64,000 bases of DNA. Origin: Bradyrhizobium diazoefficiens. GTDB taxonomy: Bacteria > Pseudomonadota > Alphaproteobacteria > Rhizobiales > Xanthobacteraceae. Position 1 is the stretch's first letter. Each line of letters starts with the position of its first letter. Below are positions 1 to 64,000 of this stretch, piece by piece. The notes beneath the pieces were generated by a model. It ran no database searches. It was not told the DNA's origin and saw only the letters and a list, made by a program, of their open reading frames with translations. A program made the translations under genes and the position numbers. The stretch lies in the NCBI RefSeq assembly GCF_016616235.1, contig NZ_CP067100.1, positions 620,001 through 684,000 on the forward strand. The letters are read 5' to 3'.

Positions 1-1545
1 AAGAACGAGGCGCATGCGCTGTATATCGAGAAGCGCTTCAACGTCGCGTTTCCCGCGCTCGCCGGCCATTTCGCCCGCGTCATCACCTACAAGACCGGCG
101 CTTACGCGCAGACCCTGATCGACGACTTCTCCAACAAGGCGAAGGCGCCGCACATCGCGATCTCCGTCGACATGCTCGACACCGGCATCGACGTGCCCGA
201 AGTGGTCAACCTCGTGTTCTTCAAGCCGGTGCGGTCGAAGACAAAGTTCTGGCAGATGATCGGCCGCGGCACACGGCTGTGTCCCGATCTGTTCGGACCC
301 GGGCAGGACAAGGAGTTCTTCCGCGTCTTCGACTATTGCGAGAACATCGAATTCTTCGGCGCCAATCCTGAATTGAAGGAGGCGAGCGCAGCCAAGTCGC
401 TATCGGAACGTTTGTTCGCAGGCCGGCTCGATCTGGTGCGCGCGCTCGATGACAAGCAGGCTTCAGGTGGCTTCGCCGCAGGCGAGCAATCGGATTATCA
501 GGCAGGGGACGCCGCGCCGCCGAGCGAGACGGAGATACGCGAGGACGCTGCAAAAACCCTGCAAAACGTCGTCCATGGCCTCAACACCGACAGTTTCATT
601 GTCCGCCAGCATCGGCGCGCGGTCGAGAAATACCGCGACCCGCAGGCATGGACTTCGATCAGCGACGACAAGCGCAAGGAACTGGTCGAAGAGGTCGCGC
701 CGCTGCCGTCGGGCCATTCACTCGGAACCGAAGAGGCAAAGCGGTTCGACCTGTTGATGTTCTCGCTGGAGCTCGCGCTACTGAAAGGCTCCAAGCGCTT
801 CGACACCCTGCGCAAGCAACTGATGGAGATCGCCTCCGCGCTCGAGGAACAGACCGGAATTCCGGCGATCGCCCAGCATGCGGCGCTGATCGAGGAGATC
901 CAGACCGATCATTGGTGGGAAGGGGTCACCGTGCCCTTGTTGGAGTTAGTTCGTTTGCGGCTGCGCGACCTGATTCAGCACATCGAGAAATCCCGCAGGG
1001 CGATCGTCTATTCCAATTTCACCGACGAGATCGGCGACGGTGTCGAGATCATGTTGCCGCAAATTGGAGAGGCCGATTTCATCCGCTTCAAATCCAAGGC
1101 CCGCCATTTCCTGCGCGCGCATCAGGACAACATCGTCCTGCACAAGCTGCGTCAGGGTAAGCCGCTGACCGCCTCCGATCTCACCCAACTCGAAGCCATG
1201 TTGCTCGACGCCGGGATCGGCGAGGCAGCCGATATCGCCCGCGCCAGGGAGATCAGCGAAGGCTTTGGCCGCTTCGTGCGCTCTCTGGTGGGATTAGATC
1301 GCGCCGCCGTCAGCGAAGCGTTCGGCGAATTCCTGGCGGCCGGCACCGCGACCGCGGCGCAGATCGAATTCATCAACATGGTGATCGAGCACCTGACTGA
1401 CCAAGGCACGATGGAGCCGTCGCTGCTCTACGAGCCGCCCTTTACCGCGATTGCGCCGACGGGACCCGAGCACCTGTTCGATGAAGCCAAGGTGGTCCGC
1501 CTCGTCAGCACGATCCGCGAAATCAACGACAGTGCAGTGGCTTGA
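1..1545 (+). CDS. hsdR: Type I restriction enzyme R subunit (HsdR), C-terminal part
   Basis: The reading frame is open from base 1, so the gene begins before the window; about 514 codons are present. The visible part covers the end of the second RecA-like helicase domain: motif V region (DMLDTGIDVPEVVNLVFF) and motif VI (QMIGRGTRL), both typical of SF2 translocases. The remaining roughly 400 residues are helical and match the C-terminal domain of EcoEI-type R subunits, which holds the motor-nuclease subunit on the M2S core. The nuclease and Walker A regions must lie upstream. HsdR uses ATP to translocate DNA and cuts unmodified DNA. No hsdM or hsdS is in the window. Family assignment is firm; whether the full system is intact cannot be seen. 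Confidence 0.85.
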   Translation, partial: KNEAHALYIEKRFNVAFPALAGHFARVITYKTGAYAQTLIDDFSNKAKAPHIAISVDMLDTGIDVPEVVNLVFFKPVRSKTKFWQMIGRGTRLCPDLFGPGQDKEFFRVFDYCENIEFFGANPELKEASAAKSLSERLFAGRLDLVRALDDKQASGGFAAGEQSDYQAGDAAPPSETEIREDAAKTLQNVVHGLNTDSFIVRQHRRAVEKYRDPQAWTSISDDKRKELVEEVAPLPSGHSLGTEEAKRFDLLMFSLELALLKGSKRFDTLRKQLMEIASALEEQTGIPAIAQHAALIEEIQTDHWWEGVTVPLLELVRLRLRDLIQHIEKSRRAIVYSNFTDEIGDGVEIMLPQIGEADFIRFKSKARHFLRAHQDNIVLHKLRQGKPLTASDLTQLEAMLLDAGIGEAADIARAREISEGFGRFVRSLVGLDRAAVSEAFGEFLAAGTATAAQIEFINMVIEHLTDQGTMEPSLLYEPPFTAIAPTGPEHLFDEAKVVRLVSTIREINDSAVA

Positions 1546-1749
1546 GAGCCAAGAGTTCGCCCGATAGGCCTGGGGAACAGAGCATGATGGGATGAGTTCG
1601 GCGCTATTGCCCGATCATGCCATCCTGCCAGTGTTTTGCCCGACGTGTCAAAGGTAATTTCGTAAAATCCGTATCGCTTGGAAATTTGCAAGACCAGCCA
1701 GAGCCCCGTCTACTGTGCATGGGGTTGTTTTCGCAACTTTTGTCGCCCA

Positions 1750-4197
1750 CTACCCCCGCCGCCTCGCCGCGGCCGCGTCCACCACGTTCTCCACCTCCTC
1801 GCGCCAGCTCAAAATCTCCATCGCCAGCACCGGGTGATTGAAGCCCTTGAGCTGGAGATCGTCGAGGGCGCGGGCCTCGACGAAAGGTTCGACCATGCCG
1901 TAGACGCGGCGGCTCACCACGATCTGGTTGGCCTTGGCCTCGCCGCAGAGGCGGGAGGCGAGGTTGGTGACGCTGCCGATCGCGGCATATTCCAGCCGCT
2001 GCTCAAAGCCGACCTGGCCGAGCGTGGCATAGCCGAGCGCGATGCCGATGCCGAAGCCGAGGCTATGGCCGCGGTTGCGCCAGCGCTCGGTCAAGGGGCC
2101 GATGGTGTCGCGCATCTCCACGGCCATCTTCACGGCGCGCTTGGTGTGGTCCTCGAACTGGATCGGCGCGTTGAACAGGATCATCACCCCGTCGCCGGCA
2201 TATTTGTCGAGCGTGCCCTCGTACTTGAAGATCAGCGTGCCGAGCGCGGCGTGATATTCGCGCAGCACGTTCATCGCCTCTTCCGGCTCGGTCGCCTCCG
2301 TGAACGCGGTGAAGCCGCGCAAATCGCAGAACACCACGGTCACCTCGCGGCGCTGGCTGGTCAGCAGCCCCTCGGGGCTGTCGGAGGAGGCGATCAGCTG
2401 CGCCACCTGCGGCGCCAGGAAACGCTCGAGCTTGCGGATGCGCTCGATCTCGCCGAGCTGGGTCTCGACGCGCTGCTCCAGCGACTTGTTCCAGTCCTTG
2501 AGCTGCTCGGTCTGCTGGCGCAGCTTGTCGGCCTGGGCGCGCACGGTCTCGTTCGCCGCCTCCAGCGCATGGCTCTTGTGGTCGACCTCGGTGAACAGCC
2601 GCGCATTGCGCATCGCCAGCACCGCCTGGTTGGCGAAGGTGCGCATCAACCCGATGAGGCTGGCGCCGAATTCGCCGCCGGCGCGGCGCAGCACCACCAG
2701 CGCGCCGAGCGTGCCCTGCTGGTCGAGCAGCGGCACCACCAGCACCGAATGGAAGCCGGCTTCGATCGCGGCATCGCGCAGCGGCTGCCCAGGGGCATCG
2801 TCGAGATCGGCAATCGCGATCGGCTCGCCGCTTGTGGCGGCATCGCTTAGGATGTTCTCGCCTTCGCGGATGCTGACATGTGCGCCTTCGGCCGATTGAT
2901 CGATGCCTTCAGCTTCGACCAGATCGAAGCGGCGCGTCTCGGCATCATAGCCGTAGATCAGCACCGCATCGGCATGAGTGATCTCGATCGCGCGGGCCGC
3001 GATCGTCGGCAGCACCGCGTTAAGATCGAGCGAGGAGGCGAGCGCGCGGCCGACCTCTTCCAGCACCTTGAGCTCGTTGATCGACTGGGCGAGGTCGCGG
3101 GTGCGTTCCTCGACCTTGGCTTCGAGATTGGAATAGGTCTCCTGAAGCTGGCCGGCCATGCGGTTGAACTGGCCGGCGAGATCTTCCAGCTCGTCGGAGG
3201 TGTGGACGTCGATGCGGTGGCTGAAATCGCCTTCGCCGAGCCGGTGCGCGCCGTCGCGCAGCGCCGTGATCGGGATGATCATGCGGCGGGCGAGCAGCGT
3301 GCCGGCGAGGATCGCGACCATCAGGCCCATGCCGATCAGAAGCGCGATGCGCACCAGCTGGTCGCGGATCGGCATCAAGGCCTGCGTCGTCGGCTGCTCG
3401 AACAGCACGCTCCAGCCGAGCTTCGGCACCGTGCTGGCGGCTGACAGCACCGCATGGCCATTGAAGTCGGTGCCCGAGGTGTCGGGCCCGCGGCCGGGTG
3501 CGATGGCAGCCGCGACCTGTGGCAGCTTCGACAGATCCTTGCCGATGTCAGGCCCCTTCGACGAGGCCGCCAGCACGCGGCCGCGTGTGTCGACCACATA
3601 GGCGAACGCCGCCTTGCCGACCTGGGCGTCGGACAGGAAATCGGAGAGGAAGCCGAGATCGATCTCGGCGACGGTGACGCCGGCGTTGAAGCCGGAATGC
3701 GCCACCGAGATCGACATGACCGGCCGCTCGTCGACGAAGTAAGCCGGTGAATAGCTGACGCCGCGCGCGACGGTGTCGGTGAAGCGCATGTCGCGGGAGA
3801 GATCGGCATTGCCGCCGGTGCTGGCCGACTGGCGCGAGACGCGCAGCACCTCGCGGCCTTCGCCGTTGAGCTGGAACAGCTGGTTGACGACCGAGACCTG
3901 CTGCAGCAGCTGGGCGTAGTCGGCGCGGCGCTTCTCGAGCGTGTCCCGGCTTGCCGTCGTCACCCAGCTGATCTGGCGCTCGAGCTCGGAGACGGATTGC
4001 TCCATGCGCCGGGCGGCGCCTTGTGCTTTGTCCTCGAGCCCGTCGATCAGCTGTGTCTTGGTGGCGCGATAGGAGATCCAGGTCTCCATCGCCCCGTTGA
4101 CGGCGAGCACGAACACGACGAGGCCGACGAGGGAGACGACGTATTTGGCGAACAGGCCCTCGCGCAGAAACCGTGTCTTGTCGTTCGCCCCTGCCAT
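1750..4197 (-). CDS. Membrane-bound adenylate/guanylate cyclase with Cache, HAMP and GAF domains
   Basis: An 815-aa sensor cyclase. From the chosen start: TM1 (about 19-37), an extracytoplasmic Cache-like sensor (50-280), TM2 (282-303), HAMP (305-357), GAF (385-530), a coiled coil (535-595) and a class III cyclase domain (617-790). The cyclase carries the two metal-binding aspartate motifs FCDLRGFT and GDGVMILF, so it should turn ATP or GTP into cAMP or cGMP in response to a periplasmic ligand and possibly a cytoplasmic GAF ligand. An earlier start at 4266 is open, but the ATG at 4197 has AAGAGGA six bases upstream and avoids an Arg-rich leader. A Crp/Fnr regulator lies 2.5 kb away, which may or may not be linked. 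Confidence 0.88.
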   Translation of the reverse strand: MAGANDKTRFLREGLFAKYVVSLVGLVVFVLAVNGAMETWISYRATKTQLIDGLEDKAQGAARRMEQSVSELERQISWVTTASRDTLEKRRADYAQLLQQVSVVNQLFQLNGEGREVLRVSRQSASTGGNADLSRDMRFTDTVARGVSYSPAYFVDERPVMSISVAHSGFNAGVTVAEIDLGFLSDFLSDAQVGKAAFAYVVDTRGRVLAASSKGPDIGKDLSKLPQVAAAIAPGRGPDTSGTDFNGHAVLSAASTVPKLGWSVLFEQPTTQALMPIRDQLVRIALLIGMGLMVAILAGTLLARRMIIPITALRDGAHRLGEGDFSHRIDVHTSDELEDLAGQFNRMAGQLQETYSNLEAKVEERTRDLAQSINELKVLEEVGRALASSLDLNAVLPTIAARAIEITHADAVLIYGYDAETRRFDLVEAEGIDQSAEGAHVSIREGENILSDAATSGEPIAIADLDDAPGQPLRDAAIEAGFHSVLVVPLLDQQGTLGALVVLRRAGGEFGASLIGLMRTFANQAVLAMRNARLFTEVDHKSHALEAANETVRAQADKLRQQTEQLKDWNKSLEQRVETQLGEIERIRKLERFLAPQVAQLIASSDSPEGLLTSQRREVTVVFCDLRGFTAFTEATEPEEAMNVLREYHAALGTLIFKYEGTLDKYAGDGVMILFNAPIQFEDHTKRAVKMAVEMRDTIGPLTERWRNRGHSLGFGIGIALGYATLGQVGFEQRLEYAAIGSVTNLASRLCGEAKANQIVVSRRVYGMVEPFVEARALDDLQLKGFNHPVLAMEILSWREEVENVVDAAAARRRG

Positions 4198-4433
4198 TCC
4201 GATCCTCTTGCGCCGCCATCGACGCCGGCGCTGCGGGCCGTACCGGCCCCGGCAGCCTTCTACCACAATTTGGGCCAGAGGGCCGTCCCGCCGCCGGTCG
4301 AGCAGCCGGTGTGGTTACCCGCGGCAGGGTAGAGCGGCCGTGAAATGTCGCAGCCTCATCCGTTCGGAGGAAGCAGTGGACGCGACAGCCGATGTAAGGG
4401 ATGGGCGTGGAGTCGAGGCCCTTGGTCCGCCAA

Positions 4434-6482
4434 TCACCGGTTAAAGAGCTGCCGCAGCACGTCGTTCATCGGTTGACTGTCCTGCTGCGCCGCCGGCGGG
4501 GCCTCCGGCGGCGCGGGCGAGGCCTGCGGAGCGGGCGTGGATGGCGTCGCCGGCAGGCTGCGGCTCCGGCCGGCGCCTGTCCCAGTGCCGGCGCCACCGG
4601 ACAGCCCTTGCTGGATCAGGTTGCCGATCGCTTCGCCGAGCGGTCCGCCGAGCAGATTGTTCTGCCCCGGCTGCTGTCCCTGCGGATTGGCATTGCCGGG
4701 CGCGTTGCCGCCACTTGGCGCGGTCGTGCCGCCGAGGCCGAAGCTGTTCAGGATATTGCCGAGCCCGGCGCCATCAGGGCCGAACAGGCCCTTGCCCATC
4801 TCGCGCAGCCTGGCGTAGGCGGCGTCGGGATTGTCCAGCATGCCGGCCATATCAGGATAGATCCGCGGCTGCGACCAGGTGCCCTGGATCATCACCGGGA
4901 TGCCGAAGCCGACTGGCTCGTTGGTGCGGCCCTGGCCTTCGGTGGTCATCACCAGCTTCGGCTCGACGCGGAAGCCCATCATCTTGGTATCGAGTGCAAT
5001 CGTGCCGGCGCCGGTCACGCGCACCAGCGGCCCGATCAGATTGAGATCGGTCGTCACCGCCTGACCCTTGTCGATGCGGAACGACGCCGAGAGCTGCGAC
5101 AGGTCGGTACTCTGCTCCTGGCTCTGGTCCTGGTTATCCTGCCAGCCGTTCAGCGTGCCCGACGTCAGCGAGCGGATCATCTGCGCGACGTTGATGCCGC
5201 GGATGGCGCCGTCCTGGAAATTGACGAAGGCGGTGCCCTGCATGTTCGCCATCAGCGCGCGCTGGCTGGCGCCGACGCTGCGCAATGCGAGCTTGGCCTG
5301 AAGCTTGCCGTCGATGCGGTCGAACTCGGCGAGGCCTTGCAGCAGCGGCAGCGCGCGCACGCCGGCGAGATCGGAATGCATGGCAAAGCTCGGCGTGCCG
5401 CTGGTCGCATCCAGGATCACCTCGCCCGAGACCTGGCCGCCATAGGCGCCGAGATTGGCGGTGCTGGCCTTCAGCACGCCGCCGGCGAGCTTGGCATCGA
5501 GCGCCAGCGGCGCGAGGCGCGCATCGCCGATCACAGCCTCGTTCGCGGAGATCCTGATCTGCGCATCGACATAGTTCAGCCCGGAGACGTCGATCGGCGC
5601 ATCGCTCCAGGGTCGCCCGGGCGCGCCGTCCGGCGATTTCGCCAGCGGTATAGCCAGCCGCTGAAAGTCGAGATCGAGCTTGACCAGAGGCTTGCTCGCG
5701 ATGTCGACCGAAGCCCAGCCGTTGAACGCGCCCTCGCCGAGCGTGCCGTTGATGCCGTTGATCATCACGATATCGCCGTTGAGCCGCATCTCGGCCCGAC
5801 CGGTGAGCTGGGACTTCAGCACATCGGGCATGTCGATGGCGAAGTCCACCGGGATCGTGGGCCGGTCAGCCGGCGGGGCCGGCGTCGCCGCCTTGATGTC
5901 GAACCTGGTCGGGTGCTCGCCGACGCGGGCCGTGCCGGTGATGTCGACCTTGCGGTCGCGGCCGACGACCGCCTCGGCGTTGACGGCACTGATGCGCCCC
6001 TCGACACGGTCGCGCACCCGCGCGAATGCGATCTCGCCGTCGGTGACCTTGACGCGGTCGATGGTCGCGCCGTTCGCGTCGAGCGCGAGCGGCTTCGACG
6101 ACGTGCCGGCATTCGGCAGCCGCTCGCGCAGCAGCGGCTGGTGGAGCACGGGATGGGTGACGATGAGCTCGCTGATTTCAGGACGGCCCGACCATACGCT
6201 CGAGAGCGACATGTCAGCCTGCACGCTGTCGACGGTGAGGCGCGTGATGCCGCTGCGGTCCTTGGGGTCGGCAAGCGTGAGATCGTTCAACGTGACGTTC
6301 AGCGTCGGCCACACGCTGATCCTGGCGGTGCCATCGATCGACAGGCGATAGCCGGTCGCGCTCTCGACCCGCGAGGCAATCATCGAGGTCAGGAAGCCCG
6401 AGGGAACCCCGACCACCAGCAGGAGTGCGATCACGATGATGACGGCGGCCACGGCTGCGCCGGCGAATTTTACTGCTCTCAT
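4434..6482 (-). CDS. AsmA family protein
   Basis: A 682-aa protein with one N-terminal membrane anchor (an IVIALLLVVGV-type hydrophobic stretch) followed by the usual AsmA opening with SIDGTARISVWPTLNVTLND. A long beta-rich region follows and ends in a Gly/Pro/Gln-rich low-complexity tail. AsmA-like proteins are inner-membrane-anchored periplasmic proteins of the bridge-like lipid transfer group, thought to move phospholipids or assist outer-membrane assembly. The start at 6482 (MRAVKF) has GGAAAG upstream; a start at 6506 is open but has no ribosome site. The gene stands alone between the cyclase and the divergent Crp/Fnr gene. Specific cargo cannot be told. Confidence 0.82.
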   Translation of the reverse strand: MRAVKFAGAAVAAVIIVIALLLVVGVPSGFLTSMIASRVESATGYRLSIDGTARISVWPTLNVTLNDLTLADPKDRSGITRLTVDSVQADMSLSSVWSGRPEISELIVTHPVLHQPLLRERLPNAGTSSKPLALDANGATIDRVKVTDGEIAFARVRDRVEGRISAVNAEAVVGRDRKVDITGTARVGEHPTRFDIKAATPAPPADRPTIPVDFAIDMPDVLKSQLTGRAEMRLNGDIVMINGINGTLGEGAFNGWASVDIASKPLVKLDLDFQRLAIPLAKSPDGAPGRPWSDAPIDVSGLNYVDAQIRISANEAVIGDARLAPLALDAKLAGGVLKASTANLGAYGGQVSGEVILDATSGTPSFAMHSDLAGVRALPLLQGLAEFDRIDGKLQAKLALRSVGASQRALMANMQGTAFVNFQDGAIRGINVAQMIRSLTSGTLNGWQDNQDQSQEQSTDLSQLSASFRIDKGQAVTTDLNLIGPLVRVTGAGTIALDTKMMGFRVEPKLVMTTEGQGRTNEPVGFGIPVMIQGTWSQPRIYPDMAGMLDNPDAAYARLREMGKGLFGPDGAGLGNILNSFGLGGTTAPSGGNAPGNANPQGQQPGQNNLLGGPLGEAIGNLIQQGLSGGAGTGTGAGRSRSLPATPSTPAPQASPAPPEAPPAAQQDSQPMNDVLRQLFNR

Positions 6483-6717
6483 ATCGACTTTCCAGCGACG
6501 GACCATCGGCGTCGAAACCGCAGATACGCGTACTTTGCGACCCGTCCTTTGCGCCTGAGTTTATCCCTGGACGGGAAGCGGCTCCAAGCGCTCAAAAATA
6601 ATCAAGGGGAGCTGCAAAGTTATGTGACTTATGACACACTTCGCCGGCGCGGTTTTACGCGATCCTGATGTTGATGGCTCCAAGCGATTTGCCAAAGAAA
6701 TTCACAAGGACATCGAA

Positions 6718-7392
6718 ATGAGCAAGCAGGCCGAATTTGCGGTCATCCTGAAGATGAATGCGATGTTCGCCGACCTCGGCGCGGACGAGCTGCAGCGATT
6801 GGCCAATCTCTGCCACACTCAGCATCTGGGCAATGGTGAGGTGCTGTTCCAGAAGGGCGATCCTGGCGACGCGCTGTTCGGCGTGCGCCGCGGTCAGGTC
6901 CGCATCGAGACCGGCGCCTCTGACGGCAGCCGGCTCACGCTGAATTTCATGGGGCCGGGCGATTTGTTCGGCGAGGTCGCGGTGCTGGACGGCCAGAGCC
7001 GCACTGCGGATGCGACCGCCGGCGAGGCCAGCGAGCTGTTCGTGCTGCGGCGCGAAGATTTCCTCGCTTTCCTCGAGCGAGAACCGAAGGTCGCGATCAA
7101 GATCATCGCGCTATTGTGCCACCGGATACGCTGGCAAAGCGAGCGCATGGAAGAATCCATGCTGCAGCCGCTGCCGGTGCGGCTGGCACGGCGACTCTGC
7201 GCGCTCGCCGCCGATTTCGGCTCCGAGGTGCACATCTCGCAGGAGCAGCTCGGCATCTTCGTCGGCGCCGCCCGCGAAAGCGTCAACCGCCAGCTTCAGG
7301 CCTGGCGCAAGGAGGCCATCCTCGATCTCCAGCGCGGCCGGATCTTGCTGAGGAACATGACCAAGCTGACCGCGATCGCGCGGAACGAGTAG
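6718..7392 (+). CDS. Crp/Fnr family transcriptional regulator
   Basis: A 224-aa protein with an N-terminal cyclic-nucleotide-binding-type beta barrel (about residues 15-130, including the FMGPGDLFGEVAVLDG segment) and a C-terminal Crp-type winged helix (about 150-215, with SQEQLGIFVGAARESVNRQL as recognition region). The ATG at 6718 follows AAGGA by seven bases and gives the normal family length; an upstream in-frame start at 6631 would add an unlikely leader. It lacks the N-terminal cysteine cluster of Fnr, so a cyclic nucleotide or another small ligand is more likely than an iron-sulfur cluster. It is transcribed away from the AsmA gene and stands alone. Confidence 0.85.
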   Translation: MSKQAEFAVILKMNAMFADLGADELQRLANLCHTQHLGNGEVLFQKGDPGDALFGVRRGQVRIETGASDGSRLTLNFMGPGDLFGEVAVLDGQSRTADATAGEASELFVLRREDFLAFLEREPKVAIKIIALLCHRIRWQSERMEESMLQPLPVRLARRLCALAADFGSEVHISQEQLGIFVGAARESVNRQLQAWRKEAILDLQRGRILLRNMTKLTAIARNE

Positions 7393-7400
7393 GGAGGCGG

Positions 7401-7637
7401 CTAGGCCGCTTCCGGTACATAGTGCAATGTCAGCAGCTCAGATCGCAGGCACGGGGCGATGGCATATGGCCGCCCATCATCGTCGCTGAATTCGACGAGC
7501 ACGGTTTTGTCGTCGAGGTCTTCGACGATGGTGCCGACATTCCCCCGAGCTAACCGGTGTTCCGGAAGGCTTGCGAGCAATGCAACAACGTCCAGTGCTC
7601 GAGGCGTCCGATCTTCCACGTTGTTCGCTGCACTCAT
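7401..7637 (-). CDS. DUF4926-like small protein
   Basis: A 78-aa soluble protein with a compact beta-type core (DVVALLASLPEHRLARGNVG, then TVLVEFSDDDG) resembling DUF4926 proteins, which often sit beside toxin-antitoxin or stress genes; their function is not known. The longer frame (127 codons) starts with an Arg-rich stretch overlapping the efflux gene in another frame and is unlikely. The ATG at 7637 follows GGGGG by about seven bases. It lies 61 bases downstream of the RND pump gene on the same strand and could be read through from it. Family call is tentative. Confidence 0.6.
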   Translation of the reverse strand: MSAANNVEDRTPRALDVVALLASLPEHRLARGNVGTIVEDLDDKTVLVEFSDDDGRPYAIAPCLRSELLTLHYVPEAA

Positions 7638-7698
7638 CACAGCCCCCAACAGCTGACGAAGTTCGGCCGCTCGTCGCCGGCCAGTATGATCCATGCGT

Positions 7699-10600
7699 CT
7701 ACTCCGCCGCCGGATGCACGATGTTCTTCGGCCCCGGCCGTGCTTCCGCGGGCGCGGCTTCCTGATGCCCCTTCGTCTCGGCATCCTCGCTGTGCACGAT
7801 CAGCCGACTGCCGAAGCGCCAGATCAGCGCGCCCAAATCGTCCATCACCATGAACATCGCGGGCACGAACACCAGCGACAGGATGGTCGAGAAGATCAGG
7901 CCGCCGATCACCGCGAGCGCCATCGGCGAGCGGAATTCGCCGCCGGCGCCGACCGCAAGGGCGCTCGGCATCATGCCGGCGGCCATCGCGATCGTGGTCA
8001 TCACGATCGGGCGGGCGCGCTTCATGCCGGCGTCGATCATGGCCTCGTCGCGCGGCTTGCCGCCGTTGATCGCCTCGATCGCGAATTCCACCAGCATGAT
8101 CGCGTTCTTGGTGACGATGCCCATCAGCATCAGGATGCCGATCCAGACCGGCGTCGTCAGCTGCTTGCCGGTGACGAGCAGGGCCGCTATGGCGCCGCCG
8201 ATCGAGAGCGGCAGCGAGAACAGGATGGTGATCGGCTGCAGGAAGGTGCCAAACAGCAGCACCAGCACCGCATAGACCATCATGAGGCCAGCCGTGATCG
8301 CGGTGGCAAAGCCGTCGGACAGCTCGTTCAGGCTTTCGGCGTCGCCGGAGGGTGAGACCTTCACGCCCTTCGGCAGGCTCTTCATCACTGGCAGGTCGTA
8401 GATCTTCTTGGTGGCATCGCCGAGCGCGGCGGAGCCGACGAGATCGGCGGCCACGGTGGCCTGCCGCTCGCGGTCGTAGCGGTTGATGCTGGTCGGACCC
8501 TGGTCGAGCTTGACGTCGGCGATGACCGAGAGCGGCACGCCGCCCTTCTCGCCGTGCTCGCCGAGCGGCACGCGCAATTGCTCCAGAGTCTTGAGATTGC
8601 CCCGGGCAGCATCTTCGAGCTGCACGCGGATCGGCACCAGGCGGTCGCCGACGTCGAACTTGGCAAGCGCGGGGCCGACGTCGCCGATGGTGGCGACGCG
8701 GATGGTCTGCGACAGGCTCTCGGTCGAGACGCCGAGGCGCGCGGCCAGATCGGCGCGCGGCTCGATGCGCAGTTCGGGGCGCTCCAGCGCGGTCTCCGAG
8801 ATCACGTCGGAGATGGTTGGAATCCGCTTCATCTGCGTCGCAAGCTCGCTGGCGACGTTGTTGACGATGTTGGCGTCGACGCCGGTCACCACCAGCGAGA
8901 TCGCACGCAAGCCGTTCTCGTCGAGGAACCAGAAGCGGATATCGGGAACGTTCTCCAGCTCCTGGCTGATCGAGAATTCGAGCTCTCGCTGCGTGATGTC
9001 GCGGCTGTCCTTGGGCGTGTAGTTGATGATCAGGGCGGCGCGCCGGACTTCCTGGGTCCCCGGCGGAACGCGGCCGCCGTCGACGAAGATGCTCTTCACC
9101 TCCGGCCGCTTGCGCAGCCGCGCGACGATGTCCTCGGTGACCTTCTCGGTGTAGGCGAGCTGGGTGCCCGGCGGCAGCTCGAGGGCAAGCAGCGAGCGCG
9201 CGCTGTCCTGCGCCGGCAGGAAGCCCTGCGGCAGCAGCGTGATGCTCCAGATCGAGGCGGCGAAGATGCCGAAGCCGATCAGCACCGTGATGAAATAGTG
9301 CTTCACCGACCACGACACGATGCCGTGATAGGTCCGCAGGATACGGCCAGGCGGCGGCTCTTCATGGGCATGATGCTTGAGGAAATAGGCCGCCAGCATC
9401 GGTGTCACGAAGCGCGCCGCGAGTAGCGAGAAGAACACTTGCACCGAGACGGTGATGCCGAACTGCTTGAAGAACTGTCCGGCGATGCCTGACATGAAGC
9501 TTGCGGGCGCAAAGATCGCGATGATGGTGAGCGAGATCGCGATCACGGCGAGGCCGATCTCGTCGGCGGCTTCCAGCGCGGCACGATAGGGCGATTTGCC
9601 CATGTTCATGTGCCGCACGATGTTCTCGATCTCGACGATGGCGTCGTCGACCAGAATACCGGTCGACAGCGTGATGGCGAGGAAGCTGACGAGGTTGAGC
9701 GAGAAGCCGAGGATGTCCATCGCCCAGAACGCCGGGAAGATCGACAGCGGCAACGAGATCGCGGCGATGATGGTGGCGCGCAGATCGCGCAGGAACAGGA
9801 GCACGATGACGACGGCGAGGATGGCGCCCTCGAACAGGGTCGAGATCGCGGCCTCGTAGTTGCCCTTGGTATATTCGACCGAGGTGTCGATCAGCTTGAG
9901 ATCGACGTCGGGATAGGCGGCCTTCAACGCGTCGATGCGCTTCTGCACGGCTTCGGCGACCTTCACGTCGCTGGCGCCCTTGGAGCGCTTGATGCCGAGC
10001 GCGACGACCGGCTCGCCGTTGAAGCGGGCGAAGGTACGGCGGTCGGCGATGGTGTCGGTGACGGTACCGAGATCGTCGAGCCGGACCTCGCCGCCGCCGA
10101 ACAGCGGGACCATTGTGCCGGCGAGGTCGCTCAGCGTCTTGGCGCCGGCCAGCGTGCGGATCGCCTGGTCGTTCTTGCCGATTTCGGCGCGGCCGCCGGC
10201 GACGTCGACATTGGTGCCGCGCAGGCTCTGGCTGACATTGACCGCGGTCAGCCCCATGGCCTGCAGCCGGTCGGGATCGAGCGAGACCAGGATCTCGCGC
10301 TCGACACCGCCGATGCGCTCGACCTGGGCGACGCCGCGCACGCCCTGCAGCGCGCGCTTGACCACGTCGTCGACGAAATAGGACAGCTGCTCCGGCGTCT
10401 TGCCGGGCGAGATCGCGGCATAGGTCACGATCGGCAGGCCGATGACGTCGACGCGCTGGATCAGCGGCTCGGTGACGTTTTGCGGCAGGTTAGAACGCAC
10501 GCGCGTCACCGCGTCCTTGACGTCATTGAGCGCGCGGTCGGTGTTCGTCTCCAGCGCGAACTGGATGGTGGTCACCGACAAGCCGTCGGTGATCGAGGAG

Positions 10601-10848
10601 GTGATGTGCCGCACGCCCTCGACGCCGGAGACCGCGTCTTCGACCGTCTTGGTGACCTGGGATTCGAGTTCGGCGGGCGCGGCGCCGAACTGCGAGACCG
10701 CGACCGAGATCACGGGAATGTCGGCCGAGGGCAGCCGCGTGATCGCGAGCTTGGTGAAGGAGGTCCAGCCGAGGATCAGAAGGATGATCGAGAAGACCAC
10801 CGACGGCAGCGGATTACGGATCGACCATGCCGAGATATTGAGAGCCAT
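7699..10848 (-). CDS. RND efflux pump, inner-membrane transporter (HAE1/AcrB type)
   Basis: A 1049-aa proton-driven exporter with the full AcrB layout: N-terminal TM, first large periplasmic loop, TM2-TM7, second loop, TM8-TM12. The proton-relay residues are present: the double Asp in TM4 (ILVDDAIVEIEN) and the Lys in TM10 (GIVTKNAIMLVEF). It works with the membrane fusion protein encoded just upstream; their genes overlap as TGATG at 10,848, which suggests coupled translation. No outer-membrane channel gene or adjacent regulator is seen, so a TolC-like protein from elsewhere is presumably shared. Substrates cannot be read from sequence. Confidence 0.93.
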   Translation of the reverse strand: MALNISAWSIRNPLPSVVFSIILLILGWTSFTKLAITRLPSADIPVISVAVSQFGAAPAELESQVTKTVEDAVSGVEGVRHITSSITDGLSVTTIQFALETNTDRALNDVKDAVTRVRSNLPQNVTEPLIQRVDVIGLPIVTYAAISPGKTPEQLSYFVDDVVKRALQGVRGVAQVERIGGVEREILVSLDPDRLQAMGLTAVNVSQSLRGTNVDVAGGRAEIGKNDQAIRTLAGAKTLSDLAGTMVPLFGGGEVRLDDLGTVTDTIADRRTFARFNGEPVVALGIKRSKGASDVKVAEAVQKRIDALKAAYPDVDLKLIDTSVEYTKGNYEAAISTLFEGAILAVVIVLLFLRDLRATIIAAISLPLSIFPAFWAMDILGFSLNLVSFLAITLSTGILVDDAIVEIENIVRHMNMGKSPYRAALEAADEIGLAVIAISLTIIAIFAPASFMSGIAGQFFKQFGITVSVQVFFSLLAARFVTPMLAAYFLKHHAHEEPPPGRILRTYHGIVSWSVKHYFITVLIGFGIFAASIWSITLLPQGFLPAQDSARSLLALELPPGTQLAYTEKVTEDIVARLRKRPEVKSIFVDGGRVPPGTQEVRRAALIINYTPKDSRDITQRELEFSISQELENVPDIRFWFLDENGLRAISLVVTGVDANIVNNVASELATQMKRIPTISDVISETALERPELRIEPRADLAARLGVSTESLSQTIRVATIGDVGPALAKFDVGDRLVPIRVQLEDAARGNLKTLEQLRVPLGEHGEKGGVPLSVIADVKLDQGPTSINRYDRERQATVAADLVGSAALGDATKKIYDLPVMKSLPKGVKVSPSGDAESLNELSDGFATAITAGLMMVYAVLVLLFGTFLQPITILFSLPLSIGGAIAALLVTGKQLTTPVWIGILMLMGIVTKNAIMLVEFAIEAINGGKPRDEAMIDAGMKRARPIVMTTIAMAAGMMPSALAVGAGGEFRSPMALAVIGGLIFSTILSLVFVPAMFMVMDDLGALIWRFGSRLIVHSEDAETKGHQEAAPAEARPGPKNIVHPAAE

Positions 10849-11777
10849 CAGCGTACCCGCGTGCGATCGAGTTCATCGGCGAACATGGTCTTGATCTGGT
10901 CGCCGTCATGCAGCGAAGAGCCGGCGTCGGCCACGACGATTTCGCCGACGTCGAGACCCTCCAGGATTTCCGTTTGGCTGTCGGATGTCAGCCCGACACG
11001 GACCCTGCGGGTCTCGACAATGTTGCCTTTGACCACCTGCACGGTGAGGTGGTCAATCGCCGTCTTGGGAACCGCGACGCCGCAGCTTCGCTTGGCATCG
11101 ATGGAGGCGCGGGCGAACACGCCGACCTTCAGCGAAGGATTGTTGGTGACACTGATGCGGACGCGGCCGAGCTGGGTGGCGCGGTCGATCTCGGGCGCAA
11201 CCAGCCGCACCCGGCCGATCAGATCGGGCGCGTCGTCGCGGCTGATGCGCACCGTCGCGCCGGAGCTGAGCTTGGGCATGTGCACGGCGGGGACTTGAGC
11301 GTCGAGCTCGATCTCGTTGTTGACGGCAATCCGGAACATCGGGCCAGCCTGCGGGGAAGCGGGCGCGCCGACGATGGTGCGGACCTCGGTGACGAGGCCC
11401 GGCGCCGGCGCCTTCAGCGAGACCGGGCCTTGCGGGCCGGGCCGTTGCGGCTGGCCCGGAATCTGCGGCGGCGCCGTCAGGCGCGCCAGTTCCTGATTGT
11501 CAGTGACGACAGTGCCTTCGGTGACGAAGAGGTCGGTGACCCTTGAGCCTTCCTGGTCGGCCACGACCACGGCTTCGCGGCGCGGCACGAAGAAGCCGGT
11601 CACCCGCACGAGGTCGGAGAAGCAGGCATTGGTCGACTTGGTCACGATGACCAGCGCCTCACCCGGCGTTTCCTTCGCCTCAGGCCGACGCCGATGCTCG
11701 AACAGATAATAGCCGGCACCGAGTACGACGACCAACAACACGGTTCCGGCGGGTTTGAGATATTCGGAGACGTTCAT
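10848..11777 (-). CDS. RND efflux periplasmic adaptor (membrane fusion protein, HlyD family)
   Basis: A 309-aa adaptor with an N-terminal membrane anchor (TVLLVVVLGAGYYLF, about residues 8-22), a short or absent alpha hairpin, a lipoyl-like domain and beta-barrel/membrane-proximal domains. It links the RND transporter to an outer-membrane channel. The start at 11,777 (MNVSEYLKP) follows CCAGGA; the earlier in-frame start at 11,861 would add an uncharged leader without a ribosome site. Its stop overlaps the transporter start by one base. It is somewhat shorter than AcrA (about 400 aa), which is common in alphaproteobacterial two-gene pumps. Confidence 0.88.
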   Translation of the reverse strand: MNVSEYLKPAGTVLLVVVLGAGYYLFEHRRRPEAKETPGEALVIVTKSTNACFSDLVRVTGFFVPRREAVVVADQEGSRVTDLFVTEGTVVTDNQELARLTAPPQIPGQPQRPGPQGPVSLKAPAPGLVTEVRTIVGAPASPQAGPMFRIAVNNEIELDAQVPAVHMPKLSSGATVRISRDDAPDLIGRVRLVAPEIDRATQLGRVRISVTNNPSLKVGVFARASIDAKRSCGVAVPKTAIDHLTVQVVKGNIVETRRVRVGLTSDSQTEILEGLDVGEIVVADAGSSLHDGDQIKTMFADELDRTRVR

Positions 11778-11840
11778 CGCCGGATTGTCCTGGCCTGGCT
11801 CACGGCCATCCGCACGAGGCCTATGAAGAGCGTTTCCCTG

Positions 11841-11874
11841 AAATAAAGCGGCGTCCCGCAAGGCTGCGGGACGC
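11841..11874 (-). terminator. Possible Rho-independent terminator after the efflux/OmpA intergenic region
   Basis: A perfect 10-bp stem (GCGTCCCGCA with TGCGGGACGC, loop of four) lies between the OmpA-family gene and the efflux operon. Read on the minus strand it is followed by CGCTTTATTT, a modest T tract. It would end transcription of the OmpA-family gene, whose stop is about 60 bases away, before the efflux adaptor. The T run is interrupted, so strength is uncertain. Confidence 0.5.
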
Positions 11875-11935
11875 GCTTCGCAAGCAAGACTTTACACCAC
11901 ATCACGACGTGTCATTTCAACGGATTGCGTCGTGC

Positions 11936-12607
11936 TTACTTCGATGCGGTGGTCTTGTTTTCCATGTTGACGACCTGCACGCGGCGGTTGACCTCCGCAA
12001 GCGGTTGGCTCGGATCCTTCAGCTTGCTCTTGCCGTAGCCGACAGTGACGAGGTCGGCCGCCGATATGCCGTACTTCTCGATGAGGTAGCGCTTGATGGA
12101 GTCCGCGCGGCGCTCCGACAGATCCTGGTTGTAGGCCTCGCCGCCGGCGGCGTCGGTGTGGCCGGCCACCACGAAGGTCGATCCCTTCAGGTCGGGGCTG
12201 GTCAGCGCGCGGCCGAGCGCCTGCACGGAGGCAAGCGACTTATTGCTGATATTGGCCGAGTTGTAGTCGAACGTGATCTCGAGATCGATGTTCGGCTTGT
12301 CCTTGGCGGCGGACGCGATCTCCTCGCGCTCGGTCGACGACAGCGAGCGGGTGGCGCGGCCGCGCACGGACTGGATCAGCTTGGTCTCAGCCACATTCGG
12401 CGCGGGATCGGCCTGCGGGGCGATCGAGAGGCCGCGGGTCAGCGGCTTTGTCGGCGGCGGCGCCAGCGCGCGAACGATCTCGTCCTCGGTGACGTTCTTG
12501 CTGTTGCCGTCATCGCCGGCGAAAGCGGGTGCGGCCGGCAGCGACAGCGCAGCGCCGATCGCCATGACGGACAGGATCGCGGTAATTCCTTTTGCAGCAA
12601 ATCTCAT
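11936..12607 (-). CDS. OmpA family protein with peptidoglycan-binding domain
   Basis: A 223-aa exported protein: signal peptide (residues 1-30, ending ALSLPAAPAFA), a linker, then a C-terminal OmpA-like domain containing VVAGHTDAAGGEAYNQDLSE and RRADSIKRYL, the region that binds meso-diaminopimelate in peptidoglycan. There is no eight-strand barrel, so it is a periplasmic or outer-membrane-associated wall-binding protein rather than a porin. A strong GGAGG site precedes the ATG. It faces the same way as the caspase-fold gene 145 bases upstream; co-transcription is possible because both products are secreted. Confidence 0.82.
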   Translation of the reverse strand: MRFAAKGITAILSVMAIGAALSLPAAPAFAGDDGNSKNVTEDEIVRALAPPPTKPLTRGLSIAPQADPAPNVAETKLIQSVRGRATRSLSSTEREEIASAAKDKPNIDLEITFDYNSANISNKSLASVQALGRALTSPDLKGSTFVVAGHTDAAGGEAYNQDLSERRADSIKRYLIEKYGISAADLVTVGYGKSKLKDPSQPLAEVNRRVQVVNMENKTTASK

Positions 12608-12752
12608 TGCCAGTCCCTCCTGCGCAGCCGACCTGCGCGTTCCAAAATTTCTTGCAATAAGCCCCCGGAAAGGCCGCTTGCGGCATCCGTCCTTTAGTCT
12701 TGCCTGGGCCGCCAGGGGTTCGAGACGTCGCGCGCCTCAGCGCAAAAAAATA

Positions 12753-14267
12753 CTAGCGTACTCCGTAGCTTGCGAATTCCTGAACGATGTTCGGGTCCAT
12801 CGCCTTGGCATTGGCGATATCGACCGCGCCGTCCTGCGCCGAGCCGTTGCGTTGCTTGGCGAGGCCGCGGCCGTAGAGCGAGGAGGTCAGGCGCGGGTTG
12901 ATCCGCAGGGCCGCGTCGAAATCGGCGATGGCGTTCTTGACGGCTCCCGATTTGAGGTTGACGAGTCCGCGGCTGTCCAGCGCATCGACGAAGTTCGGCC
13001 GCAGCCGCAGCGCCTCGTTGCAATCCTTCAGCGCACCCTGGAGATCGCCGACCACGGTGCGGGTCCAGCAGCGGTTGTTGAGCGCCTCGACGTCCTTTGC
13101 GTTGATCCTCAGCGTGTCGTCAAAATCCTTGATGGCGAGATTATAGGCGCCCTTGCTGGCGTAGACCTGCCCGCGCCGGTACAGCGCATTCACGTCGTCA
13201 GGATTGGCCGCGATCTTGGCAGTGAGGCCCTTGATCGTCGGGTCCTCAGCCAGGGCGGCGGCGCTCGGCCCGCCATCGGGGCTCGGCGCCGGGGTGGTCT
13301 CGGCTGGCTTCACGGGCGGCTGCGGTGGCGGCAAAGCCGCCTCGACCTGCGGCTTTGGTGAGGGGGCCGGTGCGGGCGCGGGAGCAGAGGCCGGCGGCGC
13401 AGGTGCCGCAGCCGTATCGGCCGGCTTCGGCGGCGCGGGTGGTGCGGGCGGCGGGTTGTTGGCAACGACCGGCGGCGGGGGAGCCGGTGGTGTCGTCGTG
13501 GGGCGCGATCCAGCCGCTCCCGGAATGAACGAGAAATCCTCGGCCAATGAGGAGGATATCCACGGCACCTGTTCGCCGCGGGAGGCGCGGGTGACGCCCA
13601 TCTTGGTGCGGTTCAGCGTCTCCTCGGCCATCAGGTCGGGGACGCGGATTTCCTTGAGCAGCTCCTGGACGAACAGGCTGTGCTCGCCACCGGCATCCGA
13701 CACCACCGAGGCCAACGCCGCCGAATACATCACCAGCGTGCCGTTCGGCGCGATCACCGGGGTGAGGCCGGCCGAGAAGCTGCGGAACCGGCGCTCGAAC
13801 GGGTTGCGCCTGGAGGCATCGATCAGCGCGATCTTGACGCCGGCGCCGCGGGTGTTGAGCTCGCCGAGCACCATCTCGAGGCTGAAGCCGTCGCGGCGCA
13901 CGTCGGATTCGGTCCAGATCTGCGCGTCGACCGGCAGCAGGTAGCTCTGGCGCGCCGACTGGATGCCGAAACCGCTGAAGAACACCAGCGCCACCGAGCC
14001 GGGCTTGATCTTCCCGTACAGCTTGTCGAAAGCCCGGCGCATGGCGTCGCCGGTCAGGTTCTCGCCGACCTCAACGGAAAAACCGTCGCGCTTGAGCTCG
14101 TCGGCGACATCGCGCGCATCGTTGAGCGGTTCCTTCAGCGGGGCATCCGCATCCGGATATTTGGCGTTGCCGATGACCAGCGCAAAGCGGTCGCCGGCGG
14201 CCAGGGATGGCGCGGCCGGGACAAGCGAAATGAGGAGAGGCAGAACAAAAAGAAAGCGAATTTTCAT
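12753..14267 (-). CDS. Secreted caspase-fold pseudo-protease with TPR repeats
   Basis: A 504-aa protein: signal peptide (ending PAAPSLAA), a p20-like caspase (peptidase C14) domain (about 25-245), a Pro/Ala-rich linker (about 255-340) and three to four TPR repeats (about 350-490). The fold is recognisable from FALVIGNAKYP, PLNDARDVADELKRDGF and the Leu-Pro-Val-Asp-Ala strand. Active members carry GHG and DACR; here the matching sites read FFSGFGIQ and LIDASRRNPF, so both the catalytic His and Cys are lost (to Phe and Ser). It is therefore probably a binding or scaffold protein in the periplasm. The TPR region suggests a protein partner, unidentified. Confidence 0.8.
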   Translation of the reverse strand: MKIRFLFVLPLLISLVPAAPSLAAGDRFALVIGNAKYPDADAPLKEPLNDARDVADELKRDGFSVEVGENLTGDAMRRAFDKLYGKIKPGSVALVFFSGFGIQSARQSYLLPVDAQIWTESDVRRDGFSLEMVLGELNTRGAGVKIALIDASRRNPFERRFRSFSAGLTPVIAPNGTLVMYSAALASVVSDAGGEHSLFVQELLKEIRVPDLMAEETLNRTKMGVTRASRGEQVPWISSSLAEDFSFIPGAAGSRPTTTPPAPPPPVVANNPPPAPPAPPKPADTAAAPAPPASAPAPAPAPSPKPQVEAALPPPQPPVKPAETTPAPSPDGGPSAAALAEDPTIKGLTAKIAANPDDVNALYRRGQVYASKGAYNLAIKDFDDTLRINAKDVEALNNRCWTRTVVGDLQGALKDCNEALRLRPNFVDALDSRGLVNLKSGAVKNAIADFDAALRINPRLTSSLYGRGLAKQRNGSAQDGAVDIANAKAMDPNIVQEFASYGVR

Positions 14268-14651
14268 AATCAGCGCGGTCCAGCCAAAAAGGCGCCGTTC
14301 CCAGCTTGCGCCGCGGCGACCTTAACTTACGCAATGTGCATTATCAAACCGGGGAGAGGGGGCGTCAACCGCTTGGAGATTCGGCGTAATCGCGACGATT
14401 GACCGCAACGCAAGGGCGCGCCGCAGGAAGAATGAACGGGCTGTCATGATTGCGGCTCGACGCGATCCGGTTTGACGTTTGCGGCAGCATGTTAGGGGAG
14501 CCATGTTAGGGCGGGCATGGCGACGAAAATGTGATGGGTCTCACATTGTAGGTGTGCCGTCACCGCAGCTTGCGGCGTTTGACCTTTCCTGCGGACAATG
14601 GCTTGGTGCGCGCGATCGTCCGGCAAGATCCAACTCAAGAAAAGCAAGACC
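14268..14651. other. Intergenic region, divergent promoters
   Basis: 384 bases between the divergent caspase-fold and lactonase-like genes. Two near-identical short direct repeats (CATGTTAGGG, about 14,489 and 14,503) are visible but no clear operator, RNA gene or coding frame was recognised. Confidence 0.4.
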
Positions 14652-15458
14652 ATGGGAAACGCCTACGAAATCTACGCGCTGCGCTACGCGACGATGTCGC
14701 CGCGCACCCCCCACATGAATTTTTTGGCGCCCGACCCGCATGATAGCGCGGCGCAGGACCTCGACTATTTCGTCTGGCTGATCCGGGGGCAGGGTCGCGA
14801 CATCCTGGTCGATACCGGCTTCAATGCCGAGGAGGCGAGCGCGCGGGCGCGCAAGCTGACGCTCAATCCGGTCGATGCGCTGGAGCGCTTCGGCGTCGCG
14901 GCATCTGCCATTCGCGACATTATCGTGACGCATCTGCATTACGACCACGCCGGCAATCTCGATCGCTTCCCAAACGCGCGCTTCCATCTCCAGGAGCGCG
15001 AGATGGCTTACGCGACGGGGCGCTGCATGTGCAACGGCCTGCTGCGACATCCGTTCTCGGTCGAGCACGTCACGCAGATGGTGCGCCACGTCTATGGCGA
15101 GCGTGTCACCTTCCATTCCGGTGACGGTGAGATCGCGCCAGGGATCACCGTGCACCGCGTCGGCGGCCATTCGGATGGCTTGCAGGTGGTCAAGGTCGAG
15201 ACTGCGCGGGGCCCGGTTGTGCTGGCGTCCGACGCTGCGCATTACTACGCCAATCTCCAGCGCAGGAGCCCGTTTCCGATCGTCTACAATATCGGTGACA
15301 TGGCGGCAGGCTGGGAGACGATTGAACGCCTCGCCGGTCATCCTGACAGGTTCATTCCCGGCCATGATCCGATCGTGACCGAGATCTATCCGCGCGCCAG
15401 CGACAAGGTCGAGGCCTGGGCGCTGCACCTGCCGCCGACAAGGTCGTTTGCGAAATGA
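14652..15458 (+). CDS. Metallo-beta-lactamase-fold hydrolase, N-acyl homoserine lactonase-like
   Basis: A 268-aa MBL-fold enzyme with the zinc motif HLHYDHAGN (HxHxDH), a later Asp/His pair in LASDAAHYY and a C-terminal GHD, in the order seen in AHL lactonases of the AiiA/AttM group. Such enzymes open lactone rings, including quorum-sensing signals, but many relatives act on other lactones or esters. The start at 14,652 (MGNAYEIYALRY) fits the family; an upstream in-frame start at 14,598 has no homology-like sequence. It faces the MarR gene across a palindromic repeat and may not belong to the aromatic block. Substrate is an inference. Confidence 0.72.
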   Translation: MGNAYEIYALRYATMSPRTPHMNFLAPDPHDSAAQDLDYFVWLIRGQGRDILVDTGFNAEEASARARKLTLNPVDALERFGVAASAIRDIIVTHLHYDHAGNLDRFPNARFHLQEREMAYATGRCMCNGLLRHPFSVEHVTQMVRHVYGERVTFHSGDGEIAPGITVHRVGGHSDGLQVVKVETARGPVVLASDAAHYYANLQRRSPFPIVYNIGDMAAGWETIERLAGHPDRFIPGHDPIVTEIYPRASDKVEAWALHLPPTRSFAK

Positions 15459-15466
15459 CAGGATAG

Positions 15467-15572
15467 CGTCATTCCGGGGCGCGCGTAGCGCGAACCCGGA
15501 ATCCATTGCGCCACCGGTTACGTAGATGAATGGATTCCGGGTTCGCCGCTATCGCGGCGCCCCGGAATGACG
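15467..15572. repeat. REP/BIME-type intergenic palindrome
   Basis: A 106-base element between convergent genes. The outer arms CGTCATTCCGGGGCGC and GCGCCCCGGAATGACG are exact inverted repeats, and a second exact inner pair (CGAACCCGGAATCCATT and its complement) flanks the centre. Elements with CATTCCGGGGCG ends are common between genes in Bradyrhizobium. It may form a long hairpin and act as a bidirectional terminator. Confidence 0.75.
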
Positions 15573-15579
15573 GAAGAAG

Positions 15580-16122
15580 CTAATACGCCTGCTTGGCGTC
15601 GGCCTCTTCGCTGGTCTGGATCAAATCGAGGCTCTCCTCGATCTTGCCGAGCAGTGCCGAGAGCTGCTTGCGCTCCTGCGCGGAGAGGCAGGCGAGGATT
15701 TCGTCTTCCCGCCGCAGCAATTGCGGGAACAGCTCTTCGTAAAGTGCGCGGCCCTTCTTGGTCAGCTGCAGGCGGAACTCACGGCGATCGGCTTCGTTCT
15801 CGACCCGCTCGATCAGCCCCTCATTGAGCAGCGTAGTCACGGCGCGGCTGATGGTGGATTTGTGCGTGCGGGTGCATTGCGCGATGTATTGCGCGCTGCA
15901 GGCGTCAACGCGGAAGCCGAGCGTGGCGATCACGCGCCAGGCCGGAATGTCGAGGCCGTGACGCTCCTGATATTCGACCGCGAGCGCGCCGCTGACTTCC
16001 GCTGCAAGCCGGTTGAGGCGGAACGGCACGAATTTGAACAGATCGAGCCGTGCCTTTGGCCGCGGCGACGCCTCGTCGGCTTCCCGTGGCTTCAACGCGA
16101 TGTCGCTGGATGTCCTCGCCAA
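15580..16122 (-). CDS. MarR family transcriptional regulator
   Basis: A 180-aa winged-helix regulator. The MarR core spans about residues 30-160: a dimerisation helix (FVPFRLNRLAAEVSGAL), the recognition region (CTRTHKSTISRAVTTLLNEG) and the wing with NEADRREFRLQLTKKG. It is divergent from the flavin monooxygenase gene and probably controls it, and perhaps the genes behind it, in response to an aromatic ligand. The frame begins with TTG at 16,122 without a clear ribosome site, so the start is uncertain. A 20-bp imperfect palindrome lies in the shared promoter region. Confidence 0.85.
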   Translation of the reverse strand: MARTSSDIALKPREADEASPRPKARLDLFKFVPFRLNRLAAEVSGALAVEYQERHGLDIPAWRVIATLGFRVDACSAQYIAQCTRTHKSTISRAVTTLLNEGLIERVENEADRREFRLQLTKKGRALYEELFPQLLRREDEILACLSAQERKQLSALLGKIEESLDLIQTSEEADAKQAY

Positions 16123-16170
16123 GGAGAGCGCTCCGAATTTCAGTTGACGGCCGGCCGGCTCCGGTCCAAA

Positions 16171-16190
16171 ATAGTTGCACGTGAGACTAT
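16171..16190. promoter_or_regulatory. Candidate MarR operator
   Basis: The sequence ATAGTTGCACGTGAGACTAT is a palindrome with 16 of 20 symmetric positions (ATAGTnnCACGTGnnACTAT). It sits between the divergent MarR and monooxygenase genes, 43 bases before the latter's start. Length and symmetry fit a MarR dimer site. The assignment rests on position and symmetry only. Confidence 0.55.
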
Positions 16191-16232
16191 CTAGCAGATT
16201 AGTCCTCTCCTGACCAGAGCCGAGGTTAGCGC

Positions 16233-17858
16233 ATGGCGCAGGCCAATACGCAAAAGGCCAAAACCCAGTTCGGCTATCGCCGCCACCCCGACCAAGATCG
16301 CCCTGGCCAAAATCCGGCCGAGCATCCGGTGGTGGTTGTCGGCGCCGGCCCGATCGGCCTGTCGCTCGCCATTGATCTGGCCCAGCGCGGCCAGCGCGTC
16401 GTCCTTCTGGACGACGCCGACCGCATCGGCGAAGGCTCGCGCGCGATCTGCTTCTCGAAACGCTCGCTGGAATATTGGGACCGGCTCGGCGTCGCCGACC
16501 GCATGGTCGAGAAGGGCGTGGTGTGGAGCGTCGGCCGCATCTTTCACGGTGAATCCCAGCTCTATCAGTTCAACCTGCTGCCCGAGGACGGCCACAAGCG
16601 GCCGGCCTTCATCAACCTGCAGCAATATTATGCCGAAGCCTATTTGGTCGACCGCATCAGCGATCTGCCCGCGATCGATCTGCGCTGGCGCAACAAGGTG
16701 ATCGCACTGGAGCAACGCAACGATTCCGTCGCGCTGACGATCGACACGCCCGAGGGCGCCTATCGCCTGCGTGCGCAATATGTCGTCGCTTGCGACGGGG
16801 CGCGCTCGTCGCTGCGGCAGATGGTCGGCGCCGAGTTTGCCGGACAGGTGTTCGAGGACCAGTTCCTGATCGCCGACGTCAAGATGACCGCGGAATTCCC
16901 GACCGAGCGCTGGTTCTGGTTCGATCCGCCGTTTCACGCCGGACGCTCGGCGCTGCTGCACCGCCAGCCCGACGATATCTGGCGCATCGATCTTCAGCTC
17001 AGCCGCGATGCCGATCCGGTCGTCGAGAAGAGGCCGGAGAACGTGCGGCCGCGGATCGCGCGCATGCTCGGTCACGACAAGTTCGAGTTCGAGTGGATCT
17101 CGCTGTACAAATTCCAGTGCCGGCGGATGGACCGCTTCATCCACGGCCGCGTGATCTTTGCCGGCGACTCCGCGCATCAGGTCTCGCCCTTTGGGGCGCG
17201 CGGCGCGAACTCGGGACTCGAGGATGCCGAAAATCTCTCCTGGAAACTCGAGCGCGTGCTGCGCGGGACGTCGCCCGCGAGCCTGCTCGAGAGCTACCAC
17301 GTCGAGCGCAGCCTCGCGGCCGACGAGAACATCCGTGAATCCACCCGCTCGACCGATTTCATGGCGCCGAACTCGCATCAGGAGGCGCGGCTGCGCCAGG
17401 CGGTGCTGGCGCTGGCGAAGGAGACCGAGTTCGGCAAGCGCATGGTCAATGGCGGCCGGCTCTCGGTGCCGTGCAGCTACAACTCGCCGTTGTCGTCGCC
17501 TGATGCGGATGCCTGGCGCGGTGGCCCGTCTCCCGGCTGTTCCATGCTCGATGCGCCGGTTGCGACGCGTGCCGGCGAGCAGGCGTATTTAACCGATGCG
17601 TTCCGCAAGGGTGGAACGGACTTCACCTTGCTGTCGTTCAACAATGGCGCGGCCATCGACGCGCCCGGCGTCAAGGATATCCGTATCGGCGGCGAGGGCG
17701 GACTTGCCGATCCCTCGGGCCTGGTCGCAAAGCGCTACGATGCGCAGCCGGGCGCAGCCTACCTGCTCAGACCCGATGGCTATGTCGCGGCGCGCTTTCG
17801 CCATCCGACGCGCGAGGTGATCGCAGCCGCGTTGTCGCGGGCGCAAGGCTTGGATTGA
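16233..17858 (+). CDS. FAD-dependent aromatic hydroxylase (PheA/MhpA-type monooxygenase)
   Basis: A 541-aa group A flavin monooxygenase. It has the Rossmann GxGxxG (GAGPIGLSLAIDLAQRG, about residues 36-52), the DG motif (ACDGARSSLRQ) and the GD motif (FAGDSAHQVSPFGARGANSG), which bind FAD and NADPH. The family hydroxylates phenols such as 3-(3-hydroxyphenyl)propionate or resorcinol-like compounds. Beside hmgA and fahA, a hydroxylation yielding homogentisate or a related hydroquinone is plausible, for example from a hydroxyphenylacetate, but this is inferred. GAGG precedes the ATG by eight bases. It heads a run of four close genes (DUF2783, MBL-fold protein, hmgA). Confidence 0.82.
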   Translation: MAQANTQKAKTQFGYRRHPDQDRPGQNPAEHPVVVVGAGPIGLSLAIDLAQRGQRVVLLDDADRIGEGSRAICFSKRSLEYWDRLGVADRMVEKGVVWSVGRIFHGESQLYQFNLLPEDGHKRPAFINLQQYYAEAYLVDRISDLPAIDLRWRNKVIALEQRNDSVALTIDTPEGAYRLRAQYVVACDGARSSLRQMVGAEFAGQVFEDQFLIADVKMTAEFPTERWFWFDPPFHAGRSALLHRQPDDIWRIDLQLSRDADPVVEKRPENVRPRIARMLGHDKFEFEWISLYKFQCRRMDRFIHGRVIFAGDSAHQVSPFGARGANSGLEDAENLSWKLERVLRGTSPASLLESYHVERSLAADENIRESTRSTDFMAPNSHQEARLRQAVLALAKETEFGKRMVNGGRLSVPCSYNSPLSSPDADAWRGGPSPGCSMLDAPVATRAGEQAYLTDAFRKGGTDFTLLSFNNGAAIDAPGVKDIRIGGEGGLADPSGLVAKRYDAQPGAAYLLRPDGYVAARFRHPTREVIAAALSRAQGLD

Positions 17859-17866
17859 GGTCTCTC

Positions 17867-18094
17867 ATGCCGCTTTCAACCAGCTCGAACTTCACACGGC
17901 CGGACGACGCCTTTCGCGCCATCGTCGAGGCGCATCGCGGCCTCACCGACGAGCAGAGCGCCGATGTCGACGCGGCTCTGGTGCTGATCCTCGCCAACCA
18001 TATCGGCGACATCGACGTGCTGCAGGAGGCGATCGGGCTGGCGAAGCGCCGCATGATCGACGGCCTGCAGCAGCAACAACAGCAACAACAATGA
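17867..18094 (+). CDS. DUF2783 domain-containing protein
   Basis: A 75-aa helical protein matching DUF2783, a small family repeatedly found between flavin monooxygenase and hydrolase genes of aromatic catabolism. The core is DDAFRAIVEAHRGLTDEQSA followed by LVLILANHIGD. It ends in a run of about eight glutamines encoded by a CAG/CAA repeat, which could vary in length by slippage. GAGG is six bases before the ATG; it starts eight bases after the monooxygenase stop, so translation is probably coupled. Its function is not known. Confidence 0.75.
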   Translation: MPLSTSSNFTRPDDAFRAIVEAHRGLTDEQSADVDAALVLILANHIGDIDVLQEAIGLAKRRMIDGLQQQQQQQQ

Positions 18095-18117
18095 CCCTAT
18101 GATTGAAGGATGAACTG

Positions 18118-19074
18118 ATGGCGAAGAACTTCGCGTCCACCGGCGATCTCTCCGAGAAGACAATCACCTTCTCCGAGATCGGCCCCGACCTCTATGCCTT
18201 CACCGCCGAGGGCGACCCGAACACCGCCATCATCGTCGGCGACGACGGTTGCCTGGTGTTCGACGCGCAATCGACGCCGGCGATGGCGAACAAGGTGATC
18301 GAGCGCGTGCGCACCGTCACAGACAAGCCGATCAAATATGTCGTGCTGTCGCATTATCATGCCGTGCGCGTGCTGGGTGCGTCCGCCTACAAGGCGCAAG
18401 GCATCGTCGCCTCGCAGGAGACCCATCGGCTGATCGCGGAGCGCGGTCAGCAGGATTGGGATTCCGAATATGGCCGCTTTCCACGCCTGTTCCAGGATGC
18501 GCAGAGTATCCCCGGCCTGACCTGGCCGACGCTGACTTTCGAAGGCGAGATGACGATCTATCTCGGCAAACGCGAGGTGCGGCTGATGCAGCTTGGCGCG
18601 GGCCACACCTCCGGCGACATCGTCGCCTGGGTGCCGGATGCGGAGGTGATGTTCTCCGGCGATCTCATCGAATATCACTCGGCCTGCTATTGCGGCGATG
18701 CGCATTTGCGCGAATGGCCGCTGACGCTGAACGAGATCCGCAACTTCAATCCGAAGGCGATCGCGCCCGGCCGCGGCGACGCGCTGAAGGGCGTTGGCAC
18801 GGTGCGGGAGGCTATCGCGATGACGCGCGACTTCGTCACCTCGCTCTATGGCGCCGCCGAAATCTCGGTCGCCAAGGGCCGCACGCTGAAGGAATCGATG
18901 GCGGCGACGCGCCAGGTGATGGACCCGAAGTTTTCCAGCTTCGCCATCTACGAGCATTGCCTGCCGTTCAACGTGTCGCGCGCCTATGACGAGGCGTCGG
19001 GCATCGACGATCCCGTGATCTGGACCGACAAGCGCGACCAGGAAATGTGGGCGGCCTTGCAAGGAGGAGGATAG
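18118..19074 (+). CDS. MBL-fold protein with altered metal motif, homogentisate cluster
   Basis: A 318-aa protein of the metallo-beta-lactamase fold, near the SoxH/quinoprotein-relay type. The usual HxHxDH is replaced by [11 protein letters not shown], so the Asp and third His of the zinc motif are Val and Arg; later metal-site elements ([29 protein letters not shown]) are kept. It may bind one metal or use another geometry. GAAGGA is seven bases before the ATG at 18,118, and the stop is only two bases before hmgA. Tight linkage to hmgA suggests hydrolysis of a thioester or lactone in the pathway, but no reaction can be named. Confidence 0.72.
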
Positions 19075-19076
19075 TC

Positions 19077-20423
19077 ATGAACATCAATACCTCGCCTGAT
19101 CAGATCGTCCGCAGTTCGGCCCAGGTCACGCCGGGCTACATGTCCGGCTTCGGCAACAGTTTTGAGACCGAGGCGCTGCCGGGCGCGCTGCCGATCGGGC
19201 GCAACTCGCCGCAGCGCTGCGCCTACGGCCTTTATGCCGAGCAGCTCTCGGGCTCGCCCTTCACCGCGCCGCGCGGCACCAATGAGCGCTCCTGGCTCTA
19301 TCGCATCCGCCCCTCGGTGAAGCATTCCGGGCGCTTCGAGAAGGTCGATGCCGGGCTGTGGCGCTCGGCGCCGTGCCATGAATATGATCTGCCGATCGCG
19401 CAGCTGCGCTGGGATCCGGCGCCGATCCCGACGGAGGAGATCACGTTCCTCCAGGGCGTGCAGACCATGACGACCGCCGGCGATGTGAATACCCAGGCCG
19501 GTATGGCCGCGCATATCTATCTCATCACCAAGTCGATGGTGGACCAGCACTTCTACAATGCGGACGGCGAGCTGCTGTTCGTGCTTCAGCAGGGAGGCTT
19601 GCGCCTCGTCACCGAGTTCGGCCGCATCGATGCCGGGCCCGGCGAGATCGTGGTGATCCCGCGCGGCGTCAAGTTCCGCGTCGAGATTCCGGACGGTTCG
19701 GCCCGCGGCTATCTCTGCGAAAATTACGGCGGCGCCTTCACGCTGCCGGAGCGCGGCCCGATCGGCGCCAATTGCCTCGCCAACGCGCGCGACTTCCTCA
19801 CGCCCGTAGCGAACTACGAGGACAAGGACGCGCCGACCGAGCTCTACGTGAAGTGGGGCGGATCGCTGTTCAAGACGAATTTGCCGCATTCGCCGATCGA
19901 CGTGGTCGCCTGGCACGGCAATTACGCGCCGTACAAATATGATCTGCGCAGCTTCTCGCCGGTTGGCGCCATCAGCTTCGACCATCCCGATCCCTCGATC
20001 TTCACAGTGCTGACGTCGCCGTCGGAGACCGCGGGCACCGCCAATATCGATTTCGTCATCTTCCCCGAGCGCTGGATGGTCGCCGACAACACCTTCCGGC
20101 CGCCCTGGTACCACATGAACATCATGAGCGAGTTCATGGGCCTGATCTACGGCGTCTACGACGCCAAGCCGCAAGGGTTCGTGCCAGGCGGCATCAGTCT
20201 GCACAATTGCATGCTGCCGCACGGCCCCGATCGCGACGCCTTCGAGCACGCCAGCAATAGCGAGCTGAAGCCGGTGAAGCTCACCGGCACCATGGCCTTC
20301 ATGTTCGAGACCCGCTACCCGCAGCGCGTCACCGCGCACGCCGCGAAGTCGCCGACGCTCCAGGACGATTACGCCGATTGCTGGAAGGGCCTGGAGAAAC
20401 GCTTCGATCCGAACAGGCCGTAG
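19077..20423 (+). CDS. hmgA: Homogentisate 1,2-dioxygenase
   Basis: A 448-aa non-haem Fe(II) enzyme that opens the ring of homogentisate to 4-maleylacetoacetate in phenylalanine and tyrosine catabolism. The N-terminal [19 protein letters not shown] opening is diagnostic. The iron ligands are visible: His and Glu spaced by six in [12 protein letters not shown], and the second His in [12 protein letters not shown]. Length matches the family. The ATG follows AAGGAGGAGGA, a very strong ribosome site shared with the end of the preceding gene. fahA follows after a palindromic repeat. Confidence 0.96.
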
Positions 20424-20431
20424 TCTTGCTT

Positions 20432-20603
20432 ACCCTCCCCTGGAGGGGGAGGGTCGCTACGCATGCAGCGAAGCGGAATGCGTAGCGGGGTGGGGTGACG
20501 GTCTCTCCGTAAGGGAACGCTGCCCGTGTTGAGAGATCACCCCACCCCGCCTCATATTTCGCTGCGCTCAATATGAGCCGACCCTCCCCCTCCAGGGGAG
20601 GGT
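20432..20603. repeat. Long inverted repeat between hmgA and fahA
   Basis: Two exact 23-bp arms (20,432-20,454 and 20,581-20,603) in inverted orientation, each itself nearly palindromic (core CCCTCCCCTGGAGGGGGAGG), flank a centre with further GC-rich inverted pieces (GGGGTGGGGTGA against TCACCCCACCCC). This is a composite REP/BIME-type element. It may stabilise or separate the hmgA and fahA transcripts. Confidence 0.75.
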
Positions 20604-20634
20604 TGCACCCTCACCGCTGCGCCACGGGAAACCA

Positions 20635-21906
20635 ATGCCCCACCCCAACGACCCCAGCCTCCGCTCCTTCATCGACGTCGATCCTTCCTCCGACTTCCCG
20701 ATCCAGAACCTGCCCTACGGCGTGTTCTCGACCGCGGCCAATCCGACGCCGCGGGTTGGCGTTGCGATCGGAAATTACGTGCTCGATCTCTGGGAGCTCG
20801 AGCAAGATTCGCGGCTCGATGTCGGGCCGCTCGGCGTGTTCTCCGGACCCTCGCTCAATGCGTTCATGGCGCTCGGGCCAAAGGTCTGGAGCAGGACGCG
20901 GGCGCGGATCAGCGAACTGTTGCGGCACGATCATCCGGAGCTGCGCGACAATGAGGAACTGCGCAGGCAGGCGCTGGTGCCGATGCGCGATGTCAGGCTG
21001 CATCTGCCGTTCGCGGTGTCCGGCTACACCGACTTCTATTCCTCGAAGGAGCACGCGACCAATGTCGGCGTCATGTTCCGCGGCAAGGACAATGCGCTGC
21101 AGCCGAACTGGCTGCATATGCCGATCGCCTATAACGGTCGCGCCTCCACCGTTGTGGTCTCCGGTACCCAGGTGAAGCGGCCGTGCGGGCAGCTGAAGCC
21201 GCCGAACGTGGACGTGCCGAGCTTTGCGCCCTGCAAGCGGCTCGATTTCGAGCTGGAGATGGGTGTGGTGATCGGCCAGCCCTCGCAGATGGGCGGCATG
21301 CTGACCGAGCAGCAGGCCGAAGAGATGATCTTCGGCTTCGTGCTGCTCAACGACTGGAGCGCGCGCGACATCCAGCAATGGGAGTACGTGCCCCTCGGCC
21401 CGTTCCTGGCAAAAGCATTCGCGACCTCGATCAGCCCGTGGGTGGTGACGCGCGAGGCGCTGGAGCCGTTCCGCCTGAAAGGGCCGGAGCAGGAGCCGGC
21501 GCCGCTCGATTATCTCAAGCAGGCCAAGCCGCAGAACTACGACGTCGAGCTCGACGTCTGCTTGCGCGCCGCCGGCGCCAATGCGCCTGCCAGCATCAGC
21601 CGTACCAATTTCAAATACATGTACTGGTCCTCGGTGCAGCAACTGATGCACCACGCCTCCTCCGGCTGCGCCATGAATGTCGGCGATCTCCTGGGGTCCG
21701 GCACCATCTCCGGCCCGGAGAAGAATCAGCGCGGCAGCCTCTTGGAGATCAGCTGGAACGGCACCGAGCCGGTCGAACTGCCTGGCGGCGCCAAGCGCTC
21801 GTTCCTGGAGGACGGCGATAGCCTCGTCATGCGCGGCTGGTGCCAGGGCAACGGCTATCGCGTCGGGTTTGGCGAGGTCGAGGGGACGATATTGGCGGCG
21901 GAGTAA
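20635..21906 (+). CDS. fahA: Fumarylacetoacetase
   Basis: A 423-aa enzyme that splits fumarylacetoacetate into fumarate and acetoacetate, the last step of homogentisate catabolism. It has the short N-terminal SH3-like domain (to about residue 120) and the beta-roll catalytic domain with metal-binding acidic residues (LDFELEMGVVIGQ) and the conserved NDWSARDIQQWEYVPLGPF stretch. Length agrees with other fumarylacetoacetases (about 420). It follows hmgA by 211 bases with a repeat between them; the same operon is likely. The isomerase acting before it (maleylacetoacetate isomerase) is not in the window. Confidence 0.96.
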   Translation: MPHPNDPSLRSFIDVDPSSDFPIQNLPYGVFSTAANPTPRVGVAIGNYVLDLWELEQDSRLDVGPLGVFSGPSLNAFMALGPKVWSRTRARISELLRHDHPELRDNEELRRQALVPMRDVRLHLPFAVSGYTDFYSSKEHATNVGVMFRGKDNALQPNWLHMPIAYNGRASTVVVSGTQVKRPCGQLKPPNVDVPSFAPCKRLDFELEMGVVIGQPSQMGGMLTEQQAEEMIFGFVLLNDWSARDIQQWEYVPLGPFLAKAFATSISPWVVTREALEPFRLKGPEQEPAPLDYLKQAKPQNYDVELDVCLRAAGANAPASISRTNFKYMYWSSVQQLMHHASSGCAMNVGDLLGSGTISGPEKNQRGSLLEISWNGTEPVELPGGAKRSFLEDGDSLVMRGWCQGNGYRVGFGEVEGTILAAE

Positions 21907-21940
21907 TTGATCTCCGTCGTTCCGGCATGGTCCATAGTTC

Positions 21941-22039
21941 GTAGTGGGCAAAGGCGCGCTCTTCGCGCGACGTGCCCACCATTGTTCTCCGCGGGTGTAG
22001 TCGCCATGGTGGGCACGCTACGCTTTGCCCACCCTACGA
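21941..22039. repeat. Palindromic intergenic repeat
   Basis: An imperfect inverted repeat between the convergent fahA and DUF1272 genes: GTGGGCAAAGGCGCG on the left and CGCTACGCTTTGCCCAC on the right, with an inner CGTGCCCACCAT / ATGGTGGGCACG pair. The type is common in Bradyrhizobium intergenic DNA. A role as bidirectional terminator is possible. Confidence 0.6.
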
Positions 22040-22042
22040 GAC

Positions 22043-22354
22043 CTAGCGCTGCTCCGGCGGCACGTCGCGTATCCGCGCGCAATGCGCCGCGACGTCGTCC
22101 AGGCTGTGTTTCAAATGCACCCGCTTGTCCGACGGTGCCTGCTTGCTCGTGCACACGCCCGGGCGCCATTCCTGCGTCGGCCTGATCGGACGCGGGGCAA
22201 AGCCGCCGCCGCAGTTCGGGCAGACGTTGAAGAGCTTGGTCTCAACGCAGTCCGCGCAGAATGTGCATTCATAGGAGCAAATCCGCGCATCCGTCGCATC
22301 AGGCGGCAGGTCGCGGTCGCAATATTCGCAGTTCGGTCGAAGCTGGAGCGCCAT
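22043..22354 (-). CDS. DUF1272 zinc-ribbon-like protein
   Basis: A 103-aa protein with a cysteine-rich N-terminal half: CEYC, CSYECTFCADC and CPNC pairs that should hold one or two zinc ions, as in DUF1272. The C-terminal half is basic and polar. The start at 22,354 (MALQLRPNCEYC) follows GGAGA by eight bases and puts the first cysteine pair near the N terminus as in the family. Function is unknown. It lies downstream of the Lrp gene on the same strand. Confidence 0.75.
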   Translation of the reverse strand: MALQLRPNCEYCDRDLPPDATDARICSYECTFCADCVETKLFNVCPNCGGGFAPRPIRPTQEWRPGVCTSKQAPSDKRVHLKHSLDDVAAHCARIRDVPPEQR

Positions 22355-22427
22355 AGCTGAGTCTCCGGGATCAACCGGGATCATCGCAGACCGTGCACGT
22401 CGCGCGAATGCCGTAGTTCCCTCGATT

Positions 22428-22907
22428 TCAGCCGGGCTTGATTTCCTCGAGCGGCAGCTTTGAGCTCTCCTTCAGCCGATCGAGCACGATGGATGAGCGT
22501 ACATGCGCCACGCTCTGGTGCGGCATCAGGACGTCGTTGACCAGATTGGAGAGGCCCTTGAGGTCGCGCAGCACGGCCTTGAGCACGTAATCGGCATCGC
22601 CCGTCAGCGAATAGGCTTCCTGGATCTCGTCGATGCGGTTGAGGAGGGTGCGGAAGCGCTTGGAATTGTCCGGCGAATGGGTCGCGAGTGTCACCTGGAT
22701 GAAGGCGATCACGCCGAAGCCGAGCGCCTCGCTGGAGAGATCGGCATGATAGCCTGATATCATCTTCTCCTCCTCTAGCCGCATCCGCCGGCGCGAGCAT
22801 TGCGAGGCCGACAGGCCCGCGAGTTCGGCGAGCTGCTGGTTGGTGAGGCGGCCGTCGTCCTGGAGCGCGCCCAGGATCTTGAGGTCGAAGGCATCCACCG
22901 AAATCAT
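22428..22907 (-). CDS. Lrp/AsnC family transcriptional regulator
   Basis: A 159-aa regulator: N-terminal helix-turn-helix (DLKILGALQDDGRLTNQQLA and SASQCSRRRMRLEEEKMI) and a C-terminal RAM ligand-binding domain (from about residue 70, with DADYVLKAVLRDLKGLSNLV). Lrp proteins sense amino acids and form octamers. It is divergent from hppD with 121 bases between starts, so it most likely controls tyrosine degradation in response to phenylalanine, tyrosine or a keto acid. A perfect 7-bp-arm palindrome lies 19 bases upstream of its start. Confidence 0.9.
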   Translation of the reverse strand: MISVDAFDLKILGALQDDGRLTNQQLAELAGLSASQCSRRRMRLEEEKMISGYHADLSSEALGFGVIAFIQVTLATHSPDNSKRFRTLLNRIDEIQEAYSLTGDADYVLKAVLRDLKGLSNLVNDVLMPHQSVAHVRSSIVLDRLKESSKLPLEEIKPG

Positions 22908-22925
22908 GCGCCATTAGCCCATTTT

Positions 22926-22942
22926 ATGCACGGATCGTGCAT
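22926..22942. promoter_or_regulatory. Candidate Lrp/AsnC operator between lrp-like gene and hppD
   Basis: ATGCACGGATCGTGCAT has perfect 7-bp arms around three bases. It overlaps the likely promoter of the regulator and lies about 90 bases before hppD, so binding could give autorepression and control of hppD. Assignment is by symmetry and position. Confidence 0.5.
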
Positions 22943-23028
22943 ACGATAGCCAAAACATGTCCCATTTGCACGCTCTTTGCGCGTCCGATGAGGGATAGTT
23001 CATTGCAGCAGCCATTCGGGAGAACACC

Positions 23029-24147
23029 ATGGGTCCGTTTCCACACGATGCACCGCCGGCCAGGATTAGCGCCGACAATCCGATGGGCACCGACGGGTTC
23101 GAGTTCGTCGAATATGCGCATCCCAATCCGCAGGAGCTGCACGCGCTGTTCAATCTAATGGGCTATGCGCCCGTCGCGCGCCATAGAACGAAGAAGATCA
23201 CGGTCTATCGCCAGGGCGACATCAACTATCTCGTCAACGAGGAGCCCGGCACCCACGGCACGTCGTTCGTGGCCGCGCACGGCCCGTGCGCGCCGTCGAT
23301 GGCATTCCGCGTGGTTGACGCCAAGGCGGCCTATGACCGCGCGATCGCGCTTGGCGCGGAGCCTGCCGATGTATCATCCGCGCAGAAGACGCTCGACGTA
23401 CCCGCCATCAAGGGTATCGGCGGCAGCCTGCTTTATCTGGTCGATCGCTACGGCGCCAAGGGCTCGGCCTACGATGCCGAGTTCGAATGGCTCGGCGCGC
23501 GCGACCCGCGTCCCGTTGGCGCCGGCCTGTTCTATCTCGACCACCTCACCCACAACGTCCATCGCGGCCGCATGGACGTGTGGACGGGCTTCTACGAAAA
23601 GCTGTTCAACTTCCGCCAGATCCGGTTCTTCGACATCGAAGGTCGCGCCTCCGGCCTGTTCTCGCGGGCGCTGACCAGCCCGGATGGCAAGATCCGGATT
23701 CCGATCAATGAGGACGCCGGCGATTCCGGCCAGATCGAGGAATATCTGACGATCTATCGCGGCGAGGGCATCCAGCACATCGCCTGCGGCTGCCGCGACA
23801 TCCATCAGACCATCGAACGCCTGCGCGCCGCTGGCTTGCCGTTCATGCCGCCACCGCCTGACACCTATTTCGAGCGGATCGACGCGCGCCTGCCCAGGCA
23901 CGGCGAGGACGTCGCGCGGCTCAAGGCCAACGGCATTTTGATCGACGGCGAGGGCGTGGTCGATGGCGGCCAGACCAAAGTGCTGCTGCAGATCTTCTCG
24001 GCGAACGCGATCGGTCCGATCTTCTTCGAGTTCATCCAACGCAAGGGCGACGACGGCTTTGGCGAGGGCAACTTCAAGGCCCTGTTCGAATCGATCGAGG
24101 AAGATCAGATCCGGCGCGGGGTGTTGAAGGTGGATAACGCAGCGTAG
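23029..24147 (+). CDS. hppD: 4-hydroxyphenylpyruvate dioxygenase
   Basis: A 372-aa Fe(II) enzyme that turns 4-hydroxyphenylpyruvate into homogentisate with loss of CO2, feeding hmgA. Two glyoxalase-fold halves are seen. The iron ligands are the His in DHLTHNV, the His in GIQHIACG and the Glu in FFEFIQRKGD, all in place. The N-terminal PMGTDGFEFVEYAHP is typical. GGGAGA is a few bases before the ATG. It is transcribed away from the Lrp gene and separated from hmgA-fahA by convergent small genes, so it forms its own unit. Confidence 0.95.
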   Translation: MGPFPHDAPPARISADNPMGTDGFEFVEYAHPNPQELHALFNLMGYAPVARHRTKKITVYRQGDINYLVNEEPGTHGTSFVAAHGPCAPSMAFRVVDAKAAYDRAIALGAEPADVSSAQKTLDVPAIKGIGGSLLYLVDRYGAKGSAYDAEFEWLGARDPRPVGAGLFYLDHLTHNVHRGRMDVWTGFYEKLFNFRQIRFFDIEGRASGLFSRALTSPDGKIRIPINEDAGDSGQIEEYLTIYRGEGIQHIACGCRDIHQTIERLRAAGLPFMPPPPDTYFERIDARLPRHGEDVARLKANGILIDGEGVVDGGQTKVLLQIFSANAIGPIFFEFIQRKGDDGFGEGNFKALFESIEEDQIRRGVLKVDNAA

Positions 24148-24187
24148 CGATGGCTCGCGTTAGACCAGGCCTGTCGCCACATCGTCG

Positions 24188-24330
24188 GTGTCGTCCCGGA
24201 CAAGCGTAGCGCAGATCCGGGACGCATACCGCGGAATCTATCGATTGAGATCGGCAGAAGTACCGAACCGCACATCTTCGCCAAACCACTTCCCTGTGGT
24301 TATGTGTCCCGGCGTTCGCCGGGACGACAG
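24188..24330. repeat. Palindromic intergenic repeat
   Basis: Outer arms GTCGTCCCGG (24,190) and CCGGGACGAC (24,319) are inverted, enclosing a Bradyrhizobium-like stretch with GACAAGCGTAGCGCAGATCC. It lies between the convergent hppD and CoA-transferase genes, where a bidirectional terminator would be expected. Confidence 0.6.
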
Positions 24331-24355
24331 CGGAGTTAGACGCGACAGCTAGCGT

Positions 24356-25477
24356 CTAACGCCCCTTCCACGCAGCCATCACCGCCCCGATCTCTGCCGC
24401 TTCCGGCTCGCGCGCCGCCGACGGCGTGCGCGAGAAGCGCGGCGCCGGCGCCGGCTGCTTCACGCCGTGGCGCTCGATGAAGACGTTGCGGGCGACCATA
24501 TGCGGGTGCTCGGTCGCTTCCGACATGGTCAGCACGGGGGCGAAGCAGATGTCGGTGCCCTCCATGATCTTGCACCAGTCCTCGCGCGTCTTGCTCTTGA
24601 ACACGGCCTTTAGCTTCTCCTTCAGCACGGGCCAGGCCTTCGGGTCCATCTGCGCGTCGAAGTCCGCGTCGGTGAGGCCCGCATGCTCGCGCAGCAGCGC
24701 GTAGAACTGCGGCTCAATCGAACCGATCGAAACGAAATGGCCGCAGGCGCATTCATAGACGCCGTAGAAGTGCGCGCCGCCATCCAGAAAATTCCGGTCG
24801 CGGCCTTCGGTCCAGCGGCCGAGCGTCTTCATGTCGAAGAAGAACGACATCAGCGAGGCCGCGCCGTCGCACATCGCGGCGTCGACGACCTGGCCCTTGC
24901 CCGACTTCTGCGCTTCCAGGAGCGCGGCGAGCACGCCGACGACGAGATAGAGCGCGCCGCCGCCGAAATCGCCGACCAGGTTGAGCGGCGGCACCGGCGC
25001 CTCCTTCGTTCCGATCGCGGCGAGCGCGCCGGTGATGGAGATGTAGTTGATGTCGTGACCGGCGGCATTGGCGAGCGGGCCGTCCTGGCCCCAGCCGGTC
25101 ATGCGGCCGTAAACCAGCTTCGGGTTGCGCGGGAGCACGACATCAGGGCCGAGCCCGAGCCGCTCCATCACGCCGGGACGAAAACCTTCGACCAGCGCAT
25201 CGGCATTTGCGAGCAGGTCGAGCACCTCCGCGATCGCCGCCTTGTCCTTGAGGTCCAGCTCGATCACCTTGCGGCCGCGGCCGGCCACCGACTTCATGCC
25301 CTTCTTCGCGCCAATGCGATCGAGCGTGACGACCTCGGCGCCCATGTCGGCCAGCATCATGCAGGCGAACGGGCCGGGTCCGATACCGGCGAACTCGACG
25401 ATGCGAAAACCCGAGAGCGGGCCGGAGGTGCGGACGGACGAGCCTTCTGATTTTTCTTGGGCTGATTTATTGAGCAC
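24356..25477 (-). CDS. Family III CoA-transferase / alpha-methylacyl-CoA racemase-like (CaiB/BaiF)
   Basis: A 373-aa CoA-transferase family III protein. The N-terminal [26 protein letters not shown] is the family hallmark, followed by the large domain with [13 protein letters not shown]. That Asp matches the one that carries the acyl-CoA anhydride or acts as the racemase base. Length and GIGPGPF favour alpha-methylacyl-CoA racemase. A longer frame (to 25,636) exists, but GTG at 25,477 follows GAGGAAA by eight bases and gives the family start. It is downstream of coxSLM on the same strand with a 206-base gap; a common pathway is possible but not shown. Confidence 0.8.
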
Positions 25478-25683
25478 GTTGTTGTTTCCTCGGGTCGGGG
25501 CAGATTGCCGATGGTCCGGCAATCGCCTCGGACGTTCCTCTGCGAGCGAGTTAATTGGCTGATTAACTTTTCTCGCCTTCACGCCAGCGAGGCAAGCGCT
25601 TTCCACGCATGGGCGCATAATAAAAGCGGCGCGCATTTCTGCGCGCCGCGGAAAATTTGCGCCCAGGCGCTAGGACCCGATCG

Positions 25684-26484
25684 TCACCCCGCGGCCGCCA
25701 CCGCGCGCTGCGCCATCACCTTGACAAGGTTGGCGCGGTACTCCGCCGTGCCATGGATGTCGGCCAGCAATCCATTCGCGGAAATGCTGACGCTATCGAG
25801 TGCCGACGGCGACCAGTTCGCCTTCAGCGCGGATTCGATCGCGGGCACCCGCATCACGCCGCTCTGGGAGGCTCCGGTCGCGGCCACCCGGACCTCGCCC
25901 GATTTGGTCTGCGCGACGAACACGCCGGTCAACGCAAATCGCGAGGCCGGATGCCGCATCTTCTCGTAACCTGCCTTCGCCGGAACCGGGAACGACACGG
26001 CGGTGATGATCTCGCCGTCTTCGAGGGCCGTGGTGAAGAGGCCCTGGAAGAAGTCCTCCGCCGCGATCGATCGCTTGTTGGTCTTCACGGTGGCGCCGAG
26101 CGCGAGCAGCGCGGCCGGAAAATCGGCGGCGGGATCGTTGTTGGCGATCGAGCCGCCGATCGTGCCGCGATAGCGCACCGCGGGATCGCCGAGCACCGAG
26201 GTGAGATATGCAATCGCGGGGATCGCCTGCTTCACGTCGGCATTCGTCATGATGTCGTAATAGGTCGTGGCGGCCTTGATGGTCAGCACGTCGCCTGCGA
26301 GCTCGACGCCCTGCAGCTCCTTGATCCTGCCGAGGTCGATCACGTCGGACGGGCTCGCGAGCCGCTGCTTCATCACCGGGAGCAGCGTCTGGCCGCCTGC
26401 GAGGAATTTGGCTTCGCTGCTCTTGCCAAACAGACTGGCGGCCTCGTCGACCGAGGAGGCGCGATGATAAGTGGTCTGATACAT
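25684..26484 (-). CDS. coxM: Molybdenum hydroxylase FAD-binding subunit (CoxM-like)
   Basis: A 266-aa medium subunit of the xanthine oxidase/CO dehydrogenase group. It carries the FAD-binding motifs AGGQTLLP (near residue 32) and TIGGSIANNDPAADFP (near 105), then the C-terminal CO dehydrogenase flavoprotein domain. It passes electrons from the iron-sulfur subunit to an acceptor. AGAGGAG precedes the ATG at 26,484. Gene order S-L-M with 14 bases between L and M marks one operon. As the large subunit is form II, the substrate may not be CO. Confidence 0.9.
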   Translation of the reverse strand: MYQTTYHRASSVDEAASLFGKSSEAKFLAGGQTLLPVMKQRLASPSDVIDLGRIKELQGVELAGDVLTIKAATTYYDIMTNADVKQAIPAIAYLTSVLGDPAVRYRGTIGGSIANNDPAADFPAALLALGATVKTNKRSIAAEDFFQGLFTTALEDGEIITAVSFPVPAKAGYEKMRHPASRFALTGVFVAQTKSGEVRVAATGASQSGVMRVPAIESALKANWSPSALDSVSISANGLLADIHGTAEYRANLVKVMAQRAVAAAG

Positions 26485-26498
26485 GTGCTTGCTCCTCT

Positions 26499-28841
<2,343 letters not shown>

Positions 28842-28924
28842 GTCTGGTCCTCCCGACCGGAAATTTCTTTGACCGCGCTTTCCCTCGAAAGCAGCAGCGG
28901 TGGTTCTTGTTCGAGGCGGGCCGC

Positions 28925-29410
<486 letters not shown>

Positions 29411-29755
29411 GGTGAAGTCCTCCCGGGGTGATTTTGATTGTTTCTAATTAGAGACAGCGCCTCCGGACTTTGCAACTAGGATTTTGGTCGCTCCGGTCAT
29501 GGAAAAGTCATCGATCCTGCCGCGGGCGCAATGACTTGTGCGCGCGGGTCGGGGCATTTCCCCGGCCGGACCGGCCCAGAGGTGTGGGATGCCAGCCGTC
29601 ATCTGATCCGGTCGGCTCCTGGCTGACGAAGCCCGGCATTGCGCGGGCGTACCGAATTTACCGCGCCTTATCCATTGTGCCCTAGTTTTGCGCATCCGGG
29701 TGTTGGGGGCGGGGCGCCCCCGGGGCTGCGGCTGAAGAGAAAACGGGGGTTGGGA
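29411..29755. other. Intergenic region, divergent promoters of cox operon and chemoreceptor
   Basis: 345 bases between the divergent coxS and chemoreceptor genes. It must hold both promoters; no clear operator or RNA gene was recognised. A G-rich stretch lies just before the chemoreceptor start. Confidence 0.4.
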
Positions 29756-31795
29756 ATGTCCGGGCGTATCGCGTCGCCGTCGAAACGTACAATATTTCCG
29801 ACGCTCAGGTTCCGTGCCAAGATCAGCCTCGGCTTTGCCGCCGTACTGGTGATCTCCGCCGGCAGCATGGCCTTCTCTTATTTCGGCTTCGAACGGGTCT
29901 CGTCCGGGGTTGGATCCTACCGTACCAGCGTGTCGGAGGCGGACCTTGCCCGCAACATCGACCGCGAGCTGCTGGCGTACCGTTCCGCGGCCAAATATTT
30001 CGTCGTCACCGGCAAGGAAGACGACGCCAAGACGGCGCTGGACGCCGAAGCGAACCTGAAGAATGCCATCGATCAAGCCGTCAGGAGCGCCAAGAAGCCG
30101 GCGCGGCAGGAGGGCCTCGATAAGCTCGCCAAGGAGTTTTCCAACTTTTCCGCGACTTTCGCGAAGGTGCTCCAGGCCAAGCGCGACAGCGCGCTGCTGG
30201 TGCAGAACCAGCTGACGCGCAACGCCAACCTGCTGAAGTACAAGCTCGACGACATCGGCAACAACGCTTCCGACGCCGAGGCGCAGGCGATCGAGTTCGG
30301 CACCAAACAGGTCAACGCCCAGTTCCAGACTGCGAGCGCGGCAGCGACCAATTTCGTGCTGACCTCCGACCAGGCGATCGCCACCAGCGCGCTGGCGCGG
30401 CTGAAATTCGTCGAGAACTCGCTCGGCGCCGTCTATTCCATGGACGACAAGATCGTCGCCGGGCTGAAGGATGCCAAGGCGCTGCTCGCGGCCTATCGCG
30501 AGGCGCTGGAGAAGCTGACAGCCAACGCCAAGATGGTTGATGAGCTCGTGACCGAAATGAGCGGTTCGGCCGGTGCAATCCTGCAAGGCGCGACTGCCAT
30601 GAAGGCGGACCTCGTCGCCGAACAGCAGCGGCTGGATTTGGAATCGGAAGCGACCATCGGGCGGACCGAGCAACTGGTCTTGATGTTGGCGGTTGGCGGC
30701 ACACTGCTCGGCGCTGTGCTCGCCTTCCTGCTCGGCACCGGCATCTCGCGTCCGATGATCGCGATGTGCAAGGCGATGCGCGAGCTCGCCTCGGGCAATT
30801 TCGATGTCGTGCTGCCGGGTCTCGGCCGTAAGGACGAGATCGGCGAGATGGCCGGCGCCGTCGAGGAGTTCAAGGTTCAGGCGGTGGCCAAGGCCGAGCG
30901 CGATGCCACAGCCAGCGAAGCCCAGAACAAGGAGCTGGCCGCCGCGCGCCGCTCCGAGTTGATTCGTTTCGCAGATGATTTCGAGAGCGCCGTCGGCGCC
31001 ATCGTCTCCAATGTCTCGTCTTCTGCGGTGCAGCTGGAATCGGCGGCCTCCACGCTGACCCGCACTGCCGAGACCACGCAGAGCCTCTCGAGCCAGGTCG
31101 CCGGCGTCTCCGAGCAGGCCTCCAGCAACATGCAGTCGGTCGCGACCGCAACCGAAGAGCTGTCGGCCTCGGTCGAGGAGATCGGCCGCCAGGTCCGCGA
31201 TTCCAGCCGGATCGCAGAGGCCGCCGTGGTGCAGGCCAAGGAAACCGACGGCCGCATCGGCAAGCTCTCGCATGCCGCCCAGCAGATCGGCGAGGTCGTC
31301 AAGCTGATCACGGCGATTGCCGAGCAGACCAACCTTCTGGCGCTCAACGCCACGATCGAGGCGGCGCGTGCCGGTGAAGCCGGCCGTGGCTTTGCCGTGG
31401 TCGCCAGCGAAGTGAAGTCGCTGGCCAGCCAGACTGCCAAGGCGACCGACGAGATCTCCTCGCACATCGCCGGCATGCAGGGCGCCACCGCCGAATCGGT
31501 CGCCGCGATCAAGGAGATCGGCGCCACCATCGGCCAGATCTCGTCGATCTCGACCTCGATCGCCAGCGCCGTCGAGCAGCAGGGCGCGGCGACCCAGGAG
31601 ATCGCCCGCAGCGTCCAGTCCGTGGCGCAAGGCACTCAGACCGCGGCGACCGATATCGGCCAAGTCAACCGCGGCGCAGCTGAAACCGGCTCGGCCTCGG
31701 AAGAGGTGCTGAATTCGGCCAAGACGCTGTCATCCGAAAGCACCCGCCTGCGCGCCGAGCTCGACCGCTTCATGGGGAATATCCGGGCAGCGTAA
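29756..31795 (+). CDS. Methyl-accepting chemotaxis protein
   Basis: A 679-aa receptor: TM1 (about residues 23-43), a helical periplasmic domain of about 280 residues, TM2 ([19 protein letters not shown]), a HAMP domain and a cytoplasmic signalling domain with the conserved hairpin tip ([20 protein letters not shown] and [15 protein letters not shown]) that binds CheW and CheA. The long periplasmic domain looks like the HBM or four-helix-bundle class, but the ligand is unknown. The ATG at 29,756 ([11 protein letters not shown]) follows GGGGGTTGGGA. No che genes are nearby, as is usual for scattered receptors. Confidence 0.92.
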
Positions 31796-31798
31796 AGC

Positions 31799-32212
31799 TC
31801 ACTCCCTCCCGAACGCCCGCTTCAGCTCAACCTTCGCCCGTTCCAGCCGCGTGCGTTGCGTCGTCGGCAACGTCTTGCCGGCGCGATTGATGTAGAAGGT
31901 CAGCATCGACAGCGCTGAACGATAGGCGCCGGTTTTGCGGCGTGAGCTATGCTCGGCCGAGCGCTTCAGCGACGCCGCGATCTTCTTCGCGCTGGTCAGC
32001 TTGAACACGCCTTGCTTGAGGTCGAGTGCATCGCTCTGCCTGGTCACGCGCTGTGACCAGCGTTTTGGCGTCGCGCGCTTTGTGCTCTTGCGCGCGGTGC
32101 TGCGCCGGGCACCGGTCTTCCGGCGCGCGGTCTTGTGGCCGGCTGCTTTGCGGGCGGCTGCTTTGCGCGCGGTCGTTTTGCGCGAATGTGTCGTCTTTCT
32201 GACATGAGCCAT
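31799..32212 (-). CDS. DUF3175 protein with histone H1-like basic tail
   Basis: A 137-aa very basic protein. The first 50 residues are Arg/Lys/Ala-rich repeats (ARKAAARKAAGHKTARRK), like the tails of bacterial histone H1-like proteins. Residues 52-137 match DUF3175 (DALDLKQGVFKLTSAKKIA and SALSMLTFYINRAGK). The tail should bind DNA or RNA without sequence specificity; the DUF3175 part has no known function. AAGGAG lies seven bases before the ATG. It is convergent with the chemoreceptor. Confidence 0.78.
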   Translation of the reverse strand: MAHVRKTTHSRKTTARKAAARKAAGHKTARRKTGARRSTARKSTKRATPKRWSQRVTRQSDALDLKQGVFKLTSAKKIAASLKRSAEHSSRRKTGAYRSALSMLTFYINRAGKTLPTTQRTRLERAKVELKRAFGRE

Positions 32213-32391
32213 GCGTCAACTCCTTGCGGCTCCATCGGAAACGGGCGGTATCGGCTGCCGTTCCCAGGGGAACCTGCTCTTGCCGCAGACGTTGTCGCAG
32301 GTGGCAGGCGGAATGCCGCACTCCCATGATCGGATCGTCCCCGTCCACATCACGTGAACCGGGCGGCTTTCGTTGGTCAGACAACAACGCG

Positions 32392-33879
32392 ATGGAATTG
32401 CAGCAAAGCCCAGCGCTGAACTATGGACCTGCGATCCCGGCGGTGGCCGCGGCCGACCGCATCGTCGAGACCAGCATTCCCTCGCGGCTGGACGCGTTGC
32501 CCTGGAGCGGCTTTCACAGCCGCGTCGTGCTCGCGCTCGGCATCACCTGGATCCTCGACGGGCTCGAGGTGACGCTGGCCGGCGCGCTCTCCGGCGCGCT
32601 GAAGCAGAGCCCGACGCTGCACTTCTCCAATCTCGATCTCGGCGTTGCCAATTCCGCCTATCTCGCCGGCGCGGTGTTGGGTGCGCTCGGCTTCGGCTGG
32701 CTCACCGACCGCATCGGCCGCAAGAAATTGTTCTTCATCACGCTCGCGCTTTATCTCTCCGCGACGGCCGCCACCGCGCTGTCGTGGGATATCGCCAGCT
32801 ACGCGCTGTTCCGTTTCCTGACCGGGGCCGGCATCGGCGGCGAATACACCGCCATCAATTCGACCATCCAGGAGCTGGTGCCGGCGCGCTATCGCGGCTG
32901 GACCGATCTCGTCATCAACGGCAGCTTCTGGATTGGTGCGGCGATGGGCGCGGTGGCGGCCATCGTGCTGCTCGATCCCGCCATGGTCGGCCCCGACCTC
33001 GGCTGGCGCCTCGCTTATCTCATCGGCGCGACCATCGGCCTTGTCGTGCTGTTAATGCGGATGTGGATCCCGGAAAGTCCGCGCTGGCTGATGATCCACG
33101 GCCGGCCCGACCAGGCTCACGCCATCGTCGATGACATCGAGCGCTCGGTGGTCGGACACGACCAGGACCCGAGCGACGGGCGCTTCACCAAAATCCGGTT
33201 GAAGATGCGCGACCACACGCCGATCGGCGAGGTCGTGCACACCCTGTTCTCCGCCTATCGCCAGCGCGCGCTCGTCGGCCTCGTGCTGATGAGCGCGCAG
33301 GCCTTCTTCTACAACGCCATCTTCTTCACCTTCGCGCTGGTGCTGACCGACTTCTACGGCATCAGCGCCGACCACGTCGGCTGGTATCTACTGCCCTTCG
33401 CGGCCGGCAATTTCCTCGGCCCGCTGCTGCTCGGCCGCCTGTTCGATACGCTCGGCCGTCGCACCATGATCATGTTCACCTATGGCGTGTCTGGCCTGCT
33501 GCTGGCGCTGTCGGGCTATCTGTTCTCGATCGGGGCCTTGAGCGCGCAAGGACAGACGATTGCCTGGATGGTGATCTTCTTCTTTGCCTCGCCGGCCGCG
33601 AGTGCAGCCTATCTCACCGTCAGCGAGACCTTTCCGCTCGAAGTTCGCGCGCTGGCCATTGCGGTGTTCTACGCGGTCGGCACCGGCATCGGGGGCGTGA
33701 TCGGGCCGGCGCTGTTCGGCGCGCTGATCGATACAGGCTCACGCACGAGTGTGTTCGCCGGCTATCTGCTGGGGTCGTTCCTGATGATCGCGGCCGCGAT
33801 CGTGGCGTGGCGCTATGCCGTGTCAGCGGAACGCCAATCGCTCGAACAAATCGCCCGGCCGCTCGCCTTCATGGAGTAG
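32392..33879 (+). CDS. MFS transporter, sugar/aromatic acid type
   Basis: A 495-aa major facilitator with about 12 TM segments. The loop 2-3 motif is GWLTDRIGRKKLF, and a G-E-Y (GAGIGGEYTAINS) follows in TM4, typical of metabolite:proton symporters. Loop 8-9 repeats the motif (GRLFDTLGRRTM). The start at 32,392 is chosen because translation from 32,224 would add an Arg/Cys-rich leader; the ribosome site is weak. otsB begins three bases after its stop, so the transporter and trehalose genes are probably co-transcribed. Substrate is unknown. Confidence 0.85.
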   Translation: MELQQSPALNYGPAIPAVAAADRIVETSIPSRLDALPWSGFHSRVVLALGITWILDGLEVTLAGALSGALKQSPTLHFSNLDLGVANSAYLAGAVLGALGFGWLTDRIGRKKLFFITLALYLSATAATALSWDIASYALFRFLTGAGIGGEYTAINSTIQELVPARYRGWTDLVINGSFWIGAAMGAVAAIVLLDPAMVGPDLGWRLAYLIGATIGLVVLLMRMWIPESPRWLMIHGRPDQAHAIVDDIERSVVGHDQDPSDGRFTKIRLKMRDHTPIGEVVHTLFSAYRQRALVGLVLMSAQAFFYNAIFFTFALVLTDFYGISADHVGWYLLPFAAGNFLGPLLLGRLFDTLGRRTMIMFTYGVSGLLLALSGYLFSIGALSAQGQTIAWMVIFFFASPAASAAYLTVSETFPLEVRALAIAVFYAVGTGIGGVIGPALFGALIDTGSRTSVFAGYLLGSFLMIAAAIVAWRYAVSAERQSLEQIARPLAFME

Positions 33880-33882
33880 ACT

Positions 33883-34704
33883 ATGACATCAGAACTCGCT
33901 GAACTGGATCAGAAGCACGCCATGGCCGATGATGAAGCTCCGGACTCGGTGCCGGTGCCGCATGCGCTCGTGCCGCATCTCGACGAGATCGCGATCCTGC
34001 TCGACATCGACGGTACGCTGCTCGACCTGATGCCCACGCCGCGCGAAGTGTGGGTGCCGCCGGGCCTGTCGGAGACGCTCAATCGGCTGACCGAGCGCAC
34101 ATCGGGCGCGCTGGCGATGGTCAGCGGCCGCTCGCTGAACGACATCGACCTGATCTTCGCGCCCGATGTCTTCCGCGCCGTTGCCGGTCACGGCGCGGAG
34201 ATGCGGCTGTCGGTGGACAACGAGGCGGATGACGTGCACGCGCCGCCGCTGGACAAGGAGCTGAAGCGGCGGCTGGCTGCGATTGCAAAACTCAGTCCCG
34301 GCATTCTGCTCGAGGACAAGGGCTATTCGCTGGCGCTGCACTATCGGCTCGCGCCGCACGCGGAGAAGGCGATCTACGAATCCGTCTCGCTGATCCGCGC
34401 CGACCTGCCCAACGCGCCCATCGAGGTGCTGCCCGGCAAGTTCGTCTGCGAGATCAAGCATTCCGGATTCACCAAGGCGACCGGCGTGCGCGAATTGATG
34501 AAGCACGAACCGTTCAGAGGGCGCCGCCCGATCTTCATCGGCGACGACGTCACGGATGAAACCGTATTCGCGATCATGCCCGACATGAACGGGCTCGCCT
34601 TCTCGGTCGGTCGCCGTGCCATCGGCGTGAACGGTCACTTCGATGCGCCGAACGATGTGCGCGCGTTCCTCGCGCGTCTGCTCGACGACACAAGGTTGGA
34701 ATAA
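33883..34704 (+). CDS. otsB: Trehalose-6-phosphate phosphatase
   Basis: A 273-aa HAD-superfamily phosphatase that removes phosphate from trehalose 6-phosphate. HAD motifs: ILLDIDGTLLDL (nucleophile Asp), AMVSGRS (motif II), the Lys region (LPGKFVCEIK) and IGDDVTDE (motif IV). Length is normal. The ribosome site GGAG overlaps the end of the transporter gene. With otsA downstream it completes trehalose synthesis from UDP-glucose and glucose 6-phosphate, used against osmotic and drought stress. Confidence 0.95.
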   Translation: MTSELAELDQKHAMADDEAPDSVPVPHALVPHLDEIAILLDIDGTLLDLMPTPREVWVPPGLSETLNRLTERTSGALAMVSGRSLNDIDLIFAPDVFRAVAGHGAEMRLSVDNEADDVHAPPLDKELKRRLAAIAKLSPGILLEDKGYSLALHYRLAPHAEKAIYESVSLIRADLPNAPIEVLPGKFVCEIKHSGFTKATGVRELMKHEPFRGRRPIFIGDDVTDETVFAIMPDMNGLAFSVGRRAIGVNGHFDAPNDVRAFLARLLDDTRLE

Positions 34705-34873
34705 GGCGCGGCCACCTCACAGCCACATTATGGCGGGCGGCGTTCCAGTGCGGACGCCATTCACGCTGCGCTAAACAACCCCTTTGTCGAATGAAATCGC
34801 TAGGTTCCCTCCGAAGGAAACTGGTTCCAACGCGCATGCCCGACTTTGGTTTCATTTCGTGGAAATGATGACC

Positions 34874-34898
34874 GGAACCATATTGATGAACGGCAGTT
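34874..34898 (+). promoter_or_regulatory. Candidate EcfG (general stress sigma) promoter of otsA
   Basis: GGAAC, 16 bases, then AGTT, close to the alphaproteobacterial EcfG consensus (GGAAC-N16/17-cGTT). It would start RNA about 25-30 bases before otsA. Trehalose synthesis genes are known EcfG targets in rhizobia. The last base block deviates (A for C), so this is tentative. Confidence 0.42.
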
Positions 34899-34931
34899 AA
34901 ACGGGGTGGAATGAACAGGAGGGGACGACCT

Positions 34932-36395
34932 GTGAACTTAGTCGTCGTTTCAAATCGAGTTGCGCGCGGTAAACCCAACGAGCCCATGACGGGCGGCCTC
35001 GCCGCGGCCTTGCTTCCCGTGGTGGAACATTCGGGGGCGATCTGGGTGGGCTCCTCGGGCCGCGTGCGCGATGGCCATCAGAAGGAGCCGTTTGCCGAGA
35101 TCGAAGCGCTGGGCTCAGGCGCGATTGCGACGCTGGATCTGCCGGCGGCGCATTACGGCGGCTACTACGAAGGTTTTGCCAATTCGGCGCTCTGGCCGGC
35201 GCTGCATTCGCGCAGCGATTTGATCCGCGTCTCGCGCGAGGACTATGTGAGCTATCGCGAGGTCAACGCCTTCATGGCGCGCGCCTTGATGCGATTCCGC
35301 AAACCCAAAACTGCGTTCTGGGTGCAGGATTATCATTTCCTCGCGCTCGGCGCCGAGCTGCGCGATCTCGGCGTCGACGATCCGATCGGCTTCTTCCTGC
35401 ATACGCCCTGGCCGGTCGCCGCGGTGATGCAGGGTGTGCCCAATCATCGCGAGCTGATCACCGCGATGCTGGCTTACGACCTCATCGGGTTCCAGACCGA
35501 GGAGGATCGCCAGAACTTCCTCTCTTATGTCAGCGGCGAGCTCGGCCTCGCCATCGACGATGGTATCGTGCTTTCGCAGCACGGCCGCACCCGCTGCGAG
35601 GTGTTTCCGATCGGTATCGATGCGGAGAAGTTCGCAGCCTATGCCGCGAAATCGGCGTCGCATCCGGATGTCTCGCGCCTGCGCCGCAGCCTCAATGGCG
35701 AGCGGCTCGCAATCGGCGTCGACCGGCTCGATTATTCCAAGGGCCTCGTCAACCGCATCAGCGCGTTCGACCGGCTCTGGACCGAGCAGCCGCAATTCGC
35801 GCGCAGCATCTCGCTGCTCCAGATCGCCAATCCCTCCCGCGGCGGCATCGAGGCTTATGGCAATCTCCAGAACGAGGTCGCCCGCCTCGTCACCGACGTC
35901 AACGGCCGCCATGGCGAGGTCGACTGGACACCGATCCGCTATCTCAACAAGGGTTTCAGCCAGGCCGTGCTCGCGGGCCTCTACCGTACCGCGCAGATCG
36001 GCGTGGTGACGCCGCTGCATGACGGCATGAACTTGGTTGCCAAGGAATATGTCGCCGCGCAAAATCCGGCCGATCCCGGCGTGCTGGTACTGTCGAAATT
36101 TGCCGGCGCGGCCAACGAGCTCGACACCGCGCTCCTGGTCAACCCGCACGACATCGACGGCATGGCGCGCGCGATCGCGGTCGCGGCTGCGATGCCGCTC
36201 ACCGAGCGCAAGATGCGCTGGAATGCGATGATGAAAACGCTACGCGGCCACACCATCCAGCAATGGTCGGCGGACTTCGTCGCCGAGCTGGAGAAGTGCC
36301 GGACGGAGAAGGCCGCCGTCGCGCCGCTTGCAACACAGCCGCCGCAGGCACTGCGCTGGCTGAAGTCGGCGATTTCAGGCGTGCGGCTGAGCTAA
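34932..36395 (+). CDS. otsA: Trehalose-6-phosphate synthase
   Basis: A 487-aa GT20 glycosyltransferase joining UDP-glucose to glucose 6-phosphate. It shows the family start NLVVVSNRVA, the GGLAAAL loop, VQDYHFLALGAELR, DRLDYSKGLVNR and LHDGMNLVAKEYVAAQ, all substrate-site motifs. The start is taken as GTG at 34,932 because AGGAGGGG lies seven bases upstream and it gives the conserved N terminus; the in-frame ATG at 34,911 overlaps that site. It lies 227 bases after otsB and has its own candidate stress promoter. Confidence 0.95.
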   Translation: MNLVVVSNRVARGKPNEPMTGGLAAALLPVVEHSGAIWVGSSGRVRDGHQKEPFAEIEALGSGAIATLDLPAAHYGGYYEGFANSALWPALHSRSDLIRVSREDYVSYREVNAFMARALMRFRKPKTAFWVQDYHFLALGAELRDLGVDDPIGFFLHTPWPVAAVMQGVPNHRELITAMLAYDLIGFQTEEDRQNFLSYVSGELGLAIDDGIVLSQHGRTRCEVFPIGIDAEKFAAYAAKSASHPDVSRLRRSLNGERLAIGVDRLDYSKGLVNRISAFDRLWTEQPQFARSISLLQIANPSRGGIEAYGNLQNEVARLVTDVNGRHGEVDWTPIRYLNKGFSQAVLAGLYRTAQIGVVTPLHDGMNLVAKEYVAAQNPADPGVLVLSKFAGAANELDTALLVNPHDIDGMARAIAVAAAMPLTERKMRWNAMMKTLRGHTIQQWSADFVAELEKCRTEKAAVAPLATQPPQALRWLKSAISGVRLS

Positions 36396-36401
36396 GATAT
36401 T

Positions 36402-36430
36402 CTCCCTCGCCCCGTTCTTACGGGGAGAGG
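36402..36430. repeat. Short hairpin after otsA
   Basis: CTCGCCCCG and CGGGGAGAG form a short hairpin with a loop of about six between the convergent otsA and a small exported-protein gene. No T tract follows on either strand, so it is a REP-like element or weak terminator. Confidence 0.4.
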
Positions 36431-36443
36431 TGAAAAGAAAGCC

Positions 36444-36785
36444 TCAATAGCAATACGACACCCCATCCAGGATCGCGCATTGCCGCTTGTTCGGCGCGTT
36501 GGGATCGTCCAGCGGCACCATGCCCTTGCCTTGGCCGACGAATACGCCGGGTCCAACATGGATCGAGCTCTTGTTGCCGATGATGACACTCGGATGCGGT
36601 GTCGAGCTCGAGCGCGTGCCGTCCGGCCAGAGGATGGCATCGCCCGACAGGATCCCGTTGCGCCCATCGTCGCAACTCACCTCGACCCCCTGCCGGATGC
36701 AGACCAGGGCCAGGGCCGGTGCGGCAAAGGCCGAGCCAAGGGCCGAAATCAGGCTCAGCGCGGCGATGGTCTTGCGGATGGTCAT
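36444..36785 (-). CDS. Small exported protein of unknown function
   Basis: A 113-aa protein with a clear signal peptide (MTIRKTIAALSLISALGSAF, cleavage near ALA) and a mature part of about 85 residues with four cysteines (two near the N terminus, two in the last ten residues, QCAILDGVSYCY). These suggest two disulfides in a periplasmic or secreted fold. The start at 36,785 follows GGGGA by five bases; another ATG lies 15 bases upstream. No family was recognised. It is the last core-like gene before the tRNA. Confidence 0.65.
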   Translation of the reverse strand: MTIRKTIAALSLISALGSAFAAPALALVCIRQGVEVSCDDGRNGILSGDAILWPDGTRSSSTPHPSVIIGNKSSIHVGPGVFVGQGKGMVPLDDPNAPNKRQCAILDGVSYCY

Positions 36786-36981
36786 GGCGTCCCCGGTCAT
36801 GTCTGGTCGGCTCAGGTGAATCGTCGCGCCAAACCCGCCGCCGGTTCACCGAGCGACGAGGTTTCGACGGATCGTCTACCTCTAATATTCCCTTTTAAAT
36901 ACAACGGCTTGCGGAAATTTAGCGCGATTCCCCCGCGATCCCTTGCAAAATCATCGGCGCCCCTTCAAGAGAGGGCGCTCC

Positions 36982-37071
36982 GGAGAGATGGCCGAGTGGC
37001 TTAAGGCGCACGCTTGGAAAGCGTGTGTGCGGGAAACCGTACCGTGGGTTCGAATCCCACTCTCTCCGCCA
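36982..37071 (+). tRNA. tRNA-Ser (anticodon GGA)
   Basis: A complete 90-base class II tRNA. The acceptor stem GGAGAGA pairs with TCTCTCC, the anticodon stem CACGC/GCGTG encloses TTGGAAA with anticodon GGA (reads UCC/UCU), and a long variable arm is present as expected for serine. The T arm reads GTGGGTTCGAATCCCAC, and CCA is encoded. tRNA 3' ends are common integration sites; the DNA downstream differs strongly from that upstream. Confidence 0.96.
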
Positions 37072-37464
37072 CCTGGCAAAATCGATCTCGTACTTGGAGC
37101 TGCAGACAGGCCAGAAACTCGGCCGTTCTCCTGCTTTTTCGTGGGCGGAGAACTCCCTGCGGTCTTCCAACAAGGCCCTGAATGAAGCCGGAGAACCGAA
37201 TTTTCTCCGAATCTTTGAACCCGCAAAATCGGTCTAGTACGGCATTTCTCAGAAAATCAACGGCTTGGCTGCGCGGCGGTTTGAATCCGTCTCGCTCAAC
37301 CGAGAGCAGCGAATTGCACATTCGGTCCCTGCCGCCCGATCGCCGGTTGTTTGATTTACTACTAGCTCCGCCAGGCATCACCAGCCGCGACACGAAACCT
37401 TACGGGTTGATTGCTACGATCACTGCATTCTAAGGTAGGTTATCTCCTAACGCCCGGGAAAAGA
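37072..37464. other. Non-coding stretch after tRNA-Ser
   Basis: 393 bases with no supported gene. A short stretch at about 37,275 (GGTTTGAATCCGTCTCGC) resembles a T arm, but no matching cloverleaf precedes it. No integrase gene or second copy of the tRNA end is visible here. Confidence 0.4.
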
Positions 37465-37964
37465 ATGGCTCTTGATTTCGGAAACGTACCGCAGTGGATC
37501 ACTGCGGGCATCGCCGCAACGGCAGGATGGCTGGCGTATACTTCTCTTCAGTCGCAACGGGTCATTGCGCGACGTCGAGCCGCTTTCGACATCTTTCTCA
37601 AGACTGAAACCGACGAAAAGATGCTGACCGCCTTCGACAACTTTCACGCCGGCATTCAGGCAATGAGAAAGGCATCGAGTGTTGAGGCGTTCTGTACCTC
37701 GGAAGACCGAGAGATGCGTAAGCACTATTTCTGCATCCGCAAATATCTTAATATCCACGAACTGATTGCGGTCGGCCTCCGAGAAGAGGTGTTGGATGCC
37801 GACGTATGTTACTTTTATTGGGCGACACCCTAACAAACCACTACAGCGATGCAAAACCTGTTCTCGATTTTCTCGCCATCCGGGAGAAGAATAAATACAC
37901 ATACGCGGATCTGCATGAGCTGAACAAGAATTGGATCGCTCGAAAGGCAAGAGCTTCCCGCTGA
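37465..37964 (+). pseudogene. DUF4760-like membrane-anchored protein, frameshifted
   Basis: The frame starting at 37,465 encodes an N-terminal TM helix (WITAGIAATAGWLAYTSL) and a helical domain, then stops at 37,833 after YFYWATP. In the frame shifted by one base the natural continuation is seen at once (GDTLTNHYSDAKPVLDFLAI ... ELNKNW) and runs to 37,964. A single lost G in the GGG at 37,820-37,822 explains it. The joined protein, about 166 aa, resembles DUF4760 proteins. It is either a recent pseudogene or a sequencing error; nearby frameshifts favour decay. Confidence 0.6.
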
Positions 37965-38110
37965 CCACCCTCAAGGACGACCTCGCCGCGTCCTGATATC
38001 CTAAATCCCCCGTGACTTGCGTTAGGTGCCCGTGGTTAAGCGAAACTGCCCACTTGTATCCTGGCGCCCGTCCCCCCAGATTGTCGCCAAACCGCCTGGG
38101 AGGGGCGAAA

Positions 38111-38839
38111 ATGATTACCGAGGAAGACTTTGCGGCCGTCGCCGACTGCCCGCCGGATTTGGCGTTTGCCCGGCTAGAGAAGAGATTCCGACAGCGGCTC
38201 GAAAACAATCTTGATAACTCCCAGAACAATAACACCTGGGCGCACTACATCATTGAATACATGAACCACACTCACGCCGCCGCCGAGGCACTTGGGTTGG
38301 ACTTCCTGGACCTCTTCTCTATCCCCGACGAGGACAATACTTCAAACCTCCAGGACATTCACAACGCATTCCTCAGGGCCGTCGATAACTACACGGTGCG
38401 CGCCCACATTCGAAATGTCCGGCACGGTCCGTCCACGTCGTTGCCCCTCGAAGAGCACGACAAGAAGCACATCCGAGCCTACGTCACGAAGATCAAGGAA
38501 ATTGTCGAAGCCTCGGCGCTCGAAATCGGCAAGAAGGAAGCCTTGCTGAATAAGCTGAATGCGTTTCTGGCTGAGGTCGATCGCGACCGCACCTCAATGC
38601 AGCGGTTCAGCGATTTCATCATGGGGCTGGCCAGGACAACGGCGGATGCGACCGAGGAGCTGGAGCCGACGTGGAAATGGGCGCGACTGATCGCCGCGAT
38701 CTTTGGCGCTCGCTATGACGCCGAGAACGCCAAGCTGCCTCCGCCGCAGAAAAAGATCGAGCCGCCGAAGCCGAAACTCCCGCCGCCCAGGCGGACGAAC
38801 GGCAGAAACATGGACATGGACGACGACATCCCCTTCTAG
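38111..38839 (+). CDS. Unknown protein with SSB-like C-terminal tip
   Basis: A 242-aa soluble, mostly helical protein of no recognised family. After about residue 205 comes a proline-rich, basic linker (PPPQKKIEPPKPKLPPPRR). The protein ends MDMDDDIPF. Bacterial single-stranded DNA-binding protein ends in a nearly identical acidic tip (E. coli MDFDDDIPF), which is the docking peptide for RecO, RecG, exonuclease I, PriA and others. The tip sits at the very C terminus, after a flexible linker, exactly as in SSB, yet no OB fold is seen. GGGAGGGGCGAAA precedes the ATG. It lies among decayed and HEPN-like genes, so a phage- or plasmid-related role is possible. Confidence 0.7.
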   Translation: MITEEDFAAVADCPPDLAFARLEKRFRQRLENNLDNSQNNNTWAHYIIEYMNHTHAAAEALGLDFLDLFSIPDEDNTSNLQDIHNAFLRAVDNYTVRAHIRNVRHGPSTSLPLEEHDKKHIRAYVTKIKEIVEASALEIGKKEALLNKLNAFLAEVDRDRTSMQRFSDFIMGLARTTADATEELEPTWKWARLIAAIFGARYDAENAKLPPPQKKIEPPKPKLPPPRRTNGRNMDMDDDIPF

Positions 38840-38849
38840 ACCCTCCCGC

Positions 38850-39383
38850 TTGCCTGGAAAACGTCCCGACCCGCTCAGAGATCGGGGGACTGAGGACCAG
38901 CAGATTGACGTTCTGCAAGCCCTCAGAACCGCGCCTGACCACATGATCGCGATCACCGCGGCTGCCTACGTGGACTACGCGCTCGAAATGGTCATCCAAG
39001 AGCGCTTCCGCATAAGGACGAGGACGGGCGGACATTCGACGGCGCGCAGAACGGCTTCCGATCAACGGCATCGTCGAAAATCACTATCGCTTACGCCGCC
39101 CGGTCTCTCGAAAAGCCGTCTCGGGATGATTTGCGGATCATCAACAAGGTCCGAAATATCTTCGCCCATTCGATGCACCAGATCGACTTCAAGCATCCCG
39201 AGGTTTCTTCCACATGCCGGAAGCTGAGTTTGGTGCAGCGGCGCAGTGACATGTTTCCCGACGCCGCAACCGCAGACCCGCGCTGTCTTTACTGGAATAC
39301 GTACCTCGACTTCTTCGCCGCTTGGCAATTCCAACGGCGCGGTCGGCACGATCATGTACGTCGCTCCGATCGACGACGAGTAA
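38850..39383 (+). pseudogene. MltR/HEPN-like gene with two frameshifts
   Basis: Three reading frames together give one plausible protein. Frame one: EDQQIDVLQALRTAP and AITAAAYVDYALEMVIQERF. After a shift near 39,015, frame two: DEDGRTFDGAQNGFRS, KITIAYAARSLEKPS and DLRIINKVRNIFAHSMHQID. After a shift near 39,325, frame three: NSNGAVGTIMYVAPIDDE and stop. The RNIFAH core and flanks match the MltR/DUF4145-like HEPN group. The start is unclear (TTG at 38,850 is one option). Two shifts in 500 bases indicate a decayed gene. Confidence 0.6.
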
Positions 39384-39787
39384 TCCTCATCCCTTCATTT
39401 CCGCTTCCAGCGGCGTGGTACATCATAGGTATGGTTCAAGGTAAGGATAAGCACAAAGCGTCGCCGTCACGAGAGCGTCCGTGAGGGCGTTGTCGGAATC
39501 CTGGACGTTGAAATTTGCCAAGACTCAGCGTACATGACTTCTCAGAGGCAGCACCGCTGATTTAGCCCATGTCGGTGAGGGCAGCCCACGGCGTCCTTTT
39601 TCAAAAAGATTGGACGCATGAATAGGGAAGTAGCGCTTCCCCTCGTAAATATCGACCGGAGCGCTTCCGGAAATGATCTTCCCGGCATCTACGCTAGATG
39701 CCAGTGCGGCGGGCCTAGGCCACACAGGGACGATCCCAACACGTAACTTTTCCTCAATGGAAACATTGGGGTCGTGGGGATTGTCCT
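39384..39787. other. Stretch with a possible coding remnant
   Basis: 404 bases without an intact gene. On the minus strand a frame from about 39,770 to 39,525 reads protein-like (EEKLRVGIVPVWPRPAALAS, then DVIDYEGKR-like text ending LPLRSHVR) but has only an internal GTG as start. It may be a fragment of a lost gene; no family was recognised. Confidence 0.3.
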
Positions 39788-40180
39788 ATGAAGACCATCG
39801 GCTGGGCCGCAATCATTTATAGCATTCATGACTTTTGGACCCTCAGCGCGCTTGCGTTGCTGATCGGGGGAGAGCTCGGTCTTGCCTGGCTTTCTCGCCT
39901 GAAAAAAGGTCCGGCATGCTTAACTTCGTGTTTACCCGGTCCGCATATTTTGAGGCTGCCGAATCCCCTTTTCTCTTGGTTTTCGAGGCCTCAAATGTCG
40001 AATCAACAGCGAAATGTCCAAAAAATAGACGTCCAAATATTGGACGTTATCCGCGGCGTCCTAGCAAACGGACTGCGAGCGGTGGTCCGCACGCGAAAGT
40101 TCAAACTGAACTGGTGGACCGGTGCGGTCGCCGCAGAAGAAACAGTCACAACCGTGGAGCCCTCCGATGCTCGGCACTGA
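39788..40180 (+). CDS. Doubtful small membrane protein
   Basis: A 130-codon frame with one N-terminal hydrophobic segment (FWTLSALALLIGGELGLAWL) and a basic C-terminal half. No family was recognised and no clear ribosome site precedes it. Its end overlaps the start of the helix-turn-helix gene by 14 bases. A shorter version from an internal ATG (MSNQQRNVQKIDVQILD) is equally possible. Kept at low confidence. Confidence 0.25.
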   Translation: MKTIGWAAIIYSIHDFWTLSALALLIGGELGLAWLSRLKKGPACLTSCLPGPHILRLPNPLFSWFSRPQMSNQQRNVQKIDVQILDVIRGVLANGLRAVVRTRKFKLNWWTGAVAAEETVTTVEPSDARH

Positions 40181-40400
40181 ACTCCCGCAGTGGCGGGCAA
40201 AGAACCGCTTCACCCAGGACACGCTGCGGATGGCGCTGGGCGTCAAATCCCGCCAGACCATCATTACGTGGGAGAAATCGACCGAGCCTCTGCCGCGCCT
40301 TGTCGAGCTCGCGCTGCTTGCTCTGGAGAATTTCCCAGAGGAGCGGAAGGTGACGACATTGGCGACAGTTCACCGGACGCCAGTTCCGGCGTCATTCTAG
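40167..40400 (+). CDS. XRE-type helix-turn-helix DNA-binding protein
   Basis: A 77-aa protein with a clear helix-turn-helix (WRAKNRFTQDTLRMALGVKS followed by RQTIITWEK), the layout of small XRE/Cro-like regulators that recognise ends of mobile regions or control toxin-antitoxin pairs. GGAG is eight bases before the ATG. Its last codons overlap the convergent HEPN-like gene by four bases. Confidence 0.62.
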   Translation: MLGTELPQWRAKNRFTQDTLRMALGVKSRQTIITWEKSTEPLPRLVELALLALENFPEERKVTTLATVHRTPVPASF

Positions 40401-40894
40401 CCTCGGCGCTCTAACCTGTCGGCCGCCACGGTCATGTGGCTGCTCGCGTGGCTGAAAGCCATCGCGATCATCTGCGTTTCTGTCATGGCCTCGATGTACT
40501 TCTTTTGCTGCGGGGTGTTGGCGGCTATGAAGGCTCTGCGAAGCTCGACAATCTTCGCTTCTATCAAACCCGGTTTTTCAGCGTGCGCGATCGCGTTACG
40601 TAGTTCGTTGCCGACCTTGAGGACTTCCCATAACTCTTCCGTCATTTCCTTGACTAATAATCCTTTCGCGACCCACCATTTGCCAGAGAAGGTGCGGTTC
40701 TTTCTGCGCCTGCGGCCCGCTTTCATGAGGGCATTAAGGGCCTGTTCGGCACCGAGGTGAGCCCTTATTACGGTGAGGACGCGCTCTTCAGATTGCCGGA
40801 TGCGTTCGGTTGCCTTCTTGTGGGCCTCTGCGAACGTTTTTTCCTGTTCGGTAGGCTCTGGCTCTTCGAGCATCACCCAGTTTTCTTCAGCCAT
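40397..40894 (-). CDS. HEPN-like protein with RNAIAH motif
   Basis: A 165-aa helical protein. The segment VLKVGNELRNAIAHAEKPG has the Rx4H (RN...H) motif of HEPN ribonucleases, placed between two helices, with a preceding helix starting AEQALNALMKAG. HEPN proteins act as RNA-cutting toxins or effectors in toxin-antitoxin and anti-phage systems, but similar motifs also occur in MltR/DUF4145 proteins of unclear activity. The start at 40,894 follows GGGGGAG. The convergent XRE gene could be its regulator. Activity is inferred. Confidence 0.55.
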   Translation of the reverse strand: MAEENWVMLEEPEPTEQEKTFAEAHKKATERIRQSEERVLTVIRAHLGAEQALNALMKAGRRRRKNRTFSGKWWVAKGLLVKEMTEELWEVLKVGNELRNAIAHAEKPGLIEAKIVELRRAFIAANTPQQKKYIEAMTETQMIAMAFSHASSHMTVAADRLERRG

Positions 40895-40981
40895 GCGCTC
40901 CCCCTGCCCGTTGTGGTGGGACAATACTACATCCGGTCCTGGACGAAATCAGAAGAGGCCGCGGTGCTCGGCACGAGCCCG

Positions 40982-41664
40982 TCATAATATTTCGCCAGCG
41001 TCCAGCATCCTCGTAAGTGCATTGCCGACCCGTCTTGTCCTCCATGAGCAGCACATCTGCCGCATCTTGGTGTCGAGTTCGGCGAGGCTGTTGACGCCGA
41101 CAGCCAGGCAGTTTTGCCGGATTAGCGGGCAGTGGAAGGGGCGGGCGTAGGACCCGAAGTCGGAAATGATGACCTGACCCGGATAGCGACTTACGAACAG
41201 CTGGGCGAGCCGGAAGGCCTCATCTTCGTCTATCTCCTTGCGGTCCAGGCGCGCGACGATCGAGGCGCCCATTTTCAGGTGGAAGTTCGTCCGTCTGCAC
41301 AACACGCGCTGCATAGTCGGTCAGAGCAGCATGTCCTCGAGCAGCCGCTTTGGCTTCTTTTCCTTGTCACTCTTCGAATTTGATCTTAGTCCGCCCGCTC
41401 GGCATCCATGAAGTTGGTAGCCAATATTCGCTCTCCATTTCGGACCGTGAGGGTGTCTCTTCCTTCCGAGCCATAGGAAACGGAAGCGAGCCGGCGAGCC
41501 TGCTCCACGTCTCCCTTTATGAGCGGATTGATACTGTGCTCGGCAGGGTCGACAACCCTAAGCCAGGTGGCGCGCTCCGCAGCGGCGTCGCACAGCGGGC
41601 CGTCGTCTATCAAAAGAAAATCTCGGTTGCTCGGGAAGCAAACCAGTTTTGTCGGCGAGGCCAA
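40982..41664 (-). pseudogene. Broken unidentified gene(s)
   Basis: Two minus-strand pieces look like parts of one decayed unit: 41,664-41,386 (FLLIDDGPLCDAAAERATWL, SINPLIKGDVEQARRLASV) and 41,314-40,982 (EIDEDEAFRLAQLFVSRYPG and QVIISDFGSYARPFHCPLIR). Between them other frames give protein-like text (SDKEKKPKRLLEDMLL; ALTDYAARVVQTDELPPE) that joins them only with frameshifts. The family was not recognised; a phage-related protein is a guess. Confidence 0.35.
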
Positions 41665-41765
41665 ATATTAGCTTGTTCATATGGGCCGGCCGTCACCCGG
41701 CGTATTTATCCCGAATCGCCGACAGGATCTGCATACGGACTGCTGACCTAAAAAGAGCTGCCCGC

Positions 41766-42626
41766 CTAAGTATAACGTCTCCGAGACCTGCGCTCCTTAC
41801 GCGGGTGTCTCGGCGGGAGTTCGACCGTTGGCCGCTTGACGCCGCCGATCTTCTTCCACTCCTTGTGCCGCGCGAGCGTTGTGCGCTTTGAGACGCGCAT
41901 CATGTACGCAACAGCGAGCGGTGTTTTTCCGGCATCGAAGAGGCGATAGCAGACTTCGACGCCTCGCTCCGACAGCGTGCCGTTGTCGCGGAAGTGCGCG
42001 GGATCGTCTGGCTCGAGACCCACCAACTCGCCGAGCGTCGTTTCCTTGACTATCTGGTCGGTCCTGATTTTCCGCGCCGCGATCTGGCGGTTGATCTTCT
42101 TTGCTAGCTTACTCAACTCCGCTTCGTAGGTTTTCTCCGCCGCCTCAAAAAACAGGCGGTCCGAACTCATGGCCAGGCCGAAGTGCTTGCCGAAGCGTTC
42201 CGGCAATGCTCGCCTGTACCACTTTAGGCGCTTCAGTTTCCCGTAGTCGTATTTCGGCGTCTCGATCTTATGCTCTAACAGTTTGCGGATGAAATTCGAG
42301 CGGCCAATGTCGAAGGTCAACGTGTGGGGTTCGTGCGCAATATCGTTGCGGAAGTCGATCAGGGTCTTCAGCTCGTGGCGCTCGGCTTTCGAAAGGTGGC
42401 CTTCCTTGAGGAAAAAATCGGCCGCCATCGCGTAGTTGAATTTCGTGCCCGGTTTGAATCTCTTTTTTGTGCGGAAGCGGTCGCTGACCTCGACGGTGGA
42501 GGTCAGGAATCGCTTCAGGTCCTCCGCGTAGAAAAACGACAGCATCATCTCGAACGCGCGGAACTTGAGAATATTCCGTTCGAGTGCCGGCAGCTTCGTG
42601 CCCTCAGGATGTTCAAGTGACCGCAT
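41766..42626 (-). CDS. HEPN-like protein fused to a helix-turn-helix
   Basis: A 286-aa protein. The N-terminal half is helical and contains LKTLIDFRNDIAHEPHTL, an RNDIAH (Rx4H) motif like HEPN nucleases. The C-terminal part contains GVEVCYRLFDAGKTPLAVAY and MMRVSKRTTLARHKEW, a resolvase/Hin-type helix-turn-helix, and ends in a very basic tail. The combination suggests a protein that could both bind DNA (perhaps its own operator) and act on RNA. GGGGGAAA precedes the ATG. It stands alone; function is inferred. Confidence 0.55.
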   Translation of the reverse strand: MRSLEHPEGTKLPALERNILKFRAFEMMLSFFYAEDLKRFLTSTVEVSDRFRTKKRFKPGTKFNYAMAADFFLKEGHLSKAERHELKTLIDFRNDIAHEPHTLTFDIGRSNFIRKLLEHKIETPKYDYGKLKRLKWYRRALPERFGKHFGLAMSSDRLFFEAAEKTYEAELSKLAKKINRQIAARKIRTDQIVKETTLGELVGLEPDDPAHFRDNGTLSERGVEVCYRLFDAGKTPLAVAYMMRVSKRTTLARHKEWKKIGGVKRPTVELPPRHPRKERRSRRRYT

Positions 42627-43140
42627 TTTCCCCCACCCGCGTTATGCGGCCGTCCGTATGTGTTATACTCTCAGCACGAACACATCAGAAGCCGCGGCAG
42701 CGCTCGCAAGTCGGGATGGGCTGCAGTTAAACAAAACGGGCGGCAAGAACGAGTGAGCGAGCACATGCGTGGCTCGCCCTGAAGAGGGGCACGCATCGCG
42801 AATTCCTCAACACTCTCTTTTCCTCATGCGGCTTGAGGCGCGGCCCCAAGCGGCTGGAGGGATAAACGGGTAAGTGCTCTTGAGCGGGGCGACCAGGCTA
42901 CTGACAAACAGCCGGGCCCCGCGCCGGGCTTCTGATTCGCCGGCGGTCAACGGTAGAAATTCATATCCACACCCTTGCGGCCCATCCGAGGTGCTCCCAT
43001 GTGTCCCGCGACACCGAAATAGTCGAAGCGTGTAGGGGACACCGGTAGACTAATGTAAACGCCCAAAAATCCCCAGCTCGCTGGCTTAACGCGCGATGTC
43101 GACTAAGTTAGGACCCCGCGCACGATGACAGGAGGCCCAT
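42627..43140. other. Non-coding stretch
   Basis: 514 bases with no supported gene. A short frame ends at about 42,756 but lacks family-like sequence. The last part probably holds the promoter of the small plus-strand unit that begins at 43,141. Confidence 0.4.
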
Positions 43141-43263
43141 ATGGGCATCTTCCTCGTCCTCGAAGCCAGTCAGCCAAACGGTAAGGTCTACCGTCTCGGC
43201 CTAGGGTGCCTCGTGCCCCCGCAACTGGCTTCGATGGTTGCCGTGATCGTAAGGCTGTTCTGA
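43141..43263 (+). CDS. 40-aa small ORF with strong ribosome site and terminator
   Basis: A frame of 40 codons too short for usual gene calls: begins MGIFLVLEASQPNGKVYRLG and ends hydrophobic (LASMVAVIVRLF). GGAGG lies five bases before the ATG and a strong terminator follows nine bases after the stop, so a transcribed and translated unit is likely. It is convergent with the reverse transcriptase gene. It could be a small membrane-active peptide, or the transcript could act as RNA. Confidence 0.45.
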   Translation: MGIFLVLEASQPNGKVYRLGLGCLVPPQLASMVAVIVRLF

Positions 43264-43271
43264 ATGGAAGG

Positions 43272-43300
43272 GCCGCTCCGGAAAGGGGCGGCTTTTCTAT
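43272..43300 (+). terminator. Rho-independent terminator
   Basis: GCCGCTCC and GGGGCGGC form an 8-bp stem (one G-U pair) with a GGAAA-type loop, followed by TTTTCTATTTT. It ends the small plus-strand unit and lies against the 3' end of the convergent reverse transcriptase gene. On the minus strand no T tract follows. Confidence 0.75.
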
Positions 43301-43301
43301 T

Positions 43302-44033
43302 TTATACGTTCTGCGAACCCACAAGATCCTGATACTCATCAAATCCCGCGTCTGAAAGGGCCGTGCGGTCTGTCCGGCTGAAATACTTGGCAACGCGAGC
43401 CGCAGTTACTTGCGCTGTGCCGTTAGTCAGATCGCAATTGAAAGCCGTTATGGCGGCTTGCGGTGGGACAAGTTTGCCGGGGTTGGGAATGAACCCGGCC
43501 GCAACGCATGTATCGCGTACGTCCTCATAGGCAGCCGTAAGGACCGCCTCGTCCTTGTGCGAGCCGATGAAGTCGTCGAGGTAGACAGAGATACACACTC
43601 CCTTCGCTATCGCCCGCTCGATTGCGTCAGCGACCTCGGACTTCATTAGCGCGAGGCTCGCAAGCAGCGGCGATTGCACGAAGCCGATGGGCAGGGCGTG
43701 TGCCGGTCCCGGCAGCGGATTGCGAACGCATGACCACATCGCGAAGGTGTTGGCGCCCGGGTAGCCCCATTGCCGAAGCGCTCGGGTCACGCGCATTCTA
43801 GCGATCGAGTAATAGAAATTTTGGATGTCGATCTTGAAGAAGAGATTGTTGTTCAGGTGCGAGTGCAGCGCCGCGACGTGTCCACCCTTTTTGAAGTGGT
43901 ACATGTAATCGGGAAATATCACGCGGCGTTTGAAGTAGGCGAGCATCCGCCGGCCACGCCGTTCGCATTTGTCATTCGGAACGAAAAACCACTTACCGCG
44001 CGACCGATATTTGAACTCGTAATTGACGATCAT
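43302..44033 (-). CDS. Stand-alone reverse transcriptase
   Basis: A 243-aa RNA-directed DNA polymerase core. Motif A is FFKIDIQNFYYSI (Asp69), motif B PIGFVQSPLLASLAL (115-129), motif C YLDDF (Asp153-Asp154), so the three catalytic Asp are intact. No maturase, endonuclease or integrase domain is attached, and the short palm-only form with IGFVQSP differs from group II intron RTs; retron hallmarks were not found. Stand-alone RTs of this kind in accessory islands are often defence-associated (DRT, Abi) or prophage genes. The ATG at 44,033 is chosen over a TTG at 44,063. Its start overlaps a 52-codon membrane-protein ORF. Confidence 0.8.
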   Translation of the reverse strand: MIVNYEFKYRSRGKWFFVPNDKCERRGRRMLAYFKRRVIFPDYMYHFKKGGHVAALHSHLNNNLFFKIDIQNFYYSIARMRVTRALRQWGYPGANTFAMWSCVRNPLPGPAHALPIGFVQSPLLASLALMKSEVADAIERAIAKGVCISVYLDDFIGSHKDEAVLTAAYEDVRDTCVAAGFIPNPGKLVPPQAAITAFNCDLTNGTAQVTAARVAKYFSRTDRTALSDAGFDEYQDLVGSQNV

Positions 44034-44151
44034 GGCAGTTGGCGACCTTACCCACAATTTCAATCAGAAGATTGACGACGGTCAGTACCGGGATCAACCA
44101 TTCCGCGATCTTGCGGGTAAGGGTCGCCATACGTGCTAAAAACTTGCGCAT
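43993..44151 (-). CDS. 52-aa membrane protein overlapping the reverse transcriptase start
   Basis: A 52-codon frame: basic N terminus (MRKFLARMATLTRKIAEW), one TM helix (WLIPVLTVVNLLIEIVGKVA) and a short polar tail. GGAGA is six bases before the ATG, a better ribosome site than the reverse transcriptase itself has. It overlaps the reverse transcriptase gene by 41 bases in another frame, so the two are translationally linked. It resembles small membrane effectors or toxins in organisation; no family was recognised. Confidence 0.55.
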   Translation of the reverse strand: MRKFLARMATLTRKIAEWLIPVLTVVNLLIEIVGKVANCHDRQLRVQISVAR

Positions 44152-44473
44152 ATGGCATCTCCATAGTTCCCCGCCAGCTACCCGCGACCCAATAACTTGG
44201 AGTCGTCAACCGAGAAGCACCTGATACGCAACGTTTCATCACGCATCAGTTGTTCGAACGCGAACATCCGAACCATTACGATCCGAACATCCGGTGTCGC
44301 CAGGTCATCGCCAGCGGAAATCACAACGTGGAGATGCAGGTTCCATTTTTCAAGCGTTTTGACTCAATTCCCATCGTCCCGAGCAAAAAAGAGCTTGGCG
44401 TCACGTAACTCGTTGATTCAAGACGATTATAATCTGTCCCCAAGCTGGGATAGGTGGTGCTTGAAGCAAGTTG
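44152..44473. other. Leader region upstream of the reverse transcriptase unit
   Basis: About 320 bases before the minus-strand reverse transcriptase unit. It contains CGAACATCCG twice, 23 bases apart (44,261 and 44,284), and an imperfect hairpin (CTGATACG ... CGCATCAG, 44,221-44,248). Defence reverse transcriptases can use an RNA encoded upstream as template; this stretch is the place to look, but nothing proves such an RNA. Confidence 0.35.
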
Positions 44474-44485
44474 TTCCATAACATC
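44474..44485 (+). repeat. Direct repeat copy 1 (TTCCATAACATC), candidate attachment site
   Basis: TTCCATAACATC, followed after eleven-base spacing rules by CGAA (pattern TTCCATAACATC-N3-T-N3-CGAA). The same pattern occurs at 53,101 and 60,322 in the same orientation. This copy lies 46 bases beyond the end of the recombinase operon, where an attachment site of that recombinase would be expected. Confidence 0.55.
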
Positions 44486-44530
44486 CGATGTGCGAATCCA
44501 CGCCGCGCCTCTCCCAGCTTGGAGAGGGCT

Positions 44531-44992
44531 TTACCGGCTTCCGGTATCCCCGGCCGATGAACTGAGCAAAGCCTGCTGCTGATCCCACTCAGCTGGGATG
44601 GACTTCAGGAGCTGAGCCAGCTGAAGACCGTCCGGCTGCAGCCCATTCAGGATGGCTTCGGTAATGGCCGGCGAGAGCAGCGTGAGCCGCAGCACCCGGC
44701 AGAGATAGGACTCGTTGATCTTCTCGGCCTTAGCGAGGTCTCGCACCGAGCTAAACAGGTTCGATTCCAGCATATTGCGCCAGCGATGGGCCCGCACGAC
44801 CGCCTTGACCAGCGTGTTGTCGACCTGCGGCTGCGGCGGCGACCAGGCTTCCGCATTGGCCGGGGTTACGACGCGTTTACGACCGCCCTGCCGGCGAAAC
44901 GAGATCGGGATGCGCACGACCATTGTTCGGCCGTCGCGACCGAGCTTCGGTCGACCAATGGGGCCGAGGGTGAGGGTGGTTGGCCTGTTCAT
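44531..44992 (-). CDS. Recombinase-associated protein of unknown function
   Basis: A 153-aa protein whose ATG overlaps the recombinase stop (ATGA), so the two are translated together. It begins with a basic stretch (GRPKLGRDGRTMVVRIPISF) and contains a helix-turn-helix-like part (SSVRDLAKAEKINESYLCRV followed by LRLTLLSPAITEAILNG). Proteins of this type accompany large serine recombinases in alphaproteobacterial islands and may act as a DNA-binding directionality or accessory factor. The longer frame to 45,151 lies inside the recombinase gene and is rejected. Confidence 0.65.
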   Translation of the reverse strand: MNRPTTLTLGPIGRPKLGRDGRTMVVRIPISFRRQGGRKRVVTPANAEAWSPPQPQVDNTLVKAVVRAHRWRNMLESNLFSSVRDLAKAEKINESYLCRVLRLTLLSPAITEAILNGLQPDGLQLAQLLKSIPAEWDQQQALLSSSAGDTGSR

Positions 44993-46368
44993 TCGGCGGC
45001 CTGCTGGAAGGGCAGTGGCTGCAATTCGGTTGAGAGTGAGGTCAGGCCCTGGATCTTCAACGTGATGTCCATCCGCTCGGCATGCATGTCGATGCGTTCG
45101 ACCAGAAGCTGAATGACACGCGCCTGTTCGGCAGGAAACAGTTCTTCCCAAAGTTCGTCAAAGCCGACCAGCGCAGTTCGCACTTCGTTTTCGTTGACCT
45201 CACCGACCTGCTTGCTAAGTGCGCGCCAGGTCTGGACGATGACTTCAGGCGTTTGTAACAGCCTACGGACTTGATCTATGATGATGCGCTCCAGCTCCGC
45301 AGCGGGCACCAGCTTAACCGGGCAATCCGATCTCCCCTGCTTCATAGCTGTCTGGCTGATATAGTAACGATAGAGGCGTCCTGATTTTCGCGTGTGGGTC
45401 GGGGACATTGCGGCGCCATCCGGACCGAACAGCAGGCCTTTCAATAGAGCGGGCGTTTGAGCCCGGCTGTTGTTCGCGCGCTTGCGCGGGCTTTCCTTGA
45501 GAATGCCGTGCGCCTGATCCCAGAGTTTGCGATCGATGATCGCTTCATGTTCGCCTGGATAAGAGACGCCTTTGTGGACCGCCTCGCCGAGATAGACCCT
45601 GTTGCGAAGGATTCGATACAGCAGCGTCTTGTCGATAAGGTGACCGTAGCGAGTGCGTTCGTTAGCAGAGATAAGCTCTCGAGCCAGAAGGGTCGCGGAT
45701 TTGAGTTGTACGAAGCGCCGGAAAATCGTCCGCACGCGCTCGGCATCAGCTTGGTGAACCAGCAATTTGCGGTCTCCGACTTCGTAGCCGAGAGGGGTCC
45801 AACCACCCATCCACTTACCGCGCTTGCGGGAAGCCGCGACCTTATCGCGGATCCGTTCACCGATCAGCTCGCGTTCGAACTGCGCGAAGGTCACCAGGAT
45901 GTTCAACGCCATGCGGCCCATGGCATCTTTTGTGTTGAACGATTGGGTGACGGAGACGAACGTCGCCCCATGGCGTTCGAACATTTCGACAAGATTGAGA
46001 AAATCCAGCATCGACCGTGAAAGGCGGTCGATCTTGTAAACGACGATGACGTCGACCTTGCCCGCCTGGACAGCAGCAACTAGCCGCCTCAGAGCCGGCC
46101 GTTCGAGAGTGCCGCCGGAAAAGCCACCATCATCGTAGCGGTCCGGGGCCGGCGTCCAACCCTCAGCTCGCTGGCTCGTGATGTAGGCCTCGCAGGATTC
46201 TCGCTGCGCATCGAGCGAGTTGAAGTCCATGTCGAGGCCTTCCTCGCTCGACTTGCGGGTATATATCGCACAGCGGATCTTCCGCGCCGATGCCGGGCTT
46301 GAGGCGGATCGCTCGAAGGCGTCCGCGAAGGGGCTGGCTCGTCCCTTTGCCGGTCTGCGGGAAGTCAT
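44989..46368 (-). CDS. Large serine recombinase
   Basis: A 459-aa site-specific recombinase. The N-terminal resolvase domain shows the catalytic Ser in CAIYTRKSSEEG (about residue 40) and the active-site arginines in YKIDRLSRSMLDF and FERELIGERIRDK. A recombinase domain (PLGYEVGDRKLLVHQADAER) and a zinc-ribbon-like C-terminal region follow. It is somewhat shorter than phage integrases but like those of genomic islands. The ATG overlaps the DUF2924 stop (ATGA). It should move or have moved the surrounding cassette; repeats at 44,474, 53,101 and 60,322 are candidate sites. Confidence 0.9.
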   Translation of the reverse strand: MTSRRPAKGRASPFADAFERSASSPASARKIRCAIYTRKSSEEGLDMDFNSLDAQRESCEAYITSQRAEGWTPAPDRYDDGGFSGGTLERPALRRLVAAVQAGKVDVIVVYKIDRLSRSMLDFLNLVEMFERHGATFVSVTQSFNTKDAMGRMALNILVTFAQFERELIGERIRDKVAASRKRGKWMGGWTPLGYEVGDRKLLVHQADAERVRTIFRRFVQLKSATLLARELISANERTRYGHLIDKTLLYRILRNRVYLGEAVHKGVSYPGEHEAIIDRKLWDQAHGILKESPRKRANNSRAQTPALLKGLLFGPDGAAMSPTHTRKSGRLYRYYISQTAMKQGRSDCPVKLVPAAELERIIIDQVRRLLQTPEVIVQTWRALSKQVGEVNENEVRTALVGFDELWEELFPAEQARVIQLLVERIDMHAERMDITLKIQGLTSLSTELQPLPFQQAAE

Positions 46369-46808
46369 TTGCCCACCGAGTTCTTCAAGCCGAAGAAGAC
46401 CCAACCATTCCATTTTGTGCCGGTGATCTGGCGGGCGACGGAGGACAGCGACTTGTAGGGGCGGCCTAGATATTCAAAGTCGTCGTGGCGAACGGTGACG
46501 CAGTGCTCAACGCCTTCCCATTCACGGATCAGCTTCGTCCCGGCGACGGGCCGCAGAAGCGGTCGAATTTTGCGATCCGCCGGCTTTTGGTCGGCATACT
46601 GCTTGGCCATGGCTTTGAGGCGCTCGGTGGTTTCCCGGGTCAGGCCGCCATAGGCCAGCTCCTGGATGCGGTAGGCTAGCCGGCTCTCCAGGAATCGTCG
46701 GTTGTAGGCAGGCGGCTCGGTGTCAAATAGTTCGCGCCAGCGGGCCTTCAGGACGGGGGCAGCGGCGCCCTTCAGGGCGGCCAACTGCGCCAGCATAGAC
46801 GAATTCAT
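46365..46808 (-). CDS. DUF2924 domain-containing protein
   Basis: A 147-aa basic protein matching DUF2924 (LKARWRELFDTEPPAYNRRF, ESRLAYRIQELAYGGL, and the C-terminal HDDFEYLGRPYKSLSSVARQ). DUF2924 proteins almost always precede a serine recombinase, as here, and share a GxxYxSLSxxA motif typical of DNA-interacting SAWADEE/RAMA-like modules. The role is probably to help recombination. The start at 46,808 follows GGAGAAGGG; the frame upstream to 46,934 is not family-like. Confidence 0.82.
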   Translation of the reverse strand: MNSSMLAQLAALKGAAAPVLKARWRELFDTEPPAYNRRFLESRLAYRIQELAYGGLTRETTERLKAMAKQYADQKPADRKIRPLLRPVAGTKLIREWEGVEHCVTVRHDDFEYLGRPYKSLSSVARQITGTKWNGWVFFGLKNSVGK

Positions 46809-47004
46809 GACCCTTCTCCGATCGGCGGTATGGGTCGACCACCGCCTGGAAAACGAGCGGAGTAAAGCGGATCTTTTCCGTTCAGGTCCGAAACTTGACT
46901 GGACTTTCGGTTCAACAGGCGCGCTAGACCGCACGCCAAAATCTCAGATATTTCGGACAAACAGACATCAGCTGCGGGGTTCGGTGTCGTACCGACCCGC
47001 TGAC

Positions 47005-47208
47005 TCATGGTTGGCCATTGGCTGCGGCGTCGCATGCCGCTAGCCACGCCTCGATTTCGTGCAAATAATAGTAGACCAGACGGGGGCCACAGTGATGATG
47101 GGGCGGCCCTATGCCAGTCATGCGCCACTTGGCGAGCGTAGATCGACTCACGCAAAGATACTTTGCGGCTTCAATCGCTCGCAGCCTTCGGCATTGTTCT
47201 TGATGCAC
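47005..47208 (-). CDS. AlpA/excisionase-type helix-turn-helix protein
   Basis: A 67-aa winged-helix protein of the AlpA/MerR-like excisionase group: RRLRAIEAAKYLCVSRSTLA (helix-turn-helix) and KWRMTGIGPPHHHCGPRLVY, then YYLHEIEAWLAA. Such proteins control integration or excision genes. GTG at 47,208 has GGAG seven bases upstream; the ATG six bases earlier is almost on top of that site, so GTG is preferred. It is the first gene of the recombinase module. Confidence 0.72.
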   Translation of the reverse strand: MHQEQCRRLRAIEAAKYLCVSRSTLAKWRMTGIGPPHHHCGPRLVYYYLHEIEAWLAACDAAANGQP

Positions 47209-47266
47209 CTTCATTCTCCTTGGTCACTATGATTCGCCTTGTGCCAAGGAAACTGTCAGAAGGTGC

Positions 47267-47896
47267 TTATAGCGTCAGGTGATACAATGGCGCCCATTTG
47301 CTAGACTGACCCCAGCGGCTGGGATGCTCAAGTCCAATGGTCTCTAGAAATTCGGGCTCGAACAGGAAGTATCGCCAAGAATCTTTCGGGTGCGCCATAT
47401 TGCGCTCGACGCGGCAGTAGCTTGCCTTAATAGCATCTGGCCCGCCGAAGGCAGGCGTGTTCCTGAGAAGCATCGATGCGCATTCGTAGGCCCTTAGCCA
47501 GTCGTGTCCGTACCAGATGGACATCTTCATTGGATGCTCGAGCACGCTAGGAGGTGCGTCTGCATCCGTTTTGAGCGTCTCGCTAAAGGTCTTTTGCTGA
47601 AGGCGAGCTTCTCGGACTAAATCCCAACGCATCAGATCGATCATATCTTGCCGGCAACGGTCCAGGATGCCCGACGAGCGGCCTCGGTTCTTGGGTCGAC
47701 TGGGAGCCAATTGCTGGCAGTATCCCCGAGCAGCGTGACTCACGAGCCAGTCAGGAACGGGTACCTTGTGACGATCGCAGAAGAAAAGCGCGGCGGCTGG
47801 TGCGAGTTCGATACCAGCATCTGTCGCCATTTGCAATTGATGGAGTTGACGCTGTCTAGGATCGTCAGTTGCTGAGTGCCTCCGATGCATTCCCAT
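47267..47896 (-). CDS. Unknown protein near the recombinase module
   Basis: A 209-aa soluble protein, no family recognised. The N terminus has GIELAPAAALFFCDRHKVPV and DWLVSHAARGYCQQLAPSR, the middle is Arg-rich, and the C-terminal half contains WYGHDWLRAYECASMLLRN. It lies between the excisionase-like gene and a divergent winged-helix gene. It may be a DNA-binding helper protein, but this is only context. Confidence 0.5.
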   Translation of the reverse strand: MGMHRRHSATDDPRQRQLHQLQMATDAGIELAPAAALFFCDRHKVPVPDWLVSHAARGYCQQLAPSRPKNRGRSSGILDRCRQDMIDLMRWDLVREARLQQKTFSETLKTDADAPPSVLEHPMKMSIWYGHDWLRAYECASMLLRNTPAFGGPDAIKASYCRVERNMAHPKDSWRYFLFEPEFLETIGLEHPSRWGQSSKWAPLYHLTL

Positions 47897-48048
47897 GGCT
47901 CGAAACCCTCGTAATGATTCGTCATCACGATAATATTCGAGCGCCTGTGAGCAAGAATAATCCTTTTACATAATAGTAGTCGATCTTCACAATTTCCATT
48001 TGGCACGAGGGGACCTCTGATTGCGTACGTAGAGCACACGGGATTCGC

Positions 48049-48828
48049 ATGTCAGTCACGCCACTAGAAACTCTCCTCGCTCATAAGGTCATCAATCTGG
48101 CTACTGAACTTTCAGGAGCAGAAAAGCGCGTCGCCGGCGCGCTACTCGATCATTTTAACCGTCGCACGGGCCAGTGCGACCCGAGTCTCAATACGCTCGC
48201 AGATCTTATTGGTATGAGCCGTCGCACGGTTATGCGTGCGGTCGCTCGTCTGGAACGGTTGAGCCTCTTTCGGAAGGTGCGGCACGGTGGCAAGTTCCAC
48301 CGTAATAGTTACGAACCAATCTGGCCTTCGTTTAGAGAAGCCGAAGACCGATGGAATGCTCGACGCAAGTTTCGGAAGCAGAAGTCTGCGTCGCTCTATG
48401 TGTCACCTTCGGCGGGACAGACGCGACACCCTGGCGGTGACGGGCATGGCCACCAAACCTATTCTAGTAATCCATCATATAAAACCTTAGCGGCCAAACG
48501 TCCTGAGGGTTCGGCCGCGCGAGCAGCGCCGGTTACAGGCTTGGCGACGAAGTTGCCGAGGAAGGAGTTCGAAGCATTCAATTCAAGAACGCTGACGACG
48601 TCCTCCGCAAACGTGGCGCGTACGGCTGCCGAAAGGCGATGGAGCGACAATCTCCGATGTGAGCTGTCAACGAAGGTCGCGGTTTACGGAGCAATTGTCG
48701 ATTTCATAGACGAGCCACTCCGTAGTGCTGCGACGGAAGCTGAACTCAACTGTCGCGGAGCTGGACTCCGACTTGTCCTGCAGCGCTACCGCGACAGTAC
48801 CTTGAAGATGGGAGATCGTGGTGAATAG
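48049..48828 (+). CDS. Winged-helix protein, replication-initiator-like
   Basis: A 259-aa protein whose first 90 residues form a helix-turn-helix as in plasmid or phage replication proteins and DnaD-like regulators: ELSGAEKRVAGALLDHFNRR, then CDPSLNTLADLIGMSRRTVM and RAVARLERLSLF. The middle is low-complexity (Ser/Gly/His/Ala), and the end is helical (LRSAATEAELNCRGAGLRLV). It opens the plus-strand set of phage-like genes. Exact role is unknown. Confidence 0.6.
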   Translation: MSVTPLETLLAHKVINLATELSGAEKRVAGALLDHFNRRTGQCDPSLNTLADLIGMSRRTVMRAVARLERLSLFRKVRHGGKFHRNSYEPIWPSFREAEDRWNARRKFRKQKSASLYVSPSAGQTRHPGGDGHGHQTYSSNPSYKTLAAKRPEGSAARAAPVTGLATKLPRKEFEAFNSRTLTTSSANVARTAAERRWSDNLRCELSTKVAVYGAIVDFIDEPLRSAATEAELNCRGAGLRLVLQRYRDSTLKMGDRGE

Positions 48829-49211
48829 TGAGACCGGGGGGGCGGGTCAAACCTCAGGGCCGCGTGCAAGCACGGACCGGCGCCTCTCTCATTCAGGGAT
48901 TTTTTTCCAGCGCAGGCGAATTTTCGGGCCTGTAGGGGGATGCATTTCGGGCGCCTCACCCTGCCAAGCATCTAGCCGTGCGGCGACCACCTGCAACACT
49001 TTGAAGACGCAGCACAATTTCGGACGGGTGGTTCTGTTGCCCTTCGTGTCTGCCTCAACGCAGCAAGCAGCAAGCAAAACCGACCATTATTTTCCTTTGA
49101 GCGGCTCGGGATGGTCACGCGCGACCCTGCTTAAAAAGGTGAATCAATTCAATGGCCCTGGTTTGGGAAAATTGTCGCGAAATTCCCTAGGGGGAGGGGG
49201 GCGTCGATGAC
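48829..49211. other. Stretch without a supported gene
   Basis: 383 bases. A plus-strand frame (GTG at 48,818) spans it but its translation lacks family-like features and has no ribosome site of its own. G-rich runs (GGGGGAGGGG) near 49,190 serve the next gene as ribosome site. Confidence 0.4.
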
Positions 49212-50525
49212 ATGGCAATGTGCAAAAGGCCGAGGCAAGACATGACACACGCGGCGTACCCAGAGGAAGCGAACGCACGACTTCAAATCGAATACTGGCC
49301 GCTTGATCGGCTAATCCCCTACGCGCGCAATGCGCGCACCCATAGTCCGGCCCAGGTCGCCGAGATCGCCGGCAGCATTCGCGCCTTTGGCTTTTCGAAC
49401 CCGATCCTCGTCAGCGAAGGCGCAGATATCATCGCGGGACACGGCCGGCTAGCCGCTGCTCGCAAGCTTGGTCTGACAGAGGCGCCGGTCGTGGTCCTCC
49501 GAGGATTGACGGAGGTGCAACGCCGCCAGTTGGTGCTTGCCGACAATAGGATTGCGCTAAATTCAGGTTGGGACAGCAAGATGCTAAGCCTCGAACTGGC
49601 TGACCTGTCTGCGTTGGGTGCCGATCTCGCGTCAATTGGCTTCAGCAAAAAAGAGTTGGCGGCCGCGCTATCACGGGTCGAGAGCGGCTTAACGGACGAA
49701 AACGATACCCCCTCGATCGTCGAGGTCGCCGTCTCCCGACCCGGTGACATCTGGCAGCTCGGCCCTCATCGCGTTGCGTGCGGCGATAGTCGAGACGCAG
49801 CTCTCGTCCGTTCACTGCTGGCTGGTGCCTTGCCTCAATTGATGGTCACCGATCCGCCTTATGGCGTCGACTACGACCCGGAATGGCGTCATCGTCGGGG
49901 CGTCAACAATTCGAAGCGAACCGGCAAAGTCCGCAATGACGAGATCGCCGACTGGGCGCCTACCTGGGGCTTATATCCAGGCGAGATCGCTTATGTCTGG
50001 CATGGTGCTTTACGGTCGACTATCGTAGCCGAAAGCCTTCTCAAGAGCGGCTTTTCGATCCGCGCGCAGATCATCTGGGCCAAGGAGCGCTTAGTCATGA
50101 GCCAGGGAGACTATCACTGGCAGCATGAGCCCTGCTGGTATGCGGTCCGGAAGAAGGGTAACTGGACTGGCGATCGCAAGCAAACGACCGTCTGGAATAT
50201 CAGCAGCGGCGGGCAGGATGCCGAAACCAAGCACTCGACCCAAAAGCCGGTCGAATGCATGCGCCGGCCGATGCTAAACAATTGCAGTCCTGGACAGGCG
50301 GTATATGAACCCTTCCTTGGAAGCGGAACGACCCTGATCGCGGCGCAATCGTGTGGGCGCATCTGCTTGGCGTCCGAGATCGATCCATTGTTCGTCGATG
50401 TCGCGATCCGCCGTTGGCAAGCCTTCACAGGTGAGAAGGCAATTCGCGAGCGAGATGGCGCCTTCTTTGATTCGTTGGAGCAGGAAACGCAATCCTCGGA
50501 TGGCGCTCATGGTCCGCTAGTGTGA
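49212..50525 (+). CDS. ParB-like domain fused to DNA methyltransferase (beta class)
   Basis: A 437-aa phage-type protein. Residues 28-112 form a ParB/sulfiredoxin-like domain (IAGHGRLAAARKLG at about 74-87). The rest is an N6-adenine or N4-cytosine methyltransferase with DPPY (MVTDPPYGVD, about 211-220) before FxGxG (YEPFLGSGTTLIAA, about 365-378), the order of the beta class. Such fusions are standard in prophages and islands and protect DNA from host restriction. Its stop overlaps the small terminase start (GTGA). GC-rich purine run upstream is the ribosome site. Confidence 0.88.
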   Translation: MAMCKRPRQDMTHAAYPEEANARLQIEYWPLDRLIPYARNARTHSPAQVAEIAGSIRAFGFSNPILVSEGADIIAGHGRLAAARKLGLTEAPVVVLRGLTEVQRRQLVLADNRIALNSGWDSKMLSLELADLSALGADLASIGFSKKELAAALSRVESGLTDENDTPSIVEVAVSRPGDIWQLGPHRVACGDSRDAALVRSLLAGALPQLMVTDPPYGVDYDPEWRHRRGVNNSKRTGKVRNDEIADWAPTWGLYPGEIAYVWHGALRSTIVAESLLKSGFSIRAQIIWAKERLVMSQGDYHWQHEPCWYAVRKKGNWTGDRKQTTVWNISSGGQDAETKHSTQKPVECMRRPMLNNCSPGQAVYEPFLGSGTTLIAAQSCGRICLASEIDPLFVDVAIRRWQAFTGEKAIRERDGAFFDSLEQETQSSDGAHGPLV

Positions 50526-50995
50526 TCGGAACGGACATGCGTGGCCGTCGTCCAAAACCAACAAGGATTAAGGCTTTGACGGGCAACCCGGGGAAGCGTC
50601 CCCTCAATGTGCACGAGCCGCGGCCTGAACCCGCGCTACCCGAGTGCCCACTGGAACTCAATTTGGTTGCCAGGCGCGAATGGGCGCGGCTGACCGGCGA
50701 GCTTTCAAAACTCGGCCTCATAACTCACCTCGATCGCGGCGCGCTAGCTACCTACTGCGGCGCCTATGCGATGTGGGCGGAAGCGATGGAGCAGATCCAG
50801 AAGTTCGGTACGATGGTTAAATCACCGACAGGATATCCGATACAGTCACCCTACCTAGCAATCGCTAATCGACAGGCAGAGATCATGATGCGCATTGCGT
50901 CGGAGTTCGGTTTCACGCCTGCAAGCCGGAGTCGGATATCCTTGCCCCCACAAGATCAGCTACCACTTTTTGATGGCGAGGATGGAGAGAGCTGA
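50522..50995 (+). CDS. Phage terminase small subunit, P27 family
   Basis: A 157-aa protein matching P27-type small terminases: basic start (MRGRRPKPTRIKALTGNPGK), then NLVARREWARLTGELSKLG, YCGAYAMWAEAMEQI and SPYLAIANRQAEIMMRIASE. Small terminases recognise phage DNA for packaging. It starts with GTG overlapping the methyltransferase stop, or with ATG at 50,537. No large terminase, portal or capsid gene follows, so this is a phage remnant or a satellite-like set. Confidence 0.85.
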   Translation: MIGTDMRGRRPKPTRIKALTGNPGKRPLNVHEPRPEPALPECPLELNLVARREWARLTGELSKLGLITHLDRGALATYCGAYAMWAEAMEQIQKFGTMVKSPTGYPIQSPYLAIANRQAEIMMRIASEFGFTPASRSRISLPPQDQLPLFDGEDGES

Positions 50996-51074
50996 GCGCC
51001 CTGTGGACATTCGCGCCTATAGTAGCCAGTAATTTAGAAATGGTCGTGCAGATAAGAGGGGATACTTTTTCGAT

Positions 51075-53108
51075 ATGGTCGCATATGCGAGCTATACGGC
51101 TCAAGAATTTCTCATTACGCCGGACGACGCGATTTTCGCCCGTCTGGTTCGAAGTGATGCAGTTTCTGGCTTCAGCCAATTCTCTCATAAACAAGGATGG
51201 TCGTGGGGTGAAGCCGTTCGGCTTATGAAGTCGGTTTGCGAGCAGCTCATCGCCGCTGATGTACGATATTCAGATGTCGGCATCGTCTTGGAGTACCGCA
51301 TCCCCCGCCGAGAAAAGCGGTTGGATGCTGCCTTCCTATTTCGCGAAACAATCGCAGTTGTTGAGTTCAAAGCAGGGAGTTCCGCAGCGACGAGCGAAGC
51401 TTTGGCTCAAGTTGCCGACTATTGTCTCGATCTGGCCTACTATCACGCGGAAAGCCGAGGGAGGAAGATCGTTCCCATCGTGTGCTCAACGGAGGCCCAG
51501 TCCAGCCAGGTAGTGCCTACCTCCGATGCGACGTTGATCGAGGACACACAGTGCGTCGGTGAAGCGGATTTCGCGGCACTGTTGACCCGCATTGCAGACG
51601 GCGACAGGCAGGGGACTTCTGATAATATTTCGCACGTGCGGTGGTGCGCGAGTTCCTATCGACCGATTCCTGGAGTCATTGAAACCACGGTAAGCTTGTT
51701 CAACAAGCACGGCTCGGACGACATCAACGCCGCGCTGGCCGACCGCAATACGATCGATCGCTCAATGAGGGCGATCGAGGGCATCGCGCGAGAGTCTCGC
51801 GAGCGGAGCCAAAAGACTTTGTGCCTTCTCACGGGCGTTCCCGGCGCGGGCAAGACGCTAACCGGACTTCGTATCGCACACAGTCCGGAATTTCTGCAGG
51901 CCGGTTGGCGGAGCGTCTTCCTGTCTGGAAACGGTCCATTGTTGAAGGTCCTGAAAGCTGCTTTGGCGGCGGACTATAAAGATCATCAGGGCTGCACCAA
52001 AGCTATTGCGCAGCGACATGCCGAATCATTGCTGCATAGTGTGCATGCATACCTTGCCGAAGCTCAAAAGACCGAATCGCCGCCGTCAGAGAGCGTTGTG
52101 ATTTTTGATGAAGCGCAGCGCGCCTGGGATGCAGCCAAGATGCAGAAGATGGCGGCGCGACAGCGTAGCTTCGGTGCCGTGACTGAATTGTCGGCACCTG
52201 CTACGGCAACTTCCGAACCGGCTCAGATTCTCGAAGTAATGAACCGCCATGCGGACGGCGTCATGGTCGTGGCTCTCTGCGGAAGCGGGCAAGAGATCCA
52301 TGATGGGGAAGCTGGCGTTGGAGAATGGATCGCCGCTCGGAATCAGTCCTATGCCGATTGGCGGCTCATCTGTAGCCCTTCTGCGATAGAGCGAGCGGGT
52401 GTGGACGCCGCGGGCGTAAATGCCGAAGTGTGGCCAAGTATGCATCTGACCAGCTCAATCCGCAGTCATCGTGCGTCTGAGCATGCTGATTGGGTGGATG
52501 CTGTGCTGACGGGACGTCCCAAAGATGCGCGCCAACACATAGATTATACCGGTTTCCCGATAGCCCTCGTCAGGCGGCTGGATGATGCTAAGGCGTGGCT
52601 ACGCAAGACGACCCTCGGGTCTAGGCGCTTCGGCTTGGTCGCAAGTTCGGGCTGTTCTCGCTTGAGGCCATATGGGCTCGAAGTTTCTGCCGGGTTCAGG
52701 AAGGAATTGGACTACGCTGAGTGGTTCACCGCGCCGCGAGGTGATTTGCGATCGTCATTTGCATTGGAGACCGCCGCAACGGAATTCGAGTGCCAGGGCC
52801 TCGAGTTAGATAGGGTGGCCATTTGCTGGGGGTGGGACCTGACCGTTGGCGATGGTGAACTTCTGCCGCGGACATTCCGCGGGACCAACTGGACCAACGT
52901 GAGGCGGCCGAGGGAGCGCGAGTACACGATCAACAAGTATCGTGTTCTTCTGACCAGGGCACGTGAGGGAATGGTGATTTGGGTGCCCCTGGGAGACGAG
53001 GAGGACCAGACCAGATCACCGTTCGAGATGGATCGGCTGGCCGATTACTTGGTCGATTGTGGCGTGCGGCCTATTCGGCAATCGGTCAACGGCTCACTTC
53101 TTCCATAA
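51075..53108 (+). CDS. DUF2075 helicase with PD-(D/E)XK-like N-terminal domain
   Basis: A 677-aa protein. The N-terminal 150 residues have a nuclease-like core, LDAAF (Asp84) then VVEFKAG (Glu97, Lys99), the PD-(D/E)XK pattern. From about 245 comes a DUF2075/Schlafen-type SF1 helicase: Walker A GVPGAGKT (254-261), Walker B VVIFDEAQRAWD, and a C-terminal part with INKYRVLLTRAREGMVIWVP. Such single-gene nuclease-helicases occur in defence islands and probably attack invading DNA. The final codons (LLP, stop) lie within a direct-repeat copy, so its 3' end coincides with a candidate attachment site. Confidence 0.78.
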   Translation: MVAYASYTAQEFLITPDDAIFARLVRSDAVSGFSQFSHKQGWSWGEAVRLMKSVCEQLIAADVRYSDVGIVLEYRIPRREKRLDAAFLFRETIAVVEFKAGSSAATSEALAQVADYCLDLAYYHAESRGRKIVPIVCSTEAQSSQVVPTSDATLIEDTQCVGEADFAALLTRIADGDRQGTSDNISHVRWCASSYRPIPGVIETTVSLFNKHGSDDINAALADRNTIDRSMRAIEGIARESRERSQKTLCLLTGVPGAGKTLTGLRIAHSPEFLQAGWRSVFLSGNGPLLKVLKAALAADYKDHQGCTKAIAQRHAESLLHSVHAYLAEAQKTESPPSESVVIFDEAQRAWDAAKMQKMAARQRSFGAVTELSAPATATSEPAQILEVMNRHADGVMVVALCGSGQEIHDGEAGVGEWIAARNQSYADWRLICSPSAIERAGVDAAGVNAEVWPSMHLTSSIRSHRASEHADWVDAVLTGRPKDARQHIDYTGFPIALVRRLDDAKAWLRKTTLGSRRFGLVASSGCSRLRPYGLEVSAGFRKELDYAEWFTAPRGDLRSSFALETAATEFECQGLELDRVAICWGWDLTVGDGELLPRTFRGTNWTNVRRPREREYTINKYRVLLTRAREGMVIWVPLGDEEDQTRSPFEMDRLADYLVDCGVRPIRQSVNGSLLP

Positions 53109-53113
53109 CATCT
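53097..53113 (+). repeat. Direct repeat copy 2 (CTTCTTCCATAACATCT), candidate attachment site
   Basis: Seventeen bases identical to the copy at 60,318-60,334; the inner TTCCATAACATC is also at 44,474. The helicase stop codon TAA is inside it. It divides the phage-like/helicase cassette from the five-gene Zorya-like operon. Confidence 0.6.
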
Positions 53114-53389
53114 CATATCCGAATGACGTCAGATGTTCGCAAAAGAAGGCGGACGTAATCGTCGATTCGGCTTCGCGAGCTAATGGCGAACGGCTCGTCG
53201 CGGAGATTGGCAACGCGCTCAGGCGATCTTACTCAAAACGGCGCACCCGGTAATCAGTCCGGCATTTCCGCTGAGACGGAAGCGAACTGCCCGTCTAAAT
53301 CTTAGGGCATCTCGCGGCAAGCTGTGTGGCGTCATGGTCCACGCTATGCAATCCTGAGACCGGACACGCCTCTTCAGGGATGTTATTGA

Positions 53390-54622
53390 TCAATGCGCGA
53401 TCGCGGTCGTACCCGGCGTTGGTCGGATCACGGGCGTTGCTGCCAATTTGGGCGGTGAGGACGGTTGTCGGGGTAAGAGGAATATGGGCGCAGGTGCCGC
53501 GGGGCGGGGCTTGACTGGAGCGACCGGCGCACGGGGCGTAACACTTGGTGCGCGAGCGGGAGTGGGCTGCGCAATGCTCGCGGTGGCCTCATGGGCGCTC
53601 GACTTCCGCAGCCGAATTTCAATTCGGCGCCGTTCCGGGATATTCGCGGGAATCCCCTCGATTGCGAGCGTCTCATCTGTATTCACGAGCTGCGCGCCTG
53701 AAAGTGGAATGATCTTGTAGTTTGCAAGCTGCGCGTTCTGCTTGAGGGCGCTCACGACCGATACTGCACGTGCCAGCCCCAAGCCGGCGTTGTCGGCCGG
53801 AACAAGCTTTGCGACCTCCGTCTTGCCTTTCAGGACGGTCAGCAAATCCCGGTCCAGATTGGACTGGTGCACGCCGAGGGGCTGCTCATCGGTGTGACCA
53901 ACCACCTCGACGACATCCACCTCATACTGTTTAATGTACTCCAGCACCTTGGTTGGGATTTTGGTCAGGAGGCTATCACGGAAAGGTGCAGAAAGCTCTG
54001 CGCTCCCGCTCTTGAAGAAATTGCCGTCAGCCTCGCTGAGGCTGATGATCGGTGGCCACAAATGGCCAGGCGCGCCTCCGGCCGGAGCGGTACGCTTAAG
54101 CGCATCGATGATGGACTGTGTTGATACAGAAGGCTCGCCCGGCTTTGCCAGCTCACGGTTGATCGCCGCCATGGTGTTTGCGTCTTTGACCGCCTTTTCG
54201 ACGTCGATGCCATTGGCATCCAACGTCTTGACTTGTGCAATCCGCTCACGAAGCTCCTTCAGCGTCATACCGGACTTTTTGAGCTCATCGGCGGTTGCGC
54301 GACCTTCCACCAGTTCCCGCCAGTATTGATCAATTGCCTGAGGATCGCTACCGCCTGCGAGAGCCTTGAGCTTTTCGACGAGGGCCTCGTTCTTGCCCAG
54401 CGTTTGTACAAGGTCTTGACTGCGTTGATTATCGGCAAGCAGCTGCTCGACGCGCTTGTCCGCCGCAGCGCGCTTCTCCTGCTCCTTCAGGATGAAGGTC
54501 GCCATGGCAATGAGCAGACAGAAGACCAGGAGGAGCATGATTTCTGCCATCGTCAGGCCGAGCACCAGGCCCTTCCGGTACGAGGAGCCTTGCCTGCTGA
54601 TCTGGCCGTTCACGACTGACAT
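53390..54622 (-). CDS. ZorB/MotB-like protein with OmpA domain
   Basis: A 410-aa inner-membrane protein with one N-terminal TM (about residues 20-45, TMAEIMLLLVFCLLIAMATF). Glu27 stands where MotB and ZorB have a proton-carrying Asp. A long coiled coil (about 45-170) follows, then a periplasmic OmpA-like peptidoglycan-binding domain (VVGHTDEQPLG; GLARAVSVVSAL; PERRRIEIRLR) and a Pro/Ala-rich tail of about 65 residues. It is last in a five-gene operon, nine bases after the channel-like gene. Together they should form a wall-anchored, ion-driven complex like MotAB, TolQR or ZorAB. Confidence 0.72.
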   Translation of the reverse strand: MSVVNGQISRQGSSYRKGLVLGLTMAEIMLLLVFCLLIAMATFILKEQEKRAAADKRVEQLLADNQRSQDLVQTLGKNEALVEKLKALAGGSDPQAIDQYWRELVEGRATADELKKSGMTLKELRERIAQVKTLDANGIDVEKAVKDANTMAAINRELAKPGEPSVSTQSIIDALKRTAPAGGAPGHLWPPIISLSEADGNFFKSGSAELSAPFRDSLLTKIPTKVLEYIKQYEVDVVEVVGHTDEQPLGVHQSNLDRDLLTVLKGKTEVAKLVPADNAGLGLARAVSVVSALKQNAQLANYKIIPLSGAQLVNTDETLAIEGIPANIPERRRIEIRLRKSSAHEATASIAQPTPARAPSVTPRAPVAPVKPRPAAPAPIFLLPRQPSSPPKLAATPVIRPTPGTTAIAH

Positions 54623-54631
54623 GGTTGCCGC

Positions 54632-55651
54632 CTAGGTGTTGTGTCCACGGCCGGCCCAAGGGCCGGTGGCATACCGCTGCGCATTCTCCGCGCGGATTTC
54701 GTTCATTAGGTCGTTTAGCGCTGTTGCAAGAACCTGCGTTTGCCGAAGGTTCTCGTCCATTGCCTTTGCCTGTGTCTCGGCACTCTTGTTGAACGAATTT
54801 ACAGCCCGCGAAAGGCCCTGGATCATCGGCGCGAGCTTGATTTCGATAATCTGCTCCGGCGTCTGCAGCGACGTCAACTTGCCCACGACAGTGTCGATCG
54901 CCTTGATCATGGCTGCCGTGCTTCTCGTCAGCCGATCCCCCTGGTCTACCAGCTGCTTGGACATGGCCTCGAACGTCCTTGTCGCCTGGCTGTTCATCAT
55001 ATTGAGGGCTTCGCCCGAACGCTTGGACGCATCCTCAAGAGGCTGACGCGCGGTGACCGCGAAATCCTTGATCTCGCCTGCAAGTTCCTTGCGGGTCTCG
55101 CCAAGGGTCTCCTTCAGCTCATCAAGCGCATCGCCTAAGGACTGCTGGGTCATCCTGCGGAAGGAACTGAACTCAAGAATGGTGCTCTCCAGCTCAACTT
55201 TCACCTTACGAGAGGCTTCGGCAAGCTCTAGGCGCGCCGTCGCTTCAACTTCGATCGGATCGCGGCGCATCTGGTTAAAGAAGATGCGGAGCGCGACGCC
55301 GGCAATCGTCGAGGCGATGGCGATACCAAAATTCCTCACGATCTGCTCGGACCCGCCTTCGGGTGAGAACTGATAGAGCGATACTCCAAGGCTGGTCAGC
55401 GTGAACAGAAAGCCCATGTAATACAGATTATCGCCGGACTGGTCGTCCCGAAGGCGAAAGAGCCGCGCAGATCCGAGGAGGAGCGCGTACCCGATCATGA
55501 TCAGGACGGGCACCGCCGTCACCAAAACAGGTGCGAAATCGTGCGCTTTCGAAAAGACGATGTATCCGCTGCCCGCCAGCACGACGGCGAAGAACACCAG
55601 CCCGCTTAACAAGCCTGGCGGCAAGAGCCTGTCTTTATTGTCGGCCGCCAT
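54632..55651 (-). CDS. ZorA/MotA-like four-TM protein with long cytoplasmic coiled coil
   Basis: A 339-aa membrane protein with TM helices at about 13-33, 40-60, 77-95 and 105-125, the last (NFGIAIASTIAGVALRIFF) like the conserved TM of MotA/TolQ/ExbB channel proteins. About 200 residues of helical, coiled-coil sequence follow (SSFRRMTQQSLGDALDEL; TAMIKAIDTVVGK-like), as in ZorA, whose tail extends into the cytoplasm. Sequence similarity to MotA is weak; the pairing with an OmpA/MotB-like partner supports it. The start is three bases after the VWA-like stop. Confidence 0.68.
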   Translation of the reverse strand: MAADNKDRLLPPGLLSGLVFFAVVLAGSGYIVFSKAHDFAPVLVTAVPVLIMIGYALLLGSARLFRLRDDQSGDNLYYMGFLFTLTSLGVSLYQFSPEGGSEQIVRNFGIAIASTIAGVALRIFFNQMRRDPIEVEATARLELAEASRKVKVELESTILEFSSFRRMTQQSLGDALDELKETLGETRKELAGEIKDFAVTARQPLEDASKRSGEALNMMNSQATRTFEAMSKQLVDQGDRLTRSTAAMIKAIDTVVGKLTSLQTPEQIIEIKLAPMIQGLSRAVNSFNKSAETQAKAMDENLRQTQVLATALNDLMNEIRAENAQRYATGPWAGRGHNT

Positions 55652-55654
55652 CGG

Positions 55655-56491
55655 TCATGCTCCCTGCAGGCGCTTGAGGCTGCCGATCAGTCCGCGATTG
55701 TCCGAGATCCATTCTCGCCAGAAGCCCATCAGCTGGCCGTCGTCCACAACCGCCTTGCCGTTCACCTGGCGGCTAACCAGCCGTACGAAAACCGTCGCAT
55801 CGTGGAGCTCGGTCCGGTACTTCAAATAGGCAGGGGATTGCCTGAACCGCTGATAGGACAGGTCACCGGATCGGGGATATTGGCTGTAGTCCTTTGTGGA
55901 CTCGATCATGTCGGAGATGACGTAGAGTGTCTTTTTGGTGTTTTGCCTGGCGCTCCCGGAAAACTCGCTTATCGCAATGTCCTGGATCGCGCCCATGATC
56001 GGTGAGGCGGTGGCCCGGGCCGGCGTGACACTCTTATCGATGGCCTCCAATGCCGGCTTGCGGAAACTCTCGATCCAGCGCAAGCGCGCAGCCTCGATAT
56101 TGTTTGTCCACTCGCTAAGGCCCGTACCGTTGCCGGGATTACATTTGGCAAACAGCGAGCGGCTGCGTAGGCCGGCGATATCGAGCACCCGGATGTCGAG
56201 CTTGTGGTAGGGCGGTAGCGTGGTGACGATCTCCTGCAGGAGCCCGAGAACCTCGCGCCGAGTGGCATCAGGCAAATCATCCGACGTATCGATCAATACG
56301 ACGGTGACACCTTGGGCACCGCCAAGAGGACAAAGGGTCTCCTCAGCCACGGTCGGGGGCCGCTCGGTGAAGAACGCCAAATACATCAGCGCTGCGCCAC
56401 AGGAGACCGCAACCAGGAAAAGAACAATGCCGAGGTATCCTGCCCAGCCGATGCCGGGGGAACTCCGTCGCCGCGGTGTAGGCCTAGCCAC
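55655..56491 (-). CDS. Membrane-anchored VWA-like protein
   Basis: A 278-aa protein with one N-terminal TM (about 16-41) and a domain starting with a hydrophobic strand and acidic loop VVLIDTSDDLPDATRRE (about 64-80), as in von Willebrand A domains, although the MIDAS pattern is DTSDD rather than DxSxS. A later strand reads TLYVISDMIESTKDY. It probably lies outside the inner membrane and binds a protein partner. GTG start after AAGGA; it overlaps the preceding gene by eight bases. Family call is tentative. Confidence 0.55.
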   Translation of the reverse strand: MARPTPRRRSSPGIGWAGYLGIVLFLVAVSCGAALMYLAFFTERPPTVAEETLCPLGGAQGVTVVLIDTSDDLPDATRREVLGLLQEIVTTLPPYHKLDIRVLDIAGLRSRSLFAKCNPGNGTGLSEWTNNIEAARLRWIESFRKPALEAIDKSVTPARATASPIMGAIQDIAISEFSGSARQNTKKTLYVISDMIESTKDYSQYPRSGDLSYQRFRQSPAYLKYRTELHDATVFVRLVSRQVNGKAVVDDGQLMGFWREWISDNRGLIGSLKRLQGA

Positions 56492-57938
56492 TCTTGCTGT
56501 CCTTCTCCGGAAAGAACTGGTCGATCTCGCGGTAGGACCGCATCGCCCGTTCGAAGGCCTCGTTGATGGCTTTGATCTGGTCCTTCAATAAGCCTTGGGT
56601 CTCGTCAATCATCTGGCGCAGCCGATCGCGGGCAGTCGAGTCGGGTTCGGCATTGGCATACACGATGCGTTCGAGGACAAACGGCTTGGCGAAGGAGGCG
56701 GGCGGTGGGGTTGATCGTGCCTTGCGATTCGCCTCGCGATATAGGCCGAGCAGTGTGCGGCCTGCCGTCTCGATCTGGTTCTGCTGCTGGATGAAGCGCT
56801 GATTGAGCCGGCTCCGGCCCTGGAGGATCGAGTCGTATTCGGCGCGCCGCTTCGAAAGATCGGTGGATGCCGCGTTCATAACGTCGGTGGCGTCCTGTCG
56901 AATGTCTCTGAGCCGCTCGATCAGGTCGCTTTTGATATCCGTGAATTGCTTGCTAGCGTCGTTCCAGCGCCGCTCAAGACCGGCATAGCCGATGTAAGGA
57001 TCGAAGAACGTGAGTCCGTCCGCCATCGCGACAAGCGAGAAAACCAGGCCGATGCTGATAAACACCCACGAATTGACGTCAGTCAAATCGAAAGGGGCCG
57101 TCAGGAGGCGATGCAAAACATCCTGGCCCACATCTCCGGCCAGACTGGGCTTCATTTCGCGAAGGTGCGCAAGGGTCAGGTTCAGTGCACCCGCGAAGGC
57201 CAGATAGCTGACAAAGAAGATCGCGCCGATCAGCTTGAGTAAAAGATTGCGGTGGAAGATCGGCCTGATGAGGACCAAGCCCCACAAGAAGCTCGCAAGG
57301 ATGTTCAGCGCGGCAAACGTGGCCGCCTGGATAGCCGCGCCGATATAACCGCCCATATTGGCCTTGGAGAGGAAGCCCGCGTTGACCGCGACCTCGATCA
57401 CAAAGAGAATCGCAAGCAGCCCGACCTTCAGGATAATCTTTCCTGGCGTTGCTAGCCGGGCCGGCCGCTGCAGACGGTGCCGCTTGCGGAACGCCTCACG
57501 TTCCAGCTCAGATTCATGGAGCCGGCGACGGTGGACGAACAACTCGTCGCGCCCCATAGTCGCTTCCGCTTCGAAATCTCCAACGGCTTCTGGCGCGGTT
57601 TGCTGGATCACAGCGAAGCGCTCCTCGAAACTGAGCGAGGTCATGCGTTCGTCGTACGTATGTAGATGGTCTTGGTAGACCGAATGAGAATCTTGCTTGT
57701 GGGCTTCTATCCGCTCGACAATTAAATGTTCGACGTCGTCCAGCGTCTGGTCATCGGAACCTGGCCGGTTCTGTGAACCGCGTTCCCGGCCAAGATTCGT
57801 GAGCTTCAGCTCGTCCGCTACTCGGTCGACGTTGAGATCAACGAATACGGTCGTGGCCGGACGATAGTCGTGCGGCGGCTTGTTGAGCAGGGCCCAAAGC
57901 CGCGCGATTGGGGAGAGCCGTGTCTGTGATCGGTCCAT
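56484..57938 (-). CDS. Four-TM coiled-coil membrane protein
   Basis: A 484-aa protein, no family recognised. Cytoplasmic N-terminal 165 residues are charged and helical (HLIVERIEAHKQDSHSV; RRRLHESELEREAFRKRH). TM helices lie at about 168-190, 198-226, 233-256 and 291-313. A long charged coiled coil follows (about 325-484, with IKSDLIERLRDIRQDATDV). The layout matches a membrane sensor or scaffold, and the coiled coil could meet that of the ZorA-like protein. The ATG at 57,938 is preferred over TTG at 57,950, which directly follows the SNase stop. Confidence 0.6.
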   Translation of the reverse strand: MDRSQTRLSPIARLWALLNKPPHDYRPATTVFVDLNVDRVADELKLTNLGRERGSQNRPGSDDQTLDDVEHLIVERIEAHKQDSHSVYQDHLHTYDERMTSLSFEERFAVIQQTAPEAVGDFEAEATMGRDELFVHRRRLHESELEREAFRKRHRLQRPARLATPGKIILKVGLLAILFVIEVAVNAGFLSKANMGGYIGAAIQAATFAALNILASFLWGLVLIRPIFHRNLLLKLIGAIFFVSYLAFAGALNLTLAHLREMKPSLAGDVGQDVLHRLLTAPFDLTDVNSWVFISIGLVFSLVAMADGLTFFDPYIGYAGLERRWNDASKQFTDIKSDLIERLRDIRQDATDVMNAASTDLSKRRAEYDSILQGRSRLNQRFIQQQNQIETAGRTLLGLYREANRKARSTPPPASFAKPFVLERIVYANAEPDSTARDRLRQMIDETQGLLKDQIKAINEAFERAMRSYREIDQFFPEKDSKSG

Positions 57939-57950
57939 CGTGGTTCGCAA

Positions 57951-58676
57951 TTAAAGCTTCGATTTACGGCAGCCGGCAGCCTGGGCTTCCGCCTCGGTGC
58001 AGAACCAGCGCCGCAACGAACTCGGCTGCATGCTCAGCCTGTCGTAAAAGCGACCGCCCGGCACGTGATATATGCATTGTGGCGTACTGCTCAAATTACC
58101 TTTGATCAAACAATTGCCAGTCGGTGGTGCAGGATTCGCTGCCGTATTCGAGACTAAGGCTCGCTGCGCTGAGGATGGGACGGAGAGTGCGCCCAGGATC
58201 TCCGTCGAATTACTGCGATGGCGCCAATCCCAAGGGGCTATGAAAGCTCCGCCCCAAAGTCCGCGCTGATGTTCGCGCGCCAAATTTTCGTCGTTGACGT
58301 ATTCCGCGGAATATCTGCGAAACGCCAAAGCCCAGCCGTTCTGGACAAGCCACCGCGATACGTTCTCGCCGCCGACCGCGCATAAACCAAGCGATCGCCT
58401 GTAAATGTCCGTGCCCGTCAGCTCGCAGGACCACTCCCGGTCTTTACTGAAGGACCGCAGGCGCTCCCGCGCTTCGATGCCGCAAGTCCATGTTTTGCCC
58501 GCAGCATCAAGACAGATCTGATCGGTCTCGGGGGCGTCGACCCCGCTAAACCGGATCTTGGTCTGGCCGATGTAGACGGTGTCTGCATCAACGATTTGCG
58601 GCACGCCGCGCACCTGCCCGGCGCCCGCGGCGTGCATGCTGATGAATAGGGCTGCGACAGCCAGCAATTGCCGCAA
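57951..58676 (-). CDS. Secreted staphylococcal-nuclease-like (SNase) protein
   Basis: A 241-aa exported nuclease. A signal peptide (LRQLLAVAALFISMHAAGAG) precedes an SNase domain with all catalytic positions: Asp32 (VDADTVYIG), Arg42 and Asp47/Glu50 (IRFSGVDAPET), and Arg94 (TDIYRRSLG). It should cut DNA and RNA with calcium in the periplasm. The C-terminal 80 residues contain two cysteine pairs and a small extra domain. TTG at 58,676 after GGGGGG is preferred over the frame from 58,826, which would bury the signal peptide. It is first in the five-gene operon. Confidence 0.75.
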   Translation of the reverse strand: MRQLLAVAALFISMHAAGAGQVRGVPQIVDADTVYIGQTKIRFSGVDAPETDQICLDAAGKTWTCGIEARERLRSFSKDREWSCELTGTDIYRRSLGLCAVGGENVSRWLVQNGWALAFRRYSAEYVNDENLAREHQRGLWGGAFIAPWDWRHRSNSTEILGALSVPSSAQRALVSNTAANPAPPTGNCLIKGNLSSTPQCIYHVPGGRFYDRLSMQPSSLRRWFCTEAEAQAAGCRKSKL

Positions 58677-59014
58677 AGATCCCCCCTTTTTGCAACAATC
58701 TTCGATAGTTAACAGTCTATTACACTTTTTAGGCGAATTGGGAGAGAAGGACGCTTGCCTTGATGATATGGTTAATCGCCGAGCTTCAGCTCGCATTAGA
58801 TGGTAACCTGAAACCCGCAAACTCAACCACGCGATGCATCAGTTTCTCGACCGTCGCTGACATCCGACCCAAACCTCTTTGGTTCCGTGTGGCGTCAACG
58901 TGAACATCGGCAGCTGGCCGATTTGTACGGTCTGATCAACGAACTCGGCGCGCAGCCAGCGATCAGAGCAAATATCTGGGCCGGGCGGTTTTAACAGTTC
59001 CCTAGGAGCACACT
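58677..59014. other. Divergent promoter region of the SNase operon and nuclease gene
   Basis: 338 bases between the two divergent units. It is A/T-richer than its surroundings (TAACAGTCTATTACAC near 58,708), as expected for promoters. No operator or RNA gene was recognised. Confidence 0.4.
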
Positions 59015-60250
59015 TTGGATCGACAACATAGCGCGCCTGTTCTTCTCACTGCAGAGGGATACTCTGTTGTTCTTGAGCCGGTCCCGCAGCGCGGTTCAAC
59101 GTCAACGATGCTTGAGGCGCAAATACAGGAGTTAGTCCATGCTCACCCCTCCGCGCTGCCAATCGCCGAAATTGATCCTATGTTTGTGGGTGCGATTAGC
59201 GTCTGCCGGGAAATGCAACTTGGCAAGGCTGGGCGCGTCGACAATTTCCTAATCACTCCTTCGGGCCTGCCGGTGCTGGTCGAGTGCAAGCTGTGGCGTA
59301 ATCCGGAAGCGCGGCGGGAGGTGATCGGCCAGATCCTCGACTATGCCAAGGTGCTTAGTCGATGGTCTTTTTCTGATCTCCAGCGAGAAGTTGGGAGCCG
59401 CACAGGCATGGGGCCGGACGCACTTCTCCAACTTGTCCGCAGAGTAGCCCCGAATGCTGACGAGATCCAATTCACCGACGCTGTCACGGCAAACCTACGC
59501 CGCGGTCGCTTTCTGCTACTAATCCTCGGTGATGGAGTGCGCGAGGATGTCGAGGCCATAGCGAGTTATCTGCAGATACATGCCGGATTGCATTTCACCT
59601 TTGGTCTTGTGGAATTTCCGATATATCGGTTGCCTAGCGGAGAGCATCTGGTCGCACCCCGTGTCGTCGCCCGCACAACGTCCATTTTGCGCAATGTCGT
59701 TGCGGTGCCTGAACGCTTTATTGTGCAGGATCTGAACGAAGTCGCAGCTGAAGATGACACAGAGATCGATCCAGACCGCGCTGCTTTGGCCGCTACACAG
59801 CAGGCGTTCTGGAAGGAGTTTTTGGACGCTCATTTGCAACTGGACGATCGGACCCAAGGCGTCCCCAAGCCTGCGCGTCAGGGCTATCTCGCATTTATGT
59901 TGCCGGCCCCCCAAGGCAGCAGCTGGCTCACGGTCTTCCGAGACCTTCACAAAGGAGAGGTTGGCATTTTCCTCTCTGCCAGTCAGAACAGCCCCGGCGA
60001 GATCGCTATGAATGAAATCATTGCCAACTGGGACGAAATTAAACCCGCTTTGAACGGCACAGCCCGGCTAACGGACGATAAATATAATCGCAAGCGGATC
60101 ATCGATTCCAAGACAGTAGGAAACTTGAACGACACTGCCATTCGAAAGGTGGCCTTTGACTGGTTGGCGGAGCGCGTAAACACCTTTGTGAACGTCCTGC
60201 GTCCCAGAATCCGCGACGCGGTCGCGGATGAAGCGGGACACGTCGACTAG
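59015..60250 (+). CDS. PD-(D/E)XK nuclease, NucS/DUF4268-like
   Basis: A 411-aa protein. The N-terminal half has a restriction-endonuclease fold: KAGRVDNFLI (Asp76) and VLVECKLWRNPEARREVIGQ (Glu90, Lys92), the D-ExK triad with the following Gln-containing helix. The C-terminal part (about 300-400, SWLTVFRDLHKGEVGIFLSA) resembles the DUF4268 type often attached to such nucleases. It would cut DNA. TTG start after TAGGAG. It is divergent from the SNase operon and is the only other gene between repeat copies 2 and 3, so it may belong to the same system or be independent. Confidence 0.68.
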   Translation: MDRQHSAPVLLTAEGYSVVLEPVPQRGSTSTMLEAQIQELVHAHPSALPIAEIDPMFVGAISVCREMQLGKAGRVDNFLITPSGLPVLVECKLWRNPEARREVIGQILDYAKVLSRWSFSDLQREVGSRTGMGPDALLQLVRRVAPNADEIQFTDAVTANLRRGRFLLLILGDGVREDVEAIASYLQIHAGLHFTFGLVEFPIYRLPSGEHLVAPRVVARTTSILRNVVAVPERFIVQDLNEVAAEDDTEIDPDRAALAATQQAFWKEFLDAHLQLDDRTQGVPKPARQGYLAFMLPAPQGSSWLTVFRDLHKGEVGIFLSASQNSPGEIAMNEIIANWDEIKPALNGTARLTDDKYNRKRIIDSKTVGNLNDTAIRKVAFDWLAERVNTFVNVLRPRIRDAVADEAGHVD

Positions 60251-60317
60251 CGGTACTTTAGCACGCTGCTGTTCTTGCGCTCCCAGTCATTCGGAGAGGA
60301 GCTAGGCCTCTGGCTGT

Positions 60318-60334
60318 CTTCTTCCATAACATCT
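60318..60334 (+). repeat. Direct repeat copy 3 (CTTCTTCCATAACATCT), candidate attachment site
   Basis: Identical over 17 bases to copy 2 at 53,097-53,113. It lies 67 bases after the nuclease gene and before the McrBC segment, so copies 2 and 3 enclose exactly the SNase/ZorAB-like operon and the nuclease. A tag-ASGCLLP-stop relic here mirrors the LLP end of the helicase gene at copy 2. Confidence 0.6.
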
Positions 60335-60395
60335 GTTTCGCGAACTCGGCTATCGCTGTGGGCACCGGCTCGTCGGGAGCCTCAAGAGATAAACT

Positions 60396-61160
60396 TCATT
60401 GCTCTTGCTCGGCATCGGCCTGCTGCACCAGTCGAGCAAACGGCAGAAGTCGTTGTGCGGCATCCATCGCTGCGTCGATCAGCACTATTTGCTTTTCAAA
60501 GGGGGCGGTACAATCGACAGGTTCGGTCTTTGTCACCAGGTCCACCGTCCTCTCGTGTTGCTTGAGCCACATCGAACTCGGGAGATCTTTTAATTTGCCC
60601 GATGCGATGTGCTTCCAGGGACCCTCGTATACAAGAGATACAATGGATTTTGTGAAGCTGTGCACCAGCCTCATGTGGGGAGGAAAATCGACTGCTTTAA
60701 AATAATATGCCTTATCACCTCCCGGCTGGTGGGTGAGATCAAATTGCTTGTATCTACTCAAAACGTACGCTCGGTAAGCCTGCTTGAAGCTAGTAAGTGC
60801 AATTTCTTCTCGGCTTTTTGCGGCATTCTGTTGATGCAGGAGGGTCACACTGATCACGTATCCGTCGGGTCCGTTCCTGGGTGACTCTATCGCGCCGGCT
60901 GAGACAGCATGTCCAATACAGCCCTTGTCCATGCGGCGCTTGTCGCCGTTGAAGTCCACGAACACGGGCACATCTCTCGTCCCGAGATGCCACGCTATGT
61001 TTTCCAATTGCTTTAAGAAGTGCTGTTGGCGCGGACCCTTTGCGGCCGCCGTTGTCTTACCAAGGGAGCTCGCATCAAACACAGAGTCGGATGCGACGAA
61101 CGTCTCCGTTCCCTCGCCGTATGGCTCATAGTCCAATGGGACTGGCTTCCAATAGGGCAT
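60396..61160 (-). CDS. Unknown protein between nuclease and McrBC genes
   Basis: A 254-aa soluble protein, no family recognised. It contains VFVDFNGDKRRMDKGCIGHA and DGYVISVTLLHQQNAAKSRE, a basic middle and a helical acidic end (LLPFARLVQQADAEQEQ). The mixture of a conserved-looking Asp/Asn/His region and an alpha/beta pattern might be an enzyme, but no motif fits a known one. It is divergent from mcrB with about 95 bases between starts. Confidence 0.5.
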   Translation of the reverse strand: MPYWKPVPLDYEPYGEGTETFVASDSVFDASSLGKTTAAAKGPRQQHFLKQLENIAWHLGTRDVPVFVDFNGDKRRMDKGCIGHAVSAGAIESPRNGPDGYVISVTLLHQQNAAKSREEIALTSFKQAYRAYVLSRYKQFDLTHQPGGDKAYYFKAVDFPPHMRLVHSFTKSIVSLVYEGPWKHIASGKLKDLPSSMWLKQHERTVDLVTKTEPVDCTAPFEKQIVLIDAAMDAAQRLLPFARLVQQADAEQEQ

Positions 61161-61255
61161 TGCAAAATCCAGTCTTGTCGAGCGATATTTGCAGAACTTG
61201 TTACAAACTATAGAGCTCGACTGTTAGGTTGCATAGTAACTCTGGAAAATTGTTG

Positions 61256-63430
61256 ATGAGTCAAGCTGACGATATTCGCCATTTCGTGCGTGAGAACTTC
61301 ATTGAGCCAGCAAGAGCGCACGGAGAGAGCTCTATCTCGATTAGAGCGGGCGATGTGCACAAGGCGATGGCGCTTAGCAACGCACTGCCTGCCGTTTGCA
61401 GTGCGATCGGCAGTGACAAATTTATTGAAGAGGCTGCCGTTCTGCTGGTCGCGAGAGAAGGTCCCCAAAACAGTACCTCGACGACTTTCAAATTTGAACT
61501 CGCAAACAGTGAATCCCTCAGCGTTCCTCTGGCCGAACAAGAACTGCGCCGCCGCTACGGGACACCGGACGTCGATACAAAAAACTTGATATCGTTTGAT
61601 TTGCCAGATGCGCGAGCAATCGCCCTTCAGCGGGGCAATGCGATGGTGCAACTCTGGCTTGAGGACAATGGGCCCGTCCCCGGAGCGGAGCAAAGATTGT
61701 ATGAGCCCAATGAGGGCCGGCATTCAAACCTACCTAACCGCTTGGCGCATCAGCCGACCGCGTCCTTCAGGGAGCAGGGTTTCCCTCGACCTGTACGAAG
61801 CGTCCGTGTGACAAGTCGTACGCAGCTAACGTCAATACTGGATTGGTACGAGCAGCGAAGTTCGGGCGACCGCGCACCGGAAGGAGGCCCGGCGAGACTT
61901 AGTGACCGGAAGGTCGGTGTGGCGCGGCAGCTTCCAACGAATTTGATTCTCTATGGTCCCCCAGGAACAGGGAAAACATACTCCAGCGCGCGTGAAGCTG
62001 TGGCGTTGTGTGATGGGGAGCTACCGAAAATACCCGGCCGGACGGCGCTCATGGAACGTTTCAATGCTCTTAAAGAGGCGGGTCGAATCGCCTTCGTAAC
62101 GTTTCATCAAAGCTACAGCTATGAAGAATTCGTGGAGGGGCTAAGGCCTGAAACTGCGGCGCAGGATCGCGAAGGCCAAAATGCCGTAGGCTTCAGGTTA
62201 AAACCAACCGATGGCATTTTCAAGCGCGTGGCCGCGGTCGCCCAGCAAGCAAGGAGGGCAGCGCCATCCGGTATAGACCTGCACACTCGAGAGTTTTTCA
62301 AGATGTCGCTCGGCTCGGTAGATGAGGACGAAGATGTCTATCGATCGTCGATTGATGAAGGCTACATCGCGCTCGGATGGGGAACCGAGTTTGATTGGAG
62401 CGATCCAATTTACCGGGAGTTTGATGCGATTCTGGAAAGGTGGCGCACTGAGGACACGAATGTAACTAGCCAGAGCTCTCGCGTGCGCCAGAGCCACTAC
62501 ATGAGGGCGGTAATTAAAGAAGGAGATATAGTCGTTGTCTCGTACGGGAATAGCCAGTTTAGAGCGATCGGTGAAGTAATCGGCCCCTATGAGTACGTCG
62601 CAAACGCAAGCCAATTCCGCCATAGACGAAAGGTTCAGTGGCTTCGAGTATTTGATCGCCCTCTGCCAGTCGAGACAATCCTACGAGGAAAATTCACGCA
62701 GCTTGCCCTTTACAAGCTGGATCGAGATCGGCTCAATCTTTCGGCGCTGAACACCCTCATTGGTGAGGGCAAGCCAAGCGCTTCAGATGAGGGGCCGCCG
62801 CTTCCCTATGTTTTGATTATCGATGAGATCAATAGAGCTAACATCTCAAAGGTATTCGGCGAACTTATTACGCTGATCGAGCCTGACAAGCGTCTCGGAA
62901 CCGAGAACGCGCTGACGGTAACTCTGCCATATTCGGGAGAGGATTTCGGTGTGCCGGCCAATTTGCACATAGTTGGGACAATGAACACAGCCGATCGATC
63001 GATCGCGCTGCTCGATACCGCCCTGCGACGGCGGTTTCAGTTCAAAGAGCTAATGCCCAACCCTTCCGTCTTAGGTCGAGTTGGTTCGATTGACGTTTCA
63101 TCGGTGCTGCGGCGAATAAACGAGAGGGTGGAATACCTCTTTGATCGGGAGCACCAGATTGGTCACGCATATTTCATAGGCTGTGACACGAAACATCAAT
63201 TGGACGACGTCATGCGTAACAAGGTCATACCTTTGCTCGCTGAGTATTTCTATGACGATTGGGAAAAGGTCAGGCTAGTCCTCGGAGAGACGAGCGACGA
63301 AGGAAGATTCGTTGTTCGAACAAAGCTGCCGCCTCCGCCATTTCTTCCCGAAGAGAGTGCGCCAGAGCGGTTTCGGTATACGGTTCGTTCTAATTTCCTA
63401 GAGGGGGCCTATGAAGGTTTAACGGTGTGA
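61256..63430 (+). CDS. mcrB: McrB-like AAA+ GTPase of a McrBC restriction system, with EVE/PUA-like insertion
   Basis: A 724-aa protein. An N-terminal specificity region (1-220) precedes the AAA+ motor: Walker A LYGPPGTGKTYSS (234-241), Walker B VLIIDEINRANI (near 523) and the McrB signature GTMNTADRSIALLDTALRRR. Unusually, about 150 residues (343-500) are inserted between Walker A and B; they read like an EVE/PUA-type modified-base reader (EFFKMSLGSV; YIALGWGTEFDW; VVVSYGNSQFRAIGEVIGPY). McrB recognises modified DNA and drives cutting by McrC. ATG at 61,256 follows GGAAAA; a TTG 27 bases earlier is less likely. GTGA overlap couples it to mcrC. Confidence 0.85.
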   Translation: MSQADDIRHFVRENFIEPARAHGESSISIRAGDVHKAMALSNALPAVCSAIGSDKFIEEAAVLLVAREGPQNSTSTTFKFELANSESLSVPLAEQELRRRYGTPDVDTKNLISFDLPDARAIALQRGNAMVQLWLEDNGPVPGAEQRLYEPNEGRHSNLPNRLAHQPTASFREQGFPRPVRSVRVTSRTQLTSILDWYEQRSSGDRAPEGGPARLSDRKVGVARQLPTNLILYGPPGTGKTYSSAREAVALCDGELPKIPGRTALMERFNALKEAGRIAFVTFHQSYSYEEFVEGLRPETAAQDREGQNAVGFRLKPTDGIFKRVAAVAQQARRAAPSGIDLHTREFFKMSLGSVDEDEDVYRSSIDEGYIALGWGTEFDWSDPIYREFDAILERWRTEDTNVTSQSSRVRQSHYMRAVIKEGDIVVVSYGNSQFRAIGEVIGPYEYVANASQFRHRRKVQWLRVFDRPLPVETILRGKFTQLALYKLDRDRLNLSALNTLIGEGKPSASDEGPPLPYVLIIDEINRANISKVFGELITLIEPDKRLGTENALTVTLPYSGEDFGVPANLHIVGTMNTADRSIALLDTALRRRFQFKELMPNPSVLGRVGSIDVSSVLRRINERVEYLFDREHQIGHAYFIGCDTKHQLDDVMRNKVIPLLAEYFYDDWEKVRLVLGETSDEGRFVVRTKLPPPPFLPEESAPERFRYTVRSNFLEGAYEGLTV

Positions 63431-64000
63431 TTCATCGAACGGTTAAGGAGTGGGACTATCTGCAGATTGAGCCTGCTTCGAACGGGCCCAGGGCGTTCAC
63501 CCGGTCCGTCGCCGATCGCGTAATGAGCGTTGCTCGTAGCGCGAACTTAGGAGGTGATGGCGGGGAACGAGTATTGCTGGAGGGGTCGTCGAAGCTCCGC
63601 GCACAGCAGGTTGTTGGTGTGTTGGTCGCAAAAGGTGTGACCGTAGAAATTCTGCCAAAAATCGAAGGGTTGAGCGAAGATCAAGCGATTCGGCGAAGCC
63701 TCGTGCATATGTTGGCTCTAGTTCTCGATCTAGATATCGCGGTCGGGGCAGCCGCGGCCTTTACCTGGCAGCATGAGAACTTGCTAGAAATCCTCATTCG
63801 CCTGTTCAGCGAAAAGCTATTCGCTATGCTGCGTCAGGGAATGCCGAGGGCGTACACTGGTCGCGAGGATGACTTGCCGGCTCTGCGTGGGAGCCTTAAC
63901 GTCGTGCGCCAGTTTACAATATTGGCATCAACGCCACAAAGACTGGCGTGCCGCTTTGACGAGTTGAGTCCGAACATCGTCCTAAATCAAATCATGAAAG
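63427..64000 (+). CDS. mcrC: McrC endonuclease subunit, N-terminal part
   Basis: Begins with GTG overlapping the mcrB stop and runs off the window end after about 191 codons. The visible part (MIHRTVKEWDYLQIEP; VGVLVAKGVTVEILPKIEG; FTWQHENLLEILIRLFSEKL; ALRGSLNVVRQFT) matches the N-terminal domain of McrC, which contacts McrB. The PD-(D/E)XK nuclease domain must lie beyond base 64,000. With McrB it forms a GTP-driven restriction complex against modified DNA. Confidence 0.82.
   Translation, partial: MIHRTVKEWDYLQIEPASNGPRAFTRSVADRVMSVARSANLGGDGGERVLLEGSSKLRAQQVVGVLVAKGVTVEILPKIEGLSEDQAIRRSLVHMLALVLDLDIAVGAAAAFTWQHENLLEILIRLFSEKLFAMLRQGMPRAYTGREDDLPALRGSLNVVRQFTILASTPQRLACRFDELSPNIVLNQIMK

Follow-up and report, generated by a model that had tools for sequence, protein, structure and literature searches.

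A putative motor-type envelope operon with an exported SNase-type nuclease in a defence-type island of Bradyrhizobium diazoefficiens

Introduction

Near the end of a 64,000-nucleotide stretch of the Bradyrhizobium diazoefficiens genome (hereafter the window), an exported nuclease is encoded together with proteins that resemble parts of membrane motors. What would such a combination do in the cell envelope, and on which substrate would the nuclease act? The first-pass annotation proposed a defence function. The best explanation, to which we give an even chance, is an envelope system that is powered by a motor, carries an exchangeable periplasmic nuclease, and would destroy incoming DNA crossing the periplasm, phage genomes above all. 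Among the openly licensed papers listed in literature searches, no title or abstract opening describes this operon.

Genes of the Operon

The open reading frames listed for the window confirm five minus-strand genes, A-B-C-D-E, at 53390–58676. Neighbouring genes are separated by −8 to +9 nucleotides, and the packed five-gene operon claimed at first is real.

Gene A (57951–58826 as the longest frame, minus strand) encodes an exported SNase-type nuclease. Its likely start is TTG at 58676, which gives a protein of 241 aa with an N-terminus reading like a signal peptide. The Pfam SNase profile PF00565 scores 42.4 bits (cut-off 21), and a C-terminal "sunset" domain is recognised by NF051437 of NCBIfam at 37.5 bits. 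By sequence, A had no match in PDB at E ≤ 1. The residues D80, D82, R92, D97, E100, and R144, which we take to be the SNase catalytic set, do not vary among the 19 aligned A proteins, that of the window included, and neither do four cysteines. An SNase with all its catalytic residues, as first described, is thus found here.

Gene C (55655–56491, minus strand) encodes a protein with a single N-terminal transmembrane (TM) segment and a VWA domain. The AlphaFold model (pLDDT 90.1) has 115 PDB matches at E ≤ 0.001, the best at 2.5e-6, and among the best 50 of these nearly all are of the VWA/I-domain type. The predicted structure is thus a VWA Rossmann-like fold, and the earlier description as VWA-like holds, though C has no Pfam match by sequence and its profile matched no VWA protein by sequence. 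The canonical MIDAS motif DxSxS is absent. A MIDAS-like variant is seen instead, D68-x-S/T-D71 with both aspartates invariant in 36 of 36 proteins, together with S163 (35/36) and D194. Cys54 and Cys117 are also invariant, and the conserved cysteines of A and C fit a periplasmic location.

Gene B (56484–57950, minus strand) encodes a four-TM membrane protein with flanking coiled coils. F154, E186, N190, G201, N257, D317, and Y319 are invariant in the alignment of 36 members. No Pfam or NCBIfam cut-off is reached and PADLOC matches are weak; the matches of B to TerB and LeoBC (E of 0.09 and 0.011) were taken as noise. The phage records searched for B gave no match.

Gene E (53390–54622, minus strand) encodes a MotB/ZorB-like anchor composed of a TM helix and an OmpA-like peptidoglycan-binding domain, as had been claimed. 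The acidic residue of the helix, Glu27, is invariant (36/36). The E family profile matches the PomB structure 3wpx at E = 8.6e-7, which identifies the C-terminal domain as OmpA/MotB-type. PF00691 exceeds its cut-off in three relatives (L135, L136, and L026), and the window protein stays below it (20.2 vs. 27.2). PADLOC ZorB scores 20.5 bits on E. The TM acid of ZorB is Asp, and here it is Glu.

The motor-like features of gene D (54632–55651, minus strand), a putative ZorA/ExbB/TolQ-like motor subunit, are weaker than those of E. Its predicted model contains four TM helices and a cytoplasmic coiled-coil tail. T84, S87, T115, and G118 are invariant, each in 34 of 34 proteins. Chains of the ZorAB complex rank first in the PDB fold comparison, with a score that designed helical bundles also reach. 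When the profile of the TM part was compared by hhalign with 11 ZorA and 7 MotA/ExbB-type proteins, the probabilities were 1.5% and 0.7%, respectively, which are not significant (0.2–0.5% for alignments of B, C, and E). The ZorA profile NF033914 scores 16 bits against a cut-off of 190 and covers only residues 154–321, the coiled coil; PADLOC ZorA1 scores 22.2 bits over residues 150–324 only. When the profile of D was run against PDB sequences, ZorA chains were matched in the coiled coil only, among many unrelated coiled coils, and this route to a ZorA relation was rejected; the weak coiled-coil matches were set aside as noise. PF01618 has no match in D at E ≤ 1, and is found at seven places elsewhere in the same genome, six of them above the cut-off. 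D is nearest to ZorA by fold similarity and motif position, and the MotA/ZorA likeness first stated is retained in this weaker form, without a significant profile match to either family. At least 1,759 database proteins are related to D. The 120 relatives listed are unnamed, called "hypothetical protein", or carry doubtful names (ElaB/YqjD, chemotaxis protein).

Linkage between the Nuclease and the Anchor

Four loci (L018, L025, L026, and L135) encode an E protein that ends in an SNase domain. In a fifth (L136), the C-terminal domain of E is GmrSD_C, of the HNH type. Because E is a MotB-type protein, both fused nucleases should be periplasmic, and the proposed tie between a nuclease and the periplasmic side of a motor finds direct counterparts in these fusions. 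Among 120 listed relatives of E, all of one subfamily, 50 match the GmrSD_C profile (built from 21 of those same relatives), 5 match the SNase profile, and 65 match neither; precomputed Pfam domains likewise assign GmrSD_C to 50 of the 120, but SNase to only 3. In the loci examined with the profile of 21 C-termini, no free-standing GmrSD_C gene turned up. Since SNase and an HNH-type nuclease replace each other on one anchor, the machine would seem to act by cutting nucleic acid.

The 41 non-redundant loci comprise 5 with a fused nuclease, 18 with one within 1 kb (in L019 a fragment, in L086 an SNase that is divergent, at 19.9 bits against the Pfam cut-off of 21), and 18 in which none is recognised within 1 kb. 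Of the last group, five contain only B-C or B-C-D, ten are full blocks with surrounding DNA, and in at least three further loci (L034, L035, and L098) the sequence ends less than 0.9 kb from the block. No nuclease was found in 280 kb of control stretches, taken at round coordinates in 11 genomes bearing the block or its B-C part. SNase occurs at seven places in a whole genome of 7.67 Mb. An alternative effector in the nuclease-free operons was rejected: the gene after E encodes a cyclase domain (L036), an AMP-binding protein (L037), a lytic transglycolase (L038), CcmE (L044), or a dehydrogenase (L055), and these five loci have no common gene at this site.

Distribution and Mobility

The genes present keep the order B-C-D-E in 92 loci, some of which are redundant (L016 and L047 are one plasmid, and L058–L061 are nearly the same). 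The block is found mainly in Alphaproteobacteria and is sparse, being present in 5 of 60 genomes of the window's genus. One candidate genome (G214, E = 7.7e-4) was dropped since it has no core gene, and six rows from other classes of the phylum were dropped since all they show is C-like proteins, with B, D, and E missing.

Between the window and another locus (L139), the stretch 53381–58786, to which no strand is assigned, is the only part aligned by blastn (E ≤ 1e-10), with 89.4% identity; the flanks of L139 (19 kb examined) are unmatched. The recurrence of this cassette between unrelated flanks indicates that all five genes can be transferred together. Since the B-C-D-E order is constant and the operon alone is common to the second genome, the grouping of the genes is not due to chance, and the first-pass treatment of them as one unit is borne out. 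The recurrence elsewhere that it asked about is seen for the gene order and, in part of the loci, for an SNase beside or fused to the block; the contexts are mixed and not always near defence genes.

The B-C-D-E core could be an envelope-maintenance or stress motor, like Tol-Pal, with the nuclease as accessory cargo gained and lost. The 18 of 41 loci with no recognised nuclease are in line with this, and so is the Rhizobium tropici group, in which the four-gene core sits at one chromosomal site with fixed synteny and no adjoining nuclease. Several copies, including plasmid ones, also lie in ordinary metabolic surroundings. Two unrelated nuclease families on the same end of E, the patchy presence within one genus, and the transfer of five genes with the nuclease included all speak against a maintenance motor, which we consider unlikely.

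B is encoded on 24 plasmid records, 11 of them typed as conjugative and 4 as mobilizable. In all 11 of the 24 plasmids that were examined, C, D, and E lie beside B; an annotated thermonuclease lies next to the block or at a distance of one gene in 8 of these 11, and no such gene is there in the other 3. The plasmid records, and one B-C copy beside a T4SS coupling protein, raise entry exclusion as another explanation, in which the periplasmic nuclease would cut DNA in mating channels and act on conjugative or competing plasmids more than on phages. However, chromosomal and prophage-like copies exist, the latter as blocks on two viral contigs, and neighbours in the window include phage-defence candidates. 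Conjugating DNA is also commonly regarded as shielded inside the channel. We regard entry exclusion as improbable.

Genomic Surroundings

In the window, tRNA-Ser(gga) (36982–37071, plus strand) is the probable attachment site of an island, and GC content drops there from 0.64 to 0.58. Three features on the plus strand lie near the operon: an SLFN-g3 helicase, the PADLOC candidate PDC-S41 (51075–53108, 716.5 bits); a partial PDC-S11-like protein (59015–60250, E = 1.4e-7); and an McrB-like AAA ATPase with an McrC-like protein cut at the window end (61229–63999). The McrB-like protein matches PRK11331 with 126 bits, below the cut-off of 637, and the McrBC profile PF10117 scores 83.6 bits. The window is thus a defence-type island at tRNA-Ser with McrBC and PDC-S41. 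From the earlier picture of a defence island with McrBC and PD-(D/E)XK genes, McrBC remains, but the latter is represented only by a sub-threshold PDDEXK_9 match (E = 0.13) in the helicase.

Beyond the window, a defence setting is seen for some copies but not for those in metabolic surroundings. Neighbours match models of Gabija, Argonaute, AbiE, type IIG RM, and CRISPR-III among the PADLOC matches listed. One locus (L143) has a DUF4041-T5orf172 gene adjoining its SNase, and in another (L064) an Mrr-type nuclease gene overlaps E. PADLOC models amount to 31 + 86 among 238 flanking genes (of 239), against 18 among 119 control genes (of 223; 15 of 20 stretches in 8 genomes, without the window's genus), and the enrichment is rough because the models overlap and the control itself has a strong DpdF match.

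The commonest gene cluster outside A-E, which looks like an ATPase of the ABC type, is found at 23 loci, many of them in one synteny group, and there is no steady partner among the annotated neighbours. These neighbours bear on the idea that motor and anchor hold a nuclease for digesting or trimming external DNA, in nutrition or competence. The exported SNase and GmrSD_C-type nucleases have no other obvious substrate, as a scavenging or uptake machine would have it. A steady partner outside A-E is missing among these neighbours and some flanks contain defence genes, so we place this idea after entry exclusion and consider it likewise improbable.

Comparison with Known Systems

Zorya effectors other than ZorE are cytoplasmic. 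PADLOC finds none of ZorC to ZorG at E ≤ 1 among the ten window proteins scanned (51075–63999), in agreement with the initial view that Zorya effectors are missing. Membership in Zorya is rejected on the NCBIfam and PADLOC scores and on the lack of ZorC/D, ZorE, and ZorF/G among these ten proteins. A divergent Zorya type with an unrecognised cytoplasmic effector and an incidental SNase, to which the ZorA-like fold of D, the weak PADLOC ZorA/ZorB matches, and the Mrr-type gene overlapping E in L064 could point, is very improbable given the lack of ZorC–G among those ten proteins, the 16 bits against the ZorA cut-off of 190, and the fusion of SNase and GmrSD_C to the C-terminal, periplasmic side of E.

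According to the Zorya study (PMC11890865), the system has a ZorA5B2 motor, requires ion flow, and recruits the nickase ZorE to ZorAB. The motor-driven nuclease system proposed here shares with Zorya (types I, II, and III) a MotA/MotB-type pair, a wall-binding domain, an A subunit with a long coiled-coil tail, and coupling to a nuclease. It differs in the position of the nuclease, which is carried at the periplasmic end of E or lies next to it, while ZorE stays in the cytoplasm before its recruitment (PMC11890865). The operon also differs in its additional VWA and four-TM proteins and in the Glu of the E helix mentioned above.

SNIPE (DUF4041-GIY-YIG) is described as an inner-membrane nuclease where phage DNA enters (PMC13190303). 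The likeness is a nuclease at the inner membrane; SNIPE is a single protein with a cytoplasmic nuclease and no motor. Neither DUF4041 nor the GIY-YIG nuclease domain is found in A-E by Pfam.

TolQR, ExbBD, and MotAB stators resemble the operon in the D/E gene pair, the acidic residue in the TM helix and the OmpA domain of E, the fold of D, and the polar residues that D has in its third and fourth TM helices. In contrast, D has no PF01618 match, its model has no large loop between TM2 and TM3, and the partners and fused nucleases of the operon are different. In iSTAND ternary conflict systems, vWA-MoxR is combined with iSTAND proteins according to PMC7159879, and VWA and OmpA-type (peptidoglycan-binding) domains likewise occur in one system. 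Unlike these, A-E have no MoxR or STAND domain by Pfam.

Proposed Mechanism and Implications

In the best explanation, the product of the operon would be a trans-envelope machine. Its motor, of the MotAB/TolQR/ZorAB type and powered by ions, would consist of D and E, with the OmpA domain of E gripping the cell wall. B may be a four-TM scaffold joined to the coiled-coil tail of D. C would be a periplasmic VWA module with a sensing or coupling task; it probably binds metal and is probably stabilised by disulfides. A would be a periplasmic nuclease placed by the motor and probably armed through it. If the parts assemble in this way and ions flow through D and E, triggering may lead to nucleic-acid cutting on the outer face of the inner membrane; incoming DNA would be the target and defence the role. 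Two unrelated nucleases as the last domain of E in relatives make nucleic-acid cutting the likely output.

More tentatively, and with a smaller chance than the general reading, the operon could represent a candidate class of immune machine in which an H+ or Na+ motor anchored on the wall uses interchangeable periplasmic SNase or HNH nucleases and cleaves phage or plasmid DNA while this is still on its way to the cytoplasm. The nickase of Zorya II (PMC11890865) and SNIPE (PMC13190303) both cut DNA on the cytoplasmic side. The present findings point to a putative envelope barrier against incoming DNA that is undescribed so far. If the effector is periplasmic, the discrimination between self and non-self would be solved by place alone, because the host keeps no DNA in the periplasm. 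The operon also gives a first handle on the family of at least 1,759 D-related database proteins.

Genomic Island and Mobility

The five genes lie at 53390–58676, packed and all on the minus strand in the ORF listing of the window, as the first-pass annotation had placed them. In transcription order they encode an exported SNase (A), a four-TM protein of 488 aa, or 484 aa from ATG (B), and proteins of 278 aa (C, VWA fold), 339 aa (D, ZorA-like) and 410 aa (E, MotB/OmpA-like). SNase (42.4 bits) is the only domain above Pfam cut-offs in A–E. OmpA in E is below the cut-off (20.2 bits), and the PADLOC matches to ZorA (22.2 bits) and ZorB (20.5 bits) are weak.

The operon lies in a genomic island (window positions 36982–64000) marked by a GC drop from 0.64 to 0.58 at tRNA-Ser(gga) (36982–37071), and GC remains low through the window end. 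The island contains genes for a reverse transcriptase (43302–44063; RVT_1, 47.7 bits), a serine recombinase (44989–46413), DUF2924 (46365–46934), a ParB-N/DNA methylase (49212–50525) and a phage terminase small subunit (50522–50995). The reverse transcriptase may be a defence gene of the retron or DRT type. Of the operon's neighbours, PDC-S41 (51075–53108, plus strand; 716.5 bits) is a PADLOC candidate defence gene; the others are a partial PDC-S11 and McrB/McrC-like genes.

The stretch 53381–58786 is also present in a second genome (L139) at 89.4%, and blastn of the window against 19 kb of that locus finds nothing outside this stretch at E ≤ 1e-10. C is found in 8 of 100 relatives, and in 5 of 60 within the genus. 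B is seen in 24 plasmid records, 11 of them typed conjugative; among the 24, C, D and E adjoin B in every one of a set of 11 that was examined. The block is also carried by two viral contigs.

Conserved Block and Its Nucleases

D as a query against GTDB genome contigs yielded 106 relatives, with 80 loci retained, and C matched 14 times, one doubtful, in 385 genomes of the class. In 92 partly redundant loci, the order B-C-D-E is constant for the genes found; five are partial blocks (B-C or B-C-D only). B-C pairs without D-E are seen at L134, L137, L022, L024 and L027, and the L134 pair lies beside a T4SS coupling protein, with a type III restriction-like protein also adjacent.

By single-sequence search of the 92 partly redundant loci, 20 have a same-strand SNase upstream of B and 2 have one downstream of E; in 14 it lies within 2.9 kb on the opposite strand, and 3 carry it as a fusion to E. 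This search found none at 48 full blocks and 5 partial ones. By profile search of 41 non-redundant loci, SNase is within 1 kb in 18 (including L019, a fragment only, and L086, a divergent SNase) and fused to E in 4, GmrSD_C is fused in 1, and neither is detected in 18. The L019 fragment (L019:7684–7920), upstream of B, consists of 78 residues left from the C-terminus of an SNase in a decayed or disrupted copy. The two profiles gave zero matches in 20 control stretches of 14 kb each. SNase occurs at seven places across the window's entire genome.

The fused SNase is C-terminal on E proteins of 488–670 aa (L018, L025, L026 and L135). The E protein of L136 (601 aa) ends instead in GmrSD_C (PF07510, 44.2 bits), a domain of the HNH type (formerly DUF1524) that has no relation to SNase. 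A database search with residues 1–440 of this L136 protein retrieved at least 131 relatives; by profile, 50 of the 120 listed match GmrSD_C, 5 SNase, and 65 neither. E is laid out like MotB: its N-terminus is short, its single TM helix bears an invariant Glu27 (36/36), and its OmpA domain resembles PomB (E = 8.6e-7). Given this plan, the C-terminus of E, and hence the fused nuclease, would be periplasmic by MotB-family topology. The invariant cysteines, four in SNase (19/19) and two in C (36/36), agree with an oxidising compartment.

Loci L127–L132 belong to other classes of the phylum; there, a multi-TM protein of about 525 aa and an OmpA protein with a glycine zipper precede a C-like VWA protein. 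Pfam confirms OmpA at two of these loci, L127 and L132. These loci might be a sister system with another motor.

Neighbours and Possible Function

At E ≤ 1e-25, flank genes matched 31 and 86 PADLOC models in two batches (238 genes, 36 loci), and a control set of 119 genes matched 18; the models overlap. The matches listed include Gabija GajA/GajB, Argonaute, AbiEi/AbiEii, type IIG RM, Cas10/CARF and AriA.

In a plasmid copy (L143:14237–16470), SNase adjoins a DUF4041-T5orf172/MUG113 gene of SNIPE architecture. An Mrr_cat restriction-endonuclease gene (L064:10408–11541) overlaps E by 4 bases, and a TerB_N-TerB-TerB_C protein (L071:11199–13913) is immediately past SNase. In several Mesorhizobium/Sinorhizobium-group loci (e.g., L058, L060, L064, L066, L067), the block is overlapped by, or close to, genes for DUF4236 proteins (cluster c5). 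Some of these proteins have a bacterial SH3 domain, and the cluster could be an accessory of the block.

Pure defence is opposed by the metabolic genes around several plasmid copies, by the R. tropici group, where the four-gene core sits at one site with no adjoining nuclease, and by the lack of a recognised nuclease at nearly half of the non-redundant loci.

The system does not pass the tests of Zorya membership. In Zorya II, ZorAB is accompanied by the nickase ZorE, described as recruited from the cytoplasm to ZorAB upon infection (PMC11890865). SNIPE is described as keeping its nuclease at the cytoplasmic face (PMC13190303). ZorAB is included as a remote homologue in a survey of stator evolution whose main text does not contain the word "nuclease" (PMC12505986).

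We conclude with high confidence that A–E is a real envelope system, conserved and mobile, many copies of which carry a periplasmic nuclease that can be swapped. Defence against incoming DNA is its best reading, at roughly even odds of being right. The system would act much as Zorya does, except that its cutter would be on the opposite side of the membrane.
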